DNA from: a virus
Length of the DNA stretch: 61,620 nt
IMG/VR virus record: IMGVR_UViG_3300028559_000041
Location: 1 to 61,620 of that record
Direction: 5' to 3' (one strand)
The translations under genes were made by a program, and so were the position numbers. Below are positions 1 through 61,620 of this stretch, one piece after another; the first letter of the stretch is position 1; each line of letters starts with the position of its first letter. The notes beneath the pieces are model-generated. The model worked only from the letters and a program-made list of their open reading frames with translations. It was not told the origin of the DNA and made no database searches.

Positions 1-1
1 C

Positions 2-589
2 AGGAGTGATTTTTATAAGTTTATTGGCAATGATAAACACGAATTGATAAAGAAAAATTTACTTAAAAATAGAATTCCAAATAAAAATAATGAATCGAAT
101 AAAAAGTCTATTATAATTGATAATATTAGATACGAATCAATATCAGATGCCGTAAAAATTCTAAATATTGATAGGTCTCTAATACGTTCAAGACTAAAAT
201 CATCACATTTCAAAAATTATCTTTATCAAGATGATGAACTGAATAAAAAATATAACAAATTTGTAGAAATTGATCCACATTTTTCAAAAAGAGAACCTAT
301 TTCAATCAAAGGTAAAGAATATGAATCCATCACACAAGCTTCAAAAGATTTAAAAAAACCAAACGATTATATCAATTGGAGATTAAACTCAAAATCTTAT
401 CCAGATTGGTTCTACCTAAATAAAGAAGTGGAATTAAAAGAGACTGGTGTTCCAAAAATGAAAAAGGTTTCAATAATAGGAAATGAATATGATTCAATTG
501 CTGATGCTGTAGTTAAGTCCGGAATAGACAGACAAATAATGAGATATAGATTAAAGTCAAATAATTATACGGATTATTTTTATATATAA
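2..589 (+). CDS. Homing-endonuclease-type repeat protein (C-terminal part; runs off left edge)
   Basis: The frame is open to the first base of the window, so the true start lies upstream; the TTG at 44 is only the first start-like codon inside. The visible part carries three copies of a roughly 50-residue repeat built around I-x-G-x-EY-S-I-x-x-A, then a helix-turn-helix-like stretch with R-x-x-x-RL-x-S and ending Y-x-x-W/Y-FY (for example EYDSIADAV then MRYRLKSNNY). This resembles the NUMOD/helix-turn-helix DNA-binding repeats at the C-termini of GIY-YIG and HNH homing endonucleases. No catalytic motif is in the window; it would have to lie upstream. It could also be a stand-alone DNA-binding remnant. 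Confidence 0.6.
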   Translation, partial: RSDFYKFIGNDKHELIKKNLLKNRIPNKNNESNKKSIIIDNIRYESISDAVKILNIDRSLIRSRLKSSHFKNYLYQDDELNKKYNKFVEIDPHFSKREPISIKGKEYESITQASKDLKKPNDYINWRLNSKSYPDWFYLNKEVELKETGVPKMKKVSIIGNEYDSIADAVVKSGIDRQIMRYRLKSNNYTDYFYI

Positions 590-595
590 TCTAAT

Positions 596-1177
596 ATGAA
601 ACATTTAAAATCATATAAAATATTTGAATCTATTTCCGAAAAGCTTTATCACGGTAATAGAAAAGGTGATTTTCCACCTGAGAAAAAAAGATTTGCTGGT
701 GCAATTTTTTTAACATCTAATTTAGATTTTGCAAAGGATTTTGCAGGATTTAATGAAAGAGAAGAATTCTCAAATGGTGCGGTCTGGGAAGTTATTTTAA
801 AACCAGGTTTGAAGTTATGTAATCCAATGGAAGTTGAGACTATGAAAAAAATAAATCTTAAAGAAATCATTCAAAAAATGATTGATGATAAATATGTTGA
901 TGAAACAAATGGTACAAAATTCAATGAGATCAGTGGTTCGGGATTTAAAGGATACAATCCAGATGAAGATAAAGAATTTGATATAAAAGATAAATCGGAT
1001 AGTGTTTATTTTTATCTATGGAGAATAAAAAATGGAGCATGGAGAATAATTGAATGCAATCCAATCATTGAAAAGATTAAAAACTCAGGATTTGATGGAT
1101 TCTTTGTCATAGAAAGAGGATCAAAAAATGTGGCAATATTTGATGAAAAATCTATAAAAAGTTTTAAAGAGATATGA
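596..1177 (+). CDS. ADP-ribosyltransferase-like protein with N-terminal capsid-type tag
   Basis: 193 residues. It opens with the tag MKHLKSYKIFESISE shared by about 22 proteins here. The body has the layout of small ADP-ribosyltransferase-fold proteins of phages: LYHGN near residue 18, then GAIFLTSNLDFAKDFAG (residues 35-51), and near the C-terminus GFDGFFVIERGSKNVAIFD followed by an I-K motif. In active members an acidic residue or Gln usually sits just before the final VxFD strand; here that place reads N-V, so activity is uncertain. T4 packages the ADP-ribosyltransferase Alt in its capsid, which makes a tagged homologue attractive. It starts a run of ATGA-coupled genes (596, 1174, 1557, 1976). 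Confidence 0.55.
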   Translation: MKHLKSYKIFESISEKLYHGNRKGDFPPEKKRFAGAIFLTSNLDFAKDFAGFNEREEFSNGAVWEVILKPGLKLCNPMEVETMKKINLKEIIQKMIDDKYVDETNGTKFNEISGSGFKGYNPDEDKEFDIKDKSDSVYFYLWRIKNGAWRIIECNPIIEKIKNSGFDGFFVIERGSKNVAIFDEKSIKSFKEI

Positions 1178-1560
1178 AAATTAGAAAGTTTAACGAATCA
1201 AAGAAAGAATTAGACACTGAATATTTAAATTTCGTGTTTAGCGAATTTACTGATAATGGTGCGGAAATAGAAATGGACGAATCTGCAGATCGCACCAAAA
1301 AATACTGGCATATCTTTTTAGAAGAACCTCAATTGAATTTAAAATTCGATTCTATTGATGACTATATAAATAATATAAATGAGGTATATAATTTTTCAAA
1401 GGAATTGGAATCTTGTTTTAAAAAATTAGAAGATGACAAAATTAATTATGAAATTGTCATTGAAGAAATAATAGATGAAAAAGGTAATTATATATTCAAT
1501 CAAGGTTCGGAAATGCCAGAAAAATTACAAAGAATAATAATAATAACATTTTCAGAATGA
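1174..1560 (+). CDS. Small tagged protein of unknown function
   Basis: 128 residues, very acidic, beginning MKIRKFNESKKE, a short form of the recurrent N-terminal tag. The start overlaps the stop of the preceding gene as ATGA, implying translational coupling. No recognised domain; the body alternates predicted helices with beta-type segments. The next gene also begins in an ATGA overlap, so the three form one unit. Function unknown; a packaged internal protein is an inference from the tag only. Confidence 0.75.
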   Translation: MKIRKFNESKKELDTEYLNFVFSEFTDNGAEIEMDESADRTKKYWHIFLEEPQLNLKFDSIDDYINNINEVYNFSKELESCFKKLEDDKINYEIVIEEIIDEKGNYIFNQGSEMPEKLQRIIIITFSE

Positions 1561-1979
1561 AAAACATATTAAATTTTAAAAAGTTTGAAAATTCAGAGTA
1601 TGATGATGTTAAAGAAAATTTAGAATTTATTTTATTAGATATAAAAGATCTAGGATTAAATTATTCAATTTTTGGCAGAAGTAAATTTTTAGACAATCCC
1701 GGTGAAATGTGGTATAGAAATACTAAAGTTGAAAAAGGATTTAAGGAATATATAAGCCTATCAATTGGAACAAGAAAAGAATGTATAGATGAAATTTTAG
1801 ATATAATAAAAGAATGTATTAATTACATGACAAATAATGATTGGAAATATAGTACAAAAATAGATAGAGGTGTTAGTATGGTTGATATAGACATAAATCA
1901 AATAGTTCCTTTATTCAATCAAAGGAGAGATATTACAAAATATTTAGGACAAATACATATACACTTTTGGAAAATATGA
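1557..1979 (+). CDS. Small tagged protein of unknown function
   Basis: 140 residues starting MKNILNFKKFENSE, a good match to the shared tag. The rest has several aromatic-rich beta-type segments and ends in IHIHFWKI; I do not recognise a family. It overlaps the genes on both sides by four bases (ATGA), including the broken small gene at 1976, so all were probably one translational unit before the HNH gene arrived. Confidence 0.75.
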   Translation: MKNILNFKKFENSEYDDVKENLEFILLDIKDLGLNYSIFGRSKFLDNPGEMWYRNTKVEKGFKEYISLSIGTRKECIDEILDIIKECINYMTNNDWKYSTKIDRGVSMVDIDINQIVPLFNQRRDITKYLGQIHIHFWKI

Positions 1980-2089
1980 TACTACCATTTAAAGAAGAAC
2001 AAGTATCCGAAAATACATTCATCAGAACATTCTATCAGGATGTTGATTCTTTGATCGTAAACACCGAGATAGAGAGAACAATATTTTAA
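1976..2089 (+). pseudogene. Broken 5' end of a small cupin-like phage gene, interrupted by the HNH gene
   Basis: A 37-codon frame, MILPFKEEQVSENTFIRTF then diverging, begins in an ATGA overlap with the previous gene. Its FIRTF-x-x-D-V-D part matches YIRTF-K-S-D-I-E near the C-terminus of the following HNH ORF (about 3001-3030). In this copy the conserved H-R-D-R-E that should follow is present but in another frame (CAC CGA GAT AGA GAG from 2062), so a single-base-type indel precedes it. This looks like the 5' remnant of a gene whose full 3' part is now fused to the end of the HNH ORF. Confidence 0.55.
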
Positions 2090-2095
2090 TATATA
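2086..2095 (+). promoter_or_regulatory. TTAATATATA box before HNH gene
   Basis: Exact TTAATATATA ending 4 bases before the ATG at 2100. One of twelve exact copies found close to start codons in the window; candidate phage promoter element. AT-only sequence, so some copies will be chance. Confidence 0.3.
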
Positions 2096-2099
2096 CTCT

Positions 2100-3230
2100 A
2101 TGAATTTAGAATTAATTTATATTAAAATATGTGAAAGAGGTCAAATAAGAATACTTGATAAATTAGTATATACTGAAAAACATCATATTATTCCAAGATG
2201 TATGAATGGATTTGATGATAAAACTAACATAACAACTTTGACAGCTAAAGAACATTTTATTTGCCATAAAATATTATGTGAGGTTTATCCAGAAAATGAG
2301 AAGTTGAGATATGCTTTTTGGGCAATGTGTAATCAAAAAGTCAATAGAGATTATATTGTTTCATCTAGAGATTATGAGTATGCTAAATCATTATGTTTAG
2401 AAATGTGGAAAAAACCAAAATCTAAAACTACAATCAATAAAATAAAAGATACAAAAAAACGCAACAAGATTTTAAGACAATTAAAAGGCGAAAAAATCAA
2501 TAGAAAACAAGATGCTGAACTCAATCACAATTATAATAAAAAATGGGTAACGAATATCTTAACAAATAAATCAAAAATGATAATTGGAGATATACCCGAA
2601 GGTTATAAATTAGGCAGAGTTAAAATTGGTAGCTTAGGCAAATCAAATTCAATTGGTAAAAAATGGTATCACAATCCAGAAACAGGTGAAGAAAAATATT
2701 TTAGTGTTGATGATGTTATTCCGAATGGTTGGTTATCTGGTCGTTCTAAACATATAAAATTAGGAGGCAATAATTTATCTGGTAAAATTTGTTACTTTAA
2801 TATTTCTTTGAATAAAGAGAAATATTTTAATAATGATGATGTTATACCTGATGATTGGGTAAAGGGTAAGTTAAAAAATAGATGTTGGTATTATAATAGC
2901 GAATTAAATATTGAAAAGTTATTCGATTTAGATTCGGTAGAATCTGGGTTTATTAGAGGCAGATTGCCTAAATTACCATTTAATGAGGAAATAATAAACT
3001 CAAGTGAATATATAAGAACTTTTAAAAGTGATATAGAAGAAGAATCTCTTATGTGGCATCGTGATTTCGAAGATAGAATAATAGAATCTATTGAAGAAAC
3101 TGATTGGAAATTTCAACTAGATGATAAATTACCAATCAATATAGAAGGTGAAATATTTATACCAAAAGGTGTTTATCACAGAATAATAAAAGGAACTGGT
3201 GATTTAAAAATTAAATTAAATAAACTTTAA
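2100..3230 (+). CDS. HNH homing endonuclease fused to the 3' part of its target gene
   Basis: 376 residues. The N-terminal HNH domain shows YTEKHHIIPRCMNG (residues 24-37), N43 and EHFICH (51-56), the usual phage HNH layout. Three repeats follow with W-Y/F-N-x-E-x-x-E-K-x-F and D-D-V-I-P-x-x-W-x-x-G-R (about residues 195-315), typical DNA-recognition repeats of these enzymes. The last 75 residues are unrelated: they read YIRTF, then WHRDFEDRI, then IPKGVYHRIIKGTGDLKIK, which is most of a small cupin-like phage protein whose broken start lies at 1976. The gene therefore seems to have inserted into that small gene and brought or kept its 3' part in frame. Whether the tail is made as a fusion or from an internal start is not clear. 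Confidence 0.8.
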   Translation: MNLELIYIKICERGQIRILDKLVYTEKHHIIPRCMNGFDDKTNITTLTAKEHFICHKILCEVYPENEKLRYAFWAMCNQKVNRDYIVSSRDYEYAKSLCLEMWKKPKSKTTINKIKDTKKRNKILRQLKGEKINRKQDAELNHNYNKKWVTNILTNKSKMIIGDIPEGYKLGRVKIGSLGKSNSIGKKWYHNPETGEEKYFSVDDVIPNGWLSGRSKHIKLGGNNLSGKICYFNISLNKEKYFNNDDVIPDDWVKGKLKNRCWYYNSELNIEKLFDLDSVESGFIRGRLPKLPFNEEIINSSEYIRTFKSDIEEESLMWHRDFEDRIIESIEETDWKFQLDDKLPINIEGEIFIPKGVYHRIIKGTGDLKIKLNKL

Positions 3231-4337
3231 TTACTCACTCTTAACCTTATAATTCTCATTATAAATACGAATAATCTCTCCAAATTCACCCAATAAACCT
3301 TCTTTAAAAGAATCATTTTCGAAATTTTGATTCTTAATATACCCCTTAATGAACTCTTCATATTCTAATTGAATAGAAATTTGTAATTCTTCTTCTGTTA
3401 ATTCTTTTTCTTTCTTTTCTTTTTCAGTTTTAACAATATCATCAAGATATTCAACTGAAGCAAAATTACCAGTTTCTAATATTGTTTCTAATTTTCTTCT
3501 TAACTTACGATTATTAATTAATAAGTTATTTGATATAGATAAGTCAATATAATCCTTAGTATCTTTTAAAGATTCAATTAACTCAATATCATCTTCATTA
3601 ACAACTTGAAACTTTCTAAATACCGGAGAATAGGTATTAGGTTCAAAATGAATTTTACCACTAACTAAATCTAAAACGGTAATTCCTTTTTGATCACCCA
3701 TGTCATTACGATCCATTTGATAGGGGCTTCCAACAAATGTGAAATTCTTATTAGTTTGTCTTATATGTATATGACCCGAAAATACGTGTTTAAATCGATT
3801 AAATTCATCTACATCTATCTTATCAGCATTCCTATGGGCAACTGAGTTTAAATGCATTCTACACCCATTTAAATCACTATGACAGAATAGATAATCTCCT
3901 GAATTAGATTGAAGTTGTTTAATCATATCTAATCGTTTTTCAACCCAAGGCATTAGAACCAACTTACTACCAAAAACTTCAATAGTTGATGATTCTGTAT
4001 AAACATTGATATTATCAACAAAATTAAAAAGACGAACTGAGTTAATATCATTAGATCCTTTATTCCAAAGGTCGTGATTTCCAACAATCAAATGAACTGG
4101 GATTATTTTGGATATTTCAGTTAATATCTTTTCAGCTTTATATGAGGCAATAATAGGAATTGATGTTCGGTTATCATAAAGATCACCACAATGTACTAAT
4201 ATATCACCTTCTTTGACATTTTCTTTTAGGTAAGGTATGAAGAAATTATAGAAATAATCCTCCATCATATTTAACCATTTATCTAAATTATTAACGTAGA
4301 CACCAAAATGCCAATCTGTTGTAATAAATACTTTCAT
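3231..4337 (-). CDS. SbcD/Mre11-type recombination nuclease subunit (T4 gp47-like)
   Basis: 368 residues. N-terminal calcineurin-like phosphoesterase domain with all metal-binding blocks visible: TDWHFG (D8, H10), HCGDLYDNR (residues 49-57), VGNHDLW (85-91), a later FCHSDLNG and SGHIHIRQ. The C-terminal third is charged and helical, as expected for the capping region that meets the SMC-like partner. In T4, gp47 pairs with the ATPase gp46 to process DNA ends for recombination-dependent replication; no gp46 homologue lies in this window. The start is the ATG just downstream of an AT-rich TATAATATATG stretch. Convergent with the HNH gene, with almost no spacer. Confidence 0.85.
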   Translation of the reverse strand: MKVFITTDWHFGVYVNNLDKWLNMMEDYFYNFFIPYLKENVKEGDILVHCGDLYDNRTSIPIIASYKAEKILTEISKIIPVHLIVGNHDLWNKGSNDINSVRLFNFVDNINVYTESSTIEVFGSKLVLMPWVEKRLDMIKQLQSNSGDYLFCHSDLNGCRMHLNSVAHRNADKIDVDEFNRFKHVFSGHIHIRQTNKNFTFVGSPYQMDRNDMGDQKGITVLDLVSGKIHFEPNTYSPVFRKFQVVNEDDIELIESLKDTKDYIDLSISNNLLINNRKLRRKLETILETGNFASVEYLDDIVKTEKEKKEKELTEEELQISIQLEYEEFIKGYIKNQNFENDSFKEGLLGEFGEIIRIYNENYKVKSE

Positions 4338-4384
4338 TCATATATTATATTTTAATTTATATGAAAAATCAGAGATATGTTCAA

Positions 4385-4413
4385 CAAAAAAGCCGATAGA
4401 TTTTCTATCGGCT
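4385..4413 (-). terminator. Intrinsic terminator after the tail tube gene
   Basis: Perfect 10-bp stem AGCCGATAGA (4391-4400) with TCTATCGGCT (4404-4413) and a 3-base loop, followed on the minus strand by a run of six T. It ends transcription from the tube gene. Confidence 0.85.
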
Positions 4414-4446
4414 TTTGAATTATTTTTAAAAATGTAGAGATTGATT

Positions 4447-5076
4447 TTATTCGTAACCAGAAACAAATGGTGGTGCTATTGTGAAGTCACCATCAATGTA
4501 CTCATCAATCCAGTAGTCACAACAGAAGTCTGCAGTAACATCAGCTAATATACCTTGTGCAGAATAATCTAAAGATGGACCAGTAACTGACTTCAATTGA
4601 CAGTTTTGGAAAGTAACACGTCTTAAAACTAGACCTTTCTTATCGTGTTGGTTTACAATCATAGTACCGATTGTATCAGCTTTGTAATGTAAATAACCGT
4701 TTTGAGAATTCCATCCAAGATCATACCAAGCTCTTAGGCCTGCCCAAGTTTCCATAGATCCTTGATTATTTACGTTTACGTTAAATTTGACCTGAAGTGA
4801 ATCGATACTAGTCGAAGGAGGTCCAGCTTGTAAGAACTTACGAGTAGAATACTTCCAGCGTTGTTCAGCAGTTGCAATCGCAACGTTAGTAGTTCCCAAG
4901 TCGATTGATAGGGCTTGTTGTAAGAAGATTATAGGGTCTCTACCCTGTGATTGTAAAATTGTAGGAAGTACAAACGTAATCTCAAAGAGGTTAGTAAATA
5001 CTGGCTCCTGTGGAGTTGTTCCAGGACCACCTGGAGAACCCGCTACTACAAGTTGTGTAAAATGTGGTAATGGCAT
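4447..5076 (-). CDS. Tail tube protein (T4 gp19-like)
   Basis: 209 residues. The start MPLPHFTQLVVAG leads into NLFEITFVLP (about residues 29-38), then beta-rich sequence with WAGLRAWYDLGW and, toward the end, VTFQNCQLKSVTGPSLDY followed by ADFCCDYW. That pattern (N-terminal F-x-V/I-x-F strand, central L-x-x-W-Y helix, late K-V-T-x-x-x-L-D segment) is typical of contractile-tail tube subunits, which stack as hexamers inside the sheath. It is somewhat longer than T4 gp19 (163 residues). Its upstream region shares a 16-base box with the sheath gene, which suggests late co-regulation. A gp54-like tube initiator is an alternative. Confidence 0.7.
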   Translation of the reverse strand: MPLPHFTQLVVAGSPGGPGTTPQEPVFTNLFEITFVLPTILQSQGRDPIIFLQQALSIDLGTTNVAIATAEQRWKYSTRKFLQAGPPSTSIDSLQVKFNVNVNNQGSMETWAGLRAWYDLGWNSQNGYLHYKADTIGTMIVNQHDKKGLVLRRVTFQNCQLKSVTGPSLDYSAQGILADVTADFCCDYWIDEYIDGDFTIAPPFVSGYE

Positions 5077-5115
5077 AACTTATTTATATTTTTTTTTGTT
5101 TAATTGTTTTACCAA

Positions 5116-5131
5116 TTATAGATTATATATT
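5116..5131 (-). promoter_or_regulatory. Box shared with the tail sheath gene (candidate late promoter)
   Basis: On the minus strand this reads AATATATAATCTATAA, identical over 16 bases to the element at 12492-12507 before the sheath gene. It ends 40 bases before the tube ATG. Confidence 0.5.
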
Positions 5132-5265
5132 TTTATTTATTCTGTCTCTATTAAAATACATGATATATATTATAAAAAATAATCGACTTTTTTCATTTTT
5201 ATAATATAAATAAACAATAGGAGGAATTAAAAATATAACTATATATAAAAAAATATCATTAAAAA

Positions 5266-6210
5266 ATGAGCAATAATAAAGAAATGTCGGAAGAGGATTT
5301 TCTAAAAAAACACATAGACGAGCAAGAATCTCGTGGAAAATCACAAGAAAGTCAAATGGTTTTTGAGCAACCAGTAAAAAAAGATAATTCTAGAGTATCA
5401 GATTTACAATACTTTAACTTTGATGTAAAGGAACTACCTTGTGGTCAATTTTATCCAACTGGTACAATGTTTATGGTGAGACCTGCTCAAGTTAGAGAGA
5501 TCCAAGCATATTCGATGGTAGATGATAATAACTTCTACGATATAGTAGAGAAAATGAATGATATGCTATCATCTTGTGTGAGAATTAAATATCCTGATGG
5601 TAAGATGGCAAGTTATCTTGATATAAAAGACCAAGATAGACTATATTTAGTATTCGCTATTAGAGAACTAACATTCCAACAAGGTAATGAATTAGCAGTA
5701 AGTGTTAAGTGTGACGCATGTGGGGAAAATAATCAATTAGAATTGGTTAGAAAAAACTTTAGATTCCATGAAATTGATGAAAAAATATTCAAATATTTTA
5801 ACAGATCTAGTAATTCATTTGTTTTCAAAACAATCAATAATAAACAATTTGAATTAACTCCACCGAATATTGGAATACAAAAAGCATTTACCGATTATAT
5901 AATCAAAGAAAATAACGAAAATAAAAGTCCTAATTTATCATTTTTGAAAATTATTCCTTTTATGTTGGATGGTAGAAATAGTATTACATATGAGGGAATT
6001 AAAACCAAATTAAGTGACTTTGAACAACTAGATGATATATCTTTTCAATTCCTAAATGCCGCAGTCTCTAAAATGACTTTTGGAATAAAAGACTTAGTAA
6101 AAGAATGCACTAACTGTGGAGTGGAGGTCCGCAGTGAAATGCAATTTCCCAACGGAGCGTCAAGTATTTTCGTTGTTCATGATGCCTTTGAAGCCTTTAT
6201 TAAAGAATAA
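5266..6210 (+). CDS. Baseplate hub protein (T4 gp26-like)
   Basis: 314 residues. After a hydrophilic N-terminus of about 50 residues comes FDVKELPCGQFYP, a signature of the T4 baseplate-protein family that includes gp26. Two CxxC knuckles, CDACGEN (about residue 150) and CTNCGVEV (about 285), could bind one zinc ion together. The hub is the centre of the baseplate on which the tail tube starts. It is divergent from the tube gene and followed by an overlapping ORF in the +1 frame (6179-6430). Confidence 0.65.
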   Translation: MSNNKEMSEEDFLKKHIDEQESRGKSQESQMVFEQPVKKDNSRVSDLQYFNFDVKELPCGQFYPTGTMFMVRPAQVREIQAYSMVDDNNFYDIVEKMNDMLSSCVRIKYPDGKMASYLDIKDQDRLYLVFAIRELTFQQGNELAVSVKCDACGENNQLELVRKNFRFHEIDEKIFKYFNRSSNSFVFKTINNKQFELTPPNIGIQKAFTDYIIKENNENKSPNLSFLKIIPFMLDGRNSITYEGIKTKLSDFEQLDDISFQFLNAAVSKMTFGIKDLVKECTNCGVEVRSEMQFPNGASSIFVVHDAFEAFIKE

Positions 6211-6430
6211 ACTTCTACTTCAGAAACATTATCATGTTAATGAGTTTTGTATTGATGAGTGGCCATTCTGGCTTCTTGAAGAAAATATTAAAATAATTAA
6301 TGAACTGACTGATGAAGAAGAACAACAAAGGAAATCTGAAGAATCTCAGCAAAACAAATCTATGAATATGGGTAATTTTAATCCATCAAACATAATGAAT
6401 AATTTTAATGGTGGATTACCTAGTGTATAA
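6179..6430 (+). CDS. Small protein overlapping the hub gene; possible frameshift partner
   Basis: 83 residues from the first of two adjacent ATGs (6179, 6182), inside the last 32 bases of the hub gene in the +1 frame. It contains KHYHVNEFCIDEWPFWLLEE followed by an acidic, Gln/Asn-rich tail. The WPFW-helix plus acidic tail recalls the short second reading frames that follow tail and baseplate genes in other phages, sometimes reached by ribosomal frameshifting. I see no classic slippery heptamer, so independent initiation is at least as likely. The ORF is open further upstream but without good start context. Confidence 0.65.
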   Translation: MMPLKPLLKNKLLLQKHYHVNEFCIDEWPFWLLEENIKIINELTDEEEQQRKSEESQQNKSMNMGNFNPSNIMNNFNGGLPSV

Positions 6431-6431
6431 C

Positions 6432-6464
6432 AAAAAAAACCAGATAGTGATATCTGGTTTTTTT
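6432..6464. terminator. Bidirectional terminator between hub operon and endonuclease
   Basis: Stem AACCAGATA (6438-6446) with TATCTGGTT (6451-6459), loop GTGA, flanked by A-run and T-run, so it works for both converging units. Confidence 0.85.
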
Positions 6465-6466
6465 AT

Positions 6467-8173
6467 TTAAATAACTTTATAAATCCATTTCTTATTACCC
6501 GCATTATATATCCTATAATAACCCAATTCACTCATAATCTCCTCCTCTGTTTTACTAACATCATAACCCATTTTAATTAATCTCTGCTTTCTCCAGTTGA
6601 ACCTATGATCTCTAATACCATCAATTACATACCAATATCCTGGTTTTGATGTATGTGAGTATTCAAATCCTAAAGTTTGATATAGATTTCCATTTGATAT
6701 TAAATTATCAGAATAGGTCTCTACTTGTATAGGATTATATTTTTTAATAAAATAATTCATCAATTTTGAAGCACCGCCAGTAACACTGGTGTTTATTTTG
6801 TTACAAAATCTAGTCAATTCATAATGTCTTTCTTTTTTTCTATTTTTTTCAATCTTTTGTAATGGAAGCCTTAACTTTGAAAAGGTCATAATACTCAACA
6901 ATTCATCATTATTAAATAATCCAATTCTTATTGATGATTTACAATCTCCCTGTAGGTGATTATTATCTAAAAACGTCTTAGATTCATTGTATGAAACTTC
7001 TCTAATAGAACAATTTCTAGCATATATTTTATTCGAAGTCCTTCCTAATTTATTTAAGATAAAAGATTCACATATCTCTCTATTTACTACCCAATCATCT
7101 TCCCAAATTGTTATTAAACTAATACCATTCAAATTTGATAGTTCATATTTTTTTAAATGATAATTCTCTTTTTTAAATCTCTCAGAATGCCACCAAATGC
7201 CATTAAATTCGAATCCTATTTTTAGATCTGGTAGATAAATATCCATTTCATATGGACTAATTATATTTTTGCAATCTAATATAACTTCACCAATATAATT
7301 CTTAGTAATAAAGTTATATAATTCAATTTGTGATATAGATGCATTATCGGATATCGGAAAACAATTAGTACATATACTAACACCACTATTTGTCCTATAA
7401 TAAAACTGGTAAGTTAATATATCAAAATCTTTTTTACATTCAAGACAATTAAATAACAAACTTGTTGATATTCCTCTTTGAAACTTTATAAATTTAAACT
7501 TATTAAAGTCAATCTTACTCTCTATTCTATCCTTATAAGAAGAATAAAAGAAATCTATTGTTTTATTATGTATATTCTTATCCATCCATGGATGATCTAC
7601 TCCATATTTCTCTAAAGATGTTTTTTTGTATGTTTCTCTATAATTACTTTGTTTAAAGGTTTGTATCCTTTTAAACAGAATATCTTTAGATTCGCTTGGA
7701 TTAGTAACACCATAGTTTCTAAATAGTGTGTCCTTCGATTTTTCCTGTGTTTCTAATAAACACATAGCCGAATTATGACCGTATCTTATCTGGTTTGTCT
7801 TAATAGCCTTATCCTTTACAATTTTTGACTGTGATGGTGACTTTGTTCCAAACCTTTTCAAAGATTTCTCCTCTTTCATCTTAATCATATTTGGATCAGA
7901 TGACACACATCTTCTACTACAATATTCAAGATATCCAATTGTTGAGTTTTTAAAATTTACTTTGTTTTTACAATTTATGTTTTTACAAACAGGTATGTTA
8001 TTTAACTTATTCAAAGCTAAATAAACCTTTTCTTTAAAGGATATGTCTAATAAATTATTATTATCACAATAATCTATTATATAATCATACTCTTCTCTAT
8101 GATTCTTAATCATAAATGGTTCCTTATACATACGACCCGAAGAATCTGGTAAATTAAATATTGATAAATCCAT
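6467..8173 (-). CDS. Vsr-like (PD-D/ExK superfamily) homing endonuclease with acetyltransferase-like C-terminus
   Basis: 568 residues. Residues about 65-215 hold short repeats around R/K-F/Y-G-x-x-x-P/H (for example SLKRFGTKSPSQS, SLEKYGVDHPWM) seen in many phage endonucleases, plus a zinc-type CxxC pair. The nuclease core reads YEMDIYLPDLKIGFEFNG followed by WWHSE, like the Vsr/EDxHD homing enzymes. The last 190 residues (KLRLPL, then YELTRFC, GGASKLMNYF, and LGFEYSHTSKPGYWY) look like a GNAT/Mom-type domain common at the ends of such proteins. It sits between hub and sheath genes and has a TTAATATATA box upstream. Function as a free-standing homing gene is inferred. Confidence 0.7.
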   Translation of the reverse strand: MDLSIFNLPDSSGRMYKEPFMIKNHREEYDYIIDYCDNNNLLDISFKEKVYLALNKLNNIPVCKNINCKNKVNFKNSTIGYLEYCSRRCVSSDPNMIKMKEEKSLKRFGTKSPSQSKIVKDKAIKTNQIRYGHNSAMCLLETQEKSKDTLFRNYGVTNPSESKDILFKRIQTFKQSNYRETYKKTSLEKYGVDHPWMDKNIHNKTIDFFYSSYKDRIESKIDFNKFKFIKFQRGISTSLLFNCLECKKDFDILTYQFYYRTNSGVSICTNCFPISDNASISQIELYNFITKNYIGEVILDCKNIISPYEMDIYLPDLKIGFEFNGIWWHSERFKKENYHLKKYELSNLNGISLITIWEDDWVVNREICESFILNKLGRTSNKIYARNCSIREVSYNESKTFLDNNHLQGDCKSSIRIGLFNNDELLSIMTFSKLRLPLQKIEKNRKKERHYELTRFCNKINTSVTGGASKLMNYFIKKYNPIQVETYSDNLISNGNLYQTLGFEYSHTSKPGYWYVIDGIRDHRFNWRKQRLIKMGYDVSKTEEEIMSELGYYRIYNAGNKKWIYKVI

Positions 8174-8191
8174 AAAACATACTATTTAACA

Positions 8192-8201
8192 TATATATTA
8201 A
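8192..8201 (-). promoter_or_regulatory. TTAATATATA box before Vsr-like endonuclease
   Basis: Exact copy on the minus strand, 18 bases before the ATG at 8173, between the sheath terminator and the endonuclease gene. Confidence 0.3.
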
Positions 8202-8222
8202 ATACACCTATTTATGTTTAAC

Positions 8223-8254
8223 AAAAAAACCCAGATATCACTATCTGGGTTTTT
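8223..8254 (-). terminator. Intrinsic terminator after the tail sheath gene
   Basis: Stem ACCCAGATA (8229-8237) with TATCTGGGT (8242-8250), loop TCAC, with a seven-T run on the minus strand. Confidence 0.85.
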
Positions 8255-8272
8255 GTTAGTTTTATAATTTAA

Positions 8273-11200
8273 TTATGAATTAATAAATCCACCGGCTGAA
8301 ATCGCTCCAGTTCTAAGTATTGTGATGTTATTCACGATTATACCCATACCCTTAATTGGTTCAACATAAGTATCAATTACACCTATTTGATTATCAATTA
8401 TCTCAGCCGTGTTATTCTCTTCATCAATCTTGTTGAAGTAATTGAATAGACCACTTTGTGCAACGTATTTTTCACAAATAACATCTGCCGCTAATTTTAT
8501 TGATGCTCTTATCTCAGGAGTATTGTAAGTCCACTGGAAGTCAAGTAACATTCTAGATAATTCTCTCTCAAGTTCAATCAATACTTCTCTAACGTGTATT
8601 AAAGAAAGTGCTGACTTAACAAGTACTTGAGCTGTGTTTTCAGTTTCAATTACGAAACCTCTATTTCTCTTGAATGTCAATGGATTCATTTGAGCTTGAT
8701 TTAAGTATTCAAGATCCGAAGGACTAAATATTTGTTCCAAGTCTAGGATACCAGTGATACGACCATTGTTAACACCAGCAGCGATTGTCCAAGGAGTAAT
8801 ACTAGTTGTAGTACTTGTATGTTTTCTCATAAAAGTTTGTCCTACATAAGCTGCTGGTGGAATCTCAATAATTCTACCAAAATCATCAACTTGTACATAT
8901 GGTAAGAAGTAACCAACAGTCGTAACACCCGCACCTTTACCAAAAGAGTATAGGAAAGAAGGATTACTTTCTGGATCACCACCCAAAGCAACATATTGCA
9001 TTTGAACATTACCACTAGAATCTTTAAATGATGGATTAACTGATGTTTTAAATTGTCTCAATGATGGCATATTTAATATACCAAATGCGTCCAATCTATC
9101 TCCACACAAATCAACTAAGTTTTGTTTAGAATCTGCTGTTAAACCAAGTCCAAAAGAGTCAATTAAATAACGGAAGTCAAATGCTTCTTTATTTGTCATT
9201 GCTTTATAAAGGTTTGTACCTTTTTTAACAACATCAAGTATTGTGTTTTGTCTAACATCAGTACCATCTGGCGCAGATGCTTCTCTAATTCTAAATCCTT
9301 TTAGTGATATAGCCTGGTAAGTACTTACCATATCATCAAGTTTAGTGAATCTAGTAGTTTGTTTATCACCGTTGATTGTCTTTACCTTAATTGATAAATC
9401 ACAAGATATTTCTACATAGTTAGAATCTACTGACCAAACCTTCTTACCTTGTATTCTAGCAAGTTTCTTTGGCATTTCATCTGCTCTAAGTAGAGTTTCA
9501 TCATAACTAGCCTCTAAATAATCACCAACTCTAATTTCACCATATCTTCCTCTTTTTATAAGGATAATATTTGGTTGTTCAACCCATCCAGATGGTGTTT
9601 CAATCTCAACAGTTTGTTTATAGTTACCCATTTGTGATTTTATGTAAAGAGTACCATTTGTTTTGATTCCCTCATTAGCAGAAATAGATCCTAGATATGC
9701 TTGTACTTCTAAAGAAGAATCTGTAAAGTTAACAACTAAATCTCCATTGTCTTTTGTATATCCTCTTAAATATAATGGTTTATCATTATAGTCAGAATCA
9801 TAACCATACACTTTAGCAATCTCAACTGTTTCATCAACAATTGTATTATTAACTTCAAATGCGTAGTAACTAAATGTTCCAGCTACATCTAAAGATTCAA
9901 CAGTACCATTACTATATTGGTTAAGCAAATAAGCTCTACCACCAGCTGACCCACTTGCATCAGCAGGAGTTGTAAGTAGATTAGACGGTACCAAACCTCT
10001 ATCATAGATAGTTGTAAATACACCCTTGTTTAAGGCTCCACCAATTAAGAATTGATAACCAATAACATCTGATGAAAACTCATCCTGTGCAGGAGATCCA
10101 ATTAAATCATTAATCTCAGTAAGGAAGGTATTGTTTTCAGATGCGTAATTTCCAGTCTCATCAACACGGAAAATAATATAGTTATATCCAGCAAGTGATG
10201 CAGTAACACCTTCTCCTTTTATAAACTGTACTTGAACGTTATCATAGATATTATTCTGGAAGAATACATCTTCTGTTGAAATATTACCCTGATCAAACTG
10301 AGTATAGAAAGTTGAATACTTACCAACAACACCCATAGATGATGTTAAACCAGTAACTAATCCAGGAAGTGTATTTTTAGTTTCAAAACCAGCATAGTCA
10401 ATCAAGAACTCATCATCAAGTTTGTAGAATACAAGTTCTCCCTCAGTTACAATAGGAGTGATATCAGCAGATGTTAATCCAGTTCTAACAACAAATGATT
10501 TATTAACTGTTGTTCCAGTTTTAATATCAGTGAACGTTACTTCTGATAAACTCTTTTTAGTAGTTGTCCCCTGTGGATCTAATAACATAAGTCCTTTATA
10601 AGTTGTTGCAGAATTAATATAAGTTAACATTGAATTAAACATTTTAAATATTCTGTACTGCTCATAATTTGTAACATCTGGTGTAGAGTTAGTATCTAAG
10701 AATGTAACAATAAAATCGCCTTCATTAAGTGTTATTTGTGCAGTTGATGCAGTTGAAAATGAATAATCAAAATTAAACTCCATCGGAATGTATGCATCTG
10801 GACCACTACCAACAGTACTATTTATAGTTACTTGAGTGTCACCCGGATTAGAATCAAAAAATCCAGCTGTTAAAGTAGCTTGACCGTAAGCTAAAACTAT
10901 ATCAGTAGCGGCAACTGTTGCCTGTGAAGCAGTAGCGGCTGATATTTTAGCGGTAATAGATCCATTTGAACTAAGTACAAAAGCATAATTGAAAGTTTCT
11001 TGACTTGCAAGATTTGGGAATGAGCTAGATTTTAATTCAACAGAATATGTACCAGATAAAGAAACATAATTTCCACCAATAATAGCATAACCATTATCAG
11101 AAGTTGAATCAACAGTATATGTTCTTATCCAACTTGCAGTACTACTAACAGTATCAAAACTAACTTCATAAAGGTCATTCACATATCCTTCTGCGAACCA

Positions 11201-12469
11201 GTAAGTTCTTTCAGCATTTGCGATGTATCCTAAACTGTCTCCAGATAAAACACCACCAACAGCACCTGATACTCCATCATTATAAGAGTGGTCAAAGTCA
11301 TTATCAATCAATGCTGAAGTACCAGCATTATATCCATCAAATAAAGCAACTACGTTACCTGGTCTATCTAAAACTCTGTTAGAGATAGCAACAGTTTCAG
11401 TAATTTGTTGTTTATAAGATAAGAAGTTAATTGAAATTTCACCATCAGCTGCACTATCATTAACATCTAATGATTGGTAATATGTTGCATCAAGAGATGG
11501 TGGATTAGAAAGTAGGTTATCACTAACCAAACTATTACCAATTAAGTCAAGAAGACCCTTAGGGTAATCAGTTTCAACTAAGTTGTTATTAAATGCACAG
11601 AATAATCCAGTTCTATCAGTATCTCTGTTAATAACTGTTTCAATAAAGATATTTCTACCATTTAAATCTCTAAAATAAGGAATCATTGATGTTCCTTCAT
11701 AATACGCTAATGTAGTAATATTTCTATCATTAGCAAAATTTCTAATTTCTGTCTTTTTAAGACCTGTAGATGAGAAATATCTCATCCATCTTGGATCTGT
11801 TGAAAGTTCTGAATAATTTGTCCAGTCTCCACCAACTACAATAACATCAACTAGATAGTCAGACGCCAAATCAGTAGGATAAACATAAGGAGGCAATTTC
11901 TCTATAGAACCATACCATTCTAGTAGAGCTCTATCGAATCCAGAAACCTGAGATTTAACAACAAATACACTTATGTATCTATCTCCAACATTTGTAAGAT
12001 TCAATACACGCTTAGCATAATCTGTATTTACTGTCGTAAGATCAACAAATGCCTCAGTATCTCTTTTCCAAAAACCAGTTGTGTCAAAAAACTTACGAAA
12101 TGAGTCAGCCCTTTCAATATCATTTTTATACTGTGATGTTGTAGATAAAGATTGATATTCAATTGTATCTAACTCATCGTCAGTTAATAAGAGGTTGACA
12201 GCATATACTGGACCAGCCTCTAACATTTTGGAAATTGTTCTGTGAAAATAAGAACCTTTTCTCTCTAGTTGTCTGTCTAAAGAACCAAAAATAGTCTCAA
12301 GTTCACTAAGATTTGTTAACAACACTGCTGAGTTAACTGGACCTTTTTTAGAAAAACCGATAATCAAGTTTGGCATAGGCCCCACAATAGGAGGACTTGT
12401 TATAATTGACTTATCAATTTCTTCTATGAAGATTCCTGGTCTTTTGTATTTACCGATTTGAATTGCCAT
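8273..12469 (-). CDS. Tail sheath protein, very large (T4 gp18-like)
   Basis: 1398 residues, about twice T4 gp18 (659). The N-terminus MAIQIGKYKRPGIFIEEID then IGFSKKGPVN is the classic sheath start (P-G-x-x-x-x-E). The C-terminal 300 residues carry the conserved sheath core: RNRGFVIETENTA, an L-x-H-x-R-x-x-x-x-I-E stretch of helices, and VNNITILRT near the end. Between them are several hundred residues of Ser/Thr/Val-rich beta-type sequence, probably surface domains added to the core. The sheath contracts to drive the tube through the envelope. It shares a 16-base upstream box with the tube gene. Confidence 0.9.
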   Translation of the reverse strand: MAIQIGKYKRPGIFIEEIDKSIITSPPIVGPMPNLIIGFSKKGPVNSAVLLTNLSELETIFGSLDRQLERKGSYFHRTISKMLEAGPVYAVNLLLTDDELDTIEYQSLSTTSQYKNDIERADSFRKFFDTTGFWKRDTEAFVDLTTVNTDYAKRVLNLTNVGDRYISVFVVKSQVSGFDRALLEWYGSIEKLPPYVYPTDLASDYLVDVIVVGGDWTNYSELSTDPRWMRYFSSTGLKKTEIRNFANDRNITTLAYYEGTSMIPYFRDLNGRNIFIETVINRDTDRTGLFCAFNNNLVETDYPKGLLDLIGNSLVSDNLLSNPPSLDATYYQSLDVNDSAADGEISINFLSYKQQITETVAISNRVLDRPGNVVALFDGYNAGTSALIDNDFDHSYNDGVSGAVGGVLSGDSLGYIANAERTYWFAEGYVNDLYEVSFDTVSSTASWIRTYTVDSTSDNGYAIIGGNYVSLSGTYSVELKSSSFPNLASQETFNYAFVLSSNGSITAKISAATASQATVAATDIVLAYGQATLTAGFFDSNPGDTQVTINSTVGSGPDAYIPMEFNFDYSFSTASTAQITLNEGDFIVTFLDTNSTPDVTNYEQYRIFKMFNSMLTYINSATTYKGLMLLDPQGTTTKKSLSEVTFTDIKTGTTVNKSFVVRTGLTSADITPIVTEGELVFYKLDDEFLIDYAGFETKNTLPGLVTGLTSSMGVVGKYSTFYTQFDQGNISTEDVFFQNNIYDNVQVQFIKGEGVTASLAGYNYIIFRVDETGNYASENNTFLTEINDLIGSPAQDEFSSDVIGYQFLIGGALNKGVFTTIYDRGLVPSNLLTTPADASGSAGGRAYLLNQYSNGTVESLDVAGTFSYYAFEVNNTIVDETVEIAKVYGYDSDYNDKPLYLRGYTKDNGDLVVNFTDSSLEVQAYLGSISANEGIKTNGTLYIKSQMGNYKQTVEIETPSGWVEQPNIILIKRGRYGEIRVGDYLEASYDETLLRADEMPKKLARIQGKKVWSVDSNYVEISCDLSIKVKTINGDKQTTRFTKLDDMVSTYQAISLKGFRIREASAPDGTDVRQNTILDVVKKGTNLYKAMTNKEAFDFRYLIDSFGLGLTADSKQNLVDLCGDRLDAFGILNMPSLRQFKTSVNPSFKDSSGNVQMQYVALGGDPESNPSFLYSFGKGAGVTTVGYFLPYVQVDDFGRIIEIPPAAYVGQTFMRKHTSTTTSITPWTIAAGVNNGRITGILDLEQIFSPSDLEYLNQAQMNPLTFKRNRGFVIETENTAQVLVKSALSLIHVREVLIELERELSRMLLDFQWTYNTPEIRASIKLAADVICEKYVAQSGLFNYFNKIDEENNTAEIIDNQIGVIDTYVEPIKGMGIIVNNITILRTGAISAGGFINS

Positions 12470-12491
12470 ATTAGTTATTTTTTTTTTATTT

Positions 12492-12509
12492 TTATAGATT
12501 ATATATTAA
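12492..12509 (-). promoter_or_regulatory. Tail sheath promoter candidate (shared box plus TTAATATATA)
   Basis: Bases 12492-12507 match the tube-gene box at 5116-5131 exactly, and 12500-12509 is an exact TTAATATATA on the minus strand. The box ends 23 bases before the sheath ATG. Two structural genes with the same element support a late-promoter role. Confidence 0.5.
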
Positions 12510-12542
12510 TAGAAAAAAGTCATTTTTTTCTATTTTCTATTT

Positions 12543-13151
12543 CTATTTGGTTAAATTTTGTATTCTTTTTTCTTCCTCTTTCATTTGAGTTTCAAAATCT
12601 CTTTTTCTTTTGTCATAATTGGTTTGATCAAGATTCAACTCCTTCATATTTTTATTAATATTAAAATCAATCTTCTTTAAATAGTCTTGATTTTTCTTAA
12701 TTTTATCTAAAATATCGGTCTTATCTTCTGTATTAGTCACTTCTAATAGGTCATCTTTGAGATTATATATATTCTGTTGTATATCTATTTTACGAGACTT
12801 ATCATCAGAAATACTTTTCTTTGTTTTTCTAACTCTTCTAGTTAGTCTTAATATATTCTCATATTCTTGAATATATCTATTTCTTCCTTGGTCTTGTTTA
12901 TTGTTCTTATAAACTGAATCCATGAGTTCCTTTCTTAAATCAACGTCATTAAGATTCTTCTTAAAAATATCATCTACCATCTGTCGTTTTTGTCTAAAAT
13001 CTTGAAGTGATTTTTGAATTTTTGACAATGTATCTTTATGTGTCTGTGCTGTTGCTTTATCAAGATCCGGATTAGGTTCAACCGGTGATATATCATCACT
13101 TGTTATCTCTTCTTCTGCCTCAAAAACTCTCCATTCCTTTATAAACTTCAT
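12543..13151 (-). CDS. Tagged coiled-coil protein
   Basis: 202 residues starting MKFIKEWRVFEAEEE, a clear tag. The remainder (residues 30-200) is almost entirely charged heptad-like helix, rich in K, E, D and Q, with no hydrophobic segment. I do not recognise a family. A head-internal or scaffold-like role would fit the tag and the coiled coil but is only inferred. A TTAATATATA box lies 4 bases before the start. Confidence 0.75.
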   Translation of the reverse strand: MKFIKEWRVFEAEEEITSDDISPVEPNPDLDKATAQTHKDTLSKIQKSLQDFRQKRQMVDDIFKKNLNDVDLRKELMDSVYKNNKQDQGRNRYIQEYENILRLTRRVRKTKKSISDDKSRKIDIQQNIYNLKDDLLEVTNTEDKTDILDKIKKNQDYLKKIDFNINKNMKELNLDQTNYDKRKRDFETQMKEEEKRIQNLTK

Positions 13152-13155
13152 ACCG

Positions 13156-13165
13156 TATATATTAA
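13156..13165 (-). promoter_or_regulatory. TTAATATATA box before tagged coiled-coil gene
   Basis: Exact minus-strand copy, 4 bases before the ATG at 13151. With so little room the transcript would start at or in the coding region if this were a -10 element. Confidence 0.3.
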
Positions 13166-13185
13166 AAAATTTATAAAAATTAAAT

Positions 13186-13587
13186 CTATTTAAAGAATTT
13201 AGAGATTTTATCTACTTTAAACTTACTCTTTCTTTCATATTCATCTAGAAGATACCAAAGATTTCTACAAGTTCCGGAATATACATCATATGTAACATTA
13301 TTAACAACCAACTTCCAAGTAGGTTTTTTAATAACTTCAATTACAAAGATTTCCCCATCTATTTTAAGAGAAATAGTCATTTTGAAATCTCCATAGTCTG
13401 CTAAATTATATCTATTTATCTTACCTATCATTTCAACTTTAGGATCTGAATCTCCCTTTAGAAATTTCTCAACTTTTGCGACAATATCCTTGCCTAATTC
13501 TTTATGCTCAGGACCCATAAAAAGTCTTTTGAGTCCTCTTGTAAGATCGCTCTCAGAAATAAAACTACTATATCGTTGTATCTTCAT
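13186..13587 (-). CDS. Small tagged protein of unknown function
   Basis: 133 residues starting MKIQRYSSFISESD, a variant tag with F-I-S-E. The body alternates strands and helices, with the stretch FKMTISLKIDGEIFVIEVIK in the middle. Its ATG overlaps the stop of the 13587 gene as TAATG, so the two are co-translated. Family unknown. Confidence 0.7.
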   Translation of the reverse strand: MKIQRYSSFISESDLTRGLKRLFMGPEHKELGKDIVAKVEKFLKGDSDPKVEMIGKINRYNLADYGDFKMTISLKIDGEIFVIEVIKKPTWKLVVNNVTYDVYSGTCRNLWYLLDEYERKSKFKVDKISKFFK

Positions 13588-16364
13588 TACAATCTACTAT
13601 TTTTTAGTATAATTACAGCATTTGGTAATTTTGAATTTAAAGGCTCAAATTTACCTCTTAATACAGGTTTAAAATCTTTATAGGGTTTATTCTCATCTGG
13701 ATTTTCACCAGCACTCATCAAAACTTCTATACTTTTAACAGGATATTCAATTTTTTTAGCAGGATTATTTTGATTTCCAGCATCCTCCAATGATATATAG
13801 TTGATATTACATTTATCATTAACTTTTAATTTACCGACTATCCTTCCATAATTAACAGTGGATGTTGGTGTCTTATTACCATCAGGCAATAGAACTTTAG
13901 CCATATCAAAAGCATATCCTATTCGAGAGAAAAACATATTACCCATTTTTTTATCAGCAATAAACTCATGAACACATGCATAATAAGTAACCTCTTTATT
14001 ATCCTTATCAATAACCTTAAATCTAAAAGATAATCCCTTAGTCTCCTCTTTATCTCTCTTAATAATTTCGAATAGGTCTTCTCCTTTTAATCCTGATGCA
14101 CTTAATTTAACCCATTTAGTTTTGACTTGCTTTATTCCATCAGCTATTGGAGCAATCTCATTTAGGTCAATAAAACCCTGTGTTTCAGGCTTGTCTGATT
14201 TAGGAGCTAATCCAAAGTATTCCTCATAGAATTTATACATCGCACTTCCTTTATCACCACCATAAGAACCACTACCACCAGAATACATACTGTTATCATC
14301 ATTTAACTTATTAATAAATCTTAATAACATTTTACCTGGTGCTTTAACCGTATCACCAGCTTTAACTTTACCACCTTCAGTATTTTGAAAGGAAAGTGTT
14401 GTATTTTCTGAGAAAATAGGTTTATATTTGGTATCGGCTAAAATTGAATCAACTCCTTCTTTCCATTTATCAAATATTTTAATATTTCTATATGGCCCTC
14501 CTCCTGGTTGAGTAGGACTTCCACCAGATCCTGATCCCATATATTCATATTCATTATAAACGGATACTGATACTTTACCATCAGTTCTTCCTGAAGGAAT
14601 AGCACCCGGTGTGTGTAGTCTATAAGCTCGACTAAACAGTCGAATAATACTCATTATTGGATCAGCAGCATTTTGTATAAGTATTTTACCACCTGGTCGT
14701 TCTTTTGTCTTTTTAAGTTCTTCAATCTCCTCATCTGTAAAAGATATTTTTTCTTGTATCTCCGCTGTAAAAAATTCTTCAAATTTAGTTTTTATTTCTT
14801 CTGAATTGTTATTTTTCTCAAGTAGTGAGTTCACAAAAGATCCATATCTAAAAATAAATGAGTCGTTTTGTTTTTCTGGCTCTTTTTCTTCTTTTTCTTT
14901 GGATGAGTCAAGATTTTTCTCTGTACTAGTCGTTTCGGTTGGTTTCTTTTTTTTAACTGGATTACTACCTATAGAACCCATAACTTCCTTCATTGTTTTA
15001 TTAAATTCTTCAAGTGGTCGTCCTAAATCGCCCATTCCACCATATAAATTCTCTCCCTCAAATTGGAATGCTCTTTTACAAAATCTTGCAATTTTTTCAG
15101 CAACAACTACAATTTTCTTATCATCAGATAAAATCTCAATACTTTCTTTATAAAGAGCATCTCTTTCTTGTATAGTTAATTTTTTATCACCATCAAGATA
15201 TCTTTTTATTTCACGATAAAGTTTATAAATAGTTTCTTTGTTTTTAGAATCTAAAGCCGATTTAGTAATATTATTAATGAAAACACTATCAACACCAATA
15301 CCCTTTTCTTTAGAAGATATAAGAACATCTATGTCTTTCTTTAACTTAGAAAATGCTTGTTCAAGGTGTGATTCACCGGACTTCACCTCACCTTTCGCAC
15401 CACCAGATTTTATCACACCTCTATTTTCTCCACCACCAACACCAAGTGTTGCCTCACTTAAAAAAAGACTTTCATTAACTTCAACCAACTTACCTTTTTC
15501 AGTTTTATAGGAACCTAAACTTATTTTTAATCCTGCCTTAAGTGACATATTATCTTTATTACCTTTTGGTGCTATTTTAGGATCTTTATTAAAAGATTCT
15601 TGTTGGTCTTTTAGAGGCTTTGGATTTTTAGCCCAAATTTTAGCAGAATCCCATTTTAATTTATTTTCAGGACTGGCTACGATCTTAGCAACCGTATCAT
15701 TTGCTTTAGTAATATAGACTATTTTATCTATAGCTTCCGTATTAACTGAAACTCCACGACCTGAATTTCCACCATTAGTCTTATATTGACTTAGTAATGA
15801 TCCAAGTGATTTCAAATTTTTAATCATCAACGGATATAAATTTTTCCCGTCTCCTTCTTCACCGCCTTCACCTTCTCCTTCACCCTCGCCTTCACCTTCT
15901 CCTTCACCCTCGCCTTCACCCTCACCTTCTTCCTCAGAATCTTCTAATTCTTCCAAGAATTCAATGAATGAATCAATAGCTTCTAAAATATTATCTTTGT
16001 CCTCTAGTTCAGATATTGAATCTACTTCCTCTCTTAACCTTTTAGTAGTATTTAATATAGTAGATACTTCCTCTTCGTCCTCTACTTGTTTTTTTAGAGT
16101 AGAGAAAAAAGTCCATAGTTTCAACTTCACTATTCTAGATTGATCTATATCAGCTTTTCCCTCTTCAATTAGTCTATCGAACTCTGTTCTAAGACCACTA
16201 ATCACCTTATCTATTCTTTTAGCTTTGATAGCTATTCCTGCCTTTCTAGCAATTGAATTTATAAGTCTACCAATAAGTGAATCTCCCCAAGGGATATCAT
16301 TAGTAATTGCTTCGTTTGTAATATTTTTTTTCAGAAATTGATCTCTGCGTAATATTTTGCTCAT
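13587..16364 (-). CDS. Large tagged protein with Gly-Glu repeat, probable virion protein
   Basis: 925 residues from the ATG at 16364 (MSKILRRDQFLKKNITNEAI), chosen over the longer frame because it gives the tag-like head R-D-x-F-L-x-x-x-x-N-E-A seen in other large tagged phage proteins. Residues about 155-180 are a run of alternating Glu and Gly. Later parts are hydrophilic with long helices and a Gly/Ser-rich stretch (about residues 620-640). No enzyme motif seen. Size, tag and position beside tail genes suggest a virion protein, but the exact role is unknown. Confidence 0.65.
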   Translation of the reverse strand: MSKILRRDQFLKKNITNEAITNDIPWGDSLIGRLINSIARKAGIAIKAKRIDKVISGLRTEFDRLIEEGKADIDQSRIVKLKLWTFFSTLKKQVEDEEEVSTILNTTKRLREEVDSISELEDKDNILEAIDSFIEFLEELEDSEEEGEGEGEGEGEGEGEGEGEGEGGEEGDGKNLYPLMIKNLKSLGSLLSQYKTNGGNSGRGVSVNTEAIDKIVYITKANDTVAKIVASPENKLKWDSAKIWAKNPKPLKDQQESFNKDPKIAPKGNKDNMSLKAGLKISLGSYKTEKGKLVEVNESLFLSEATLGVGGGENRGVIKSGGAKGEVKSGESHLEQAFSKLKKDIDVLISSKEKGIGVDSVFINNITKSALDSKNKETIYKLYREIKRYLDGDKKLTIQERDALYKESIEILSDDKKIVVVAEKIARFCKRAFQFEGENLYGGMGDLGRPLEEFNKTMKEVMGSIGSNPVKKKKPTETTSTEKNLDSSKEKEEKEPEKQNDSFIFRYGSFVNSLLEKNNNSEEIKTKFEEFFTAEIQEKISFTDEEIEELKKTKERPGGKILIQNAADPIMSIIRLFSRAYRLHTPGAIPSGRTDGKVSVSVYNEYEYMGSGSGGSPTQPGGGPYRNIKIFDKWKEGVDSILADTKYKPIFSENTTLSFQNTEGGKVKAGDTVKAPGKMLLRFINKLNDDNSMYSGGSGSYGGDKGSAMYKFYEEYFGLAPKSDKPETQGFIDLNEIAPIADGIKQVKTKWVKLSASGLKGEDLFEIIKRDKEETKGLSFRFKVIDKDNKEVTYYACVHEFIADKKMGNMFFSRIGYAFDMAKVLLPDGNKTPTSTVNYGRIVGKLKVNDKCNINYISLEDAGNQNNPAKKIEYPVKSIEVLMSAGENPDENKPYKDFKPVLRGKFEPLNSKLPNAVIILKNSRL
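15861..15930 (-). repeat. Gly-Glu coding repeat
   Basis: Tandem 6-base units encoding (EG)n in the 925-residue protein. The strand shows alternating ccttca and ccctcg-type units, prone to slippage and length change. Confidence 0.85.
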
Positions 16365-16411
16365 AAAAAACTTTAGTTTTGTTATATATAAAAAAAAATA
16401 TTTCACATTTT

Positions 16412-16442
16412 TTTGTTTTTTAAAATTTAATTGTTATATTTG
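16412..16442 (+). promoter_or_regulatory. Host-type Bacteroidota promoter
   Basis: TTTG at 16412-16415 and TATATTTG at 16435-16442 are separated by exactly 19 bases. This matches the Bacteroidota primary sigma consensus (TTTG at -33, TAnnTTTG at -7). The gene at 16465 starts 22 bases downstream. It suggests early expression by host RNA polymerase. Confidence 0.6.
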
Positions 16443-16464
16443 TATAACAAAATACGATAGACAT

Positions 16465-16965
16465 ATGGAAAATCTAAACTGGAATGAAATTGTTTGTATT
16501 GATCTTCGCTCATACAATGACGAATCATTAGCAATGATAGAAGAATTTTTTGGCATTGGTAACTCTGTATTCATCAAGAATAAAAAAATAGGAATAAATA
16601 AAATTTACTTCATTCCGAATGGTGGAGAAGCAATTGCTTATGAAGCAAAAAAAGGATATGAAAGTAAAATCGATGGTGATTGGTACAAAGGAGTATCAAC
16701 AACTATTCCTCTTTCTAGAAGAGAACTAAAAAAATTATCTGAAATTAAACCATTAGATTTCTATAAGATGCGCAAAGAGCTAAATAAAATTGCTAAGAGT
16801 GTAGAAAATTCTGAATCAGTTCCAGAAGTTGAGGTTCAAGACGAAGTTAAGGTTAAAACCAAAGTTGAAGAAGTTCTCGAATTAGATCCTATTTTGGAAA
16901 AAATCTCAAAATTTGGTGTTAATTCACTAACAAAAAGAGAAAAAGATTTTCTTGATAATTTATAA
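16465..16965 (+). CDS. Unknown protein with Bacteroidota-type C-terminal motif
   Basis: 166 residues from the ATG at 16465; the longer frame runs back through the promoter and is rejected. The first 110 residues are a mixed fold of unknown type. A Glu/Lys/Val linker follows, and the end DPILEKISKFGVNSLTKRE then DFLDNL matches the short C-terminal module (I-L-x-K-I-x-x-x-G-x-x-S-L-T-x-x-E-x-x-F-L) found on many Bacteroidota proteins such as rhomboid proteases. This points to gene or domain uptake from the host. Likely an early gene, given its host-type promoter. Confidence 0.7.
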   Translation: MENLNWNEIVCIDLRSYNDESLAMIEEFFGIGNSVFIKNKKIGINKIYFIPNGGEAIAYEAKKGYESKIDGDWYKGVSTTIPLSRRELKKLSEIKPLDFYKMRKELNKIAKSVENSESVPEVEVQDEVKVKTKVEEVLELDPILEKISKFGVNSLTKREKDFLDNL

Positions 16966-16970
16966 AAATA

Positions 16971-16997
16971 AACCGAAGATAAGTCTTCGGTTTTTTT
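16971..16997 (+). terminator. Intrinsic terminator after the 16465 gene
   Basis: Stem AACCGAAGA (16971-16979) with TCTTCGGTT (16984-16992), loop TAAG, followed by a T-run. Confidence 0.85.
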
Positions 16998-17067
16998 ATT
17001 AAAAACCTATTTTACTTTTTTACCATAAAAATTCATGAATATATAAATCAAGATTGAATATTTTTTT

Positions 17068-17358
17068 ATGAGATACAAAGAGTTAAAAATTGATGGGAAA
17101 GTATTAACATCACAAAGCAAAATTGACTCTGCTTTAGAATCAAATGGATTTTATTGGGTAGTTGATTCAGAGATTGAGAACGCGGTTCTCGAAATAACCA
17201 AAAACACACTTATTTGGCATAATGGAACATTTTACAATGGAAAGTGGCATTATGGAATTTTTAAAGATGGTATTTTTAATGGAGTTTGGATTAATGGAAT
17301 TTTTGAAAATGGAATATTTAGAGGCAAATGGGAAAGCGGAATTAGAAGTAATCAATAA
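17068..17358 (+). CDS. Small W/F-N-G repeat protein
   Basis: 96 residues. The C-terminal half is a run of five- to six-residue repeats of the type W/F-x-N-G-x-F (HNGTFYNGKWHYGIFKDGIF and onwards), as in small beta-solenoid or MORN-like phage proteins. The N-terminal 45 residues are an ordinary mixed domain. A short AT-rich leader with TATATAAAT precedes it. Function unknown. Confidence 0.7.
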   Translation: MRYKELKIDGKVLTSQSKIDSALESNGFYWVVDSEIENAVLEITKNTLIWHNGTFYNGKWHYGIFKDGIFNGVWINGIFENGIFRGKWESGIRSNQ

Positions 17359-17383
17359 TTGATATAAAAATTAATTTTTTTTT

Positions 17384-17836
17384 ATGAAAAAGAAGAGAGT
17401 AGCTGAGATGATTGAATACAATGTATGGTTTGATCAATTAGTTAAGATAGGACATAACAAAGAGGAATATTTCTTTGAAATTGGATCAAAAACTACAAAT
17501 GACTTAGCTGAAGGAGTAGTATTACTTATGAAATCTAAAAAATATGATGAAAATGATCAGTTTTGGAAAATAGAAGTAAGCGATATAAACTATTATAATA
17601 TTTCTCCAGATAAATCACTTTACTGGTTATCAGGCGGTGATTACGAATGGAGAGAAATGAATAACTATAAAAAAACTTGGTTCGAGGCTTCACTTATGTT
17701 TCAAGAAGAATTTGGAATAAAAATAATAAACATATTAAAGAAATCTAAAACTTTAAATGATATAAGGATTGAATTTATAAAACATCTGAATTTAATGACT
17801 CTATATGAATTTGCTTTAGAAAATGAAATAGCTTAA
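17384..17836 (+). CDS. Unknown 150-residue protein
   Basis: Begins MKKKRVAEMIEYNVWFDQL and holds many Trp and Tyr residues (FWKIEVSDINYYNISPDKS, then LYWLSGGDYEWREM). Acidic C-terminus. No family recognised. It lies 25 bases after the repeat protein and ends at a strong terminator, so both may share one transcript. Confidence 0.65.
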   Translation: MKKKRVAEMIEYNVWFDQLVKIGHNKEEYFFEIGSKTTNDLAEGVVLLMKSKKYDENDQFWKIEVSDINYYNISPDKSLYWLSGGDYEWREMNNYKKTWFEASLMFQEEFGIKIINILKKSKTLNDIRIEFIKHLNLMTLYEFALENEIA

Positions 17837-17840
17837 AAAA

Positions 17841-17876
17841 ATAAAACCCATCTATTTAATCAGATGGGTTTTTTTA
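17841..17876 (+). terminator. Intrinsic terminator after the 17384 gene
   Basis: Stem AAAACCCATCT (17843-17853) with AGATGGGTTTT (17862-17872), 8-base loop, T-run to 17875. Confidence 0.85.
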
Positions 17877-17887
17877 TATATACACAT

Positions 17888-18733
17888 ATGAACGCACATT
17901 TCATTGATATAGATATCGTACTAAATACTGACTCAAAACCTTGGATAATAGATAAGTCTAATCCAAATATACCAATAATGAAAATGGAAACTTCTGATTT
18001 TGACCTTTTCAAGTCTGGTATTTTAAGATCTCAGAATAATAAAATTAGTTTCAACGGTAAAGACTTCTGGTTATCTAATGATTTTATGAATAAATTAAAA
18101 ATAAAATCCAAAAGAAATAAATTTGATATTTCTAATTTAGGAATATCTATGCAAGAGTTTCTTAATCCAGATGTGACTGAAAATATAAAATTTGATGTAG
18201 ACATATCGTTATTTAGACCGATTATCAATACAAATGATGATATCTATATTATCTGTTCTAAAAACAAAAAATCTAATTTTGAAAAACAAATATCAAAACT
18301 AGAAGAGAAATTAGAAGAAATAGGATTAAAAGTTAAAAAATATTACTATATCTCTGAAACATTCTATAATAAAGATGAAGATAGAATTGCTTATCTAAAA
18401 TCTAAATTACTTATACAACACTTATTAGGATTAAAGACAGATGGTGATATATTCACAAATGAAGAGATTGATAACTACAATCAAATCACATTCTATGATG
18501 ATGATTTGAAGTCTATACAAATGTGTAGATATATTAACTCAGTTTTAGAAAAATTACTTCTAAAAACAGACAATAATATTAAAATTATAGTAAAAGATAA
18601 GATAAAAAATGATGATAATTTTCTTCTAATAAAAGAATATACTCACAATAAGTCGTTTAAATTTAAAGAATATAATGCTCAGTTAGAATATTCCAATATA
18701 ATTAAGAGCTTTGAAGGATTTAAAAATAAATAG
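17888..18733 (+). CDS. Unknown protein with weak HAD-like features
   Basis: 281 residues from the ATG at 17888; the upstream in-frame TTG-type start lies inside the terminator. The N-terminal MNAHFIDIDIVLNTDSKPW and the later YIICSKNKK, then QITFYDDDLKSI, recall the order of motifs in HAD-type phosphatases (D-x-D, T/S plus K, DDD), but the first motif does not have the usual D-x-D-x-T form. I treat it as unknown with a possible degenerate HAD fold. It is convergent with the 18736 gene, with two bases between stops. Confidence 0.6.
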   Translation: MNAHFIDIDIVLNTDSKPWIIDKSNPNIPIMKMETSDFDLFKSGILRSQNNKISFNGKDFWLSNDFMNKLKIKSKRNKFDISNLGISMQEFLNPDVTENIKFDVDISLFRPIINTNDDIYIICSKNKKSNFEKQISKLEEKLEEIGLKVKKYYYISETFYNKDEDRIAYLKSKLLIQHLLGLKTDGDIFTNEEIDNYNQITFYDDDLKSIQMCRYINSVLEKLLLKTDNNIKIIVKDKIKNDDNFLLIKEYTHNKSFKFKEYNAQLEYSNIIKSFEGFKNK

Positions 18734-18735
18734 TA

Positions 18736-19347
18736 TTAATTCTTCTTCTTCTTCATAGCCTCACTAATCAAATCATTTAACTTCTTACTATCTACAATAG
18801 TACCATCAGGATCATCTTTGGATGTATCTGATGACTTCATTGTAGCAGCAACCTCAGTTAAATCATCTCTAAACTTCTTATAATATTGTTCTAATTCAGT
18901 TCTTTGAGAAGATGAGAATTTAGAATTCTCTCTTATTTCACGTATTGTTTGGTTAATAACCTCATGCATTCTAGCAGAATTATCACCATTATCTACCTGA
19001 CGCATCTGAGTTAAGAAATTCTTCCTAGTCATCTTAGATAGGAAAAGTGTTTCTGCATAAACAATTGCGTCCTCGCGTAGTTTGTTCTTTATATAAGGAT
19101 GACTTTTTAGATCACCAAAATCTCCCAAATAAAGATCAACAAGTGATTCTATAACCTCCATACCTTTTTGAGCGACTACTGTTAGATCAGAATCGTAGTC
19201 ATAAAGTTCTATTTGACCAAGATCTGGTAGATCATCAAGTTTTGCTAGATGATTTGCTATATCGAAGTCTCTATTTTCCTCTTGAATTATATCGAATTCG
19301 TCATTTATTCTATTGTGTTCTTTCTGTGATTTTGACATTGTACCCAT
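18736..19347 (-). CDS. Unknown helical protein divergent from terminase
   Basis: 203 residues from the ATG at 19347 (MGTMSKSQKEHNRIND), preferred over an upstream non-ATG start because the AT-rich leader GTATATATACATTAATT sits directly before it. It is acidic, almost all helical, and ends in a Lys run. Its position back-to-back with the large terminase would allow a small-terminase (gp16-like) role, but I see no sequence signature for that. It could equally be a head or neck assembly protein. Confidence 0.6.
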   Translation of the reverse strand: MGTMSKSQKEHNRINDEFDIIQEENRDFDIANHLAKLDDLPDLGQIELYDYDSDLTVVAQKGMEVIESLVDLYLGDFGDLKSHPYIKNKLREDAIVYAETLFLSKMTRKNFLTQMRQVDNGDNSARMHEVINQTIREIRENSKFSSSQRTELEQYYKKFRDDLTEVAATMKSSDTSKDDPDGTIVDSKKLNDLISEAMKKKKN

Positions 19348-19407
19348 AATTAATGTATATATACTAAAAATTACCACACATCTAAATTTTCAAAAAAATT
19401 AAACATC

Positions 19408-21525
19408 ATGTCAAGACAAATAATTTGGACAACTAAAATGGTTGAGGAAGCGACTGATAAACTGAGTAATGGATTTTTACTAAAAAGAGTAGAGAATCCA
19501 TTTTTCGAAAATGTTATAGGTCTAAGATCATCTGGTCTAACTTTTAAAATGTCCAATGATGAACAGGAAGAATATATTAAATGCGCACTAGATATTCATT
19601 ATTTCGCTAGAACATACTGTTACATCAAAGGAGAAGAAGGACAACCAATAATAATACCACTAAGAGATTATCAAAATGAAATATTAGATAACTTCTTTAA
19701 TAATAGATTTAATATACTAATGGCTAGTAGACAGATTGGTAAAACAATTTGTTCATCAATAATGATGTTACACTATGTTCTTTTTAATAATAATAAAAAT
19801 GTATTAGTAACAGCTAATAAATTAGACACAGCGGTTGAAGTATTAGATAAAATAAGAGAAATATATCAAAGACTTCCATTTTTCCTTCAACAAGGAATAA
19901 TAAACTGGAACCAAAAATTTATGGTTTTTGATAATAAGAGCAGAATTAAAGGATTCGCAACAACAAAGACATCATCAATAGGTCAAACTGCTGACTTTTT
20001 ATATTTAGATGAGTTTGCTTATCTACCAGATAATATTGCAGATAAATTTTACAAATCGGTATTTCCAACCGTATCAAACATAGAAAATTCTAAAATTATT
20101 ATAACATCAACACCTAATGGATTTAATCTATTTCATAGGTTATTAAGTGATGCTGAAAAACCAGAAGATGAGAAATCATCATATTGTGCCAAAAGAGTTT
20201 ATTGGTGGCAAGTTCCGAAGAGGTTCTCTACTTATATTAGATTAAATCCTAAAAAAGTAGAAGAATATGAAATAAACAGAGATGAATTACTTAATTACTT
20301 AATTGAAAAATATCCAAAAAATGAACATTCTCTAAAATATAATAACGAATTAAAAAAGTGGGTAATAACGACCTTAAATAATAGTGATTGCACTGAGGAA
20401 AATATTTTATCAGAAAGCTTTAATGGAATTAGATTATTAGAATTCGCAGATATAACCACTTGGAAAAAAGAAACTATCAAGGACATAGGAGGCGAAGAAG
20501 CATTTAATCAGGAATATGATTTGAGATTTATAAACTCATCAAGAAGTCTTCTAAGCGAAACGTTGATTGATAAAATGACAAAAAATAAAAAGACATATGA
20601 ATGGGAACCTCTAGACGAGTTTGAAAAACTTAAATTCTCATATCAAGACTTAAAATGGATAAAAGATGATGAAGTATATCTACCGATTCAAAGAAAAACT
20701 CAAAAAATTATTATATCAGTTGATGTTGCTGAAGGATTAGGTCAAGACTACTCAATAATTAACATATTTAAAATTGATGTAAAATCTAAAGAACTAATTG
20801 AACAACAAAAACATAAATATAAATCTATTGTCGATTTCTTCAGATTGGAACAAATAGGGATGTATAGAAATAATCTAGTATCTGTACAACAACTATCAGA
20901 AGTACTATACATACTAGCATTTGAATACTTTAATCCAGATAATGTGAAGATTGTACTTGAGATTAACGCATATGGAAATGAACTACTAGCTCATTTACCT
21001 CAAGTATTTGATGGTCGGAATGATTATGGTTCATCTATATTCTTTAGATTCAAACACAGAGCAGATGCTACAGAAGAAAAAATAGGACTTAAAGTCGGTG
21101 AGAATAAAAACCTACTAGTTAAAGAGTATCAAGATAAGATGGAAGACCAGTCAATTATAATAACAAATGAGGTCAATATTAATGAGATAACAACTTTTAT
21201 AAAACACACAACAAATGCCGGAAATACTAGATATGCTGCAGATGGATCATCACATGATGATACAGTTATGACGATTGTAGATATGTGTGCTATTTTTCAA
21301 AAAAATGATTTCAAACAAATAGTAGAAGAATATGCTGAAACAATTATAGACAAATCTCTATTTAACTATATAAATGATACAATAAATACATTGGAATATG
21401 TTGAACCTGTTAATTACTCACAACTTTTAGAAATTAGGAGGAAAAATAAAATACAATATAAATATAAGAGTGATATAATACAAAAAAATATAGATAATCC
21501 ATTCAAAAATAATAACTTTTTATGA
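19408..21525 (+). CDS. Large terminase subunit (T4 gp17-like)
   Basis: 705 residues. The ATPase domain has a Walker A variant ASRQIGKT (residues 106-113), Walker B with catalytic Glu LYLDEFA (198-204) and coupling motif TSTPNG (233-238). The RNase-H-like nuclease domain shows SVDVAEGLGQD (about 437-447), LEINAYG (about 519-525) and SHDDTVM (about 614-620), the three acidic metal sites. It pumps DNA into the prohead and cuts the concatemer. Its stop overlaps the next ATG (ATGA), so the 21522 gene is coupled to it. Confidence 0.93.
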   Translation: MSRQIIWTTKMVEEATDKLSNGFLLKRVENPFFENVIGLRSSGLTFKMSNDEQEEYIKCALDIHYFARTYCYIKGEEGQPIIIPLRDYQNEILDNFFNNRFNILMASRQIGKTICSSIMMLHYVLFNNNKNVLVTANKLDTAVEVLDKIREIYQRLPFFLQQGIINWNQKFMVFDNKSRIKGFATTKTSSIGQTADFLYLDEFAYLPDNIADKFYKSVFPTVSNIENSKIIITSTPNGFNLFHRLLSDAEKPEDEKSSYCAKRVYWWQVPKRFSTYIRLNPKKVEEYEINRDELLNYLIEKYPKNEHSLKYNNELKKWVITTLNNSDCTEENILSESFNGIRLLEFADITTWKKETIKDIGGEEAFNQEYDLRFINSSRSLLSETLIDKMTKNKKTYEWEPLDEFEKLKFSYQDLKWIKDDEVYLPIQRKTQKIIISVDVAEGLGQDYSIINIFKIDVKSKELIEQQKHKYKSIVDFFRLEQIGMYRNNLVSVQQLSEVLYILAFEYFNPDNVKIVLEINAYGNELLAHLPQVFDGRNDYGSSIFFRFKHRADATEEKIGLKVGENKNLLVKEYQDKMEDQSIIITNEVNINEITTFIKHTTNAGNTRYAADGSSHDDTVMTIVDMCAIFQKNDFKQIVEEYAETIIDKSLFNYINDTINTLEYVEPVNYSQLLEIRRKNKIQYKYKSDIIQKNIDNPFKNNNFL

Positions 21526-22367
21526 AAAAAATAGAAATAATACAAAACGTTGAAGAGAGTAAAGATATAGAATTGGTCAAATTGACCGAATATCAACTAT
21601 TAGATCTAATTAATAAGGATGGTCTAATGGAAGTTTTAACAAACTACGAAGTTCCTGAGGATTTTATACTAAAATGGGGTACTGGTGACTCTGAATTTAA
21701 TGGTATTGATAAATCGTTAGTCATATCAATAATGAATCTTTCAGAAGATTTTATAAAAGCTGCTCTAATTAGTGAGTATTTTAATCTTGATGATATTTCC
21801 GAATTAAATATGATCACATATTCTGGTTTAACAGAAGAATTTATCAATGAATATGAAAGTTATATAAATTGGAGTAGAATGATATTATACCTATCATCTT
21901 CTGATAAAATTGAAAATATTGAAAAATTTGAATCAATTATTGAAAAGAACAATCTATGGAATCTTATAAGTGCGAATCCACTACCAATAGATTTTATAAG
22001 GAAAAATAAAGGAAAAATTGACTGGAAGATAGCATCTATTGTAAATAAATTCACAGAGGATGAAAGGACCGAATTCAATGATCTAATTATCAAATACACT
22101 GATGTAGTTCCATTAAATGATTTAACAGAAGAAGTATATACAGTAAGTGATATTAGAAAATTAATAAAATTATCAAATCTTAATCAAGATCGGGACATCA
22201 CTGTGAGCAGTACTGAAGATCTAAAATCTAAACTAGATAGAGTAAATAAAGTAGAAGAAGAGAATTTAAGATTTGAGGTAAAACATAAAATTGAAAGATT
22301 AACGAGAGAAGATCTCTTAAAGATTAAGGAAACTATAAGACAATCTGAAACAAAAAAGTCCTCATAA
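21522..22367 (+). CDS. Unknown protein coupled to terminase
   Basis: 281 residues, very acidic. The middle has several loosely repeated units of the type L-x-x-x-F-I-x-x-x-x-x-x-I-x-W (LSEDFIKAAL, LTEEFINEYESYINW, LPIDFIRKNKGKIDW). This resembles repeat sequences in other large-phage proteins of unknown role. A charged coiled coil closes the protein (residues 230-275). Translational coupling to terminase suggests a packaging or head-associated job, but no family is recognised. Confidence 0.65.
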   Translation: MKKIEIIQNVEESKDIELVKLTEYQLLDLINKDGLMEVLTNYEVPEDFILKWGTGDSEFNGIDKSLVISIMNLSEDFIKAALISEYFNLDDISELNMITYSGLTEEFINEYESYINWSRMILYLSSSDKIENIEKFESIIEKNNLWNLISANPLPIDFIRKNKGKIDWKIASIVNKFTEDERTEFNDLIIKYTDVVPLNDLTEEVYTVSDIRKLIKLSNLNQDRDITVSSTEDLKSKLDRVNKVEEENLRFEVKHKIERLTREDLLKIKETIRQSETKKSS

Positions 22368-22379
22368 GAGGACTTTTTT
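22352..22379. terminator. Bidirectional terminator between terminase operon and ClpS-like gene
   Basis: Stem AAAAAAGTCCTC (22352-22363) with GAGGACTTTTTT (22368-22379), loop ATAA. It includes the last codons of the 21522 gene. Confidence 0.85.
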
Positions 22380-22380
22380 G

Positions 22381-22662
22381 TTAGTTAGCTTCCATTGTAA
22401 CCGATAATCCGGCATCTCTTAGCTTATCTTTCATAGTTGAGATTGTCTCAAGATCCCCATACTTAACATCACACTCGCCTTTAAAGTGAACAATATGAGC
22501 GCATTGGTTCGCTTGCTCGAATTCATGTCCACATATTTTAACTAGACAAGTTATTACCCAATCGAATGAATTGTAATCATCATCTGATAAAATTAACCTC
22601 CAGGGTTGAGACAAAATATGTTCAACTTCTGATTTTGTTTTCTTTTTTGTAATTGTGTTCAT
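22381..22662 (-). CDS. clpS-like: ClpS-like adaptor of the Clp protease
   Basis: 93 residues. After a flexible 18-residue N-terminus it follows the ClpS core throughout: PWRLILSDDDYNSFDWV (residues 20-36), CLVKICGHEFEQANQCA (39-55), IVHFKGECDV (57-66) and L-x-x-x-GLSVTME at the end. The acidic DDDY (27-30) and H59 match the residues of E. coli ClpS that hold the alpha-amino group of N-degron substrates. ClpS hands such substrates to ClpA/ClpC for degradation. The spelling, especially VKICGH-x-x-E-Q-A-x-Q-C-A and VH-x-K-G, is close to Bacteroidota ClpS, so it was probably taken from a host. It overlaps the upstream endonuclease stop by four bases. Confidence 0.8.
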   Translation of the reverse strand: MNTITKKKTKSEVEHILSQPWRLILSDDDYNSFDWVITCLVKICGHEFEQANQCAHIVHFKGECDVKYGDLETISTMKDKLRDAGLSVTMEAN

Positions 22663-23558
22663 AAAATAGATTTTATTTGTGTTAATTTTTTATTATTTAA
22701 TATTAGTAAGTTTATATTATTTTTTTCAAGAAAGTTTTTCTTAATATTATCTCTATATATTTGATTGTAATAGACCTTATCTCCTCCCCAACATTCAATA
22801 GACTTATAATGTTGCACACCATGAACTTCGATTATCAGATTTTTTTCCGGAAGATAGAAATCAAATCTTAATTTTCTATTCGTTTTTGGGTTTACTAAGC
22901 CTTCAAAAGTTTTTTCACGAATATATTTTATATTTTTTTCATCAAGATATTTTAGAATATAATTTTCAGCGTACTTTAGATCAGTATTGGAACAATAAGG
23001 ACAACCTCTCTGACCATGTATGAAGGAATTCATAGACTTAAGATGTATTCTTTTACAGATGTTATGTCTGATGGACACTTTAGAATTACAATTACTCACC
23101 TCTTCTAATATTGTATAATCGTCGCACCAAATTTCTTTACATCTATAAATCCAATACTGATGTGATTTATGAGAATATTTGGAACAGGATTTACAAGCAT
23201 TTTTATGGTTAATATGGTTATTCATTGTCATTTCCAAGATAAGTCCACATTTCTTGTGGATAACCTGTACTTTATGTTTACTATTTTTTGGTTCATTTAA
23301 AATTTCAAATTCATAATTGTGAGTATCATCACTTAATTTTTGCCACTCTTGTTTTGTCTTCTTTTTCTTATTGTTACAATAGACACAGTATCTTTTGAGG
23401 TGGTTATTCAATCTTATTTGTAGAACTTTTTCACATTTCTTATGAAGAACTTTCACAATATGTTGACCACTCTGTGGATCTTCCAATATTTCAAATTCGG
23501 AATTATATTTCAAGTCACTCTCAATTTGCCACTCATATCTTGTTTTTCTTTTTGACAT
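22659..23558 (-). CDS. Zinc-ribbon / PD-(D/E)xK endonuclease, probable homing type
   Basis: 299 residues. Three or four repeats of about 65 residues each start with a W-x-x-x-x-x and hold H-K-K-C and CxxC zinc-ribbon halves (RYCVYCNNKKK, CKSCSKYSH, CPYCSN). The C-terminal nuclease shows FDFYLPEKNLIIEVHGVQHY with a preceding E in YAENYILKYL, the D-x(n)-E-x-x of PD-(D/E)xK enzymes. The same nuclease type ends the 40929 gene. It sits between ClpS and the HAD gene with its own TTAATATATA box. Confidence 0.7.
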   Translation of the reverse strand: MSKRKTRYEWQIESDLKYNSEFEILEDPQSGQHIVKVLHKKCEKVLQIRLNNHLKRYCVYCNNKKKKTKQEWQKLSDDTHNYEFEILNEPKNSKHKVQVIHKKCGLILEMTMNNHINHKNACKSCSKYSHKSHQYWIYRCKEIWCDDYTILEEVSNCNSKVSIRHNICKRIHLKSMNSFIHGQRGCPYCSNTDLKYAENYILKYLDEKNIKYIREKTFEGLVNPKTNRKLRFDFYLPEKNLIIEVHGVQHYKSIECWGGDKVYYNQIYRDNIKKNFLEKNNINLLILNNKKLTQIKSIL

Positions 23559-23562
23559 AAGT

Positions 23563-23572
23563 TATATATTAA
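23563..23572 (-). promoter_or_regulatory. TTAATATATA box before the 22659 endonuclease
   Basis: Exact minus-strand copy, 4 bases before the ATG at 23558. Confidence 0.3.
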
Positions 23573-23602
23573 CTAAGTCAAACTCCCTAGATATAATTAG
23601 GA

Positions 23603-24112
23603 TTAATTATTATATATTTTTTGTGTTTTGTTTACTACATCAATGATGATAATTTGACAATTTTGTGTTGTTGCCCAATCTCCAAATTTATCCAAATGTT
23701 CTTGTCTATCATCATACATAACGAATGAATTTGGTTTGTGTACCTTTATAAGATTCTCAAAAAGTCGTTTTTTAAATAAAAAAGTATCCATACCTGGATT
23801 ACAATGTACTTCATCAAACTCTAACTCATATAAATCCAATACCTTCTGAACATCCTTTTTCAATTTATTTAAACGACCAGTTGCTAAAACAACATACGAG
23901 TCTTTGTCTGATAGATGTTCTAAATAATCAGTATAAACTTCTGTATTTAGTGGAATTTGAAAAACATCCAAATCAAGTGATTCTCCTCTACCCCACCAAC
24001 CTGGATATGGCCATTCACCACCCGTCTTATTTTTAAATACCACCTTACCAGATTCTGGTTCGGGAGTATAACACATCGTGCCATCAAAATCAAATGATAC
24101 TACTTTTTTCAT
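23603..24112 (-). CDS. HAD-family phosphatase (Swiss-army-knife RNA-repair-like)
   Basis: 169 residues from the ATG at 24112 (an in-frame TTG lies directly before it). Motif I is SFDFDGTMCYTP (D7, D9), motif II is VLATGRLNK, and motif IV is VMYDDRQEHL, all in HAD order. The D-D-R-x-x-H/E ending of motif IV is typical of the HAD domains in RNA-repair-like phage proteins. It probably hydrolyses a phosphomonoester; the substrate, perhaps a nucleic acid end or nucleotide, cannot be told from the sequence. Confidence 0.75.
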   Translation of the reverse strand: MKKVVSFDFDGTMCYTPEPESGKVVFKNKTGGEWPYPGWWGRGESLDLDVFQIPLNTEVYTDYLEHLSDKDSYVVLATGRLNKLKKDVQKVLDLYELEFDEVHCNPGMDTFLFKKRLFENLIKVHKPNSFVMYDDRQEHLDKFGDWATTQNCQIIIIDVVNKTQKIYNN

Positions 24113-24184
24113 CAAAGAGATAATTTATTAAGATATATATATATATATTATATACAAATATATCAAAAAAAATAATACAAACAA

Positions 24185-24613
24185 ATGTTAAATAAATTTT
24201 TTCACTATTTTAGTTTTAAAGACATAACTCTAATTATTATGGCATCTCTATGTATATTCATGTTCATAAGTTATATAAATACATCAAATTCTAGTAAAAG
24301 AGAAATAAAGAGAATTGAGCAAGAGAGTAAAGAGATACAAAAAGAAAGAAACAGACTCACTATCGAAAATATTAGACTAAAAGGTGAAGAAAAGAATATT
24401 CAAAAAAGAATACAAAAATATCAATCAAGTATAGATTCAGTACAAACTCTATTAAATACTAAGCAAGTTGAATTAAACTATGCACTTGGTAAATTAAAAA
24501 AGAATAAAGAACAGTTAGAAAAAACCAAAAAGGAAATTGAAAAACTTCAAAAAAATCCTATAAAAAGAAAAGGTAACGAATTATTAAACTCGATAAAAGA
24601 AAAAACAAAATAA
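24185..24613 (+). CDS. Inner-membrane spanin-like protein
   Basis: 142 residues: short cytoplasmic N-terminus, one membrane helix (ITLIIMASLCIFMFISYI, residues 14-31), then a long charged coiled coil to the end. This is the topology of an i-spanin, the inner-membrane half of the complex that fuses inner and outer membranes in the last step of lysis. It is two bases upstream of a second coiled-coil envelope protein, as spanin pairs usually are. The long ATATAT leader (24140-24155) may hold its promoter. Confidence 0.55.
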   Translation: MLNKFFHYFSFKDITLIIMASLCIFMFISYINTSNSSKREIKRIEQESKEIQKERNRLTIENIRLKGEEKNIQKRIQKYQSSIDSVQTLLNTKQVELNYALGKLKKNKEQLEKTKKEIEKLQKNPIKRKGNELLNSIKEKTK

Positions 24614-24615
24614 TT

Positions 24616-25116
24616 ATGAAAAATATACTATTGACTATACTAATCTTGATAATACCTACTTTATCATTCTCACAAAATCGTGATCTACCTCAATATTTCA
24701 TTGAAGGTGGTGATACCATCGGTATTTTACTATCAATTGAACAAGTTCAAAAGCTTGATAATAACTCTCAACTATTAGATTTATTCAAACAACTTCAAAT
24801 TGACTGTGATAATATTGAGACCAGTTATGCCGGAGTAATTAATAAATGTAATGAAAAAATTGCATTGTTAGAATTAAATTTATCAGATTTAAGAAATCAA
24901 AGTCTAGAAAAAGATGATTTAATATCAAATCTAAAAACTCAATTATCAAACTCGGAGAGTAATAAATCACTATGTGATGTACAAATAGGTAAAAAAGATG
25001 ATGAAATATCTCTTCTAAAGTCTGATTTAAGAAAGGAAAAGTTTAAAAAATGGGTCAGCACCGGTGGTAATGTAATATTAGCAGCAGCCGCGGTGTTTTT
25101 ATTACTTAAATTGTAA
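24616..25116 (+). CDS. Exported coiled-coil membrane protein, spanin or lysis partner
   Basis: 166 residues. A typical signal peptide (MKNILLTILILIIPTLSFSQ) is followed by a coiled coil with three Cys residues, and the C-terminus is a hydrophobic segment (about residues 147-166, VILAAAAVFLLLKL). It would lie in the periplasm and be anchored at its C-terminus. No lipobox Cys is present, so it is not a standard o-spanin lipoprotein. Position right after 24185 suggests they act together in lysis. A structural or adhesion role is an alternative. Confidence 0.5.
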   Translation: MKNILLTILILIIPTLSFSQNRDLPQYFIEGGDTIGILLSIEQVQKLDNNSQLLDLFKQLQIDCDNIETSYAGVINKCNEKIALLELNLSDLRNQSLEKDDLISNLKTQLSNSESNKSLCDVQIGKKDDEISLLKSDLRKEKFKKWVSTGGNVILAAAAVFLLLKL

Positions 25117-25168
25117 AAAGTGAGTTTTAAACTATAATATATAACTAATAAAAAATATTTTTGTTAAG

Positions 25169-25747
25169 ATGAAGCATCTAAGAAAATTTGAAAAACACAG
25201 AAACTTGAGAAAATCATCCGGTGAAGTAAAAAATCCCGTTAATGAGTCAGTTCTACAAGTTAATGATATCTACAAAGTAAGAGTTTTGGTAGATGTTCCA
25301 CAATCACTAGTTAATTCTTATGTGAAGAAAGCAAAAGATGAGTTAGGTAAAAACGTTCGTCAATTTTACGGAGACATGGATATAGCTGAAGAATTGGTTA
25401 AAAACGTCGTAATGGCAGGACTAACAATAGATACTATACCAGCAACTTCTTTAGTTGGTGGAGAGGCACAAACACAGGCTCAAGGACAATCTCAACCTCA
25501 GGTTCAAGTAGAGCCGCAAGCACAGCCGCAAGCACAGCCGCAAGCACAGCCGCAAGCACAGCCTCAAGCACAGCCGCAAGCACAGCCGCAAGCACAGGCA
25601 CAACCTCAAGGACAATCTCAACCTCAAGTTCAAGTAGAAGCACAGCCGCAAGGTGAAGGAGAATATGAAGAGGTTGGTGATGAAGATGAAGAAAAAGAAG
25701 AGGGTCAAGAAGAAGAAGAAACTGGCGAAGAAGAACTTCCGATTTAA
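25169..25747 (+). CDS. Tagged protein with Gln-Ala-Pro repeat
   Basis: 192 residues starting MKHLRKFEKHRNLRKS, a tag variant. Residues 30-90 form a compact domain of unknown type. Residues 95-160 are a low-complexity Q-A-Q-P repeat, and the end is a run of Glu and Asp. Such flexible tails are common in virion proteins. Upstream TATAATATATAACTAATAAA may be its promoter. Function unknown. Confidence 0.7.
   Translation: MKHLRKFEKHRNLRKSSGEVKNPVNESVLQVNDIYKVRVLVDVPQSLVNSYVKKAKDELGKNVRQFYGDMDIAEELVKNVVMAGLTIDTIPATSLVGGEAQTQAQGQSQPQVQVEPQAQPQAQPQAQPQAQPQAQPQAQPQAQAQPQGQSQPQVQVEAQPQGEGEYEEVGDEDEEKEEGQEEEETGEEELPI
25511..25605 (+). repeat. 12-base tandem repeat encoding QAQP
   Basis: About seven copies of cagccgcaagca with few changes. 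It is much more GC-rich than its surroundings and probably expands and shrinks by slippage. Confidence 0.9.
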
Positions 25748-26370
25748 ATCTTATTTGATTTTTTAAGGTTATCCAAAGCCCAAAGTGGTTGGAAATTTGT
25801 ATAGTGATTAAGTTTAATCAAGTCGTCACAATTTTTGGCACTTGAAACTGGAACAATATGATCCAACTGCCAACCACTCATGTCTTTTCCATAGTTTTCC
25901 CAAGACATTCCATCAAGGAATAATGACTCCAAGTGAATTTTAAATTCATGAATTTCACATCCTATAATTTCTCTTGTCTTTGAACACTTATTAAATCCTA
26001 GTTGGTTTAGACTTTCACGTATCCTATTTCTGATTGAAATTGATAATTTAAAAAGAGGATCGATTTGCTTTCTATTTTTGATATAGCTTCTATTATATGT
26101 TCGTTTATAGTCCTTATACTTTTCTGAATTCTCATACTCTCTCCTCTTTTCACTATTTTCATATCCTTTTCTGTGATTTTTCTTGTAATCTATTCTTTTC
26201 TCATCGGTCTTCAATTTCTCAAGATATGATATTCTTTTATCCGTTTTTTGATATTCTCTATCATATTTCTTTGCACACTCTTTACAACAACTTCTGTAAG
26301 AATTTTTTCTTCTTGAAAAGCTCGATATCTCTTTTTCAATTCCACATTGAGTGCACTTTTTATATTCCAT
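25744..26370 (-). CDS. HNH endonuclease with N-terminal zinc finger
   Basis: 208 residues. N-terminal C-x-x-C-G-x-x-K-x-x-x-x-F and CCKECAKKY form a zinc finger of the type common in phage HNH proteins. A basic helical linker with Y-E-N-S-E-K repeats leads to the C-terminal HNH: GWQLDHIVPVSSAKN, then H and N in NHYTNFQPLWALDNLKKSNK. It overlaps the tagged QAQP gene by four bases tail to tail. Probably a free-standing homing endonuclease. Confidence 0.8.
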   Translation of the reverse strand: MEYKKCTQCGIEKEISSFSRRKNSYRSCCKECAKKYDREYQKTDKRISYLEKLKTDEKRIDYKKNHRKGYENSEKRREYENSEKYKDYKRTYNRSYIKNRKQIDPLFKLSISIRNRIRESLNQLGFNKCSKTREIIGCEIHEFKIHLESLFLDGMSWENYGKDMSGWQLDHIVPVSSAKNCDDLIKLNHYTNFQPLWALDNLKKSNKI

Positions 26371-26453
26371 AAATAAATTTGTTTTATTGTATATATAAAA
26401 AGGACAAGCTCAAGCTCAATATTTTATGATATTTTTTTATTTATATATAGTAT

Positions 26454-27071
26454 ATGAGATTCATTAAGACATTTGAAAATTACGAACAGTCCGATATATT
26501 AATAATCATTGACGTCCAGAAATCATTTAAGAAATTCTTTACTGAGATGTATATAAATCAGTTAACTAAGTATTGTAATAACTTTAATGAAGTATATCAA
26601 ATATGGGACAATCACATAGACGGTAAAAATGTAGATAAGGACTATCTATATGATGATGAACCGGAAATTCCTATACATGATGACTTATATCATTTTCCAA
26701 ATCAAAAAGATATCATAGAAAAAAGATATAACTATGATGTAGATGCTGATTTCTATAAGAAAATATTAGACAAAGAAGTTTATGACAAGATAAGTGATAT
26801 GGAAGAATCTAAATCATTAAAAAAAGGTGATATATTTCCAACAAAAGAGGGAACCGTTATAACATATATTGGAAACAAACACGTTTGGTTTCACTGTCCT
26901 AAAAAACTTTATGAATTACTAAATAGTTTAAAGGGTAAAAACATCAAAATAGTAGGTGGTTCTGACTCAGAATGTTTAGAAGATGTCTTCACATTGGCTG
27001 AAAAAATAGGTTTAAATATTAAAAGAGACCACAGATATATCTGGTCAGCAAATCATTGCCCAATAAAATGA
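26454..27071 (+). CDS. Tagged isochorismatase-like cysteine hydrolase
   Basis: 205 residues starting MRFIKTFENYEQSD, the shared tag, running straight into DILIIIDVQKSFKKFF. D20 with the following V-Q is the catalytic Asp strand of the isochorismatase/nicotinamidase fold. Near the C-terminus IKIVGGSDSECLEDV with C173 fits the catalytic Cys helix, followed by A-x-x-x-G-L-N-I. A central insertion rich in Asp and Glu is unlike nicotinamidase, so the substrate is open. The family includes enzymes that hydrolyse amides such as nicotinamide. It is coupled to the next gene by ATGA. Confidence in the fold is moderate. Confidence 0.55.
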   Translation: MRFIKTFENYEQSDILIIIDVQKSFKKFFTEMYINQLTKYCNNFNEVYQIWDNHIDGKNVDKDYLYDDEPEIPIHDDLYHFPNQKDIIEKRYNYDVDADFYKKILDKEVYDKISDMEESKSLKKGDIFPTKEGTVITYIGNKHVWFHCPKKLYELLNSLKGKNIKIVGGSDSECLEDVFTLAEKIGLNIKRDHRYIWSANHCPIK

Positions 27072-27445
27072 GAAACATACTCGAATACAATTCTTACGAT
27101 GTAATATCATCTCTAGAGAATGGAATATCAAATATATTTCCATATGTTAAAGTAATAACAAATAAAATATACGCATCAACATTAATTAGTAAATCCGGAA
27201 GACCAATAGTTAGAATAGATTCGAAAAATCCTGTTAAAGCTTTATTATTACAAGTAAAAGAAGATGGAGTGGTTATTAAATCGATAGTAAATTCAACCAG
27301 TGATAAAAATCTTATGCAAGAAATAATTGAAGTATTTGAAATCCTACCAAATAGTTATAAAATATGGATAGATCAAGATGTTAGTGGAGGATTTTGGGAT
27401 AAAATAATTCAAAAATATCCAGAATATAATTGGATAAAATTATAA
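27068..27445 (+). CDS. Small tagged protein of unknown function
   Basis: 125 residues from the ATG at 27068, which overlaps the previous stop (ATGA); the in-frame start 12 bases earlier would put the tag inside. It begins MRNILEYNSYDVISSLE, and ends SYKIWIDQDVSGGFWDKI. The D-V-S-G-G-F-W segment recurs in phage proteins I remember as acetyltransferase-like, but the sequence here is too short to be sure. Convergent, with a six-base overlap, with the 27440 gene. Confidence 0.6.
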   Translation: MRNILEYNSYDVISSLENGISNIFPYVKVITNKIYASTLISKSGRPIVRIDSKNPVKALLLQVKEDGVVIKSIVNSTSDKNLMQEIIEVFEILPNSYKIWIDQDVSGGFWDKIIQKYPEYNWIKL

Positions 27446-28537
27446 TGAATCTATAAATTTATATAACTTCTTTAAATATTCACGGCGTTTGTATTCAACA
27501 TTAGTCATACAATAAACTAAGAAACTGAAATACTTTAATTTATCAATTAATGATTCTTGTGATATATCACCACCAGCATATCTAAATTCAACATATTTTT
27601 TATCAATTCTTGTTATATTAAATCCAAAATTTTTCAATCCATCTTCTTTAACCTTATTGGTTAATAAATAGTTAATATCACTCTCAGTTTTTTGAATATT
27701 ATCAATATTAAATTTATTCTTTAGATCTAATCTCTTAACACTATCCATTTTATAGATAGATTCTAAAAGAGATCCACAAAATTTATTATTTTGTCTCCAA
27801 GTCATATCCTTAAAAACCAAAGGAACTCTCTCTCCATTTTTATTAAAATCATCCATAATAAGTAATCCTTTAAGTGGATTCCAATTAACTTCCTCAGTTG
27901 TGCCTATATTTATATGTAATCCAGTTGTAGGAGCAAATTTCCAATATGATTGAGCAGAAAGAGCTGAGTAAAAATCCTCTATCATTTCTATTCCCTTTGA
28001 AATTCCAACTACATATGTTTTAGGCTTTATTTCTATACCTCTATCTAAGGTAACATCTGCGATAAGATCAACATCATCTCCCCATTTATCTAAAAAAGGC
28101 TTTAAATGTGCTCTAACCATCTCGCTTAGATACTCAAAGTCGTTAGATATTATCTGACTTAATAAAATTGATTTAGTAAATTCAGATATCATAATCTGAA
28201 CATCATCAGGATTTGATAATTCAAATACCGAATTAAAACTCATCTCATCTAAACCATCTACATCAATCAATTCTAAAATAGAATCTAATAGACTTTTTAA
28301 AAATATAACATCACTTCTTCTTGTTAGATTTAATTCCTTCTTAACATCCTTGAAAGTATCATCTATTACATCCTCATCAATTTCAGCAAAATCATGTTGA
28401 TAATTACTAGTATCGTCTGTTTCTACCTCAAATTCAAATGCTATTGTAAAATAGTTATCGAATTTTGATTCAATAAAAGATATGTCTCTTGGATTTATCT
28501 CCTCATTAAATTTATAAAAATCAAATATGTATTTCAT
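27440..28537 (-). CDS. Tagged amidoligase-like enzyme (glutamine-synthetase fold)
   Basis: 365 residues. It begins MKYIFDFYKFNEEI, matching the tag. Blocks of the COOH-NH2 ligase (amidoligase) superfamily follow: TIAFEFEVE (residues 31-39), the metal-site start; GIEIKPKTYVV (167-177); TGLHINIG (205-212); and YVEFRYAGGD (315-324). These enzymes join carboxyl and amino groups using ATP, often on peptides or cell-wall material. The target is unknown. A TTAATATATA box lies 6 bases before the start. Confidence 0.6.
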   Translation of the reverse strand: MKYIFDFYKFNEEINPRDISFIESKFDNYFTIAFEFEVETDDTSNYQHDFAEIDEDVIDDTFKDVKKELNLTRRSDVIFLKSLLDSILELIDVDGLDEMSFNSVFELSNPDDVQIMISEFTKSILLSQIISNDFEYLSEMVRAHLKPFLDKWGDDVDLIADVTLDRGIEIKPKTYVVGISKGIEMIEDFYSALSAQSYWKFAPTTGLHINIGTTEEVNWNPLKGLLIMDDFNKNGERVPLVFKDMTWRQNNKFCGSLLESIYKMDSVKRLDLKNKFNIDNIQKTESDINYLLTNKVKEDGLKNFGFNITRIDKKYVEFRYAGGDISQESLIDKLKYFSFLVYCMTNVEYKRREYLKKLYKFIDSL

Positions 28538-28543
28538 ACTTAA

Positions 28544-28553
28544 TATATATTAA
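28544..28553 (-). promoter_or_regulatory. TTAATATATA box before the amidoligase-like gene
   Basis: Exact minus-strand copy, 6 bases before the ATG at 28537, in the short spacer shared with the divergent 28568 gene. Confidence 0.3.
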
Positions 28554-28567
28554 AAAGTAATTACTAA

Positions 28568-29380
28568 ATGCCAGCAAAATCTAAACAACAATTCAAATAT
28601 ATTTGGGCTATGAGAAATAAATATAAATCTAAAAAGAATGCGCCGAAGAGTATGAAGTGGACATTTGATAAAGAATGGACTAAAAATGTTCCTTTTAAAG
28701 AATTACCTACTAAAATAAAAGAATCTTTTAATCATATATTAAACTTTAAATCATTTAATGAGGCGGTAATAGAACCATATGACTTTAGTGAGATAATCAG
28801 TAATATTAAAAATATGAGAAGTATTACAATGTATGAATTAAAAGTTATGTTTAATGATTTAGATGTTGAATTTATAGATATTGACTACTTTAAATCCAAG
28901 TTACAAACAGATAAAGAAATTGAATTAGTACCCGTAAATATGCCACATATTATACCTGGGTTAAGATTTGCAGCTCATAATGTTTATACTAATAAAATGT
29001 ATATCTGTGTAGTTGAAGATAAATTCATAGAAACATTAAATGGGCCAATTAAAAACAATTTATTAGACCTATTAGAAGAAATATTAAGACATGAATCTAT
29101 ACACAAACAACAAGCTGAAAAAAGACCAAATATTCAAATTCGTAATTTGGAAAATTCACCATTACAGATGAAAAAGTATTTTAGTTCCACTGATGAGATT
29201 ATGGCTTATGCTGATTCTTTCATCACACAATGTCGTAAAAGAGGATTAAGTGATGATAGGATAGTGGATTTATTAAAAACTGGTAGAAAAGCTTCTTGGG
29301 TTCAAGATGTTTATAGTAAGATGGACCCTGAGGTTCAAAATAGATTTAGAAAATATGTATATCAATATTTAGATAAATAA
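28568..29380 (+). CDS. HExxH metallopeptidase-like protein with internal tag
   Basis: 270 residues. The head MPAKSKQQFKYIWAMRNKYK followed by P-K-S-M-K-W is a small basic module seen on its own in many phages. Directly after it comes a tag-like NHILNFKSFNEAV (residues 54-66). The catalytic part holds LEEILRHESIHKQQAE, an HExxH zinc motif at residues 175-179, followed by an E about 35 residues later (STDEIMAYAD), as in zincin peptidases. It might process virion or host proteins. The order module-tag-enzyme is unusual and suggests domain shuffling. Confidence 0.6.
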   Translation: MPAKSKQQFKYIWAMRNKYKSKKNAPKSMKWTFDKEWTKNVPFKELPTKIKESFNHILNFKSFNEAVIEPYDFSEIISNIKNMRSITMYELKVMFNDLDVEFIDIDYFKSKLQTDKEIELVPVNMPHIIPGLRFAAHNVYTNKMYICVVEDKFIETLNGPIKNNLLDLLEEILRHESIHKQQAEKRPNIQIRNLENSPLQMKKYFSSTDEIMAYADSFITQCRKRGLSDDRIVDLLKTGRKASWVQDVYSKMDPEVQNRFRKYVYQYLDK

Positions 29381-29408
29381 AAAAACCCACTCATTTGAGT
29401 GGGTTTTT
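29381..29408. terminator. Bidirectional terminator with CCCACTC stem
   Basis: Stem AAAAACCCACTC with GAGTGGGTTTTT and loop ATTT. The stem is the same as in the terminators at 43524 and 50193, but with the reverse-complement loop. Confidence 0.9.
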
Positions 29409-29409
29409 A

Positions 29410-30057
29410 TTACATTGTAATTTTTTCATCAACCTCGTCTAATATATCACCATTACCATCTAATGTAAGAGCCCACTCAGCAATATCTTTTGTTAGATTC
29501 TTAGCATTAGCATCATAGTAACTTACTAATTTAGATATCTCTCCAATTCTTAATAGAATTTTTGAAAAAGTATAAGTTTCCTTAGTAATACCCTTAACTT
29601 TATAAGTTTGAATTAAATGATAAATATATGTTATTTCAGTCGCATTACAAGCGAATGACTTAATTTGACTATCATCATTATACTTAGTACCGTGCATTGA
29701 TGCTAATAGTTCTGTAAGTTCAATTGCTATAAAGATATTATCCACACCATACTCCAATTTCTTTAAAAGAATATCTGTTAGTAATGTATATTGTGATCTA
29801 TCTAAATTAAAATTGAATTTAACAACTCTTAGATCCTGTTGGTAAGATTTCCACATAACTTGAGCGTTAGCGTAATCCATATCTTTTTGTTCATCTGTTT
29901 TACCTACACCATTTGTGTTCGACATGAAGTTTCTGATAGAATCTATATTACTATCCAATCTTATCTCGGAATCAACATCTAAAATTCTCACATCAACTCC
30001 TTCGATTGAAAATGAGATTTCAGGTTTAACTGTGTTTACTTCTAATTTTTCTGACAT
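29410..30057 (-). CDS. Unknown protein, probable tail gene cluster member
   Basis: 215 residues starting MSEKLEVNTVKPEISFSIEG. It has a short beta-type N-terminus and a long helical remainder. No family recognised. It ends a run of four small genes (31182 down to 29410) transcribed in the same direction as the tape measure gene, with gaps of 4-10 bases; the tape-measure neighbourhood usually holds tail chaperones and tail completion proteins. Confidence 0.65.
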   Translation of the reverse strand: MSEKLEVNTVKPEISFSIEGVDVRILDVDSEIRLDSNIDSIRNFMSNTNGVGKTDEQKDMDYANAQVMWKSYQQDLRVVKFNFNLDRSQYTLLTDILLKKLEYGVDNIFIAIELTELLASMHGTKYNDDSQIKSFACNATEITYIYHLIQTYKVKGITKETYTFSKILLRIGEISKLVSYYDANAKNLTKDIAEWALTLDGNGDILDEVDEKITM

Positions 30058-30064
30058 CTTTTAA

Positions 30065-30307
30065 TTAAATTTTTATTCTCATTTTTTCTGAGTCGAATAT
30101 GGATTCAAGTGTGGTTAGTTTATCCGTTGCATTAGCTAAAACCTCGATCCATCTATCATGTTCTGCTAATAAATCTGAGTGTTCTCCAATAGCAGCCATA
30201 TTTTTTGAAGAAAAGTATAATGCTAAGTTTGCTTTAGCTTCTTCAATTTGTGCTTCATAACGCTTTTTTAAAGCGTTATAATAATTTAGTGTTAGTGTAT
30301 TTTCCAT
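30065..30307 (-). CDS. Small helical protein downstream of tape measure
   Basis: 80 residues, MENTLTLNYYNALKKRYEAQ, two long helices with heptad-like spacing and no hydrophobic segment. It fits a small chaperone or assembly factor but no family is recognised. Seven bases upstream of the 29410 gene. Confidence 0.65.
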   Translation of the reverse strand: MENTLTLNYYNALKKRYEAQIEEAKANLALYFSSKNMAAIGEHSDLLAEHDRWIEVLANATDKLTTLESIFDSEKMRIKI

Positions 30308-30311
30308 AATT

Positions 30312-30737
30312 TTATGCTATAAATTCTTCTTTTCCGTCTTTTACTTGTTGTTGATAAAGTTCTTCAACTTGATTAGCTCTAGCAACTTTATCTACTCCAT
30401 ATTTAGTAATTAATGATGAAAAAGTTGTTAAATCCGGCTTAATCATTTTAATTTTTCCAGATTGTGTATCAATGGATATTTTATCAATCTCTTGTTCAAT
30501 AAGAATTGTAATAGATTCATCCTCAAAAACTGACATCAAATCTTCATTAACCTGAACAATTAATTCCTTATTAAGGAGGAAAATATATTGGTCTGATAAT
30601 TTAGAAATTTTAATCAACGACTTTTGATTCTCACAACCAACAAACTGAAAATTAATGGCTAATGGAAAGCTTTTTTTATTAAAAACCTTTAAAAAAACAT
30701 CCTTTGTGTCTTGTGACACTTCATAAAATTTACTCAT
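30312..30737 (-). CDS. Unknown 141-residue protein
   Basis: Begins MSKFYEVSQDTKDVFLKVF. The central ILIEQEIDKISID and the end KIKMIKPDLTTFSSLITKYG, then VARANQVEELYQQQ, recall a conserved family of short proteins in large phages whose function is not known to me. It does not have an HExxH or other catalytic motif. It lies four bases upstream of the 30065 gene. Confidence 0.65.
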   Translation of the reverse strand: MSKFYEVSQDTKDVFLKVFNKKSFPLAINFQFVGCENQKSLIKISKLSDQYIFLLNKELIVQVNEDLMSVFEDESITILIEQEIDKISIDTQSGKIKMIKPDLTTFSSLITKYGVDKVARANQVEELYQQQVKDGKEEFIA

Positions 30738-30747
30738 ATGTATTTAT

Positions 30748-31182
30748 TTATATTATTTTAATTAGTAAAATTATTAATGAGATTAATGATATTAATCCTA
30801 AAATTGGCAACAATCTCATATAAATTATAGTATTATATTTAACAGAATTAAAAGGTTTAAATCCAATCACAACCAAAAATGAATACTTATCAACTCGCTT
30901 TACAGGTTCATAAAAATCATAAATCTCTGATAAACCAATTGAATTTAAAAACTCGGATAGCTTATTGATATACTCACGTATATAGGTTTGTGAAATTGTC
31001 TCAATGTCTTGTTTCCTTGTAGTATAAGGTTCGTCAAATAGATCTTCTGGAATATTAATAACAGTATATAATCTTGAAGCTCTATCTATTTTAATATTAA
31101 AATCACCAGTTAGTCTGATATAATTTTTTCTTAGGGAAGATTTATAAGACCAAAAAAGACGTATTTTGCTAAAAATATTCAT
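30748..31182 (-). CDS. Small protein with C-terminal membrane anchor
   Basis: 144 residues. A basic N-terminus (MNIFSKIRLFWSYKSSLRKN) is followed by a soluble domain, and the last 25 residues (about 120-142) are a continuous hydrophobic helix of L and I. Thus it would be a tail-anchored inner-membrane protein. It lies between the tape-measure gene and small tail genes, but the anchor argues for a role at the membrane. Unknown. Confidence 0.65.
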   Translation of the reverse strand: MNIFSKIRLFWSYKSSLRKNYIRLTGDFNIKIDRASRLYTVINIPEDLFDEPYTTRKQDIETISQTYIREYINKLSEFLNSIGLSEIYDFYEPVKRVDKYSFLVVIGFKPFNSVKYNTIIYMRLLPILGLISLISLIILLIKII

Positions 31183-31250
31183 TACTTGCTTATATCTATT
31201 ATTTAAATAAATGTTTATTTAAATTTAAATAATAACAGTCAATAAAATTT

Positions 31251-34200
31251 TTAACTAAAATCGAACCAAGATCCCTTATCTTCTTTTGGTTTGATACTTT
31301 CAATATATTCCATCAAGGTACCTTTAGATCCAACAACACTAGCAATATCAGCCATAATTGTAACTAATTTATCCATAGTCGCTTTTGATTGATTATCAGT
31401 GGCAGCTTTACTTACATCTGTACCACTTGATGGTCTGTTTACTGAACCCATACTAACAACACCAGTAGAACGAACACTACCAGATGATGATGGTGCTGAT
31501 GGTGCTGATGATTTGGTCTTAGAATCATTTATTAATCCATTAAATACTTGAGATTTAGATTCTAATTTTGACATCATAGTCTCAAATTGATTTGGATCCA
31601 TCATAGATAATAAAACAACATTACTGGTTAGAGTTCTTATAGACTCTAGTTTTTTAGCATCTATAACATCAACACTTTTAGTAAATCTATCTATTGCTAT
31701 ACCAAGTCTATCAAAAGCTCTTGTTAATAAATCGATATTACCAATAGCTGAAATAATACCAGTATTCTTACCTATACCAGATCCTAAATTTTTGAAATCT
31801 AATAATTTGAGTATATTTCCAAATTTAGACAGAGCTACTATAGTACCGTTTGCCCAACTAACAGTTGGAAACTTTGTCCAATTTCCTGATTTAAATCTAG
31901 AATCAACAAATAACATTAGGTCAATTACTTTAGCTATTTTATTTTTCTCTGTCTCCTCATCTTTAGGAAATAAATAATCCATCATACTACTGTTGAATTT
32001 CAAATTCATGAATCCCTGTAATGCTTTAGGAACACCCGACGCCCAATCAAGACTCGGAAAAGATGTATATTTACCCATTGATAAATATCCTGATATAGCT
32101 GATATTGTTTTTGAAATGTTAAGTATCTTCAATAATCCAGTATTAAGACTCGATAGACCATATTTTTTATCAACAGACATTGATAATTCACCAAATCTAT
32201 TTACTAACAATTCAGTTGCTTCTATCCAAGATAATTCTGGATATTTAGAATATTTTCCAGATGATATCTTATTAGAAACATCTACTATATTTTTAATAAT
32301 AGTACTAATTTTAAAAGATCCTAGTAATAATCCTTCTGTAGTGAAAGATTTATTAACAGACATAATCAAAGATCCATACTTCATAATAGACTTTGATATA
32401 TTATCAATCCAGGATGTTGGTGGATAATCTTTATATCTACCTAATTCTACCAATTTATCTATCTTTAATATAGAAATTGTTAAATTTTCAATTTTTTTAC
32501 TATCGGATAGGTTGGTCTTACCACCTATAATCTTTATAAGATCAGCAAATTTACTTAATGTTTTGGAAGTAGAATCTATCCAATTATCTGGTATCTCAGC
32601 AAATTTAATTTTTGATAAACTAAATGACAATTTTTGAAGTTGATTTGGTAATAGATATACTTTAATCATATCCTTATTGGTAATAGATCTAACCTTTTTA
32701 ACAATAGATGTAATACTATCAATAGCCTTTTCAAAACTTGACATGTAATCTTTCGGCATACTAACATCATATTTACCAGTTGATATAATATTAGAAATGT
32801 CTCTAATATTATTAGCTAAAGATAACATCGTAGCAAATTTATTTACAGGTTCTTCAATATCAGATGTTTTATTCAATAATTTAACGAAACTTGAAATTAG
32901 ACTAGTTGATTCCTTTTCATATTTCAAAAACTTAGTCTCATACTTACCAGCTGATAGAATAATGGATACTTGTTTAATATTCATAGATAAATCTTCCAAA
33001 GTGGTAAATTTCTTCTTGGCGTCTTCCAAATCAGATAATTTATCATATAAACTTAAAAAACTTGAAATCAACTTAGTTGCGGATTTATCAAATTCAAAAA
33101 ATTTAGTATCATATAAACCAGTTGCTAAAGTGTCGGATACACTTTTAATACCTTTAGCAATTTCAACAACTGCAATATTCTTCTCCTTGATAACATCAAC
33201 ATCAGTCTCCAAATCATCATTGTTAAATAAATCTATAAACTGTTTGTAAATCACACTAATAGATTTACCCCATTTAGCATCTATCTCATATCCATAATTA
33301 CCACCAAATAATGTTGTAGATGCGTCCTTTATTGCTAAGGCAATATCTTTAATTGCAGATTTTAACTTTTGAGCTGCCTCTCCCGCGTCTGAAAACCAAC
33401 CTGAATTTTCACTAAGATATTGGAAAACAGGTGAGAAGGCACTAATCGCCTGACCAACATTTTGACCCCACTCAGCACTAGGTACCTTGCTAAGATCAAA
33501 AACTGCATCCTTTGAAGCTGCTCCGAAAACACCAGCTGCCTCAATTATACCGCCAGAAATCGTAACAATTGCTTCTTTAAATGCCGCAATCGGAGGACCA
33601 CTACCGAAAAGACTTGTTGTTTCAGAAACCGCAGTGAAGACTGGAGCGAATGCTGCTATTGCTTGACCTACACCCTTCGCCCATGTTTCACTAGGACCTC
33701 CTTTCCAAATATCCTTAGCAGCTCCCAAATTTATGGCAGCCGTTGCTAAACCACCAGCGATAACTTCTATAGCTGAACTGAACTCTGTGACTGATACTCC
33801 TAAATCTACAGCCTTTCCTGATCCACCAAATAACTTTCCTATTTTACCAACAATTTTCCCTCCCAGGTTCATTACTTTTTGCTTTTGAAGCATATTATAG
33901 ACTTCAGAAAAAGCACCAATAGCTAACCCTACACTTTTGGCCCATTCTTCTTTTGGACCTCCTTCAAATTTAACACCTCCTAGGGTAGTAGCGGCAGTAG
34001 CTATACCAGTAGATATAGATCCTATAGCTGATGAAAAAGCTTCGACAGTGACACCTAGATCTTTACTAAAAAAGCTCATGATTTTAGATTTCTCCATCAT
34101 ATCATATACTATGGAGAAAGCGCCAATTGCAATACCTACACTTTTAGCCCAAGCTTCTGTTGGACCACCTGTAAAGTTACCACTTGATAATTCATCACCA

Positions 34201-37200
34201 GCTATTTTTATTGCTTCTGATATACTTCTTATCGAAGCAGTGAATGTTTCTCCACCAACTTTTCCACCAGTAAACAAACTCAGTATTTGAGAACTCATCA
34301 TCATTTTATAAACACTTGAAAAAGATCCAAGTGCTAATCCAATACCTTTTGACCATTCAACTTTCGGACCACCAGTATATGAACCAGTACTCAAAATTGT
34401 ATCAGCATCTACTATTGACTGTGAAATATCCTTAATCGCATCAATTCCAGCCTTGATTGGATTTTTAACCAATCCAAAAGTAATACCCTCAAGTGCTCCA
34501 CCTCCTGAACTAATTGCACCTAGTGTCACAACGGCAGTACCAAAAAGAAGTAGAGTTTTAGCAACTCCTGAGATCCATTGATCTGTTGGAAAGTTACCAT
34601 AATCACCATCCGCTAAAATTGAACTTGTTTCAACTATAATACCGGATATTTTTCTCACCGCATCTATACCAGCATCTATAGGATTTTTAACCAATCCGAA
34701 TGTTATACCCTCAAGAAGACCACCACCAGCTGAGATAGCACCTAATGTAACAACGGCAGTACCAAAAAGAAGTAGAGTTTTAGCAACTGAACCTATCCAG
34801 TCATTGGAAGGAAAAGTCGTATATGACCCACTTGATAATATTTTATCTGTGGCAACAATAGTGGCAGCAAGACCTAGAATAGCCAAAGCACCAAGTGCCA
34901 TAGCACCAGCGGCTAAACCACCAGTAGCCAAGATCAACTCACCTATTGCTAATGAAGCAACTCCGAATGCCACCAATGTTAGTCCAACTCCTAGTGACCA
35001 ACCGACAGTAGGATATTTACTATAATCACCCATAGACAATATTTGACTAGTGAGTGCAATAGCGGCTCCTAAAACGACAATAGCAACAGCTCCTATGAGG
35101 AACTCCTTTACACCAATTTTCTTGATCAAAAATCCAAGACCACCCGCAACTAATCCAAAGACACTAATTGTAAATGCGGTAGATAGTGTCCATATAGCTT
35201 CTGGAAATTTACTATAATCGCCCATAGATAGTATTTGAGAAGTCAATGCGATCGTTATTGCTAAGGCAACTATAACAAGAGAAGCCTTAATCATATCTTT
35301 TTGAGAAATATTTTTGGTTATCTTTGTTATAGCTAATGCAACAGCCGCTAATGAAACTAACACTAATGATAATTTGATAAACGAACCAAATTGTGAATTT
35401 GATATATTCGGTATTAATTTTATAAGTAATGATGCTGCAAGAATACCAACAGCCATTGCGACTAGAATTAACCCACCTTTTACCATATCTTTAGCTGATA
35501 TTCCTCTAGTATTCTTCACAATAAATTTAACAGCAAATGACAGAGCTACAAAGATTATAGAAATCATTATTGATGCAAAAAATTGTTGTAATCCAATTGG
35601 CTTAACATTACGAATAAATTGAGATGACTCCATTATTGCATATGACATCGCAATGAGTATTATTGGAGCAAATATTGCCGCTTTGGTTATATCAACCAAA
35701 CTTATTTTATCAAGTGCCTTGACAATTTGTTTAATTCCAAAAGAAAGTACAACAAAAACAAGAGATATAACAACTGATGCGAAAAATTGTTGAAAACCAA
35801 CTGGTTTAACATTACGAATGAATTCTGATGATTTCATTATCGCATATGAAATACCTATAAGTATTATAGGACCAATGATCGCAAAGGCAAGTGCCTCCAT
35901 TGGACTTATTTTATCAAAGGCTTTCAACATTTTTCCAAGACCAAATCCAACCAGGGCGAAAACTCCAGCAATAACAATAGAACTGAATGCCTGTTGGAAT
36001 CCGATAGGCTTAACATTACGAATGAAGTCTGATGACTTCATTATAGCATATGAAACTCCAATGAGAACAATTGGCATAAGAGCGGCTGCTACCAGAGCAG
36101 CAACTGGACTAATTCCTTTAAAAGCACCAATTAATTTTCCAAGACTCAATGAGATAATAGCAAATGTTGCAGCGATAACAATTGTTGAGAAAGCTTGTTG
36201 AAATCCAATTGGCTTAACATTACGAATGAAGTCTGATGACTTCATTATAGCATATGAAACGGCAACTAAAACAATAGGCATTAAAAGTGCTGCAATTACT
36301 GCAGTAACAGGACTTATCTTACCCAAGGCACCAATCAGTTTTCCCATCTGTGTAGATATGATGGCAAAAGCACCAGCAATAACAATTGTTGAGAAAGCTT
36401 GAGCCATTCCTATTGGCTTAACCTTAGATAGTATAAAAGATGTAAGAAGAATAGCACCCGCCATTATTACAAGAGACAATGAAACCATTGCCATCTCTCT
36501 TGGTGTAGTTTTAACCTTCGATATTTTCTCAAAAGCAATTGCAACTAAAGGTAAAGCAACTGCCAAGGCAAGTACAGAAGCAACATTAATACCACCAACT
36601 ATTTTAAATGCTAATCCAATCGCAACTATACCAACTGCCATCAATAATAACAATTTAACACCGTCTCCTATTGCCTTCTTCTGTTCTTCAGAAAATAATC
36701 CCTTCTTCTTTTTTTCTTCACCTTCTTTAGAAACAGTCTCAACACTAGGTCTAGACATATCTTTCGCAGCCGATTTTTTAACATCAGGTGATTTAGATCT
36801 AGAATCCTTTATATCAGCCGGACCTTTAGCCGCTTTTCTTCGACCAATAACTGTAGCTGCAGAGTTAGATCCCAATAATTCGGATCCATCGCCAAATGAA
36901 ACAATAGCAACCGGAATAACTGGTAATCCAGACCATGAACCTCCCTTAGCAGGAGGATTCATAGCAGGTGGAGATCCAGGCGGAGTAGTTGGTCTGACTA
37001 TACTTGTCGTGACTGCTGGTCTAACTGGACCAACTGGAGTGGAACCAACTGGAGTGGATGGACCAACTGGAGTAATAGGACTACCTGGAACGATAGGAGA
37101 TACAGTTGGAGTAGGTGGTCTAACTATACTTGTTGTGACTGCTGGTCTAATTGAACTAGCTGGAGTAATAGGACTAGCTGGTGTGATAGGACTAGCTGGT

Positions 37201-40115
37201 GTGATAGGACTACCTGGAACGATAGGAGATCCAGTTGGAGTAGGTGGTCTAACTATACTCGTCGTAACTGCTGGTCTAATTGAACTAGCTGGTGTGATAG
37301 GACTAGCTGGTGTGATAGGACTAGCAGGAATGATAGGACTAGCTGGAGTAAAAGTAGGTGGCCTAACTATACTTGTTGTGACTGCTGGTCTAATTGAACT
37401 AGCTGGAACGATAGGACTAGCTGGTGTGATAGGACTAGCAGGAATGATAGGACTAGCAGGAGTAAAAGTAGGTGGTCTAACTATACTTGTTGTGACTGCT
37501 GGTCTAATTGAACTAAGACTAGGAACAACAGGTTTAGTAGGAGTAAGTGAAGGAATAATTGGACCAGAAACAACCGGAGTAACAGGTTTAACAATACTCG
37601 TTGTAACCGATGGTTTTAATGGAAGAGAAGGTTTATCAGGAACAGTAACTGGTTTAGGTTTTAAAAAGTCAAAAATACCGGAAAATATACCTTTCTTTTT
37701 TACTTCACCATCCGGTGTAGTAACTGAAGGAGTAACAGGTTTAACAATACTTGTTGTAACTGTTGGTTTAGGTTTTAAAAGATCTAGAAGTCTAGAAAAT
37801 ACACCTTTCTTCTCATCTCCTTTAGAAACCGTCTCAACACTAGGTCTAGACATATTATCAACATTGTTAATTGGTTTAATACTTGTCGAAACTGTTGGTT
37901 TTAATGAACCAATTGGAGTAATAGGCTTAGTAGGAGTAATAGAAGGAATAATTGGACCAGAACCAACTGGGGTAACCGGCTTAACAATACTTGTCGTAAC
38001 TGTTGGTTTTTCAACAGGGTTAACAACTGGTTTAGGTTTAAAAAAATCAAAAATACCTGAAAATATGCCCTTCTTTTTTACTTCACCGTCTGGAGTAACC
38101 GAAGGAGTAAGAGGTTTAGCAGGAGTAATAGAAGGAATAATTGGACTAGAACCACCCGGAGTAACAGGTTTAACAATACTTGTTGTGACTGTTGGTTTAG
38201 TTTTAAAAAAATCTATAAATCTAGAAAATATATTCTTCTCATTTACTTTAGAAACAGTCTCAACACTAGGTCTAGACATATTATCAACATTATTAATTGG
38301 CTTGATACTTGTCGAAACTGTTGGTTTCAATGATCCAACTGGTGTAATAGGTTTAGCAGGTACAATCGATGGCATAATTGGGCCAGAACCAACTGGGGTA
38401 ACAGGTTTAACAATACTTGTTGTAACAGTTGGTTTTTCAACAGGGTTAACAACTGGTTTAGGTTTAAAAAAATCAAAAATACCGGAAAATATACCTTTCT
38501 TTTTTACTTCACCGTCTGGAGTAATAGAAGGAATAATTGGACTAGAACCAACCGGAGTAACAGGCTTAACAATACTTGTTGTAACCGTTGGCTTACTAGG
38601 TTTAAAAAAATCTAGAATCCTGGAGAATACACCTTTCTTCTCATCTCCTTTGGAAACAGTCTCAACACTAGGTCTAGACATATTATCAACATTATTAATT
38701 GGCTTAATACTAGTTGTAACCGTTGGTTTCAATGATCCAACTGGTGTAACAACAGGTTTAGCAGGAGTAATAGAAGGAATAATTGGACTAGAACCACCCG
38801 GAGTAACCGGTTTAACAATGCTTGTCGTAACTGTTGGTTTAGGCTTTAAAAAATCTATAAATCTAGAAAATATATTCTTCTCATTTACTTTAGAAACAGT
38901 CTCAACACTAGGTCTAGACATATTATCAACATTATTAATTGGCTTGATACTTGTTGTAACTGTTGGTTTAGGTTTTAGAAAATCAAAAATACCGGAAAAT
39001 ATACCTTTCTTTTTTACTTCACCATCTGGAGTAGGTGTAATTGAAGGACCAGAACCAAACTGAGTAACAGGTTTAACAATACTTGTTGTAACTGTTGGTT
39101 TAGCTTTAAAAAAGTCGAGAACTCTGGAGAATACACCTTTCTTCTCATTTACTTTAGAAACAGTCTCAACACTAGGTCTAGACATATTATCAACATTGTT
39201 GATTGGCTTAATACTAGGAGTGACTGTTGGTTTTACAACAGTGGTGACTGGTTTAGGTTTCAAAAAGTCAAAAATACCAGAAAATATACCCTTCTTTTTT
39301 ACTTCACCATCTAGTGGTGTAACCGAAGGGGTGTCAGGTTTAACAATACTTGTTGTAACTGTTGGTTTAGTTTTAAAAAAGTCTATAATTCCGGAGAATA
39401 CACCCTTCTTCTCATCACCTTTGGAAACGGTCTCAACACTAGGTCTAGACATATTATCAACATTATTAATTGGTTTGATACTTGTCGCAACTGTTGGTTT
39501 CAATGAACCAATTGGTGTAATAGGCTTAGTAGGAGTAATCGAAGGAATAATTGGACTAGAACCAACCGGAGTAACCGGTTTAACAATGCTTGTTGTAACC
39601 GTTGGTTTTTCAACAGGGTTAACAACTGGTTTAGGTTTAAAAAAATCAAAAATACCGGCAAATATACTCTTCTTTTTTACTTCTCCATCTGGAGTAACCG
39701 AAGGAGCAGGAGTAATCGAAGGAATAATTGGACTAGAACCAACCGGAGTAACAGGCTTAACAATACTAGTTGTAACCGTTGGTTTCATAGAACCACCATC
39801 AATTGGTGTAAGTAAAGGAGCAGTAGGTTTAATAATACTAGGAACAGGCTTAATTGAATTGACTTTCGTACCTTCAACAGATTTCTTACTCTCAAGTATA
39901 TTAAGTATTGTATTTTGATTATCTAATATTTTTTTAGTGTCTGTTTCCAATCTAGAAATTGACTCAGATATATTAGTCAGTGACTTAGAAAAGTCACCAG
40001 AAGCCAATGATGTACCAACAGGAGATTTCATCTCCGATTTATTAATAAGTGTCTCTGCAACCTTTTCTAAAGAAAGAGATAAATTATTTAACGCATCTAG
40101 TAACTGTTTATCCAT
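31251..40115 (-). CDS. Giant modular tape-measure-like protein
   Basis: 2954 residues from the ATG at 40115 (a TTG lies directly before it). Four regions can be seen. Residues 1-100: helical start with coiled coil. About 100-1060: Pro/Thr/Val repeats made of alternating cassettes, KPTVTTSIVKPVTPVGSSPI, NMSRPSVETVSK plus FSRxLDFFKPKP, and DGEVKKKGIFSGIFDFFKP. About 1120-1700: hydrophobic helices in units of about 70 residues around SDFIRNVKPIGFQQAFSTIV. About 1700-2800: repeats with G-x-Y-x-x-x-P-x-x-x-W. The end is Ser-rich. Length, hydrophobic helices and nearby tail genes fit a tape measure, which sets tail length; at 1.5 angstrom per residue the helical part alone implies a very long tail. 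It could instead be another giant virion protein. Confidence 0.65.
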   Translation of the reverse strand: MDKQLLDALNNLSLSLEKVAETLINKSEMKSPVGTSLASGDFSKSLTNISESISRLETDTKKILDNQNTILNILESKKSVEGTKVNSIKPVPSIIKPTAPLLTPIDGGSMKPTVTTSIVKPVTPVGSSPIIPSITPAPSVTPDGEVKKKSIFAGIFDFFKPKPVVNPVEKPTVTTSIVKPVTPVGSSPIIPSITPTKPITPIGSLKPTVATSIKPINNVDNMSRPSVETVSKGDEKKGVFSGIIDFFKTKPTVTTSIVKPDTPSVTPLDGEVKKKGIFSGIFDFLKPKPVTTVVKPTVTPSIKPINNVDNMSRPSVETVSKVNEKKGVFSRVLDFFKAKPTVTTSIVKPVTQFGSGPSITPTPDGEVKKKGIFSGIFDFLKPKPTVTTSIKPINNVDNMSRPSVETVSKVNEKNIFSRFIDFLKPKPTVTTSIVKPVTPGGSSPIIPSITPAKPVVTPVGSLKPTVTTSIKPINNVDNMSRPSVETVSKGDEKKGVFSRILDFFKPSKPTVTTSIVKPVTPVGSSPIIPSITPDGEVKKKGIFSGIFDFFKPKPVVNPVEKPTVTTSIVKPVTPVGSGPIMPSIVPAKPITPVGSLKPTVSTSIKPINNVDNMSRPSVETVSKVNEKNIFSRFIDFFKTKPTVTTSIVKPVTPGGSSPIIPSITPAKPLTPSVTPDGEVKKKGIFSGIFDFFKPKPVVNPVEKPTVTTSIVKPVTPVGSGPIIPSITPTKPITPIGSLKPTVSTSIKPINNVDNMSRPSVETVSKGDEKKGVFSRLLDLLKPKPTVTTSIVKPVTPSVTTPDGEVKKKGIFSGIFDFLKPKPVTVPDKPSLPLKPSVTTSIVKPVTPVVSGPIIPSLTPTKPVVPSLSSIRPAVTTSIVRPPTFTPASPIIPASPITPASPIVPASSIRPAVTTSIVRPPTFTPASPIIPASPITPASPITPASSIRPAVTTSIVRPPTPTGSPIVPGSPITPASPITPASPITPASSIRPAVTTSIVRPPTPTVSPIVPGSPITPVGPSTPVGSTPVGPVRPAVTTSIVRPTTPPGSPPAMNPPAKGGSWSGLPVIPVAIVSFGDGSELLGSNSAATVIGRRKAAKGPADIKDSRSKSPDVKKSAAKDMSRPSVETVSKEGEEKKKKGLFSEEQKKAIGDGVKLLLLMAVGIVAIGLAFKIVGGINVASVLALAVALPLVAIAFEKISKVKTTPREMAMVSLSLVIMAGAILLTSFILSKVKPIGMAQAFSTIVIAGAFAIISTQMGKLIGALGKISPVTAVIAALLMPIVLVAVSYAIMKSSDFIRNVKPIGFQQAFSTIVIAATFAIISLSLGKLIGAFKGISPVAALVAAALMPIVLIGVSYAIMKSSDFIRNVKPIGFQQAFSSIVIAGVFALVGFGLGKMLKAFDKISPMEALAFAIIGPIILIGISYAIMKSSEFIRNVKPVGFQQFFASVVISLVFVVLSFGIKQIVKALDKISLVDITKAAIFAPIILIAMSYAIMESSQFIRNVKPIGLQQFFASIMISIIFVALSFAVKFIVKNTRGISAKDMVKGGLILVAMAVGILAASLLIKLIPNISNSQFGSFIKLSLVLVSLAAVALAITKITKNISQKDMIKASLVIVALAITIALTSQILSMGDYSKFPEAIWTLSTAFTISVFGLVAGGLGFLIKKIGVKEFLIGAVAIVVLGAAIALTSQILSMGDYSKYPTVGWSLGVGLTLVAFGVASLAIGELILATGGLAAGAMALGALAILGLAATIVATDKILSSGSYTTFPSNDWIGSVAKTLLLFGTAVVTLGAISAGGGLLEGITFGLVKNPIDAGIDAVRKISGIIVETSSILADGDYGNFPTDQWISGVAKTLLLFGTAVVTLGAISSGGGALEGITFGLVKNPIKAGIDAIKDISQSIVDADTILSTGSYTGGPKVEWSKGIGLALGSFSSVYKMMMSSQILSLFTGGKVGGETFTASIRSISEAIKIAGDELSSGNFTGGPTEAWAKSVGIAIGAFSIVYDMMEKSKIMSFFSKDLGVTVEAFSSAIGSISTGIATAATTLGGVKFEGGPKEEWAKSVGLAIGAFSEVYNMLQKQKVMNLGGKIVGKIGKLFGGSGKAVDLGVSVTEFSSAIEVIAGGLATAAINLGAAKDIWKGGPSETWAKGVGQAIAAFAPVFTAVSETTSLFGSGPPIAAFKEAIVTISGGIIEAAGVFGAASKDAVFDLSKVPSAEWGQNVGQAISAFSPVFQYLSENSGWFSDAGEAAQKLKSAIKDIALAIKDASTTLFGGNYGYEIDAKWGKSISVIYKQFIDLFNNDDLETDVDVIKEKNIAVVEIAKGIKSVSDTLATGLYDTKFFEFDKSATKLISSFLSLYDKLSDLEDAKKKFTTLEDLSMNIKQVSIILSAGKYETKFLKYEKESTSLISSFVKLLNKTSDIEEPVNKFATMLSLANNIRDISNIISTGKYDVSMPKDYMSSFEKAIDSITSIVKKVRSITNKDMIKVYLLPNQLQKLSFSLSKIKFAEIPDNWIDSTSKTLSKFADLIKIIGGKTNLSDSKKIENLTISILKIDKLVELGRYKDYPPTSWIDNISKSIMKYGSLIMSVNKSFTTEGLLLGSFKISTIIKNIVDVSNKISSGKYSKYPELSWIEATELLVNRFGELSMSVDKKYGLSSLNTGLLKILNISKTISAISGYLSMGKYTSFPSLDWASGVPKALQGFMNLKFNSSMMDYLFPKDEETEKNKIAKVIDLMLFVDSRFKSGNWTKFPTVSWANGTIVALSKFGNILKLLDFKNLGSGIGKNTGIISAIGNIDLLTRAFDRLGIAIDRFTKSVDVIDAKKLESIRTLTSNVVLLSMMDPNQFETMMSKLESKSQVFNGLINDSKTKSSAPSAPSSSGSVRSTGVVSMGSVNRPSSGTDVSKAATDNQSKATMDKLVTIMADIASVVGSKGTLMEYIESIKPKEDKGSWFDFS
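36960..39840 (-). repeat. Interleaved Pro/Thr cassette repeats in the tape-measure-like gene
   Basis: About 2.9 kb of imperfect direct repeats. One cassette (V-E-T-V-S-K then a short amphipathic helix and K-P) occurs six times plus one diverged copy. Another (DGEVKKKGIFSGIFDFFKPKP type) occurs six times, each linked by P-T-V-T-T-S-I-V-K-P. A third, shorter A-S-P-I-x-P array follows. Near-identical DNA between copies points to recent recombination. Confidence 0.9.
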
Positions 40116-40162
40116 CAAAATTAACTTTAATTTACAAAGTATATATAAATTATGTTAACATC

Positions 40163-40172
40163 TTAATATATA
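40163..40172 (+). promoter_or_regulatory. TTAATATATA box before the 40176 gene
   Basis: Exact copy, 3 bases before the ATG at 40176. Confidence 0.3.
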
Positions 40173-40175
40173 AAC

Positions 40176-40673
40176 ATGAAAAACATGATAAATGATAAAA
40201 ATACTATGAAGATTATGAAATTTAAAAAATTCATATCCTATTTCAATTTACGTGAATCTCTTAAAGAGGTTGAATTGAATCAAATTCTTGATAAAATTTC
40301 AAAAAAAATGAAATTGACTTATGGAGAAGAGTCATTTCTTGGTAAATTTGGAAAAGTAAAAGATGATGATTTAAAAGATTATAAAATGCTTTCAATGCAA
40401 TCAACATTTGAAAAAATAAGCGATCTAATAAATAATAATAAAAAAGTTATTTGTGATCTATATGATAAAAATGGTAAAGTAGGAATTCAAATAATTTCAA
40501 TTTATAACGATTATGAAAATGAAATCTGTATTCTGGAATTAAAGAACGGTGAGAAAATCGATCTAAAAGATAATTATCTTTATAACATAATATATAACAT
40601 ACAAAAAGATTCATATTCATTACAAGCTGAAGACGAATTCTTTGAGAAAATACCAGTGAAAAATGAAGATTAA
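40176..40673 (+). CDS. Tagged protein of unknown function
   Basis: 165 residues from 40176, though in-frame ATGs at 40206 and 40215 would put the tag (MKIMKFKKFISYFNLRESL) at the very start; the box at 40163 favours the first ATG. The second half has beta strands alternating with loops, like a small SH3-type fold (VGIQIISIYNDYENEICIL). Acidic end. Function unknown. The next gene overlaps its end by 11 bases. Confidence 0.65.
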   Translation: MKNMINDKNTMKIMKFKKFISYFNLRESLKEVELNQILDKISKKMKLTYGEESFLGKFGKVKDDDLKDYKMLSMQSTFEKISDLINNNKKVICDLYDKNGKVGIQIISIYNDYENEICILELKNGEKIDLKDNYLYNIIYNIQKDSYSLQAEDEFFEKIPVKNED

Positions 40674-40932
40674 AAATTATAAATCATTCTTAGAAGCAAT
40701 ATCCGGAACTGAACTAGTAGGACACATGGGTCCTAACTACGGCGAAGAAGATAACTCACCTATGAAAAAACTAGGAACCACTGATGTTATTTATTCAGAT
40801 ATGTTCGGAAAAATGGTACTATATGATGATTATCAAGACCTATATATGGATTATCTTAAAAAAGGTGGAACTCCACTTCAAGGATTTAATTTAGAAAACT
40901 TAGATAAGGTTTTAGGAGTTTTGAATAATTAA
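40663..40932 (+). CDS. Small tagged protein
   Basis: 89 residues starting MKIKNYKSFLEAISG, a very good tag with F-L-E-A as in protease-cleaved peptides. The rest, GHMGPNYGEEDNSPMKKLG and on, is short and of mixed composition with no known family. It overlaps the genes on both sides, upstream by 11 bases and the convergent endonuclease by four. Confidence 0.7.
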   Translation: MKIKNYKSFLEAISGTELVGHMGPNYGEEDNSPMKKLGTTDVIYSDMFGKMVLYDDYQDLYMDYLKKGGTPLQGFNLENLDKVLGVLNN

Positions 40933-42164
40933 ATCTTATTTTTAAGACTCTCTTTCAAAATATCAAATATCCGGTCAATCTGGTCATATCTAATACGGAT
41001 TAAATCAATGTAATTATCTTCACAATAATCATTTTTAATTTTATCGTTTATTTTGAGTGATTCATATGATTTTAATCCACCGAAAAGCTCTACTGGTTCA
41101 TAGTGTTGAATTCCATCAAACTCTATAGCGATTCTGTATTTAGGTAGGTAGAAATCAAAAGGTAGTTTATATCTCAATCCAATACATCCATCAAACTTTT
41201 TTTGCCTAACATATTCAATCTGATTTATATCTAAAAATTTAGATATTTTCTTTTCACCCTTTGATTCATTACAATGAGAACAACCTGCACCACTCAAATG
41301 TGATGATGATACTTGTTCAAAATCACCGTGTATTTTACAAACTATTTTTACCTTTGTCTGATTATTCACATATTTAACCTTTGAGTAGTCATATAAAAAA
41401 TTATGTATCTCATTTGCTTCTTTTATAAATTGATTTGTTGTTTTTTTTAAAATTACTCTTTCGACCAATCCAGAAGAATGTATATGAGCTCCTGCTTTTT
41501 GTTCATATACCTTACCTTCAAATATTATTTTAACTTTGTTTTGACTACCACTATATTCAACCAATGAATAATCATATTTATCTCCGTGTTTATCATAACA
41601 TTTTCTTAAAAAGTCGTCTTGATTTTTTATAGTATCTCTTTCACAATTATATCCAAGTAGATGTAAAACCGGTTTCTGTCTATAAATGACATCATCATAT
41701 TTAATCAAAACTTCTATGTGTGATCCTTTATAATCCACTAATGAATAATCATATTTATAACCCCAAATTGATCTAGCATCATCTATAAAATCTCTGTTAC
41801 TTCTAAGTCGTCTAACTCTTTCTGGTTTACGACCCATTAAATGTTTACTTGGATTTTGCAAATATTCAATACCATCTTTTATAAGTACTACCTTTGTGTT
41901 CATGTTTTTAAAAACGGTCTTACTATATTCATACTCTTCACCATGTATCTTTTTGGACTCAAAAATGAACCTATCGGTGTCCCATCTCAATTCACACATT
42001 TTACCTAAGATGTGATCTTCTGCTTTTTGTGAAAATATCCAATCCTTGTAAATTATTTTAATACTTGTCTTCATATTTTTATAATCAACAAGTGAGTAAT
42101 CATATTTATCACCCCATATTTTCCTTGATTTACTTATAAAATCCTCATTAGATATTCTTTTCAT
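40929..42164 (-). CDS. Multi-repeat PD-(D/E)xK endonuclease, probable homing type
   Basis: 411 residues. Five repeats of about 60 residues each carry W/H-G-x-x-Y-D/E-Y-S-x-V/T-x-Y/F-K-N/G (for example GDKYDYSLVDYKNM, GEEYEYSKTVFKNM) and end in a H-L-x-G turn. Then comes a zinc pair CSHCNESKGE and the nuclease core LPFDFYLPKYRIAIEFDG with IQHYEP. The catalytic part is close to that of the 22659 gene. It stands right beside uvsX, a conserved target gene, as homing enzymes often do. Confidence 0.75.
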   Translation of the reverse strand: MKRISNEDFISKSRKIWGDKYDYSLVDYKNMKTSIKIIYKDWIFSQKAEDHILGKMCELRWDTDRFIFESKKIHGEEYEYSKTVFKNMNTKVVLIKDGIEYLQNPSKHLMGRKPERVRRLRSNRDFIDDARSIWGYKYDYSLVDYKGSHIEVLIKYDDVIYRQKPVLHLLGYNCERDTIKNQDDFLRKCYDKHGDKYDYSLVEYSGSQNKVKIIFEGKVYEQKAGAHIHSSGLVERVILKKTTNQFIKEANEIHNFLYDYSKVKYVNNQTKVKIVCKIHGDFEQVSSSHLSGAGCSHCNESKGEKKISKFLDINQIEYVRQKKFDGCIGLRYKLPFDFYLPKYRIAIEFDGIQHYEPVELFGGLKSYESLKINDKIKNDYCEDNYIDLIRIRYDQIDRIFDILKESLKNKI

Positions 42165-42290
42165 ATATAGTATATATAAAATATATCTTCTTCCTATCCA
42201 CTATTTAACATATACTTTGATACATAAATTTATTTTTTGATGTGGTATATTAAATCAAATATATACTATATAAAAAATAAATTTTTAAAA

Positions 42291-43517
42291 ATGGCAAAAC
42301 AAACAGGTAAAGAAACCAAGAAATTTGAATTCAGTAAAGTAGGATCTATATTGGATAATATAGCAAAAACAATTCCAATTGTTATTGAAAAGGAAGTAAA
42401 AGAAAAGAAATTTATTAGTACTGGAAATTATCTATTAGACGCAGCTTTATCAGCTAGATTAGTAGGAGGTGGAATTTTAGGAGGTAGAATTTTTGGAATT
42501 TTAGGTGAAAGTGGTAGCGGTAAATCCTTTATAGCATATTCAATATGTAGATCGGCACAAAAAGATGGATATTCGATTATTTACATTGATACGGAAAACT
42601 CGATAGATTTAGACGGCATCACGAAGTATGGTATTGATAACTCTAATGAAAAATTCAGATTAATCAGATCAAATAAAGTTGAAGATATAAATATGTCACT
42701 CACTCAATTATTAGATGATTTAAAAGAAGCTAAATTAGGTGGATATGAAATGCCAAAATTATTAATTGTATTAGATTCAATTGGTATGATGTCATCTAAT
42801 AAGGAAAAAGAAGATTTGTTAAAAGGTGCAATGAAACAGGACATGACACGTGCGAAAGGATTAAATGCTCTTTTCAGAAGTATTAGCTCTGATCTTGGAT
42901 ACCTTGATATTCCTATGATCTGCTGTAACCATACGTATCTATCCCAAGATCTTTTCCCAAAAGAGATTTCCAAAGGCGGGATGGGTCTAGTATATTCCGC
43001 ATCAGTTTTGGGATTTTTAAGCAAAAGTAAGCTTAAAGATGGAACAGAAGATGAGATGGATTTAGGTCAGTCAGGTATTTCTGTTCTATTCAAAACTCAA
43101 AAGAATCGTTTAGCCAAACCAAAGAAAATTAGATTTGATATTTCTTTTGCAACAGGTTTAAATAAATATAGTGGTTTAGAGAATTTCTGTCGTCCAGAAT
43201 ACTTCACACAAGTTGGAATCGCTCAAGGTAAAATGGAAGTTGATAAAAAAACTGGAGAGATGACATTTACACCAGGTGGTAACAGATGGTATATAAATCA
43301 TTTAAATAAATCAGTCACAACTAAACAATTATTCACTCAAGAAATATTCACAATGGAAGTTCTTGAGAAGATGGCACCAATTGTTAATGATTATTTCAGA
43401 TTTAAATCATTAGATGAAATTGAACAAGTTGAAAAAGAGTTTAATGATATAATTGGTGAAGAAGAAATTGAAACACCAGATAGTGAATCATTTGATGCAG
43501 GTGATTTCTTTAGTTAA
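42291..43517 (+). CDS. uvsX: UvsX/RecA-type recombinase
   Basis: 408 residues from the ATG at 42291 (MAKQTGKETKKFEF), preferred over the upstream ATG at 42237, which lies in a promoter-like TATA-rich stretch. The RecA core is clear: Walker A GESGSGKS (residues 72-79), SIIYIDTENSIDLDG, Walker B LLIVLDSIGMM, and IPMICCNHTYLSQD with a GGMGLVYSAS loop near the L2 region. An acidic tail ends DAGDFFS. It forms filaments on single-stranded DNA for strand invasion in phage replication and repair. Pairs with the UvsY-like protein at 50823. Confidence 0.92.
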   Translation: MAKQTGKETKKFEFSKVGSILDNIAKTIPIVIEKEVKEKKFISTGNYLLDAALSARLVGGGILGGRIFGILGESGSGKSFIAYSICRSAQKDGYSIIYIDTENSIDLDGITKYGIDNSNEKFRLIRSNKVEDINMSLTQLLDDLKEAKLGGYEMPKLLIVLDSIGMMSSNKEKEDLLKGAMKQDMTRAKGLNALFRSISSDLGYLDIPMICCNHTYLSQDLFPKEISKGGMGLVYSASVLGFLSKSKLKDGTEDEMDLGQSGISVLFKTQKNRLAKPKKIRFDISFATGLNKYSGLENFCRPEYFTQVGIAQGKMEVDKKTGEMTFTPGGNRWYINHLNKSVTTKQLFTQEIFTMEVLEKMAPIVNDYFRFKSLDEIEQVEKEFNDIIGEEEIETPDSESFDAGDFFS

Positions 43518-43523
43518 TAATTT

Positions 43524-43550
43524 AAAACCCACTCAAATGAGTGGGTTTTT
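43524..43550. terminator. Bidirectional terminator with CCCACTC stem
   Basis: Stem AAAACCCACTC (43524-43534) with GAGTGGGTTTT (43539-43549), loop AAAT. Same hairpin as at 50193. Confidence 0.9.
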
Positions 43551-43816
43551 CATTTATATTTAATAACTCCTCCAATATTATTTAATATTGGTACTGATAA
43601 TTGATTTGGTTTTCCGACTGTTTGTACAGTAATACTTTTAATTTGTTCCGGATATTTTGTAAAATAATCTACCAGAACTTGTTTCTTTTCTTCTTCTCCG
43701 CTTTCATCTTCAAAATCAAAGAATCTTATCAATCTAAAAATATTGTTATCAACATATTCTTTAGCATCAAGTTTATTTTTCTGATTATATAAATCCCAAT
43801 CATCAATATGGTCCAT
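43550..43816 (-). CDS. Small unknown protein
   Basis: 88 residues, MDHIDDWDLYNQKNKLDAKE, acidic in the first half and ending in a short neutral tail. No family recognised. It follows the tagged 43818 gene after one base, so they share a transcript. Confidence 0.6.
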   Translation of the reverse strand: MDHIDDWDLYNQKNKLDAKEYVDNNIFRLIRFFDFEDESGEEEKKQVLVDYFTKYPEQIKSITVQTVGKPNQLSVPILNNIGGVIKYK

Positions 43817-43817
43817 A

Positions 43818-44117
43818 TTATTTACTTTTTGATTCGTTACTAACGTGACCTATTTTTCTATCCATTTCATCAAGAGTATTTACAACCTTTTCTGGGAAAA
43901 ATTGATTTAACTTTTGAATAGTAGAATCGTCATCATAGTAATATAATTGATTATCAATAACCGATATTTCGCCTTGTGAAATCATACTAGATATGATAGG
44001 ATCAGTAAGATAGTTCATCTCAGAGTCAGATATAGATATAGATATAACATTTTCAACACCTGGACCAGGAGGAATGTTATTAGATTCATTAATAAATTGT
44101 AAATATGTCTTTATCAT
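43818..44117 (-). CDS. Small tagged protein
   Basis: 99 residues starting MIKTYLQFINESNNIPPGPG. This tag is the closest in the window to T4's MKTYQEFIAE. The rest is acidic with a Y-Y-Y-D-D-D motif and ends in Ser/Lys. Unknown function. It is divergent from the phosphoesterase at 44181. Confidence 0.7.
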   Translation of the reverse strand: MIKTYLQFINESNNIPPGPGVENVISISISDSEMNYLTDPIISSMISQGEISVIDNQLYYYDDDSTIQKLNQFFPEKVVNTLDEMDRKIGHVSNESKSK

Positions 44118-44147
44118 ATAGTATTTTAGTTTTTTTATATATTAAAT

Positions 44148-44176
44148 TTTGTTATTAGAAATATTTCGTATATTTG
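44148..44176 (+). promoter_or_regulatory. Possible host-type promoter before phosphoesterase
   Basis: TTTG at 44148-44151 and TATATTTG at 44169-44176 with a 17-base gap, slightly shorter than usual. The ATG is five bases after the -7 element, so the mRNA would be nearly leaderless. Confidence 0.4.
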
Positions 44177-44180
44177 TCAT

Positions 44181-44786
44181 ATGAGAATTGAACATCAAAA
44201 CATCCATTTCGCTAGTGATTACCACATTGGCCATCACAATGTCATTAGATTTGACGGAAGGCCGTTTGTAAGTATAGAAGAAATGCATGAAACACTTATT
44301 AAAAACTGGAACTCAGTAGTTGAAGATGAAGATATAGTATTTTACTTAGGTGACTTTGCTTTTAAAGATAAAGGTGAACCAAAGTGGTTTAGAGAACAAT
44401 TAAAAGGTAAGATTTATTTTATAATGGGAAACCACGATAGAATAAGAGACATATCTAAATTAGGATTTGAAAAAGTATTTGGTGATGATACTGCTCTTGG
44501 TGGAGCAACTATATCAGTAAAAGATGAAGATGCAAATAGAGGATATCAAGATATAATAATGTGTCATTATCCAATACTTTCTTGGAATAAAGCACATCAT
44601 GGTTCGTGGCATATTCACGGACATTGTCACCAATCACTGGCTAAAAACCCAGAAATGGATTGGTATTACAAAAGAAAAGTTATAGATGCTGGAACTAATG
44701 GATTAGGATATACACCGATATCTTACACAGAGTTGAAAAAGATTATGAATGAAAAGATTGTATCATCAGTAGATCATCACGAATAA
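44181..44786 (+). CDS. Metallophosphoesterase
   Basis: 201 residues. Calcineurin-like motifs in order: ASDYHIGHHN (D13, H15), FYLGDFAFKDKG (about residues 53-64), IMGNHDR (about 82-88), MCHYPI and HIHGHCHQS. Close to the small phage and bacterial phosphoesterases that act on nucleotides or nucleic acid ends; the exact substrate cannot be read from the sequence. Its stop overlaps the next ATG (TAATG). Confidence 0.85.
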   Translation: MRIEHQNIHFASDYHIGHHNVIRFDGRPFVSIEEMHETLIKNWNSVVEDEDIVFYLGDFAFKDKGEPKWFREQLKGKIYFIMGNHDRIRDISKLGFEKVFGDDTALGGATISVKDEDANRGYQDIIMCHYPILSWNKAHHGSWHIHGHCHQSLAKNPEMDWYYKRKVIDAGTNGLGYTPISYTELKKIMNEKIVSSVDHHE

Positions 44787-44980
44787 TGAAAGTACTTTGT
44801 ATAGATAACAAAAATGTTTCACTATCTTTAACAATTGGAGAATGGTATAAAGTAATTTCAGAAGATGAACATACTTATCTCATTGATAATGATCACGCAT
44901 ACACAAAAAGAATTGCTAAAAGTAAATTTTTATCAAAGGAAGAACTACGACAACTTAAACTAGAAAAATTAGGCATATGA
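44786..44980 (+). CDS. Small SH3-like phage protein
   Basis: 64 residues, MKVLCIDNKNVSLSLTIGEW with Y-K-V-I and a short helical end. This matches a common group of tiny phage proteins with a five-strand barrel-like pattern (L-T-x-G-x-W-Y-x-V-I then Y-x-I-x-N-D). It overlaps the genes on both sides, showing tight coupling. Role unknown. Confidence 0.7.
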   Translation: MKVLCIDNKNVSLSLTIGEWYKVISEDEHTYLIDNDHAYTKRIAKSKFLSKEELRQLKLEKLGI

Positions 44981-45390
44981 ACTCACTAAACAAATCATCA
45001 GAAATTTTATTGTCAGAAATGACATCAGAAGATATCATCAGAAAAGAACTTGATGATGTCACACTTTATTTTGATTATCAAGAAACTGATTCTGAGACTG
45101 AATTGTCTCTTATAACAATTTCTAAAAATCACGGTGAAAGATTTCTTTTTCACAAGATAAGTTCAAATAGTAAATTATCTTGTCTAGGTAAAATGATCGA
45201 TTATATCAAATCAGATTACAAGGTAAATCATCAAAATTATGAAATCATTTGGAGAAAAAAGGGAGACACAAAAGATAATGTCTCTTGGTTCAACGGTAAA
45301 TCGTTTTTATCTATTATAGATAAGTTTTACTTCATGAAAGATCCATCTGATATTTTAATCTATGAGGTTAAAATGAAACCGATGGCTTAA
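44977..45390 (+). CDS. Unknown 137-residue protein
   Basis: Starts in an ATGA overlap with the 44786 gene. Acidic helical first third, then a mixed alpha/beta region with IIWRKKGDTKDNVSWFNG. No family recognised. The last gene of the phosphoesterase operon. Confidence 0.6.
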   Translation: MNSLNKSSEILLSEMTSEDIIRKELDDVTLYFDYQETDSETELSLITISKNHGERFLFHKISSNSKLSCLGKMIDYIKSDYKVNHQNYEIIWRKKGDTKDNVSWFNGKSFLSIIDKFYFMKDPSDILIYEVKMKPMA

Positions 45391-45391
45391 A

Positions 45392-46051
45392 TTACCAGTT
45401 AGGTAAATAAACTGTATTCACAAATACCATTCTTTCATTAGAATTATAGATTAATTGCTTATGAGTGACATAATTAAGTGATAACATAAAGTTATTATAA
45501 TTAACTGCTCTGCTATCTATCTCTAAAACTATTATAGGTTTATCTCTTTCTATTATTTCCTTTGCACCCTTTAATGCTTCGAGTTCATATCCTTCTAGAT
45601 CTAAATGAATTAGAGATATTTTACAATCTTTAGGAATTATAGAATCTAGTTTAACCATTTCAACCTTATAACCTACATCTCCTATCTCACTTCTTGGTCC
45701 CATTTCTAAACCAATTTCATCTATATGTTTTAATACACATTCGCCATCATATTCCCCTATTGCGTATGGAAATATATTAACATTGTCTAATTTATTTAGC
45801 GATATTGTATCTAATGAAGATTCATACATTAATTTATTAGGTTCAAAAGCCCATACTTTGTCACAGTTTTTTAAAGCCGGTAAAAAATCACCAAAACCTG
45901 ATCCTGCGTGAATTATATTTCCACCTATTGACCTGATATAATCAATTGTTGTATCTTCATGCACATCACCATCTAATATGGTTTGAGCATTATATGTATA
46001 TGCAATTTCTTTTGGTATTGAATAAACACCGTATTTATTCTTCCCTTGCAT
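45392..46051 (-). CDS. FkbM-family methyltransferase
   Basis: 219 residues. SAM-binding motif I is IIHAGSGFGDFLPAL, motif II is VWAFEPNKLMYESS, and the family signature appears as ISLIHLDLEGYELEALKGA followed by KPIIVLEID. FkbM enzymes methylate hydroxyl groups, often on sugars; in phages this could change glycan or nucleotide targets. It overlaps the start of the upstream 46035 gene by 17 bases. Confidence 0.85.
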   Translation of the reverse strand: MQGKNKYGVYSIPKEIAYTYNAQTILDGDVHEDTTIDYIRSIGGNIIHAGSGFGDFLPALKNCDKVWAFEPNKLMYESSLDTISLNKLDNVNIFPYAIGEYDGECVLKHIDEIGLEMGPRSEIGDVGYKVEMVKLDSIIPKDCKISLIHLDLEGYELEALKGAKEIIERDKPIIVLEIDSRAVNYNNFMLSLNYVTHKQLIYNSNERMVFVNTVYLPNW

Positions 46052-46424
46052 CTTTAAATATTTTATTCATTGTCCATCCTCTCCAGAAATCTTTTCCTTC
46101 AGTCTCGGTTTCATCCATGAAATTGATTATTAAATCACTTATTCTTGATTTTATTATCTTTTGATATTCAATTTCCAATTTATCCATCCAAATTTTACTA
46201 AATTCCTCAGATTCATAAACAACTGACTTACCATAATCATATGTTAATTCAATTATATGGTTTCTATTATCTATAGTAATATGTAATGTACTACCATTTT
46301 TTGTTGGTAAATCAACATTAATCAAGTAATATTTATATCCGTATTTTAATTTTTTATTAATAATAATTCTTGGATCATCTATATTCTCTAATACGTAATT
46401 TAAAAAATCTTCAAGTTCTTCCAT
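46035..46424 (-). CDS. Unknown acidic protein
   Basis: 129 residues, MEELEDFLNYVLENIDDPRI then a beta-type centre with LHITIDNRNHIIELTYDYG and a helical end. No family recognised. Its end overlaps the methyltransferase start by 17 bases, suggesting coupled translation. Confidence 0.6.
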   Translation of the reverse strand: MEELEDFLNYVLENIDDPRIIINKKLKYGYKYYLINVDLPTKNGSTLHITIDNRNHIIELTYDYGKSVVYESEEFSKIWMDKLEIEYQKIIKSRISDLIINFMDETETEGKDFWRGWTMNKIFKDAREE

Positions 46425-46433
46425 ATTAGATTT

Positions 46434-47012
46434 TTATATCAAATCAGGTAGAATAAGTTTTAAAGGTTTATCTTTAAGAATTGATTTGATTCCACAGTTT
46501 AGAGCACCTTCATAGTCCGCTCTAACACTATCTCCTATCATTAGTAATTGACCAGGTTGTAATCCACTCCTCTCAATAACTATTTTATAGATATTTGGGT
46601 CTGGTTTAGAATACCCAACATCACAAGAAAATATAGGATCTTTAATCCACTTATCTAAACCAAGATTATAAAAACATTCTTTGTAAGGTGTTGCAATATT
46701 TGATATTAGATATAAGTCATATCTTTTTGATAGTTCATTTAATACAAATTCGGTATCGTCAAATAAATGTGTACTTTCATTCTCTTCTTTGACATCATAC
46801 TCATATTGAGTAGTATAAACATTTGATCCAGGTCTTATCGCCTCTTTGAGTTCTTCAAAGCTAAAATTTTCCGACATTACCTTGTCTCTCCAAAAGTTCA
46901 TTTCTTCTTTGGTGAGTCCTAATGTTCTAAATAAATTTAAATAAGGTTTTGCTTTATACTCGGTATATAATAGTGTATTATATAAATCAAATATTATCGA
47001 TTTTGTTTTCAT
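46434..47012 (-). CDS. HAD-superfamily hydrolase
   Basis: 192 residues. Motif I FDLYNTLLYTE (nucleophile D9, with Y-N-T in place of the usual D-G-T), a helical cap, motif II YLISNIATPYKE, motif III VGYSKPDPNIY with its Lys, and motif IV MIGDSVRADYEGA. It therefore has all four motifs, but the general acid Asp of motif I is replaced by Tyr, as in some dehalogenase-type members. Probably a nucleotide or sugar phosphatase. Confidence 0.8.
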   Translation of the reverse strand: MKTKSIIFDLYNTLLYTEYKAKPYLNLFRTLGLTKEEMNFWRDKVMSENFSFEELKEAIRPGSNVYTTQYEYDVKEENESTHLFDDTEFVLNELSKRYDLYLISNIATPYKECFYNLGLDKWIKDPIFSCDVGYSKPDPNIYKIVIERSGLQPGQLLMIGDSVRADYEGALNCGIKSILKDKPLKLILPDLI

Positions 47013-47050
47013 TTAAGTTATATAAAAGATATATCATGATGTTACATGAA

Positions 47051-47764
47051 TTACATAAATGTTGCAATAAAGTTTTCTTCATCATCACACAATTTGCATC
47101 CTAAAATTGAACTAGTAATATTTTTAACATTTTCTTTAGTTAAAATCTCTTCTATCTTATTATTGAATTTCTCTGTATCCATAAAATCCTTTACATTCAC
47201 ATTAAGATCTAAATCCGAGCTTCCTAAATCTAGTTTAATATTTTTACTAAATGTTTGATTTAACACATAGTCTTTAATATTTTCTTTTATTATATTTAAT
47301 TCATCTTCATTATAAATCACAATATTTAATTCATCTATTTTAAATATATGTTTTTCAGCAGAAACAACATCAATTTGACTTAAAGATACATCATAATAAT
47401 CTGCTAATATTTTTTCATGATTTATAGTCACATTGTCTATCCCTTTATATAAACACTGTTTAAGATCTAAAATTTTAAAATCGTCAGATTCTAGAAATTT
47501 AAAGTTTTCAAAAGTCATCACAGAGTCTTTTCTCATAGATACTCTATCTTGTAAGATATCGGATAAAACCTGTTCGATTCCATTTACATCGGATAAACCT
47601 CTTCTACTTATAAAGTTTTTAAGTTTGGCTTTATTTTCTAAAAGATAAGATTCTACTCTACTAGGTTTAAATTTATGTTTCTTAATAAATTCTTCTATAT
47701 AGTCATCAACATATTGATTTACAAGTTGATAGTATTTGTTTGCATCTTCGGAATTTCTTATCAT
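47051..47764 (-). CDS. Unknown 237-residue protein
   Basis: Begins MIRNSEDANKYYQLVNQYVD, helical and rich in K, D, E, I and N, with a late CKLCDDEENF. No family recognised. A TTAATATATA box 5 bases before the start suggests its own promoter. Confidence 0.6.
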   Translation of the reverse strand: MIRNSEDANKYYQLVNQYVDDYIEEFIKKHKFKPSRVESYLLENKAKLKNFISRRGLSDVNGIEQVLSDILQDRVSMRKDSVMTFENFKFLESDDFKILDLKQCLYKGIDNVTINHEKILADYYDVSLSQIDVVSAEKHIFKIDELNIVIYNEDELNIIKENIKDYVLNQTFSKNIKLDLGSSDLDLNVNVKDFMDTEKFNNKIEEILTKENVKNITSSILGCKLCDDEENFIATFM

Positions 47765-47769
47765 AAAAG

Positions 47770-47779
47770 TATATATTAA
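47770..47779 (-). promoter_or_regulatory. TTAATATATA box before the 47051 gene
   Basis: Exact minus-strand copy, 5 bases before the ATG at 47764. Confidence 0.3.
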
Positions 47780-47858
47780 AAATAATTTGCACTTTTATTA
47801 ATTTTTTTCTAAACAAAAATCGTTCCAAATTATATATAAAAATAAAAGTAAATATAAA

Positions 47859-48032
47859 ATGAAAAAGGTATTTTTAGCATTAACAATTTTTACAGTAATT
47901 GCATCATCTTGTGGAACAAGTTCAACTGATGGAACTGTTACTAATGACAGCACATCGGTTAAACAAGACTCAATGACTTGTGACACAACAAAATGTGATA
48001 CAACTTGTGTAGCTGATTCAGTTAAGAAATAA
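47859..48032 (+). CDS. Small phage-encoded lipoprotein
   Basis: 57 residues. MKKVFLALTIFTVIASSC is a typical lipoprotein signal with lipobox ASSC, giving a mature protein of about 40 residues. The mature part is rich in Thr, Ser and Asp and has the Cys pattern M-T-C-D-T-T-K-C-D-T-T-C. It would be lipid-anchored in the envelope. Short phage lipoproteins often block receptors or entry of related phages, as T5 Llp does, or act in lysis as o-spanins. This one has no coiled coil, so exclusion is the better guess. It has its own strong terminator. Confidence 0.75.
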   Translation: MKKVFLALTIFTVIASSCGTSSTDGTVTNDSTSVKQDSMTCDTTKCDTTCVADSVKK

Positions 48033-48052
48033 TTGTTACTGAATATAAAAAT

Positions 48053-48080
48053 AAGCCCCAGATATCTCTGGGGTTTTTTT
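48053..48080 (+). terminator. Intrinsic terminator after the lipoprotein gene
   Basis: Stem CCCCAGA (48056-48062) with TCTGGGG (48067-48073), loop TATC, then seven T. Confidence 0.9.
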
Positions 48081-48095
48081 ATGCACTAATTAAAA

Positions 48096-48105
48096 TTAAT
48101 ATATA
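48096..48105 (+). promoter_or_regulatory. TTAATATATA box before the WYL-like gene
   Basis: Exact copy whose last A is the first base of the ATG of the small tag frame at 48105. Confidence 0.3.
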
Positions 48106-48146
48106 TGAAAACACTAAAAATTATTCATGAATATTTCTCAAGTTAA
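48105..48146 (+). other. 13-codon tag frame out of phase with the WYL-like gene
   Basis: ATG at 48105 opens MKTLKIIHEYFSS and then stops. The peptide is a good match to the tag found at the start of other proteins, but the following gene (48127) is in a different frame and starts inside it. Either a one-base indel cut the tag off the gene, or a ribosomal frameshift joins them, or it is a leader peptide. Confidence 0.45.
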
Positions 48147-49032
48147 ATCTTTCTTTAATCGTAAGCCTGTTGAATTTATAGTTAAGGAATCTTATAATGA
48201 TCTTAAAGAAGATAGAGAGTTTATTCCTAGATTCTCACTTAAAAACATTAAGGACTTCCAAAATGTTCCTATAAACTCACCAATTAAATATGATGAAAAG
48301 CTTTTGATTAAAGCTATTCAATATGGAATGATATTTTTGATTAACTATAAAGGAGAAAAAGATAAATTATTTAGTGGTCATGAAAGAGTTATTTATCCTA
48401 TGGTTTTGGGAAGATCCGCACAAGGTAAGACTTTACTTAGAGGATGGCATTTAAATGGATGGTCTGTTTCTAAAAATAGACATATAAATAAAATATGGAG
48501 ACTTTTTAGGACAGATAGAATTTTATCTATGACTTTTACAGGATCATTCTACAGACTTCCACCAGCGGGTTATAACATGAATGATAAAGGAATGAGAGGG
48601 GGACTAATTGTAAGTGCTGATTTCAACGCTATTAGAAGAAATCAACAAAATTTGGTTCAACAAAATGTAATTCAAAATAGAGAAGACGTATCATTGAGTC
48701 AAGATGAGAGAAAATTTGTAACGATAAGAGTAAAAGGAACAGATTCTAAACTAGACCTAAACAAACCACTTGATAACGCATATATAAATAACCTTAAAAA
48801 TGTTGAAAATGTTAGAATATCATTCCTAAAGAGTATATATGGGAACCAGTATGTCGCAATACTTGGTGCAATGGGTGAGCCAGGAAATACTGTTAAAATA
48901 TTAGATGATAAAGGTAAAAATTTAGGAGTTTATAAAGTTTTAGATTCAACAACGGGTCAAATACTTAAAAGTATTACTAAAGTAAAGGGTAATTCACTCT
49001 ATGATTTATACATTTTTGATAAAAAGATTTAA
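48127..49032 (+). CDS. WYL-like domain protein
   Basis: 301 residues from the ATG at 48127. Residues 55-155 look like a WYL-type Sm-fold ligand-sensing domain: MIFLINYKGE, then ERVIYPMVLGRSAQGKTLLR, RLFRTDRILSM and PPAGYNMND. The second half (200-301) is a separate beta-rich domain with GNQYVAILGAMGEPGNTVKI. WYL domains usually regulate transcription or sense nucleic acids, including in defence systems. No DNA-binding helix-turn-helix is seen, so it may be a virion or effector protein. See the out-of-phase tag at 48105. Confidence 0.55.
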   Translation: MNISQVKSFFNRKPVEFIVKESYNDLKEDREFIPRFSLKNIKDFQNVPINSPIKYDEKLLIKAIQYGMIFLINYKGEKDKLFSGHERVIYPMVLGRSAQGKTLLRGWHLNGWSVSKNRHINKIWRLFRTDRILSMTFTGSFYRLPPAGYNMNDKGMRGGLIVSADFNAIRRNQQNLVQQNVIQNREDVSLSQDERKFVTIRVKGTDSKLDLNKPLDNAYINNLKNVENVRISFLKSIYGNQYVAILGAMGEPGNTVKILDDKGKNLGVYKVLDSTTGQILKSITKVKGNSLYDLYIFDKKI

Positions 49033-49038
49033 TATATA
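49029..49038 (+). promoter_or_regulatory. TTAATATATA box before the PPK2 gene
   Basis: Exact copy overlapping the stop of the previous gene and ending 4 bases before the ATG at 49043. Confidence 0.3.
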
Positions 49039-49042
49039 ATAT

Positions 49043-50194
49043 ATGTTACGATATTTAAAACACATAAAAGAAGAATTAAACATCAGCAAAATGACTGATG
49101 CCGATTTTAGTAATTTATTAAAAAATATTACTACTAATCTGGATCAATATAAAAATTCAATATTATTTAATATTGAATATAATCTTAAAACCAATAAAAT
49201 TGAGTATAAAGATTTTAATAATATCAATGTACCTCAAATTATATCACAACTAAATTCAAGTTTAGGAAAAGATATTGTAGATCAATTTAATATTGAATCT
49301 TTTCTAAGAAAAATTAATCAAATTTTAGATTTGAAGAAAAGAAATACTAAAAAGAAGATTAAAGAAGAATTTATAAGTTATTATTCTTCATTAGAAGATA
49401 GATTTGAAGAAGAATCACAAGATTCTAAAGAAGAAGACCATTTTGATAGAGTAGAAGGAGAACACTCTCTAATAACACGTAGAAAATATGAAGATGAGAA
49501 ATATGATATTCAAGTTGAATTAATGAAACTACAAGAATGGGTTATTAAAAATAATGAAAGAGTTGCAATTGTTTTTGAAGGTAGAGATTCAGCTGGTAAA
49601 GGTTCAACTATTAAAAGATTTATTGAGTATTTAAATCCTAAACACTTCAGAGTTGTTGCTCTTGGATTACCAACAGAAGAAGAGAAGAATAATTGGTTTG
49701 GTAGATATGAAAAACACTTACCAAACCCAGGTGAAATTGTTTTCTTTGATAGATCTTGGTATAATAGAGGAGTTGTTGAACCAGCAATGGGTTATTGCAG
49801 CGAAGAACAATATATGAACTTTATAGAAAATGTTGGAGATTGGGAGGAATCAATGATTAAAAAAGGATTAATTCTAATTAAATTCTGGTTTTCTATAACA
49901 AAAGAGAAACAACAATTAAGATTTGAGTTAAGAAAACAATCACCTTTAAAGTATTGGAAGTTTTCACCAAATGATGCAAAAGTTGTTGATAAATGGGACA
50001 TAATAACCAATTATAAGAATCAAATGTTTAATAAAACTTCAACAAGAATGTCGCCTTGGGTGATAATAAATTCTAACGATAAAAAAATAGGAAGATTAAA
50101 TGCAATGAGATATGTTTTAGATAAAATAAAATATGACAATAAAGATGAAACAAAATGTCATTGGTATCCAGAAGTAGTAAATATTTTAAAATAA
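49043..50194 (+). CDS. Tagged PPK2-type polyphosphate kinase
   Basis: 383 residues. The start MLRYLKHIKEELNISK resembles the tag. Residues 20-160 are an added helical, acidic region. The PPK2 core follows: Walker A FEGRDSAGKGSTIKRF (about 176-191), lid and Y-L-N-P-K-H-F, Walker B FFDRSWYNRGVVEP (about 233-246), and the end W-V-I-I-N-S-N-D-K-K-x-x-R-L-N-A. PPK2 moves phosphate between polyphosphate and nucleotides, usually to make ATP or GTP from the diphosphate. If packaged, it could support energy supply at infection. It ends in a strong terminator. Confidence 0.88.
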   Translation: MLRYLKHIKEELNISKMTDADFSNLLKNITTNLDQYKNSILFNIEYNLKTNKIEYKDFNNINVPQIISQLNSSLGKDIVDQFNIESFLRKINQILDLKKRNTKKKIKEEFISYYSSLEDRFEEESQDSKEEDHFDRVEGEHSLITRRKYEDEKYDIQVELMKLQEWVIKNNERVAIVFEGRDSAGKGSTIKRFIEYLNPKHFRVVALGLPTEEEKNNWFGRYEKHLPNPGEIVFFDRSWYNRGVVEPAMGYCSEEQYMNFIENVGDWEESMIKKGLILIKFWFSITKEKQQLRFELRKQSPLKYWKFSPNDAKVVDKWDIITNYKNQMFNKTSTRMSPWVIINSNDKKIGRLNAMRYVLDKIKYDNKDETKCHWYPEVVNILK

Positions 50195-50222
50195 AAAAAC
50201 CCACTCAAATGAGTGGGTTTTT
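50193..50222. terminator. Bidirectional terminator with CCCACTC stem
   Basis: Stem AAACCCACTC with GAGTGGGTTT, loop AAAT, identical to the hairpin at 43524. Between convergent PPK2 and endolysin genes. Confidence 0.9.
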
Positions 50223-50226
50223 AGTT

Positions 50227-50763
50227 TTATAGTTGAATATACGTTGTACCGGGTATAAATTGTTTAGCAGTGTGTTTTGGTAACAATGTTCTCCAAGTAT
50301 TTCCAAATGTTTTTTCAAAATGTGGAGCATCTTTAAAAGATTTCCAATCACCTCCCCATTCCCATCCGTGTTTCTTTAGAATGTTAACAACTTCCATCCA
50401 ATCAGCTTTACCATCTTTATCGAAATCTACATTTGTTTCCCAAGAAGCAGATTCAAATGTACCATCTGCATTAGTATCTTTTAGAAGTACAATATCAAGT
50501 GCCAGTCCAAAATTGTGTATAGATTGACCACCTTTTGCTTTTGTTACAACGCCTAATCTTTTACCATTAGCGTCAAATAATTTAGTTCTACCTTGTGCAT
50601 AAAGAGCATCTTGCTCAGCGAATGTTCTTAAAGTATATGCAAATCTACATATAGCTCTTCCAGATAAAGCTGGAATGATTTCATTTAAGTAAATATCTTT
50701 AACTTCTTGTCTAACTGCTGGATGTAATAATTCAATTCTATCCAATGTTGGTTTATCACTCAT
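50227..50763 (-). CDS. Endolysin, M15-family peptidase
   Basis: 178 residues. The zinc-site pattern of M15 peptidases is complete: QSIHNFGLALDI (H83, D90) and WGGDWKSFKDAPHFE (H148), as in T5 endolysin and VanY-type enzymes. They cut the peptide part of peptidoglycan. Between the two zinc blocks lie two acidic loops, DTNADGTFE (96-104) and DFDKDGKAD (113-121), of the EF-hand calcium type. T5 endolysin is known to be switched on by calcium. No signal peptide, so a holin would be needed; none is obvious nearby. Confidence 0.88.
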   Translation of the reverse strand: MSDKPTLDRIELLHPAVRQEVKDIYLNEIIPALSGRAICRFAYTLRTFAEQDALYAQGRTKLFDANGKRLGVVTKAKGGQSIHNFGLALDIVLLKDTNADGTFESASWETNVDFDKDGKADWMEVVNILKKHGWEWGGDWKSFKDAPHFEKTFGNTWRTLLPKHTAKQFIPGTTYIQL

Positions 50764-50822
50764 AATATTAATATTTTTTGAGTATATATTTAACTTTTTT
50801 TCTTACTTATAGTATAATAAAT

Positions 50823-51314
50823 ATGAATGTATATAATGCAGAAGAAGTTGAAAGAATTAATAGATTAAAAGAGACTAATGATAAATTAGAAAAGTATTTT
50901 ACTGATAAAAGAGAGAATTGGGAAAAAGAAATTGAACCTCTTTTTGAAACTATTAAAGTAGAGATAAACTTACAAACTTCCCGACAGATTATTGAAACAC
51001 AATCTCTCTGCTTAACATATCGTCAAAAGATTACCGAAGAGATTTCTTCATTTTTAGATAAACGATCTAAACAAGATGTTAAATTAAAAAGAATTAAACA
51101 AGATAAATTTATCTGGTACGCAACTTCATTCGGCATTAAAACAAATATGGGTGAGAAATCATTGTTAATTGAAGCTCATGTTGCAGAGGAACAAAGAAAT
51201 ATTGAATTAATTGAAAATTATATCGAATATCTTAGACAAACTAATAAAAATTTGGAAAGTTTGCAATTCACTATTAAGAATATTATAGATTTATTTAACT
51301 ACTTAGGAAGATAA
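50823..51314 (+). CDS. UvsY-like recombination mediator (probable)
   Basis: 163 residues from the ATG at 50823; the longer frame starts in the divergent promoter. Nearly all helical. The end KSLLIEAHVAEEQRNIELIE and then SLQFTIKNIIDLFNYLG follows the pattern of T4 UvsY (a long helix, then F-A-I-K-x-x-I), as does a basic middle (K-R-I-K-Q-D-K-F). UvsY loads UvsX on single-stranded DNA covered by gp32. Sequence likeness is weak, so this is a moderate call. Confidence 0.5.
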   Translation: MNVYNAEEVERINRLKETNDKLEKYFTDKRENWEKEIEPLFETIKVEINLQTSRQIIETQSLCLTYRQKITEEISSFLDKRSKQDVKLKRIKQDKFIWYATSFGIKTNMGEKSLLIEAHVAEEQRNIELIENYIEYLRQTNKNLESLQFTIKNIIDLFNYLGR

Positions 51315-51342
51315 TTTTTTTAAACACAATTATATTAAATAT

Positions 51343-51702
51343 ATGTCTAAATTTATTTTAAAAAAAGATTGGATTCTAAAATACACAATTTTAGATAAAC
51401 AAGGTCAAGAATTACTATACACAAAAGGTAAAATATTCGAACCTAACGAACACGGAGAGTATATAATATCAAGTACACACGGTCAGATGATACTCAAATA
51501 TAAGGACATGAAATCGTCTGTTGATGGAGAAGATCTTCTATTTGAAGAAGTAGAGGAACTTCCAGAAATAAAAATTTCTCTTTTGGAAGAAGATGAAGAT
51601 GCTATAAAAAATTATAGACTTCAATTGGATGTTAAAACAACACCAAGAAAAGCAAAAGAGATTGAAAATTATTTAAGAAAAACTTTACAAGAAATGTTAT
51701 AA
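51343..51702 (+). CDS. Unknown 119-residue protein
   Basis: MSKFILKKDWILKYTILDKQ opens a beta-rich first half (Y-T-K-G-K-I-F and G-E-Y-I-I-S), followed by acidic helices with KTTPRKAKEIENYLRK. No family recognised. It may share a transcript with the UvsY-like gene 28 bases upstream. Confidence 0.65.
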   Translation: MSKFILKKDWILKYTILDKQGQELLYTKGKIFEPNEHGEYIISSTHGQMILKYKDMKSSVDGEDLLFEEVEELPEIKISLLEEDEDAIKNYRLQLDVKTTPRKAKEIENYLRKTLQEML

Positions 51703-51745
51703 ATTTTTGTATATTTGTATATAGATAAAAATGGTGCTATTGTAG

Positions 51746-51783
51746 GTTAGAATATTTTATATATAAATTAAAAATATTCTAAC
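51746..51783 (+). promoter_or_regulatory. Hairpin with TATA-rich loop just before GIY-YIG gene
   Basis: Perfect 13-bp inverted repeat, GTTAGAATATTTT (51746-51758) with AAAATATTCTAAC (51771-51783); the 12-base loop reads ATATATAAATTA. It ends 4 bases before the ATG. No T-run follows, so it is not a terminator. The layout resembles the regulatory hairpin of T4 I-TevI, which blocks translation of early transcripts while a late promoter inside it gives open mRNA. Confidence 0.5.
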
Positions 51784-51787
51784 AACT

Positions 51788-52396
51788 ATGAAAATAATAT
51801 GTATTTACTCTATAAAAAATATGGAAAATGAAAAGATATATATCGGTAGTTCAGTTGATTTCAATAGAAGGAAAAGAGTGCATTTAAATTTACTTTTTAA
51901 AAATAAACATCACTCAATAAAGCTTCAAAATAGTTTTAATAAACATGGATTTGATAAATTTCATTTTAGTATTTTAGAAATGGTTGACAGTATCGATTTA
52001 TTAATAGAAATTGAGCAAAAATATTTAACAAAACTTAAACCGGATTTAAATATGACACATATAGCTGGATTAAACTCACATATCGGCTTAAAAAGGAGTG
52101 AAACAACTAAAGAGAAAATAAGATTGTCAAATACTGGAAAATTAACATCAGAAGAGACTAAAGAAAAACTTAGACAACATAACTTAGGAAAAAAACAAAG
52201 TAAGGAGACAAAAGATAAAAAGGCAAAAGCACTTTACAAACCAATTATACAAATCAAAAATGATGGAGAAACGATTGAATGGGAGAGTGCAACAGTTGCA
52301 TCCAATGTATTAGGTATAAGTAGAAGAGTAATATATGCGTGTCTTTGGGGCACAAAAAAGACCTATAAAAAAAGTAAATGGATTTATAAAAAATAA
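51788..52396 (+). CDS. GIY-YIG homing endonuclease
   Basis: 202 residues. Nuclease domain: CIYSIKN (residues 5-11), KIYIGSS (16-22), R27/R30, and the catalytic Glu in IEIEQKYL (about 74-81). Two NUMOD3-type pieces follow (G-L-K-R-S-E-T-T-K-E-K, L-T-S-E-E-T-K-E-K), then a NUMOD1-type DNA-binding domain (SATVASNVLGISRRVIYACL) and the end KTYKKSKWIYKK. It is inserted between the 51343 gene and the NAD salvage operon, which starts four bases after its stop. Confidence 0.93.
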   Translation: MKIICIYSIKNMENEKIYIGSSVDFNRRKRVHLNLLFKNKHHSIKLQNSFNKHGFDKFHFSILEMVDSIDLLIEIEQKYLTKLKPDLNMTHIAGLNSHIGLKRSETTKEKIRLSNTGKLTSEETKEKLRQHNLGKKQSKETKDKKAKALYKPIIQIKNDGETIEWESATVASNVLGISRRVIYACLWGTKKTYKKSKWIYKK

Positions 52397-52400
52397 AAAA

Positions 52401-53336
52401 ATGAAAAGTTTAGAAGAATATCAAATTGGATGTGTATGTGGTAGATTTCAAGTACATGAACTACACGATGCTCATAGATATGTTATCGACCAAGTTGTTA
52501 ATAATCACAAAAAATCAATTATATTTTTAGGAGTTCCTAAAGTAGTTGGTACTAAAAAGAATCCACTAGACTTCGATACTCGTAAAAAGATGATTCAATC
52601 ATCTTATCCAGACACATTGATACTATCACTTCCCGATATAGGTGATGATTTTAAATGGACTGCTGAATTGGACAAAAGAATTAGAGAAGTCTATCCAATA
52701 GGTGATGTTGTTTTATATGGTGGTAGAGATTCTTTCATACCATATTATCAAAAAGGAAAAGGACAATTTGATTGTAAAGAATTAGACCAATATACATTCG
52801 TATCTGGAACAGAAGTTCGAAAAATTGTATCCGAAACAGTTAAAAATTCTACCGATTTTAGAGCTGGTGTTATTTATAACGCCTACAACCAATATCCAAA
52901 AGTTCACCCTTGTGTAGATATAGCTATTTTAGATGAAAACTGTACTATGATTCTCTTAGCAAAAAGACCATATGAAAGTGGTTGGAGATTTATTGGTGGA
53001 TTCGCACATCCAAGCGATTCATCATATGAATCAACAGCAAAAAGAAAGATATCTCAAGATGCAGGTGATAACTTAGAAACATCAGATCTTGCCTATATTA
53101 ATAGCACAATGATTCCAGACTGGAGATATCGGGGAGAAGAAGATAAAATCATTAGTGTCTTGTATAAGACAAAATATATTGGTGGAGTAATTGAACCATC
53201 CGATGATGTAAGCGAACTTAAATGGTGGAATTTACATGATATATCACAATATTGGTTTGATGTAGAAGATAATGTAGTTGGACCAATTGTTGATGAACAT
53301 AAACCTTTATTAAAAATACTTTTAAAAAATATATGA
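52401..53336 (+). CDS. NMN adenylyltransferase fused to a degenerate Nudix domain (NadM-Nudix)
   Basis: 311 residues from the ATG at 52401; the longer frame runs back into the GIY-YIG gene. N-terminal nucleotidyltransferase: GRFQVHELHDAH (residues 14-25), DVVLYGGRDS (102-111) and SGTEVRKIV (135-143). It makes NAD from NMN and ATP. The C-terminal Nudix fold begins WRFIGGFAHP, but where active enzymes have R-E-x-x-E-E-x-G this one reads RKISQDAG (215-222), so the metal-binding Glu residues are lost. The layout is that of KVP40 NatV. First gene of the NAD operon, coupled to the next by ATGA. Confidence 0.88.
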   Translation: MKSLEEYQIGCVCGRFQVHELHDAHRYVIDQVVNNHKKSIIFLGVPKVVGTKKNPLDFDTRKKMIQSSYPDTLILSLPDIGDDFKWTAELDKRIREVYPIGDVVLYGGRDSFIPYYQKGKGQFDCKELDQYTFVSGTEVRKIVSETVKNSTDFRAGVIYNAYNQYPKVHPCVDIAILDENCTMILLAKRPYESGWRFIGGFAHPSDSSYESTAKRKISQDAGDNLETSDLAYINSTMIPDWRYRGEEDKIISVLYKTKYIGGVIEPSDDVSELKWWNLHDISQYWFDVEDNVVGPIVDEHKPLLKILLKNI

Positions 53337-54424
53337 AAGTAAACCACTCTCCAGTATCGTATTCATCAATTGTTGAGATTGGTGAAAGAACATTACACCT
53401 TGAAAAAACAACAGGTGAAACCTATTTAAAACTACACCGTGGTGTAATGGATGTTGATATGATAGATCTAAACTCATTTATGAGTGATTTCGATTATAAT
53501 CAAAAGTCCGTACAACAATATGGTGGTAATGATGGTGATTCGGTACTAGTTAATGTTATTAAAGATAAGTTTCACTTAAAAGACCATTATGTAATGACTG
53601 TTCCTGGTGGAATGGCAACACTTGATTTGGTTATCAACTCACTATCAGAAGATAATTTTTGGGTTCCAAAGTATCATTGGGGTTCTTGGAATAAAATACT
53701 TAAAATTCATAATAAAAATACTCAAGAGTTCGATGATTTTAATATTGGTGAATTTAAAGCAAATGATCCAATAGTTGGATTCTCAGGAGTTGTGATGTTG
53801 TGTTATCCTTCAAATCCAACCGGATGGTCTCCTGACTTCGAAGATTTGAAAAAGTTCTTAGACCACTCTAAAGAACATAATATTACAGTCATTTTAGACT
53901 TACCATACTATTATCTTTTCAATGATATCGATAATCCTATTCATGAACTATTTTATGATAATGTGATCGTTATATCATCATTTTCTAAATCAATGGGATT
54001 ATCTGGACTTAGAATTGGATACATTGCGACAAAAAATCAAGAGTTGTATAACTCTATGAAAATACGTTCTTTATATAAGTATAACTCAATATCAACAATA
54101 CCACAACAAGTAATAACAAGATTACTAACAACAGAAGGGGGTAAGACATCTTTAGAAAACTATAAAATGAAAACTCAAGACAGTATTACTAAAAATATAC
54201 AATATTTAAAAGAAAGAGGATTCTTATTTGATGAATATCCATCAACTCCAACAGGACCCTTTGCGATTGTTAATATAAATTTTGATATTCTTTTATTTAA
54301 TCGAATATCTTCCGTACCTTTACATAAATTCTCACTCAACAGAACAGTTAACCCACAATATTCAAGAATATCAGTATCAGTACCACACGAAATATTCAAA
54401 CAATACTTTGACAAAATAAATTAA
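53333..54424 (+). CDS. PLP-dependent aminotransferase (class I/II) in NAD operon
   Basis: 363 residues. Fold-type I motifs: MTVPGGMATLDLVINS for cofactor phosphate binding, CYPSNPTGWSPD (about 157-168), VILDLPYYY with the Asp that contacts the pyridine nitrogen, and SSFSKSMGLSGLRIGY with the Schiff-base Lys at about 218. The C-terminal Arg region SRISVSVP is also present. It resembles aspartate or histidinol-phosphate type enzymes, but substrate cannot be fixed. Its place between NadM and NadV, with ATGA coupling, suggests a role tied to NAD or to an amino-acid derivative. Unusual for phages. Confidence 0.85.
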   Translation: MKVNHSPVSYSSIVEIGERTLHLEKTTGETYLKLHRGVMDVDMIDLNSFMSDFDYNQKSVQQYGGNDGDSVLVNVIKDKFHLKDHYVMTVPGGMATLDLVINSLSEDNFWVPKYHWGSWNKILKIHNKNTQEFDDFNIGEFKANDPIVGFSGVVMLCYPSNPTGWSPDFEDLKKFLDHSKEHNITVILDLPYYYLFNDIDNPIHELFYDNVIVISSFSKSMGLSGLRIGYIATKNQELYNSMKIRSLYKYNSISTIPQQVITRLLTTEGGKTSLENYKMKTQDSITKNIQYLKERGFLFDEYPSTPTGPFAIVNINFDILLFNRISSVPLHKFSLNRTVNPQYSRISVSVPHEIFKQYFDKIN

Positions 54425-54431
54425 TAAACAT

Positions 54432-55871
54432 ATGGAACCAAATATCTTATTACTCACAGACTCTTACAAACCAACACACTGGAAACAACTTCCTAAAGGC
54501 GTAACGATTTTAAGATCTTATCTTGAAAGTCGTGGTGGTAAATTTGACAACACTCTATTTTATGGTCTTCAATATATCATAAAAGAGTATCTACAAGGTA
54601 AAGTAATTACTTTGAATAAAATCAATCGTGCTAAATTATTTTGGGACGCACATCTTGGACCAGGTCATTTTAATATGGATGGATGGTTACATATTTTAGA
54701 AAAACATAACGGACACTTACCAGTTATTATTAAAGCTGTTCCAGAGGGAACAGTTGTTCCAACAGGAAATGTTCTTTTGACTATTGAAAATACAGACCCA
54801 GAAGTTCCTTGGTTGACAAACTATCTTGAATCATTACTTTTACAAGTTTGGTATCCAATTACGGTTGGAACACTTTCAAGAGAAGTTAAAAAAGTTCTTG
54901 TCGATTATTTAGTAAAAACATCAGACCATGATGAAAATGGAATTCGTGGAATTGTGAGTTTTATGCTACACGATTTCGGATTCCGTGGAGCATCATCTGT
55001 TGAAAGTGCAGGTATTGGTGCATCTGCTCACCTTATTAACTTTAAAGGAACAGATACTGTTGAAGGTATTCTATTAGCACAAGAGTATTACAATACTTTA
55101 GATATGTTGGCATTTTCAATTCCAGCATCCGAACACTCAACTATTACATCTTGGAGTGAACCACTTGAGGTTAAGGCATTTGAAAATATGTTAGACCAGT
55201 TCCCTACTGGATTGGTAGCTTGTGTATCTGACTCATTTGATATTATCAGAGCTTGTAGAGACCATTGGGGAACTACTTTACGAGATAAAATCTTAAATCG
55301 TGACGGTCGTCTTGTAATTCGTCCTGATAGTGGTGACCCTGTTCAAACATTGAAACAAATCTTTCATATTCTTTGGGATAAATTTGGTGGAACTGTTAAT
55401 AAAAAAGGATTTAAAGTTATTGATCCACACGTCAGAGTAATTCAAGGTGATGGTGTAAACTATGACTCTATTATCGAGATTCTTGATATGATGGTTGAAG
55501 AAGGATTTGCAGCAGAGAATATTGCATTCGGTATGGGTGGTGCTCTTTTACAAAAAGTAGATAGAGATACTCAAAAATTCGCTATCAAATGTTCATCAAT
55601 TGTAATTAATGGTGAAGAAGTTGAGGTTCAAAAGAATCCAATTGAGATTAATGAAAAAGGCGAAAGAGTTAAATCATTTAAAAAGTCAAAAGCAGGTAGA
55701 TTGAAGTTAATTAATAATAATGGAGTATTTGAAACTATCCAACATTGTCAGGATTTTAGTGGTGATATTTTAGTACCTATTTTTGAAAATGGACATATTC
55801 TAAAAGAATGGACATTTGAAGAAGTTCGTGAAAGAGCCGAAGTAAAAATTAATGTTGAGGAATTAGTTTAA
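54432..55871 (+). CDS. nadV: Nicotinamide phosphoribosyltransferase (NadV/Nampt)
   Basis: 479 residues, full length for the family. Conserved blocks: LLTDSYKPTHWKQLPKG at the start, YLESRGG, HDFGFRGASSVESAG, SIPASEHSTITSW with the catalytic His (about 235), RPDSGDPV (about 297-304) and FGMGGALLQKVDRDT. It joins nicotinamide and PRPP to give NMN, which the NadM of the same operon turns into NAD. Phages such as KVP40 carry the same pair, and such pairs can refill NAD drained by host defence NADases. Confidence 0.95.
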   Translation: MEPNILLLTDSYKPTHWKQLPKGVTILRSYLESRGGKFDNTLFYGLQYIIKEYLQGKVITLNKINRAKLFWDAHLGPGHFNMDGWLHILEKHNGHLPVIIKAVPEGTVVPTGNVLLTIENTDPEVPWLTNYLESLLLQVWYPITVGTLSREVKKVLVDYLVKTSDHDENGIRGIVSFMLHDFGFRGASSVESAGIGASAHLINFKGTDTVEGILLAQEYYNTLDMLAFSIPASEHSTITSWSEPLEVKAFENMLDQFPTGLVACVSDSFDIIRACRDHWGTTLRDKILNRDGRLVIRPDSGDPVQTLKQIFHILWDKFGGTVNKKGFKVIDPHVRVIQGDGVNYDSIIEILDMMVEEGFAAENIAFGMGGALLQKVDRDTQKFAIKCSSIVINGEEVEVQKNPIEINEKGERVKSFKKSKAGRLKLINNNGVFETIQHCQDFSGDILVPIFENGHILKEWTFEEVRERAEVKINVEELV

Positions 55872-56659
55872 TGAATAATTGTAGAACTCTATCTAAAGAA
55901 GAGGGTGAATATTGGTCAGATAAAATATTTTCTGCTCCTTATACAGTTCCTTCCGGCATTACACCAGGTGGGTATGGAAACGGTTATATTATAAGGGATA
56001 AATTTGGACTTCCCGAAATTTATAATCCTAATTCTATTAGTAGAAAAAATATAAATTATAGATTTGCTTTTTCAATCTCAAAAAATAATATTCAAAGATT
56101 TGAAAACCTTTTAAATCAATTCTTAAAAGATGGATGTAATCACACTTTATATGAAAGTGGAAATAAAGAATATTATCAAAACTTTGAATTTAATGATCTA
56201 AATATACTAAGAGAAATTGAGGTAAGAGAGGAACATCAAACATATGGAGTTGACTTTGTTAAATTTACTTATGAATTTAAAGGTTCTCCAGCATTGGCTA
56301 CAATATTCTTCATACAAACAGTAAAAGATGTAATTAATATAATTGGTGAATATTGGGGATTTGATAAAGATGGAGGGGAAGTTTGCTCTATAAAATATCC
56401 AGTTGGCTCAATAGTATCAACTAAAGATAAAAAATTGGATTTCTTTATAGAGTCAATAATATTTGTTAGAGAAAATACACTTAAATTTAAAGAATTGAAG
56501 TTAAAATATGGTTTCAAAGAAGAATTATTGTTATATAATTTACTTGAAATTGTGAAAAATAACAATTCACAAGTTTTGGAATTTTCAGATGTTCTTACAA
56601 CATCATCAGATTTTATAATTCCAAATAGAGGTCAAAGATTAGATGAACTTTTAGGATAA
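55871..56659 (+). CDS. Unknown protein, last gene of the NAD operon
   Basis: 262 residues, translationally coupled to NadV (TAATG). Starts MNNCRTLSKEEGEYWSDKIF; contains an early G-x-x-P-G-G-Y-G-N-G-Y-I-I-R-D segment and later W-G-F-D-K-D-G-G-E-V. No membrane helix or recognised enzyme motif. Its strict linkage to NAD genes makes it a candidate accessory factor, but the sequence does not show a function. Confidence 0.65.
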   Translation: MNNCRTLSKEEGEYWSDKIFSAPYTVPSGITPGGYGNGYIIRDKFGLPEIYNPNSISRKNINYRFAFSISKNNIQRFENLLNQFLKDGCNHTLYESGNKEYYQNFEFNDLNILREIEVREEHQTYGVDFVKFTYEFKGSPALATIFFIQTVKDVINIIGEYWGFDKDGGEVCSIKYPVGSIVSTKDKKLDFFIESIIFVRENTLKFKELKLKYGFKEELLLYNLLEIVKNNNSQVLEFSDVLTTSSDFIIPNRGQRLDELLG

Positions 56660-56684
56660 AAAAAGACCCGTAAGGGTCTTTTTT
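56656..56684. terminator. Bidirectional terminator after the NAD operon
   Basis: Stem AAAAAGACCC with GGGTCTTTTT and loop GTAA, between the convergent NAD operon and the tagged cluster. Confidence 0.9.
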
Positions 56685-56685
56685 A

Positions 56686-56961
56686 TTACATTTCATCATT
56701 ATCCAAACCAATTGCATAATTCAATTCGTCAAGAACAGCATCAAGAGTAGTATCTACATCATCCTCAGTATAGAAAATTCCATCCCAATATCCAGTAAGT
56801 TGAGGAACATCCTCACGAGCAACAGTACTGTTATAAGTATCCATAATATCTTCAGGTGAAGCAAATTCTCCAAGTTCCATTCTAATTCCTGAATAGACTT
56901 CCGGTATATGGATTTTATCAGAGTTGTCTAAATTTTCATTAAATCTTTTTAAGTATTTCAT
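56686..56961 (-). CDS. Small tagged protein (cluster of six)
   Basis: 91 residues starting MKYLKRFNENLDNSDKIHIP. Very acidic, with D-D-V-D-T-T-L-D near the end. Last gene of the tagged cluster. No family recognised. Confidence 0.7.
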   Translation of the reverse strand: MKYLKRFNENLDNSDKIHIPEVYSGIRMELGEFASPEDIMDTYNSTVAREDVPQLTGYWDGIFYTEDDVDTTLDAVLDELNYAIGLDNDEM

Positions 56962-56997
56962 ATTATTTATTTGTTTTTATTTCTTCATTGGTTGATT

Positions 56998-57585
56998 TTA
57001 CTTCTTTAAATCATCAACTGCCTTTAAGAAAGACTTTAAACTCTTTGTGAGTTCATCTAAAGTTTTAAACTTAGATATCTTACCAGTAAACATATTAACA
57101 ATATCTTTAGGATTTCTGAAAAGATCGTTCGAGAGATACTTGAATGTCTCTTTAGTTTCATCATCAGACTCATTATATAAATCTTTTAATGGTCTTACTA
57201 ACCCATTATAGAGTTTTGGTCTACCATCCTTACTTTCAAAAATGAAACTTTCGGAACTATTAAAAGATGGTGCTATTGCTTTGATGAAGTTTTCATAATC
57301 ATCAAATTTGTATGGCTTTTGAATTGGTGGTGTTGGTTTATAACCTGCTTTAACAGCTGCGTCCAAAACCTGTTCTTCTTTCTCATGAGTTTTTTTACTT
57401 CCAGTAAATGGAAAATTACTACGATCTCCAGTTAAACTCATCATTGAATTTTCGTGATCAACCATTTCTTTTCCCCATAATTCACCACAATCTTGAACCA
57501 TCTTCAAAAGATTTTCGTCTGGTGTAAATATATACGTTTGTGATTCAGTGTTCTCAAACATTTTGAATTTTTTTAAATGTTTCAT
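56998..57585 (-). CDS. Tagged protein (cluster of six)
   Basis: 195 residues starting MKHLKKFKMFENTESQTYIF, a model tag with F-E-N-T-E. Mostly helical, with a Pro-rich turn (YKPTPPIQKPYKF) in the middle and a Lys-rich end. No family recognised. Confidence 0.75.
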   Translation of the reverse strand: MKHLKKFKMFENTESQTYIFTPDENLLKMVQDCGELWGKEMVDHENSMMSLTGDRSNFPFTGSKKTHEKEEQVLDAAVKAGYKPTPPIQKPYKFDDYENFIKAIAPSFNSSESFIFESKDGRPKLYNGLVRPLKDLYNESDDETKETFKYLSNDLFRNPKDIVNMFTGKISKFKTLDELTKSLKSFLKAVDDLKK

Positions 57586-57605
57586 AATTTAGAATTATTT
57601 TTATT

Positions 57606-57615
57606 TATATATTAA
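57606..57615 (-). promoter_or_regulatory. TTAATATATA box within the tagged cluster
   Basis: Exact minus-strand copy, 20 bases before the ATG at 57585. Confidence 0.3.
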
Positions 57616-57617
57616 TT

Positions 57618-58331
57618 TTATTTACTAGATAATCTAATGGTTTCTCCAGTTGATAATTTTTGATATTCGTAACCAATAAACTTCTCTCCTTTTTCCAACA
57701 TTTGAATGCAATAGTGCATCGTTGCCTTATCACCACCTCTAGAATCCTGAACTAATTTACCAGCTAAATCAATTGATTTGTTGGCAAGTGTAACCGCGTC
57801 TTGACCAAATGAATTGATATCATTTGGGTTAATAACACCACCGGCATCACGAAGTTTTATTAAGTAAGCAGTTGTTTTAGCAACATCCAATTCACTGACA
57901 TTACTTAATCCACCATGTTCTTTCATATCATTAATTAAACCAATTGCTAAATTGATATATTCAGTTTCGATAGGTTTTCCAGTTGTGGCTGCATAAGCAG
58001 CACTGCCAGAAATTATTAAAATTAAGATCACTAAAATCGTGATAACTAATACTTTAAACAACACTGGATTTTTTTCTTTAAAACTCCTTATCTTGTTTAT
58101 TATCCAAGAAAAAATCGATTTAACTTTTTGCAATATTTTAAAACCAATTATTACAGATTGAGTCAAAATAGTCCAAAATACATCAACTACTTTTTGTTTA
58201 ATCCATTTTAAAAAATCAAATAAATCTTCATTTAATGAGTCTAAATAATTAAATAAAGTTTCTTTCGAGATTTTATCTTGTAAGAACAATTCAACTGGAT
58301 TGTAGTTATTAAAGGATTCAAGGTGTTTCAT
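57618..58331 (-). CDS. Tagged membrane protein (cluster of six)
   Basis: 237 residues. Starts MKHLESFNNYNPVELFLQDK. An amphipathic helical stretch (residues 40-80) leads to one strong membrane helix (about 90-113, LFKVLVITILVILILIISGS), then a soluble C-terminal domain. If the tag sends it into the capsid, a membrane helix is unexpected; it may insert into the host membrane at injection. Overlaps the 58328 gene by four bases. Confidence 0.75.
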   Translation of the reverse strand: MKHLESFNNYNPVELFLQDKISKETLFNYLDSLNEDLFDFLKWIKQKVVDVFWTILTQSVIIGFKILQKVKSIFSWIINKIRSFKEKNPVLFKVLVITILVILILIISGSAAYAATTGKPIETEYINLAIGLINDMKEHGGLSNVSELDVAKTTAYLIKLRDAGGVINPNDINSFGQDAVTLANKSIDLAGKLVQDSRGGDKATMHYCIQMLEKGEKFIGYEYQKLSTGETIRLSSK

Positions 58332-58621
58332 TTAGCATAATTCGGTGTTCTTCCACTGCCTTTTGAACCTTCTTTTTCAACTTTTCTTTTTCTAGCAACA
58401 GATGCCTTTTTTTGTTTTTTAGTCATTCTAGCAGCTACTCTAACCTTTCTACATTTAGGATATCCACCCTTACTAGTATCAGATCTTCCGCATGGTGGAT
58501 GTGATCCATCAGGATTAGTTTTTGATATATCTACCCACTTTTCCTTGAACCATTTGTCCAAGCCGCCTTTGGTTTTCTTTTCTTCTAATATAAAATCCTC
58601 AAAAAGTAATATATGTTCCAT
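58328..58621 (-). CDS. Tagged basic protein with conserved phage module (cluster of six)
   Basis: 97 residues. Starts MEHILLFEDFILEEKKTKGG, then a module found on its own in many large phages: LDKWFKEKWVDISK, PPCGRSDTSKGGYPKCRK with two Cys, and a very basic end (MTKKQKKASVARKRKVEKEG). The basic charge suggests DNA contact inside the head. Its ATG overlaps the upstream stop (TAATG). Confidence 0.75.
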   Translation of the reverse strand: MEHILLFEDFILEEKKTKGGLDKWFKEKWVDISKTNPDGSHPPCGRSDTSKGGYPKCRKVRVAARMTKKQKKASVARKRKVEKEGSKGSGRTPNYAK

Positions 58622-58986
58622 TATTTCTTACTTGATTTTTTCTTTTTCCATTTACCACCTTTAGACTTATATCTCTTAGCAGCTGCTCCACAGGCATAAG
58701 CGGAAGGCCAAACATCATATTTCGATTTCGCCCAAGCCTTACAGGCATTCCACAGTTTGGAATTTGTCGCAACATTTTTTTCATTTATAATCGATTCTAG
58801 AATATCATCATCGTAGTTGTCATCATCGTAGTTGTCATCATCATCTGGATAATTACACTCTGGGCAACAATCACAATCTTTCTCACCAATACACTCAGGA
58901 CAACATCCACATCCTTTATATTCTGGAAAGAAAATAAAATCGTTTTCTTCTTCGTCAAAATTTTCAAATAGTTTTAAATACTTCAT
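58621..58986 (-). CDS. Tagged Cys-rich protein with conserved phage module (cluster of six)
   Basis: 121 residues. Starts MKYLKLFENFDEEENDF. It has a Cys-rich segment (CGCCPECIGEKDCDCCPEC) that probably binds metal, an Asp-rich run of D-D-D-N-Y, and a C-terminal module NSKLWNACKAWAKSKYDVWP followed by Y-A-C-G-A-A-A-K-R-Y-K-S-K-G-G-K-W, common in large-phage proteins. The last 15 residues are Lys-rich. Function unknown; likely a virion protein. Confidence 0.75.
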   Translation of the reverse strand: MKYLKLFENFDEEENDFIFFPEYKGCGCCPECIGEKDCDCCPECNYPDDDDNYDDDNYDDDILESIINEKNVATNSKLWNACKAWAKSKYDVWPSAYACGAAAKRYKSKGGKWKKKKSSKK

Positions 58987-58990
58987 ATAT

Positions 58991-59353
58991 TTAATTCTTT
59001 TTATAATTATTTAATTTATTTAAAAGTCGTTCAGATTCACTTGTACTATTCCCAACCTTACTAAAAATATCATTAATTACTTCTGTTGGGTCTTCACCCT
59101 CAACAATTCTATGCATCATTTCCTTATAAAGAGGATCTTTTTTATCAATTAACTCTTGTAATTCGATTTTTAAAGCATTAAATGCTGTCCAATATCTAGC
59201 TTCAGAGTCAGATGATAGTCCTGAAACAACAATTTTTGAAAATTGTTTTTCTAGTCTAGTATCTTTACCAAAAATCTCTTCAGCTCTTGATAATGGTTCA
59301 TCATCAGAATCAGAATCATCATTAAATTTTTCAAATAGTTTTAAATACTTCAT
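58991..59353 (-). CDS. Small tagged protein (first of cluster)
   Basis: 120 residues from the ATG at 59353 (MKYLKLFEKFNDDSDSDDEP); an in-frame TTG two codons earlier is less likely. The tag is nearly the same as that of the 58621 gene, and DNA identity there suggests duplication of the tag. The remainder is acidic and helical. No family recognised. Confidence 0.75.
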   Translation of the reverse strand: MKYLKLFEKFNDDSDSDDEPLSRAEEIFGKDTRLEKQFSKIVVSGLSSDSEARYWTAFNALKIELQELIDKKDPLYKEMMHRIVEGEDPTEVINDIFSKVGNSTSESERLLNKLNNYKKN

Positions 59354-59372
59354 AAACAAACTAAATTTTCTT

Positions 59373-59382
59373 TATATATTAA
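59373..59382 (-). promoter_or_regulatory. TTAATATATA box before the tagged cluster
   Basis: Exact minus-strand copy, 19 bases before the ATG at 59353; it may drive the whole six-gene cluster. Confidence 0.35.
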
Positions 59383-59405
59383 GTAAATAAAATCATTATT
59401 AAATA

Positions 59406-60182
59406 ATGTCAAAATTAACTATACTATTAAAACCTAATAAATTTGATGACTTTTTAACAAAATTGGAAGATTTAGCTAAAATAAGTGACACGATTAAACT
59501 AAAAATAGATTCAGAAAATATATTAATGTATTCTATTGTTGGAGAAACAATACTTTTGGCATTTAAAAGTTATTTAGTGGATACCAAAGATTATTTTGAG
59601 ATGAAAGAAGATTTGGAAAATACAATAGATATGATAATATCTGGAGCTAAAAAATTTGTCAAAAATCTTAGTTTTATTAAATCATCAGAAAAAATTACAA
59701 TGAATATCGATTATCGAACTACTGATGATGATATATCACTAGTAAGATTTAGTCAAATTAAAAATGGTAAATTAAAAATTGGTCTCCAAGGAGGAGAATC
59801 ATCAGAAATTCGAGATATTAATAAATCTACTTTATCTAAAAGAGTTGATATTAAAAATAGTAAATGGTCTTTTAAAATTGATAAATCAGAATTTCAAGAT
59901 ATTAAAAAATTATCATCAATTAATTCAGATGGTAAAGTAATAAATTTAAATATAGACGATAAAAAAGTTGTCTTATCTGAATCATCTACTTGGGAATTCC
60001 AAGTAGATGAAGTTGATCTAACAGATAGACATTTAATGTTTAATAAAACATTTTTACCATCTATAAATGAAAATAGTGATAAAATTCAATTTTATGTATT
60101 TGATACTTTTATATTAACAAAAGATGAAACAAGTCACTTAATGATTTCATTTGAACAGGATTTTACAAATGATGATGATTAA
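59406..60182 (+). CDS. Sliding clamp (T4 gp45-like), probable
   Basis: 258 residues, beta-rich throughout, with a two-fold pattern: SENILMYSIVGETILLAFKS in the first half and a similar strand series around VVLSESSTWEFQVDEV in the second. It ends LMISFEQDFTNDDD, and an acidic end after F-E-Q-D-F is typical of phage clamps of the gp45 type that I recall. The clamp holds the polymerase on DNA and in T4 also drives late transcription. The gene is next to the split polymerase, as in T4-like phages. Confidence 0.6.
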   Translation: MSKLTILLKPNKFDDFLTKLEDLAKISDTIKLKIDSENILMYSIVGETILLAFKSYLVDTKDYFEMKEDLENTIDMIISGAKKFVKNLSFIKSSEKITMNIDYRTTDDDISLVRFSQIKNGKLKIGLQGGESSEIRDINKSTLSKRVDIKNSKWSFKIDKSEFQDIKKLSSINSDGKVINLNIDDKKVVLSESSTWEFQVDEVDLTDRHLMFNKTFLPSINENSDKIQFYVFDTFILTKDETSHLMISFEQDFTNDDD

Positions 60183-61328
60183 TTAAAATATTTTTATAAA
60201 TTCCTCTTCAATTAAACTACCCTTTATGGAGTTCAAATATCTTTTAGTTATGCATAAATTATCAATATCTCCTATTATTTCCGGATCTATGTTATTATTA
60301 AATCCATAAAAAACACTAATCTTGTGGTCTATACAAGGATAAAACCTATGAGTATGTGAGTAGGCAAGATAGGTTTTTATAACCTCATCATCATAATAAT
60401 CATTACCGTTCCAATTTTCATAGAGAGTTTTCTTATTCTTGTTTGTTATTTTCCTAACTTTCCTTTTATATATTTTCCAATCAGGTAATAATGAATCAGG
60501 TATAATTTGATTATTCTCTATCTTAGTTTTAATTATCCTATCATATATTTCAGAGACTTGCGAAACATTTTCAAATCCATATTTTTCTAAACAAGTATCC
60601 TTTTTCTTCTTTTCAATTTCATCTATCTTATTAATAAAGTTAATTCTCCAATCTTCAGTTTTAAAAATAGAATCAACTCCGTATTTTTTTAAAAATGAAG
60701 ATTTCATTTTACTAATAATCATTTCTTTATTCTCTTGAATTTTATTTTTAAAATACTCAGTTTTTGAGTATGAATCAAATCCCCAGTTTTTTATTAACGT
60801 CAATTTGGATTTATTTTTAAATTCATCAGAAGACATCCATATCCTATTTGAATCTATAATTTCTGGTCTCATTAATGGATTTGTAAATCCATACTTTTCC
60901 AAGCAAGTTTGTTTAGTTTTTTCTCTAAAATCCTTTAACATATTTGGATTTTTAACTCCATATTTTTCTAAGCAAGTTTTATTATATTTTTCCTTAAAGT
61001 CATCAGTTTCAGAAAACGATTTAACACCAAATAATTTTAGATTAGTCATTTCTTTCTTTTTATTTTTACAACCAAAACATGAATAAAAATTATAACCTCC
61101 TCTTTCAAAGTTTTTCCAATACTTTGAAAGTGTAATGTAATTTTCACAATTACACAAGTCACAAATAGCAGTTATTCTAACCTTAGAATTTTTTGGAATG
61201 TCTTTAATTAGTACTTCTAATATTTTTTTATCGGAAAAACCACCAATATGTATATCATATCCCAATAACTTATAGTGTGATATGTTTCTTGAATTTACGG
61301 AGACTAAAACATTTTTTTCTTTTATCAT
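60183..61328 (-). CDS. HNH-type homing endonuclease splitting the polymerase region
   Basis: 381 residues. N-terminal zinc pair (CDLCNCENY, CFGCKNKKK). Five or six repeats around CLEKYGVKNP / KLFGVKSF / KKYGVDSIF follow, as in the 6467 protein. The C-terminal part reads HTHRFYPCIDHKISVFYGF, then P-E-I-I-G-D-I-D-N-L-C-I-T-K-R-Y-L-N, with H, D-H and N in HNH order. It lies on the minus strand between the clamp and the polymerase C-terminal fragment, so it probably caused the split of the polymerase gene. Confidence 0.75.
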   Translation of the reverse strand: MIKEKNVLVSVNSRNISHYKLLGYDIHIGGFSDKKILEVLIKDIPKNSKVRITAICDLCNCENYITLSKYWKNFERGGYNFYSCFGCKNKKKEMTNLKLFGVKSFSETDDFKEKYNKTCLEKYGVKNPNMLKDFREKTKQTCLEKYGFTNPLMRPEIIDSNRIWMSSDEFKNKSKLTLIKNWGFDSYSKTEYFKNKIQENKEMIISKMKSSFLKKYGVDSIFKTEDWRINFINKIDEIEKKKKDTCLEKYGFENVSQVSEIYDRIIKTKIENNQIIPDSLLPDWKIYKRKVRKITNKNKKTLYENWNGNDYYDDEVIKTYLAYSHTHRFYPCIDHKISVFYGFNNNIDPEIIGDIDNLCITKRYLNSIKGSLIEEEFIKIF

Positions 61329-61404
61329 ATAAAAACTAATTAATTTTATTATATATAAAATAACATATATACCTTTTAGGATATATTTAAAAAATAATTA
61401 AAAA

Positions 61405-61548
61405 ATTGACTAAACAAGAAAAATTAAATAAAATCGAGTTATTAAAAAATAAAGCCAGCGAGTTGAAAAGGGAAAGTGATTACTACAATGCCTTACAGCT
61501 CGCTCTTTTTTAACCCCCTCAAATTTATTTGAGGGGGTATTGACTAAA
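61405..61548 (+). repeat. 10-base direct repeat around the polymerase fragment start and insert
   Basis: ATTGACTAAA occurs at 61405-61414, at the possible start of the fragment, and again at 61539-61548, at the right end of the 39-base insert. It may mark a mobility or repair event. Confidence 0.5.
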
Positions 61549-61620
61549 ACTTATATTGAACGGATCTTATGGTGCATTTGCGACGCAATACTTCATACTT
61601 TTCAACCAACACGTTGCTGG
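61406..61620 (+). CDS. Family-B DNA polymerase fragment, split upstream and interrupted by a 39-base insert (runs off right edge)
   Basis: From the TTG at 61406 the frame gives LTKQEKLNKIELLKNKASEL and continues to DYYNALQLALF, then stops (TAA, 61511). After 39 extra bases the polymerase resumes in the same frame: LKLILNGSYGAFATQYFILF, i.e. motif B (K-x-x-x-N-x-x-Y-G) of family-B polymerases with its essential Lys (61547-61549). Removing 61505-61543 gives the seamless YYNALQLALKLILNGSYG. The N-terminal polymerase (exonuclease, motif A) is not in the window. The fragment start is ATT- or TTG-type, with no good ribosome-binding site, so how it is translated is open. Confidence 0.75.
61505..61543 (+). 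other. 39-base insert with hairpin in DNA polymerase gene (candidate translational bypass element)
   Basis: The insert has in-frame TAA (61511-61513) and TGA (61541-61543) and a perfect 10-bp hairpin, CCCCCTCAAA (61514-61523) with TTTGAGGGGG (61528-61537), loop TTTA, directly after the first stop. Neither strand has a T-run after the stem, so it is not a terminator. Leu codons CTT (61505-61507) and CTA (61544-61546) could be take-off and landing sites; the hop would restore motif B exactly. It is too short for a group I intron. Confidence 0.55.

Follow-up and report, generated by a model that had tools for sequence, protein, structure and literature searches.

The clpS locus and its conservation

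The window, meaning the whole stretch of DNA that was analyzed, is a linear IMG/VR virus record of 61,620 bases. An earlier note on this sequence had reported a reading frame for a ClpS-like protein at positions 22381–22662. The reading frame is real, but its strand had to be corrected. The plus strand of this interval contains stop codons throughout, and the ATG-started frame of 93 amino acids runs from 22662 to 22381 on the minus strand. A chance reading frame is ruled out by the existence of 105 relatives of the encoded protein in IMG/VR, 80 of which were kept at 71–82% identity. The following features are found at the locus:

19408–21525, plus strand: terL, terminase large subunit (Pfam, PHROGs, synteny); the convergent neighbor marking the HAD–clpS–terL cassette
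21522–22367, plus strand: gene for a protein of 281 amino acids, function not assigned (phrog_3532); between terL and clpS
22348–22385, minus strand: terminator-like RNA hairpin with a trailing U-run, immediately downstream of the clpS stop codon and between the convergent clpS and 281-aa genes
22381–22662, minus strand: clpS-like gene, 93 amino acids, ATG start, stop codon at 22381–22383
ClpS residues 1–20 and 21–93: N-terminal extension and core, respectively
ClpS residues D27 (N elsewhere), D28, D29, N31, F33 and H59: N-degron pocket
22659–23558, minus strand: HNH/homing-type endonuclease gene (phrog_559, 3.7e-47), between the HAD gene and clpS
23603–24115, minus strand: HAD-family (HAD_SAK_1) phosphatase-like gene (Pfam), the upstream cassette partner of clpS

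The gene order HAD–clpS–terL is retained at nearly all loci of the relatives. In most of them clpS lies 8–94 bp downstream of the HAD gene and is convergent with terL. The stop codon of the endonuclease gene overlaps the clpS start codon (ATGA). This gene occupies the same place in three relatives (L030, L042 and L045) and is absent there in most of the others. The 281-aa gene between terL and clpS was found in five relatives (L002, L004, L019, L027 and L033). The hairpin 3′ of clpS has a predicted fold of -20.7 kcal/mol (z -7.9); it was not listed by the consensus scanner. The consensus promoter scan returned sites no more frequently than in shuffled sequences.

Only three annotated phage records match the window ClpS, namely LR745206 (635 kb), LR756502 (642 kb) and LR756504 (636 kb). 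The ClpS proteins of the first two share 72–76% identity with the window protein, and that of LR756504 shares 37%. The window ClpS belongs to a conserved family of Bacteroidota megaphages. The median dN/dS of clpS is approximately 0.12 where dS was measurable, which was the case for 65 of 406 pairs; these values are pairwise and non-independent, and the synonymous sites are close to saturation. Judged by this ratio, clpS is under purifying selection.

Several other genes were noted in the window. Three genes encode homing/HNH endonucleases according to PHROGs (2100–3230, 6467–8173 and 22659–23558). The tail sheath protein encoded at 8273–12469 is unusually long (1398 amino acids) and carries its sheath domain in the C-terminal part. 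A reading frame of 2955 amino acids spans positions 31251–40118. A polyphosphate kinase 2 (PPK2) and an NAD-salvage-like set, consisting of a cytidyltransferase/NUDIX protein and a nicotinamide phosphoribosyltransferase, are encoded at 49043–50194 and 52335–55871. Tagged N-termini such as MKYLKLFENF or MRFIKTFENY are shared by the proteins encoded at 25169–25747, 26454–27071, 58621–58986 and 58991–59359, and they also occur in LR745206 and LR756502.

Identity and ancestry of the phage ClpS

The window protein matches the Pfam ClpS family PF02617 with 57.3 bits (E=1.4e-15), well over the gathering cut-off of 23, and it also matches PHROG 27368, "ATP-dependent protease". The NCBIfam ClpS models match below their equivalog cut-offs, with a best score of 37.6 bits versus 117. 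These models seem to be built on subsets of the orthologs and were run without a Bacteroidota control; the shortfall concerns strict equivalogy to those subsets and not membership in the ClpS family. The AlphaFold2 model, for which 64 window, phage and bacterial sequences were used as input, has a pLDDT of 78 overall and of 82–89 across most of the core, and its first 15 residues are of low confidence. When the model was searched with Foldseek, ranks 1–28 were all ClpS chains, some of them in complexes with N-degron peptides, and the TM-scores by target reached 0.94. VIA-align of the model with a solved ClpS gave a Z of 15.9 and an rmsd of 0.8 over 76 residues. The next fold in the Foldseek list, well behind ClpS, is the C-terminal domain of L7/L12. 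This likeness is one of fold only, and an L7/L12-like identity was rejected because sequence and tree point to ClpS. The family model, the predicted fold and the tree all agree that the gene encodes a genuine ClpS of Bacteroidota type, in line with what the earlier note had claimed.

Residue conservation was counted with our own scripts in 48 phage and 80 bacterial ClpS sequences. D28, D29, N31, F33 and H59 are invariant in both sets, and H46, Q53 and G62 join them when near-invariant positions are included. The two aspartates are preceded by asparagine in 47 of the 48 phage and in all 80 bacterial proteins. The sole exception is Asp27 of the window copy, a pocket residue encoded by the codon at 22582–22584. 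This accounts for the motif read as DDDY in the earlier note, in which D28, D29, Y30 and H59 had been seen correctly. The Asn-Asp-Asp and His of the pocket correspond to residues 34–36 and 66 of E. coli ClpS, and the window protein keeps D28, D29 and H59 with Asp at position 27. The known ligands of ClpS are N-terminal L, F, W and Y. Binding of N-degrons in this pocket is the most likely activity of the window ClpS.

The phage proteins also have invariant residues of their own at positions where the hosts usually carry another residue, among them K42, D65, Y68 and S75; K80 is found in 46 of 48 sequences. Residues 64–70, S75 and K80 form an invariant patch peculiar to the phages. Residues from approximately 65 to 80, which we take to be the counterpart of the stretch of E. 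coli ClpS that meets ClpA, are largely invariant in the phages and unlike host ClpS at D65, Y68 and S75. In the N-terminal extension, L17 and P20 are conserved in the phages; they resemble the proline junction of E. coli ClpS in position.

A tree of 159 sequences places the phage ClpS proteins encoded next to terL in one group (SH-aLRT 96), which is nested within Bacteroidota ClpS. The window protein thus falls within the ClpS tree, and the phylogeny that the earlier note had suggested as a check bears out its assignment. The phage group adjoins two ClpS proteins of uncultured Chitinophagales (L109 and L110). These are encoded in Chitinophagales-like MAG contigs (L109:2501–2785 and L110:2501–2788), where the neighboring genes look bacterial. 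The addition of more divergent phage ClpS sequences places L109 and L110 inside the phage group, which then comprises 22 phage and 2 bacterial rows (99/89). A phage-only clade without L109 and L110 gave a p-AU of 0.48. On the alignment of 93 columns, the two bacterial proteins may represent either the donor lineage or a back-transfer. The place and sequence of the LR756504 ClpS hint at a separate origin, but a single phage clade was not rejected (p-AU 0.15). Capture from Bacteroidota appears to be the best explanation for the phage ClpS. The tree and published host predictions for genomes of this size class suggest a Bacteroidota host.

Clp ATPases and ClpP of the related phages

The window is a 61-kb fragment without clpC, and the statements on ClpC and ClpP made here rest on its relatives. 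We infer that the phage from which the window derives has the same ClpC and ClpP. ClpP is encoded in 10 of the 14 ClpS-bearing records, with two or three copies in each of the three records of 635–642 kb. The full-length phage copies carry the S/H/D motifs as read by eye. A ClpC-type ATPase is found in the three largest relatives and in several long contigs, mostly together with ClpP. In the three genomes of 635–642 kb and one contig of 263 kb, the two-AAA Clp ATPase has a length of 648–709 residues. LR745206, LR756502 and this contig (IMG/VR 3300032321_002024) encode ClpC proteins that are 62–68% identical to Bacteroidota ClpC. All three begin at the acidic linker, and the first approximately 145 residues, comprising the two Clp_N repeats, are missing. 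The acidic linker, both AAA modules and the UVR-type middle region are retained, as are the pore loops KYR and GYVG. Pfam detects AAA, lid, UVR, AAA_2 and D2-small in the phage ClpC proteins and no Clp_N. The ClpP-binding VGF loop (IGL/VGF, D2) is present in all four phage ClpC sequences compared, as expected of partners of ClpP. The Clp ATPase of LR756504 is more distant (42–46%) and also begins at the first AAA module. The same genome encodes a ClpX-like ATPase of 385 amino acids (L102:5588–6745) from which the zinc-binding domain, where adaptors dock on ClpX, is missing; this trimming is of the same kind as that of the phage ClpC.

Clp_N was found in none of the 14 ClpS-bearing records, including the three of 635–642 kb, and in none of five further ClpS-bearing contigs; outside the three large genomes these absences are weak, being from fragmentary contigs. 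A ClpS and an N-domain-bearing ClpA or ClpC encoded in the same genome were accordingly not seen in these 14 and 5 records. The domain is present in all nine Bacteroidota genomes tested. The same search detected it in five of seven proteobacterial jumbo phages with ClpS, which shows that the search works on phages. An annotation artefact as the cause of the short ClpC was rejected, since no open frame continues upstream and six-frame searches detected no trace of Clp_N.

The N-terminal length is bimodal among 80 viral ClpC loci. In the ClpC tree, the viral proteins that group with Bacteroidota ClpC are all without the N-domain, and the other viral ClpC proteins have it. Group labels were assigned with our own scripts, and L305 and L309, which are N-domain-less at contig edges, were discounted. 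One viral ClpC, that of L263, clusters with the Fluviicola protein and stands separate from the other viral ClpC proteins (99). Because of this separate grouping, the N-domain has probably been lost more than once in the Bacteroidota-type viral ClpC.

Among contigs retrieved through their ClpC, clpS accompanies the N-domain-less form in 5 of 21 cases and the form with the domain in 0 of 13. The difference goes in the expected direction, but it comes from a small, fragmentary and phylogenetically confounded sample and does not amount to a test. Among the contigs of 340 kb or more with N-domain-less ClpC, ClpS is present in four of six. Several phages have an N-domain-less ClpC, and ClpS was not found in them. 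Nearly all Bacteroidota carry ClpS themselves (146 of 148 genomes), and the hosts should therefore hold a working ClpS partner. L/F-transferase, as a source of N-degrons, was found in none of eight phage records and in three of nine Bacteroidota genomes.

Proposed target of the phage ClpS and comparison with known systems

A virus whose infection is long and complex can be expected to target regulated proteolysis. The sequence of a phage adaptor seldom reveals which machine it serves. In this case, the absence of the docking domain from the phage ATPase predicts that the adaptor addresses the host protease and not the phage one. ClpS is known to dock on the N-domain of ClpA, whereby the protease turns from ssrA-type substrates to those with N-degrons (PMC9663308), and the Leptospira ClpA without N-domain is unaffected by ClpS (PMC12493166). 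Since the phage ClpC has lost the docking domain, the phage ClpS is most plausibly aimed at the intact host ClpC.

We propose with moderate confidence that a functional phage ClpS docks on the N-domain of host ClpC and steers host ClpCP to N-degrons, the phage ClpCP being outside its control. The clpS gene would have been captured from Bacteroidota and kept by the megaphages as a conserved gene near terL. Its product would hold N-degron proteins in the pocket and dock on the N-terminal domain of host ClpC. During infection, host ClpCP would be steered toward N-degron substrates and away from its others, and the phage ClpC–ClpP, without the docking domain, would stay beyond the control of ClpS. 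The outcome that we favor is a switch that would both degrade host proteins with N-degrons and shield phage proteins. That ClpS docks on host ClpC, in which direction it shifts the protease and which substrates are concerned are all inferred. The stretch of residues from approximately 65 to 80, unlike host ClpS at D65, Y68 and S75, may point to a different partner. The earlier note had suggested that a phage ClpS could redirect the host Clp protease; the host as the target gains indirect support from the Clp ATPases of the relatives, which are without the ClpS-docking N-domain. A bolder version of this proposal, which we put forward only tentatively, is a split strategy. ClpS, ClpC and ClpP would all have been captured from hosts, the phages' own ClpC would have been trimmed more than once, and ClpS would reprogram only the host protease, leaving the phage ClpCP immune to the adaptor.

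It is conceivable, though in our view unlikely, that ClpS works with the ClpC–ClpP that the phage itself encodes, with the extension entering the ClpC channel and another surface replacing the N-domain. ClpS, N-domain-less ClpC and ClpP do co-occur in the same phages, and the proteobacterial jumbo phages, with ClpS and their own N-domain-bearing ClpA, offer a precedent. The extension of E. coli ClpS is gripped by the pore loops of the ATPase, and the conserved KYR and GYVG loops may let the phage ClpC engage ClpS despite the missing domain. The patch of residues 64–70, S75 and K80 would fit such a replacement surface. However, the N-domain-less Leptospira ClpA is indifferent to ClpS (PMC12493166), and the occurrence of N-domain-less ClpC in phages where no ClpS was found makes the phage ClpC seem independent of it.

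Still less probable is that the phage ClpS acts as an inhibitor, blocking the N-domain of host ClpC or competing with host ClpS and so sparing phage proteins, with N-degron delivery being secondary. The phages' own ClpC would escape such inhibition, but the conservation of both the pocket and the N-terminal extension goes beyond the needs of a pure competitor. The earlier note had also linked ClpS to tagged payload proteins, and a role in protecting or handling phage proteins with N-termini exposed by the prohead protease is very improbable. The shared tag and the cassette with terL speak for it; clpS and terL, however, run in opposite directions and clpS is closed by a terminator-like hairpin of its own, and a cut after the Glu of the tag, if it occurs there, would expose N, K or S, which are not known ClpS ligands, a weak counter-indication. 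That clpS is a passenger with no function under selection, or that its ClpS-like fold serves another purpose, for instance an L7/L12-like role as the second-ranking fold might suggest, is hardly credible in view of the dN/dS of 0.12, the position of sequence and tree within ClpS and the invariant pocket residues.

If the favored proposal of docking on host ClpC holds, these phages would supply naturally N-domain-less ClpC enzymes with which to probe N-domain function. They would also offer an N-degron adaptor of a phylum on which no N-end-rule study turned up in the literature searched. No paper on phage ClpC, or on phage ClpS acting on N-degrons, was found in that literature. Proteobacterial jumbo phages have already been described as carriers of ClpS. 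Iyer et al. (2021) named ClpS in jumbo phages (CBB AMM43882.1) and proposed it as an adaptor to host ClpAP (PMC7824862), and in Agrobacterium phage Atu_ph07 ClpS is among seven Clp-like proteins (PMC6102473). GAP32, PA5oct, XbC2 and Vibrio phage 2.275.O also belong to this set. Like the megaphages, these phages carry ClpS alongside their own Clp ATPases. Their ClpS is of a separate, proteobacterial type that is not retrieved by the window protein, and Clp_N is carried by the ATPase in five of the seven tested, in contrast to none of the Bacteroidota megaphages. A proteobacterial-type ClpS query matches 31 phage records, two of which, from Acinetobacter, look like bacterial DNA; the clpS of Acinetobacter phage MD-2021a (L330, CAKLQF020000008.1) was rejected, as its locus, argC–clpS–clpA, is bacterial chromosome in a phage record. 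The ClpS family of the Bacteroidota megaphages, the cassette that it shares with terL and its occurrence together with N-domain-less ClpC are apparently undescribed in the literature searched.

The E. coli ClpS–ClpA–ClpP system has the same adaptor, pocket and docking logic (PMC9663308), but its partner ATPase has the N-domain that the ATPase encoded by these phages is without. The bacterial ClpS proteins of Bacteroidota (PF02617) are the nearest known counterparts, the closest being those of the uncultured Chitinophagales L109 and L110 with 52% identity. The fold, the N-degron pocket residues, the length and the signature NDD-x-N-T/S-F-D are shared. The phage copies differ from them in their own invariants K42, D65, Y68 and S75 (K80 in 46/48), in their N-terminal extension, which is less acidic and has L17 and P20 conserved, and in the location of the gene in a phage cassette.

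Follow-up and report, generated by a model that had tools for sequence, protein, structure and literature searches.

The window analysed here (61,620 nt; positions 1-61,620 of IMG/VR record IMGVR_UViG_3300028559_000041) carries a gene for a polyphosphate kinase of the PPK2 family whose first ten residues resemble the capsid-targeting sequence (CTS) of bacteriophage T4. The reading that we favour, with a probability of about 0.72, is that of a class I PPK2 made late in infection, packaged in the capsid and injected, which would make GTP and ATP from host polyphosphate and GDP or ADP. Packaging, cleavage and activity are predicted from the properties of the gene, its relatives and its surroundings, as described below.

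Catalytic domain and N-terminal extension

The following features were assigned to the gene:

49043-50194, + strand: predicted class I PPK2 gene, 383-aa ORF (PF03976, E = 2e-78; TIGR03707 over cut-off; Foldseek to 4yeg, E = 8e-27)
49097-49417, + strand: folded helical N-terminal domain in the AlphaFold2 model, residues 19-125 (~107 aa), phage-specific, absent from most bacterial PPK2s
49394-49468, + strand: acidic linker, residues 118-142, net charge -9
49478-50149, + strand: PPK2 catalytic domain, residues 146-369
49580-49603, + strand: Walker A GRDSAGKG, residues 180-187; D182 and K186 correspond to Francisella D62 and K66
49745-49768, + strand: Walker B region FDRSWYNR, residues 235-242; D236 and R237 correspond to Francisella D117 and R118
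49919-49951, + strand: lid motif residues R293, R297 and K303, corresponding to Francisella R174, R178 and K184

The ORF reported in the earlier note (ATG at 49043, stop at 50194, 383 aa) was retained, and the complete PPK2 core with both Walker motifs described there was confirmed by matches to Pfam PF03976 (263.5 bits versus a cut-off of 22.3) and to the class I PPK2 model TIGR03707 (309.1 bits versus 301.8). Class I PPK2s use polyphosphate to phosphorylate nucleoside diphosphates and not monophosphates. The window protein was about 49% identical to the Francisella enzyme 4YEG over ~240 columns (117 of 243 aligned residues agreed). Checked singly, all ten active-site residues of the Francisella PPK2 in the catalytic, lid and polyphosphate-pocket groups were present (D62, K66, D117, R118, R174, R178, K184, K228, K229 and R232; for their roles, see PMC4748334 and PMC8776046). 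The AlphaFold2 model (pLDDT 81) adopted the PPK2 fold in the Foldseek comparison. The gene is intact, and the active-site residues are kept in relatives of 60-86% identity. Judged from its sequence, the ORF almost certainly encodes a class I PPK2.

The protein had also been described as bearing an acidic helical extension. Its helical nature was upheld, as residues 19-125 were modelled as helices with a small hairpin (pLDDT about 85-90), which corresponds to a well-predicted folded domain and not to a loose tail. The extension as a whole was not acidic: residues 11-118 have a net charge of +2, the folded domain (residues 19-125) is close to neutral overall, and the acidity is confined to the linker. 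A structural search with the N-terminal domain returned no significant match (best E = 1.2). In bacterial class I PPK2s, Walker A is preceded by a median of 51 residues, to which the phage group adds about 130. Phage PPK2s of the polyprotein type, described below, match part of the domain, from residue 63 onwards; because this part is common to them, the domain was counted as part of the enzyme, not of the tag. The lid of the Sinorhizobium meliloti PPK2 is covered by an N-terminal extension (PMC4748334), and by analogy a lid-covering role is possible for the phage domain. The alternative of a removable long propeptide, as in the giant Salmonella phage SPN3US (PMC5694885), was not favoured, since only one further aliphatic-x-Glu site (IKE108) was present and the domain is well folded.

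The capsid-targeting-like tag

49043-49072, + strand: capsid-targeting-like tag MLRYLKHIKE, residues 1-10; predicted prohead-protease cut after E10; T4 register Y4/I8/E10

The tag-like N-terminus claimed in the earlier note was substantiated, as 18 other N-termini in the window were alike and the PPK2 reached the 1% level in a tag profile. The T4 capsid-targeting sequence is MKTYQEFIAE. The start of the window protein (MLRYLKHIKE/E, the slash marking the predicted cut) aligned to it (MKTYQEFIAE/A) in register and without a gap. In T4, residues 4 and 7 (Tyr and Phe) serve targeting, and residues 8 and 10 govern cleavage within the motif L/I-x-E (PMC9026906). Tyr4 is present in the window tag and residue 7 is His, not the Phe that is important in T4; many relatives have F/Y and F at these positions. 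The cleavage motif is matched by I8-K9-E10, with E10 kept in at least 90% of the aligned sequences.

Of the 33 distinct extended phage PPK2s, which are related and do not constitute 33 independent trials, 21 bear at their N-terminus the pattern [YF]xxx[ILVM]xE, which was derived from T4 and not from the window genome. The pattern occurred in 3.5% of the other stretches in the same PPK2s, in 1.4% of internal-Met peptides (about 1-3.5% elsewhere) and at the N-terminus of none of 66 bacterial PPK2s. A form shorter by one residue, picked post hoc, fitted six more of the 33, and six had no recognisable tag. The letters of the PPK2 tags vary widely (MLKFINFINEEL, MPVYNFHKFINEEL, MISNYDNFMNES, MLKRFQNFILED), with the pattern constant. 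One relative (L004/L081) has another small tagged protein fused ahead of its PPK2. The profile mentioned above was shift-tolerant and trained on another genome, and gave p of about 0.01 by the profile alone. A fixed-register profile trained on the window did not rank the PPK2 (score -8.5, with 43% of null peptides as high); since the T4 CTS itself also failed in it, it was replaced by the shift-tolerant profile and the T4 pattern.

Other tagged proteins and the head machinery

Further tagged proteins were found across the window:

596-1177, + strand: tagged protein (MKHLKSYKIFES)
12543-13151, - strand: tagged protein (MKFIKEWRVFEA), with TAATATATA upstream
26454-27071, + strand: tagged protein (MRFIKTFENYEQ)
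43818-44117, - strand: tagged protein (MIKTYLQFINES), the form closest to the T4 CTS
56686-59359, - strand: six consecutive small tagged proteins

No tag was detected on the RecA, clamp, terminase, sheath, tube and NAMPT proteins of the window. Three related records, LR745206, LR756502 and LR756501, are Bacteroidetes 'Mahaphages' of 635-735 kb. In LR756502.1 (642 kb), about 150 of 867 ORFs were tagged, versus fewer than 6 expected, with the highest density at 0-100 kb (e.g., MKHLKKYKIFES, MKYLKRFNEE and relatives), and the density of [ILMVF]NE at residues 6-15 was 6.4 times that found beyond residue 30. Pfam names among the 60 longest tagged proteins included PPK2, T4 Rnl1-type RNA ligase, lysozyme, NUDIX, methyltransferase, HNH and DHH proteins. 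Some tagged proteins of the window contain long (GE)n and (QAQP)n repeats (13587-16364 and 25169-25747).

Tail and terminase genes are present in the window, a fragment of 61.6 kb; capsid and prohead protease genes were not found in it. In the three Mahaphages and in G001, G003 and G008, an ORF for a gp21-like protease lies directly before the gene for a gp23-like capsid protein. The Pfam matches in this clade were above the cut-off for the capsid protein and just below it for the protease, which has the gene order and a gp21-like start; in three other PPK2 phages (G007, G009, G011), both were above. The predicted cut of the capsid protein in this clade, aligned by eye to T4 gp23, reads H[SQ][IM]NE/N. 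Many PPK2 tags end in FINE/E, matching the predicted capsid site [IM]NE/N, and in LR756501 both read MNE. A single contig (G008) encodes a PPK2 with the tag MLKFINFINE, the protease and the capsid protein. In L230 (5009-7231), L016, L017, L019 and L020, the prohead protease ORF comprises 640-740 aa and is thus roughly three times as long as T4 gp21; its C-terminal part may be a fused scaffold.

Upstream element and gene neighbourhood

49030-49038, + strand: TAATATATA, candidate late-promoter -10-like element, 4 nt before the PPK2 ATG
48127-49032, + strand: conserved 301-aa gene, beside or near PPK2 in most relatives (68-86% identity)

Among the LR756502 genes with an upstream gap of at least 20 nt, TWATATATA preceded 55 of 71 tagged genes (77%) versus 76 of 319 untagged ones (24%); the reversed motif preceded 16 tagged and 26 untagged genes. 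In the tagged and head genes that have it, the element mostly lies 12-16 nt before the ATG, so the messages would be near-leaderless. It was found within 60 nt of 29 of the 33 PPK2 genes, and the four exceptions were all among the six without a recognisable tag. In LR756502, a shorter form, AATATATA, is also found upstream of the capsid, protease, portal-like and terminase genes, and in the window it precedes the sheath and tube genes. The window PPK2, tagged genes, tail sheath and tape measure have the upstream element in common with the head genes of LR756502. Neither it nor the shorter form was present before the RecA, clamp, NAMPT, NadM, aminotransferase and gp47-like genes, and the shorter form was likewise absent before the window terminase gene. 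The T4 late promoter TATAAATA itself showed no enrichment. Given its association with tagged and virion genes, TWATATATA is probably the late promoter of this clade.

The 301-aa gene had no Pfam or PHROG match. In most relatives its conservation exceeds that of PPK2, and by eye the protein shows a faint resemblance to WYL proteins. Downstream of PPK2, an NAD-salvage set at 52335-55871 (a NadM-like/NUDIX fusion, an aminotransferase and NAMPT) has neither the tag nor the late element.

The NAD-salvage genes bear on a first alternative, in which PPK2 is the product of an ordinary auxiliary metabolic gene, acting only inside the infected cell to uphold NTPs, and the tag directs the protein elsewhere (to the membrane, the replication compartment, the outer virion or the tail). 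Their presence downstream fits this alternative, as do the report of virus-encoded ppk1 and ppk2 as auxiliary metabolic genes (PMC13188868) and the second PPK2 of the 735-kb phage LR756501.1 (447796-448668; L228:2797-3669), which is class III-like (TIGR03709) and has neither tag nor extension. However, that same untagged enzyme suggests that no tag is needed for a cytoplasmic role, the late-gene-like element is on PPK2 and not on the NAD genes, and the tag combines the register of the T4 CTS with the cleavage motif of the capsid protein. We consider a purely intracellular role unlikely. Packaging of the window PPK2 in the capsid is likely, in contrast, and the packaging that the earlier note had raised as a possibility is now well supported at the sequence level by the T4-register tag, the protease and capsid motif of the relatives and the late-gene-like element.

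PPK2 in polyproteins and other fusions

A different arrangement was observed in L097, L098, L101 and L104, where PPK2 lies within ORFs of 1,125-1,954 aa. It is flanked there by possible cleavage sites, following a KKIINE/GFFDIL-type site and preceding an RR[RK]L[DN]E-type site (e.g., RRKLNE/EQL). The L098 polyprotein also contains a peptidoglycan-binding domain. The excess of [ILMV]xE in the polyproteins was not significant, and [ILMV]NE enrichment reached significance in only two of five. Head genes were not found on the L097 and L104 contigs. In L099 (3566-5473) and L105, PPK2 is followed by a domain with a HEMEH metallopeptidase-like motif, and the phages that encode them (G011 and G007 among the genomes above) have canonical T4-type head genes with LINE/A capsid sites. 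Polyprotein PPK2 looks like the same cargo taking another processing route, but the enrichment of sites is modest. Phage contigs reaching 330 kb (L111-L120; L115:3845-5491) encode a PPK2 joined to a C-terminal domain that, by eye, resembles HAD-like phosphatases.

Proposed packaging and role of the enzyme

According to the favoured reading, PPK2 would be made late in infection and enter the prohead by means of its T4-type capsid-targeting sequence. The gp21-like prohead protease would then cut behind Glu10, and the packaged enzyme would be injected together with the DNA. In the new host, before phage gene expression, the enzyme would use host polyphosphate to phosphorylate GDP and ADP, yielding GTP and ATP and consuming the polyphosphate. 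The helical domain would stay on the enzyme, where it may cover the lid or set oligomerisation. Both roles put forward in the earlier note, NTP regeneration and polyphosphate draining, are thus ones that we infer for the protein. Provided that the enzyme is packaged, the use of host polyphosphate for GTP and ATP on entry is somewhat favoured.

A packaged PPK2 might also be useful through the opposite reaction, from NTP to polyphosphate, or through the removal of polyphosphate itself, for example by disarming stress or defence signalling. The class I reaction is reversible, with some of the enzymes favouring polyphosphate synthesis (PMC8776046), and no Ppx homologue (Ppx/GppA) was found in eight related records. 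Most characterised class I enzymes nevertheless favour NTP formation (PMC8776046), and an injected enzyme would meet the existing polyphosphate store of the host. Such a benefit is improbable beside the formation of GTP and ATP.

Far less probable is a reading of the conserved starts as a DNA or RNA feature, such as start-codon context or a translation enhancer in an AT-rich genome, instead of a protein tag. The starts are indeed A-rich and follow a promoter-like element that would leave the messages near-leaderless. This explanation is largely refuted by two observations: the amino-acid pattern persists although the synonymous codons inside the tags vary, at frequencies close to those of the genome (His CAC/CAT, 36/32; Glu GAA/GAG, 27/19), and the PPK2 tags differ in sequence and retain the pattern. 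Because the synonymous codons are nearly free, selection acts on the protein sequence of the tag.

Under the favoured reading, the virus would bring an energy-converting enzyme with it on entry and draw on polyphosphate; to our knowledge, no phage is known to use the polyphosphate store in this way. The tag and TWATATATA would together form a simple code that predicts which of the unknown proteins of the largest phages, numbering in the hundreds, travel in the particle. More tentatively, and at slightly less than even odds, at least 100 late proteins of the largest known phages, PPK2 among them, may enter the capsid through one short N-terminal code and be injected as a ready-made set of metabolic and takeover proteins that runs on host polyphosphate, with a second lineage relying on protease-cut polyproteins.

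Distribution and comparison with known systems

PPK2 was present in 15 of 50,697 GenBank phage records. The statement that it is rare in phages therefore holds for GenBank phages but not for this clade of huge phages, in which PPK2 is a standing member. A tree built from 110 PPK2 cores placed the extended forms of phages in two clades (28 and 10 members) apart from the bacterial forms. The least probable explanation is that a host gene was picked up recently and by chance, with no adaptation specific to phages, for although the core is about 50-62% identical to PPK2s of Flavobacteriales, Marinimicrobia and other bacteria, the extended forms make up these two distinct clades, most bacterial forms lack the extension domain, and the gene neighbours are kept.

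Virus-encoded polyphosphate kinases are reportedly the subject of work published in Water Research in 2025. The description of viral ppk1 and ppk2 as auxiliary metabolic genes (PMC13188868) makes no mention of tagging, packaging or extension. The Mahaphages LR745206, LR756501 and LR756502 (PMC7162821) encode the same tagged, extended PPK2 at 43-66% identity; polyphosphate occurs zero times in the main text of that paper and is unmentioned in the further papers checked on huge phages, megaphages and mobilome ATPases. Virus-encoded PPK2 is thus already known; neither a packaged, tagged PPK2 nor the tag regulon appeared in the literature searched, a body that subscription papers mostly lie outside.

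Class I PPK2s of Francisella tularensis (FTT1564, 4YEG/5LLF), Sinorhizobium meliloti (SMc02148, 3CZQ/6DZG) and Pseudomonas aeruginosa (PA0141) share with the window protein the catalytic domain, Walker A and B and the lid arginines. In contrast to these bacterial enzymes, the window protein is phage-encoded and adds the N-terminal helical domain of ~107 aa and the capsid-targeting-like tag. The closest parallel to the proposed delivery is provided by T4 IPI-IPIII and Alt, which carry a CTS cleaved by gp21. The likeness consists of a ten-residue tag of the form aromatic-x3-aliphatic-x-Glu, a late-gene-like upstream signal, and the presence in the same phage group of a gp21-like protease and a gp23-like capsid protein, known here from the genes of relatives alone. 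The window system differs from that of T4 in having a polyphosphate kinase as cargo, His at residue 7 and TWATATATA instead of TATAAATA, and in the scale of tagging, with about 150 tagged ORFs in LR756502 compared with a handful in T4.

Follow-up and report, generated by a model that had tools for sequence, protein, structure and literature searches.

The nicotinamide phosphoribosyltransferase NadV and the putative NMN adenylyltransferase NadM, which a T4-like huge phage encodes together with two further genes, quite probably form a self-sufficient pair of the NARP2 type, whereas the other two genes, an aminotransferase (AT) and a protein of 262 residues (U262), would be independent passengers of the same variable slot, so that gene packing rather than a shared metabolism would explain the operon. 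According to the homology of both enzymes, NadV should convert nicotinamide and PRPP into NMN and NadM should then adenylylate NMN to NAD, which would complete the restoration of NAD. The DNA under study, referred to below as the window, is the whole 61.6 kb virus record (61,620 nucleotides), with a GC content of 25-40% in steps of 2 kb, and contains T4-like phage genes for a large terminase, a UvsX-like recombinase, an SbcD-like nuclease and a T4 baseplate protein.

All four genes described in the initial annotation were recovered as open reading frames on the plus strand: NadM, fused to a Nudix domain (52401-53336), AT (53333-54424), NadV (54432-55871) and U262, the last gene of the unit (55871-56659). 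The start of NadM is placed at 52401, since a longer reading from 52335 would run into the upstream GIY-YIG gene. The couplings reported for the two additional genes were found as well, in the form of an ATGA overlap between NadM and AT and a TAATG overlap between NadV and U262. Directly 3' of U262, an intrinsic terminator with an 11-bp stem and a T tract occurs on the same strand (56659-56684), and a single transcript covering the four genes is plausible. Upstream of NadM on the plus strand lie orf51343 (51343-51702), which codes for 119 residues devoid of any Pfam family and is the usual direct upstream neighbour of AT in the relatives, and a GIY-YIG homing endonuclease (51788-52396; Pfam GIY-YIG, E=6e-12) inserted between orf51343 and NadM. 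The position of such endonucleases within the slot varies with the phage: the window has one ahead of NadM, locus L008 one in the gap between NadM and AT (L008:7347-7994). The NadM-NadV pair sits in a variable slot bordered by orf51343 on one side and, on the other, by a conserved downstream marker (59406-60182, plus strand) without a Pfam match, which looks like a sliding clamp by eye. Overlaps of 1-4 bp occur in 11 of the 42 adjacent same-strand gene pairs of the window, so that coupling of the ATGA type is ordinary there and not diagnostic; in huge phages, tight packing and ATGA overlaps are therefore poor evidence for a shared function.

The identity of NadV as a nicotinamide phosphoribosyltransferase is clear from its predicted domains (Pfam NAMPT_N, E=1e-34, and NAPRTase, E=6e-56), from its score for the NCBIfam model NF006629 (594 bits, cut-off 405) and from its match to phrog_448 (E=1e-160), the closest match among phage records being that of LR756502, with 78% identity. 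NadM possesses the nucleotidyltransferase motifs GRFQ..ELHDAH and SGTEVR and a recognizable Nudix domain (NUDIX, E=1e-9), and is matched by the NadM models of NCBIfam far below their cut-off (33.9 vs 409). However, the Nudix box is degenerate. It reads RKISQDAG instead of RExxEExG in the window and RKISQDAG, RKFMDEAG, RKVSDDAG, RKISEDAG or RVYMKETG across the window and the relatives nearest to it; the window protein does not follow the consensus GX5EX7REUXEEXGU, and the glutamate of the RE pair is missing from all aligned members of the clade. This degeneration extends to all five distinct lineages of the clade, whereas most NadM proteins of the outgroup, including that of LR745206, retain RExxEE. 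The Nudix hydrolase is probably inactive in this clade, and the loss of its catalytic glutamate pattern suggests that the fusion protein makes NAD only, as would suit an enzyme retained solely for NAD synthesis during infection.

The proposal that NadM-Nudix and NadV together convert nicotinamide into NAD is supported, as both look like such a salvage pair, and the suggested role against NADase defences agrees with the published reading of such pairs (PMC9503650; NARP2 as summarised in PMC12300627). This part of the initial interpretation is correct and already known in kind: in a published survey, every phage with NadM also possesses NadV, and the pair is read as countering the depletion of NAD (PMC9503650). 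The present pair resembles NARP2-like salvage in that a NadV-type phosphoribosyltransferase is paired with a putative NMN adenylyltransferase (PMC9503650; PMC12300627) and in that NadM never occurs without NadV, in agreement with the survey (PMC9503650). It differs by the degenerate Nudix box of the fused NadM in this clade and by the presence of AT between both genes in the window and in loci L004 and L008. With NARP1, which consists of Adps and Namat (PMC12774641), it shares the principle of a phage pathway that restores NAD by means of a NAMPT-like enzyme but differs in having NadM as the partner. No PF14572 match indicating a PRPP-synthetase-like Adps was found in the record, a fragment in which a divergent Adps could escape this search, and all 14 of 14 controls were detected. 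Membership in NARP1 was accordingly rejected, the pair resembling NARP2. A possible cassette combining uptake and salvage of NAD precursors occurs near the same slot in LR745206 (L097:7935-11451), where a TonB-dependent receptor, a transporter of the PnuC type (NMN_transporter, E=7e-48) and a protein resembling NadR are encoded in a row.

The association of AT with the pair was examined in slots anchored on orf50778, a conserved gene independent of both AT and NadV, which identified 42 loci; together with a few loci from the searches with AT and NadV and two megaphage records, these gave 31 non-redundant complete slots. Loci L014 and L039, with NadM, NadV and U262 but without AT, were left out because they did not extend to the downstream marker. 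Every slot with NadM or NadV has both genes, five slots in all (Fisher p=6e-6). AT and NadV, in contrast, are independently distributed, with both genes in 3 slots, AT only in 10, NadV only in 2 and neither in 16 (p=0.63); these Fisher values are descriptive, since the slots share ancestry, and a moderate association might escape detection with NadV present in only five of them. NadV is absent from the whole contig in 16 of the 19 contigs bearing AT, one of 436 kb among them, and a further AT contig contains only a divergent NadV located far from AT; most contigs are fragments, however, and NadV could sit on the missing parts. Conversely, NadM and NadV occur without AT in the 642 kb genome of LR756502 and, at the slot, in L014 and L019.

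AT behaves instead as a separate gene of the slot that is usually coupled to orf51343. An ATGA joins the stop of orf51343 to the AT start in eight relatives devoid of NadV, and both genes are inverted together in L064, L067 and L083. The AT tree places the copies linked to NadV in two groups (window plus L004, and L008) nested among NadV-less copies, the starred branches forcing at least two changes of linkage. The AT of L005 is 89% identical to that of the window, against 46-68% for the flanking genes, which indicates that AT moves between phages. Either NadM and NadV came to flank AT or AT came between them. These observations speak against the view that AT belongs to the NAD-salvage pathway and against an extension of phage NAD salvage that would otherwise be tempting: since AT shows no association with NadV, mostly occurs without it and is absent from some NadM-NadV pairs, it is not obligate in the salvage route. 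As to the co-occurrence of both additional genes with NadV in related phages, which had been proposed as a check, AT is independent of NadV, and U262, beside NadV in three slots, also adjoins AT where NadV is lacking.

AT is recognized as a class I/II PLP aminotransferase (Pfam Aminotran_1_2, E=3e-25), with relatives retrieved initially as seven sequences at 66-95% identity and then as 20 viral loci at 46-95%. The PLP lysine K219, together with D189, N161, Y192 and the C-terminal arginine R345, is invariant in 15 of 15 sequences, and dN/dS amounts to 0.04-0.08 in most near pairs. AT thus represents a strongly constrained, real family of PLP enzymes of phages, apparently phage-specific, whose members would probably be active in transferring an amino group between an amino acid and a 2-oxoacid. 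Its predicted structure (pLDDT 90) comes nearest to aspartate, aromatic and prephenate aminotransferases, the matches to class I aminotransferases being at 14-20% identity and those to solved structures mostly at 15-20%. Along with the fold, AT shares the core PLP residues with these class I/II enzymes, including HisC, and with CobD, but the motifs LKLHRGVMDV and PxYHWGSW are peculiar to the family. No relative was found when about 85,000 species genomes of bacteria and archaea were scanned twice by motif, a search that detects only relatives keeping the motifs, and a cellular origin of AT was thus not borne out. No relevant description of similar phage aminotransferases was found in the open literature searched, and the family brought out here is directly assayable. 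It is unlikely that AT is another PLP enzyme of fold-type I, such as a decarboxylase or a cyclodehydratase, rather than an aminotransferase. This assignment is suggested by its best NCBIfam scores, for the threonine-phosphate decarboxylase CobD (69 bits), GntC (66.7) and HisC (63), all far below the cut-offs, but the predicted fold ranks the aspartate, aromatic and prephenate aminotransferases first, and R345 and the PLP residues suit a class I aminotransferase, though they are common to the alternative enzymes too.

U262 gave no significant match to any family. An assignment as carnosine N-methyltransferase (CARME) was rejected, with a score of 20.7 bits (cut-off 27) and a predicted fold unlike that of a methyltransferase. 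The AlphaFold model is of moderate confidence (pLDDT 73), and a fold search in the PDB and the BFVD viral models yielded nothing with E<=0.001. Four lineages have U262 in the slot; it follows NadV in three of them, those of the window, L004 and L014, whereas in L006/L007 it follows AT in the absence of NadV. Distant relatives, 22-29% identical, occur in LR745206, LR756502, L100 and L101 near a gene resembling a DNA methyltransferase and not beside NadV; in LR756502, the record coordinates of this copy and of NadV differ by about 475 kb. The presumed membership of U262 in the pathway of NadV is not supported by these placements, and the best-supported view is that of a second independent passenger of the slot, possibly with some preference for slots containing NadV.

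A counterpoint to the passenger reading is that the four genes form one compact unit in the window and in L004, closed by a terminator in the window. The compact layout, with its start/stop overlaps and single terminator, could suggest that AT and U262 extend NAD salvage by producing or consuming another NAD-linked metabolite, an idea also favoured by the conservation of the arrangement in L004, by its persistence in L008 with an inserted endonuclease (U262 being undetected there) and by the three slots in which U262 follows NadV. Such an extension is nevertheless highly improbable, given the lack of an association between AT and NadV, the occurrence of AT mostly without NadV, the NadM-NadV pair of LR756502 lacking AT, and an ATGA coupling of AT that is not specific to NadM. 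To our knowledge, aminotransferases are not known to take part in the salvage of nicotinamide. On the other hand, a NARP1 operon has been shown to cooperate with RyDEP, a gene inserted into it (PMC13232231), so that an inserted gene can be functional and a link of AT or U262 to NAD salvage is improbable yet conceivable. The likeness lies in an additional gene within a phage NAD operon (PMC13232231), but AT mostly occurs without any NAD operon.

The same precedent (PMC13232231) lends some weight to the slot as a hot-spot of counter-defence or host takeover, in which NadM-NadV, AT and U262 would each act on their own, against defences or on the metabolism of the host, in the manner of RyDEP within a NARP1 operon. 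This possibility, though rather unlikely, accords with the variable gene content between conserved flanks, with the exchange of AT between phages indicated by L005 and with the TonB receptor, PnuC and NadR genes that adjoin this slot in LR745206. A PADLOC scan of five genes gave no match for these genes, a weak objection since PADLOC models describe defence and not counter-defence, and the stable association of orf51343 with AT suits ordinary metabolism equally. AT has no known link to defence. It is very unlikely that AT, as a phage-specific PLP enzyme family of huge phages, converts an amino acid of the host or a metabolite derived from defence and, in some lineages, has joined NAD salvage in a single counter-defence operon. 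The independent-passenger reading is preferred to all of these.

Outside the salvage pair, the upstream flank carries a polyphosphate kinase 2 (PPK2; 49043-50194, plus strand), whose additional N-terminal region of about 125 residues is conserved in LR745206, LR756502 and LR756501/LR756503; PPK2 is present in all five NadV-bearing slots (p=0.048, a weak result). Downstream of the terminator, a run of minus-strand genes (56686-59359) codes for proteins beginning with sequences of the type MK.LK.FE.F, which we take to recall the capsid-targeting leaders of T4, and a loose count of this motif in the window shows a modest excess (13 vs 7.7 in shuffled sequences).

Among the relatives of the window are two huge phages, LR756502 (642 kb) and LR745206 (635 kb). 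Five genomes larger than 634 kb, all of the Mahaphage clade and with predicted Bacteroidetes hosts, have been described (PMC7162821); we infer from their size that both phages belong to these five and, hence, that the host of the window phage belongs to the Bacteroidota. Matches to a Bacteroidetes-type promoter pattern were not above chance.

A C-terminal tail of the approximate form R-[DEN]-x-K-[IL]-x-x-[IL] is common to many proteins of these megaphages that are mostly small and otherwise unrelated; it is also carried by U262, where it reads RLDELLG, and by the relatives of U262. In the samples of LR745206 (mainly L094, L096 and L115), it occurs in 28 of 175 genes belonging to 26 families, against 2.7 in shuffled sequences, and in LR756502 (L001 and L095) in 8 of 56 genes against 0.7; LR756501 and KVP40 have 1 of 61 and 0 of 103, respectively. 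In the window, it is found in the genes at 44786-44980 and 55871-56659, and it could serve as a targeting or interaction signal.
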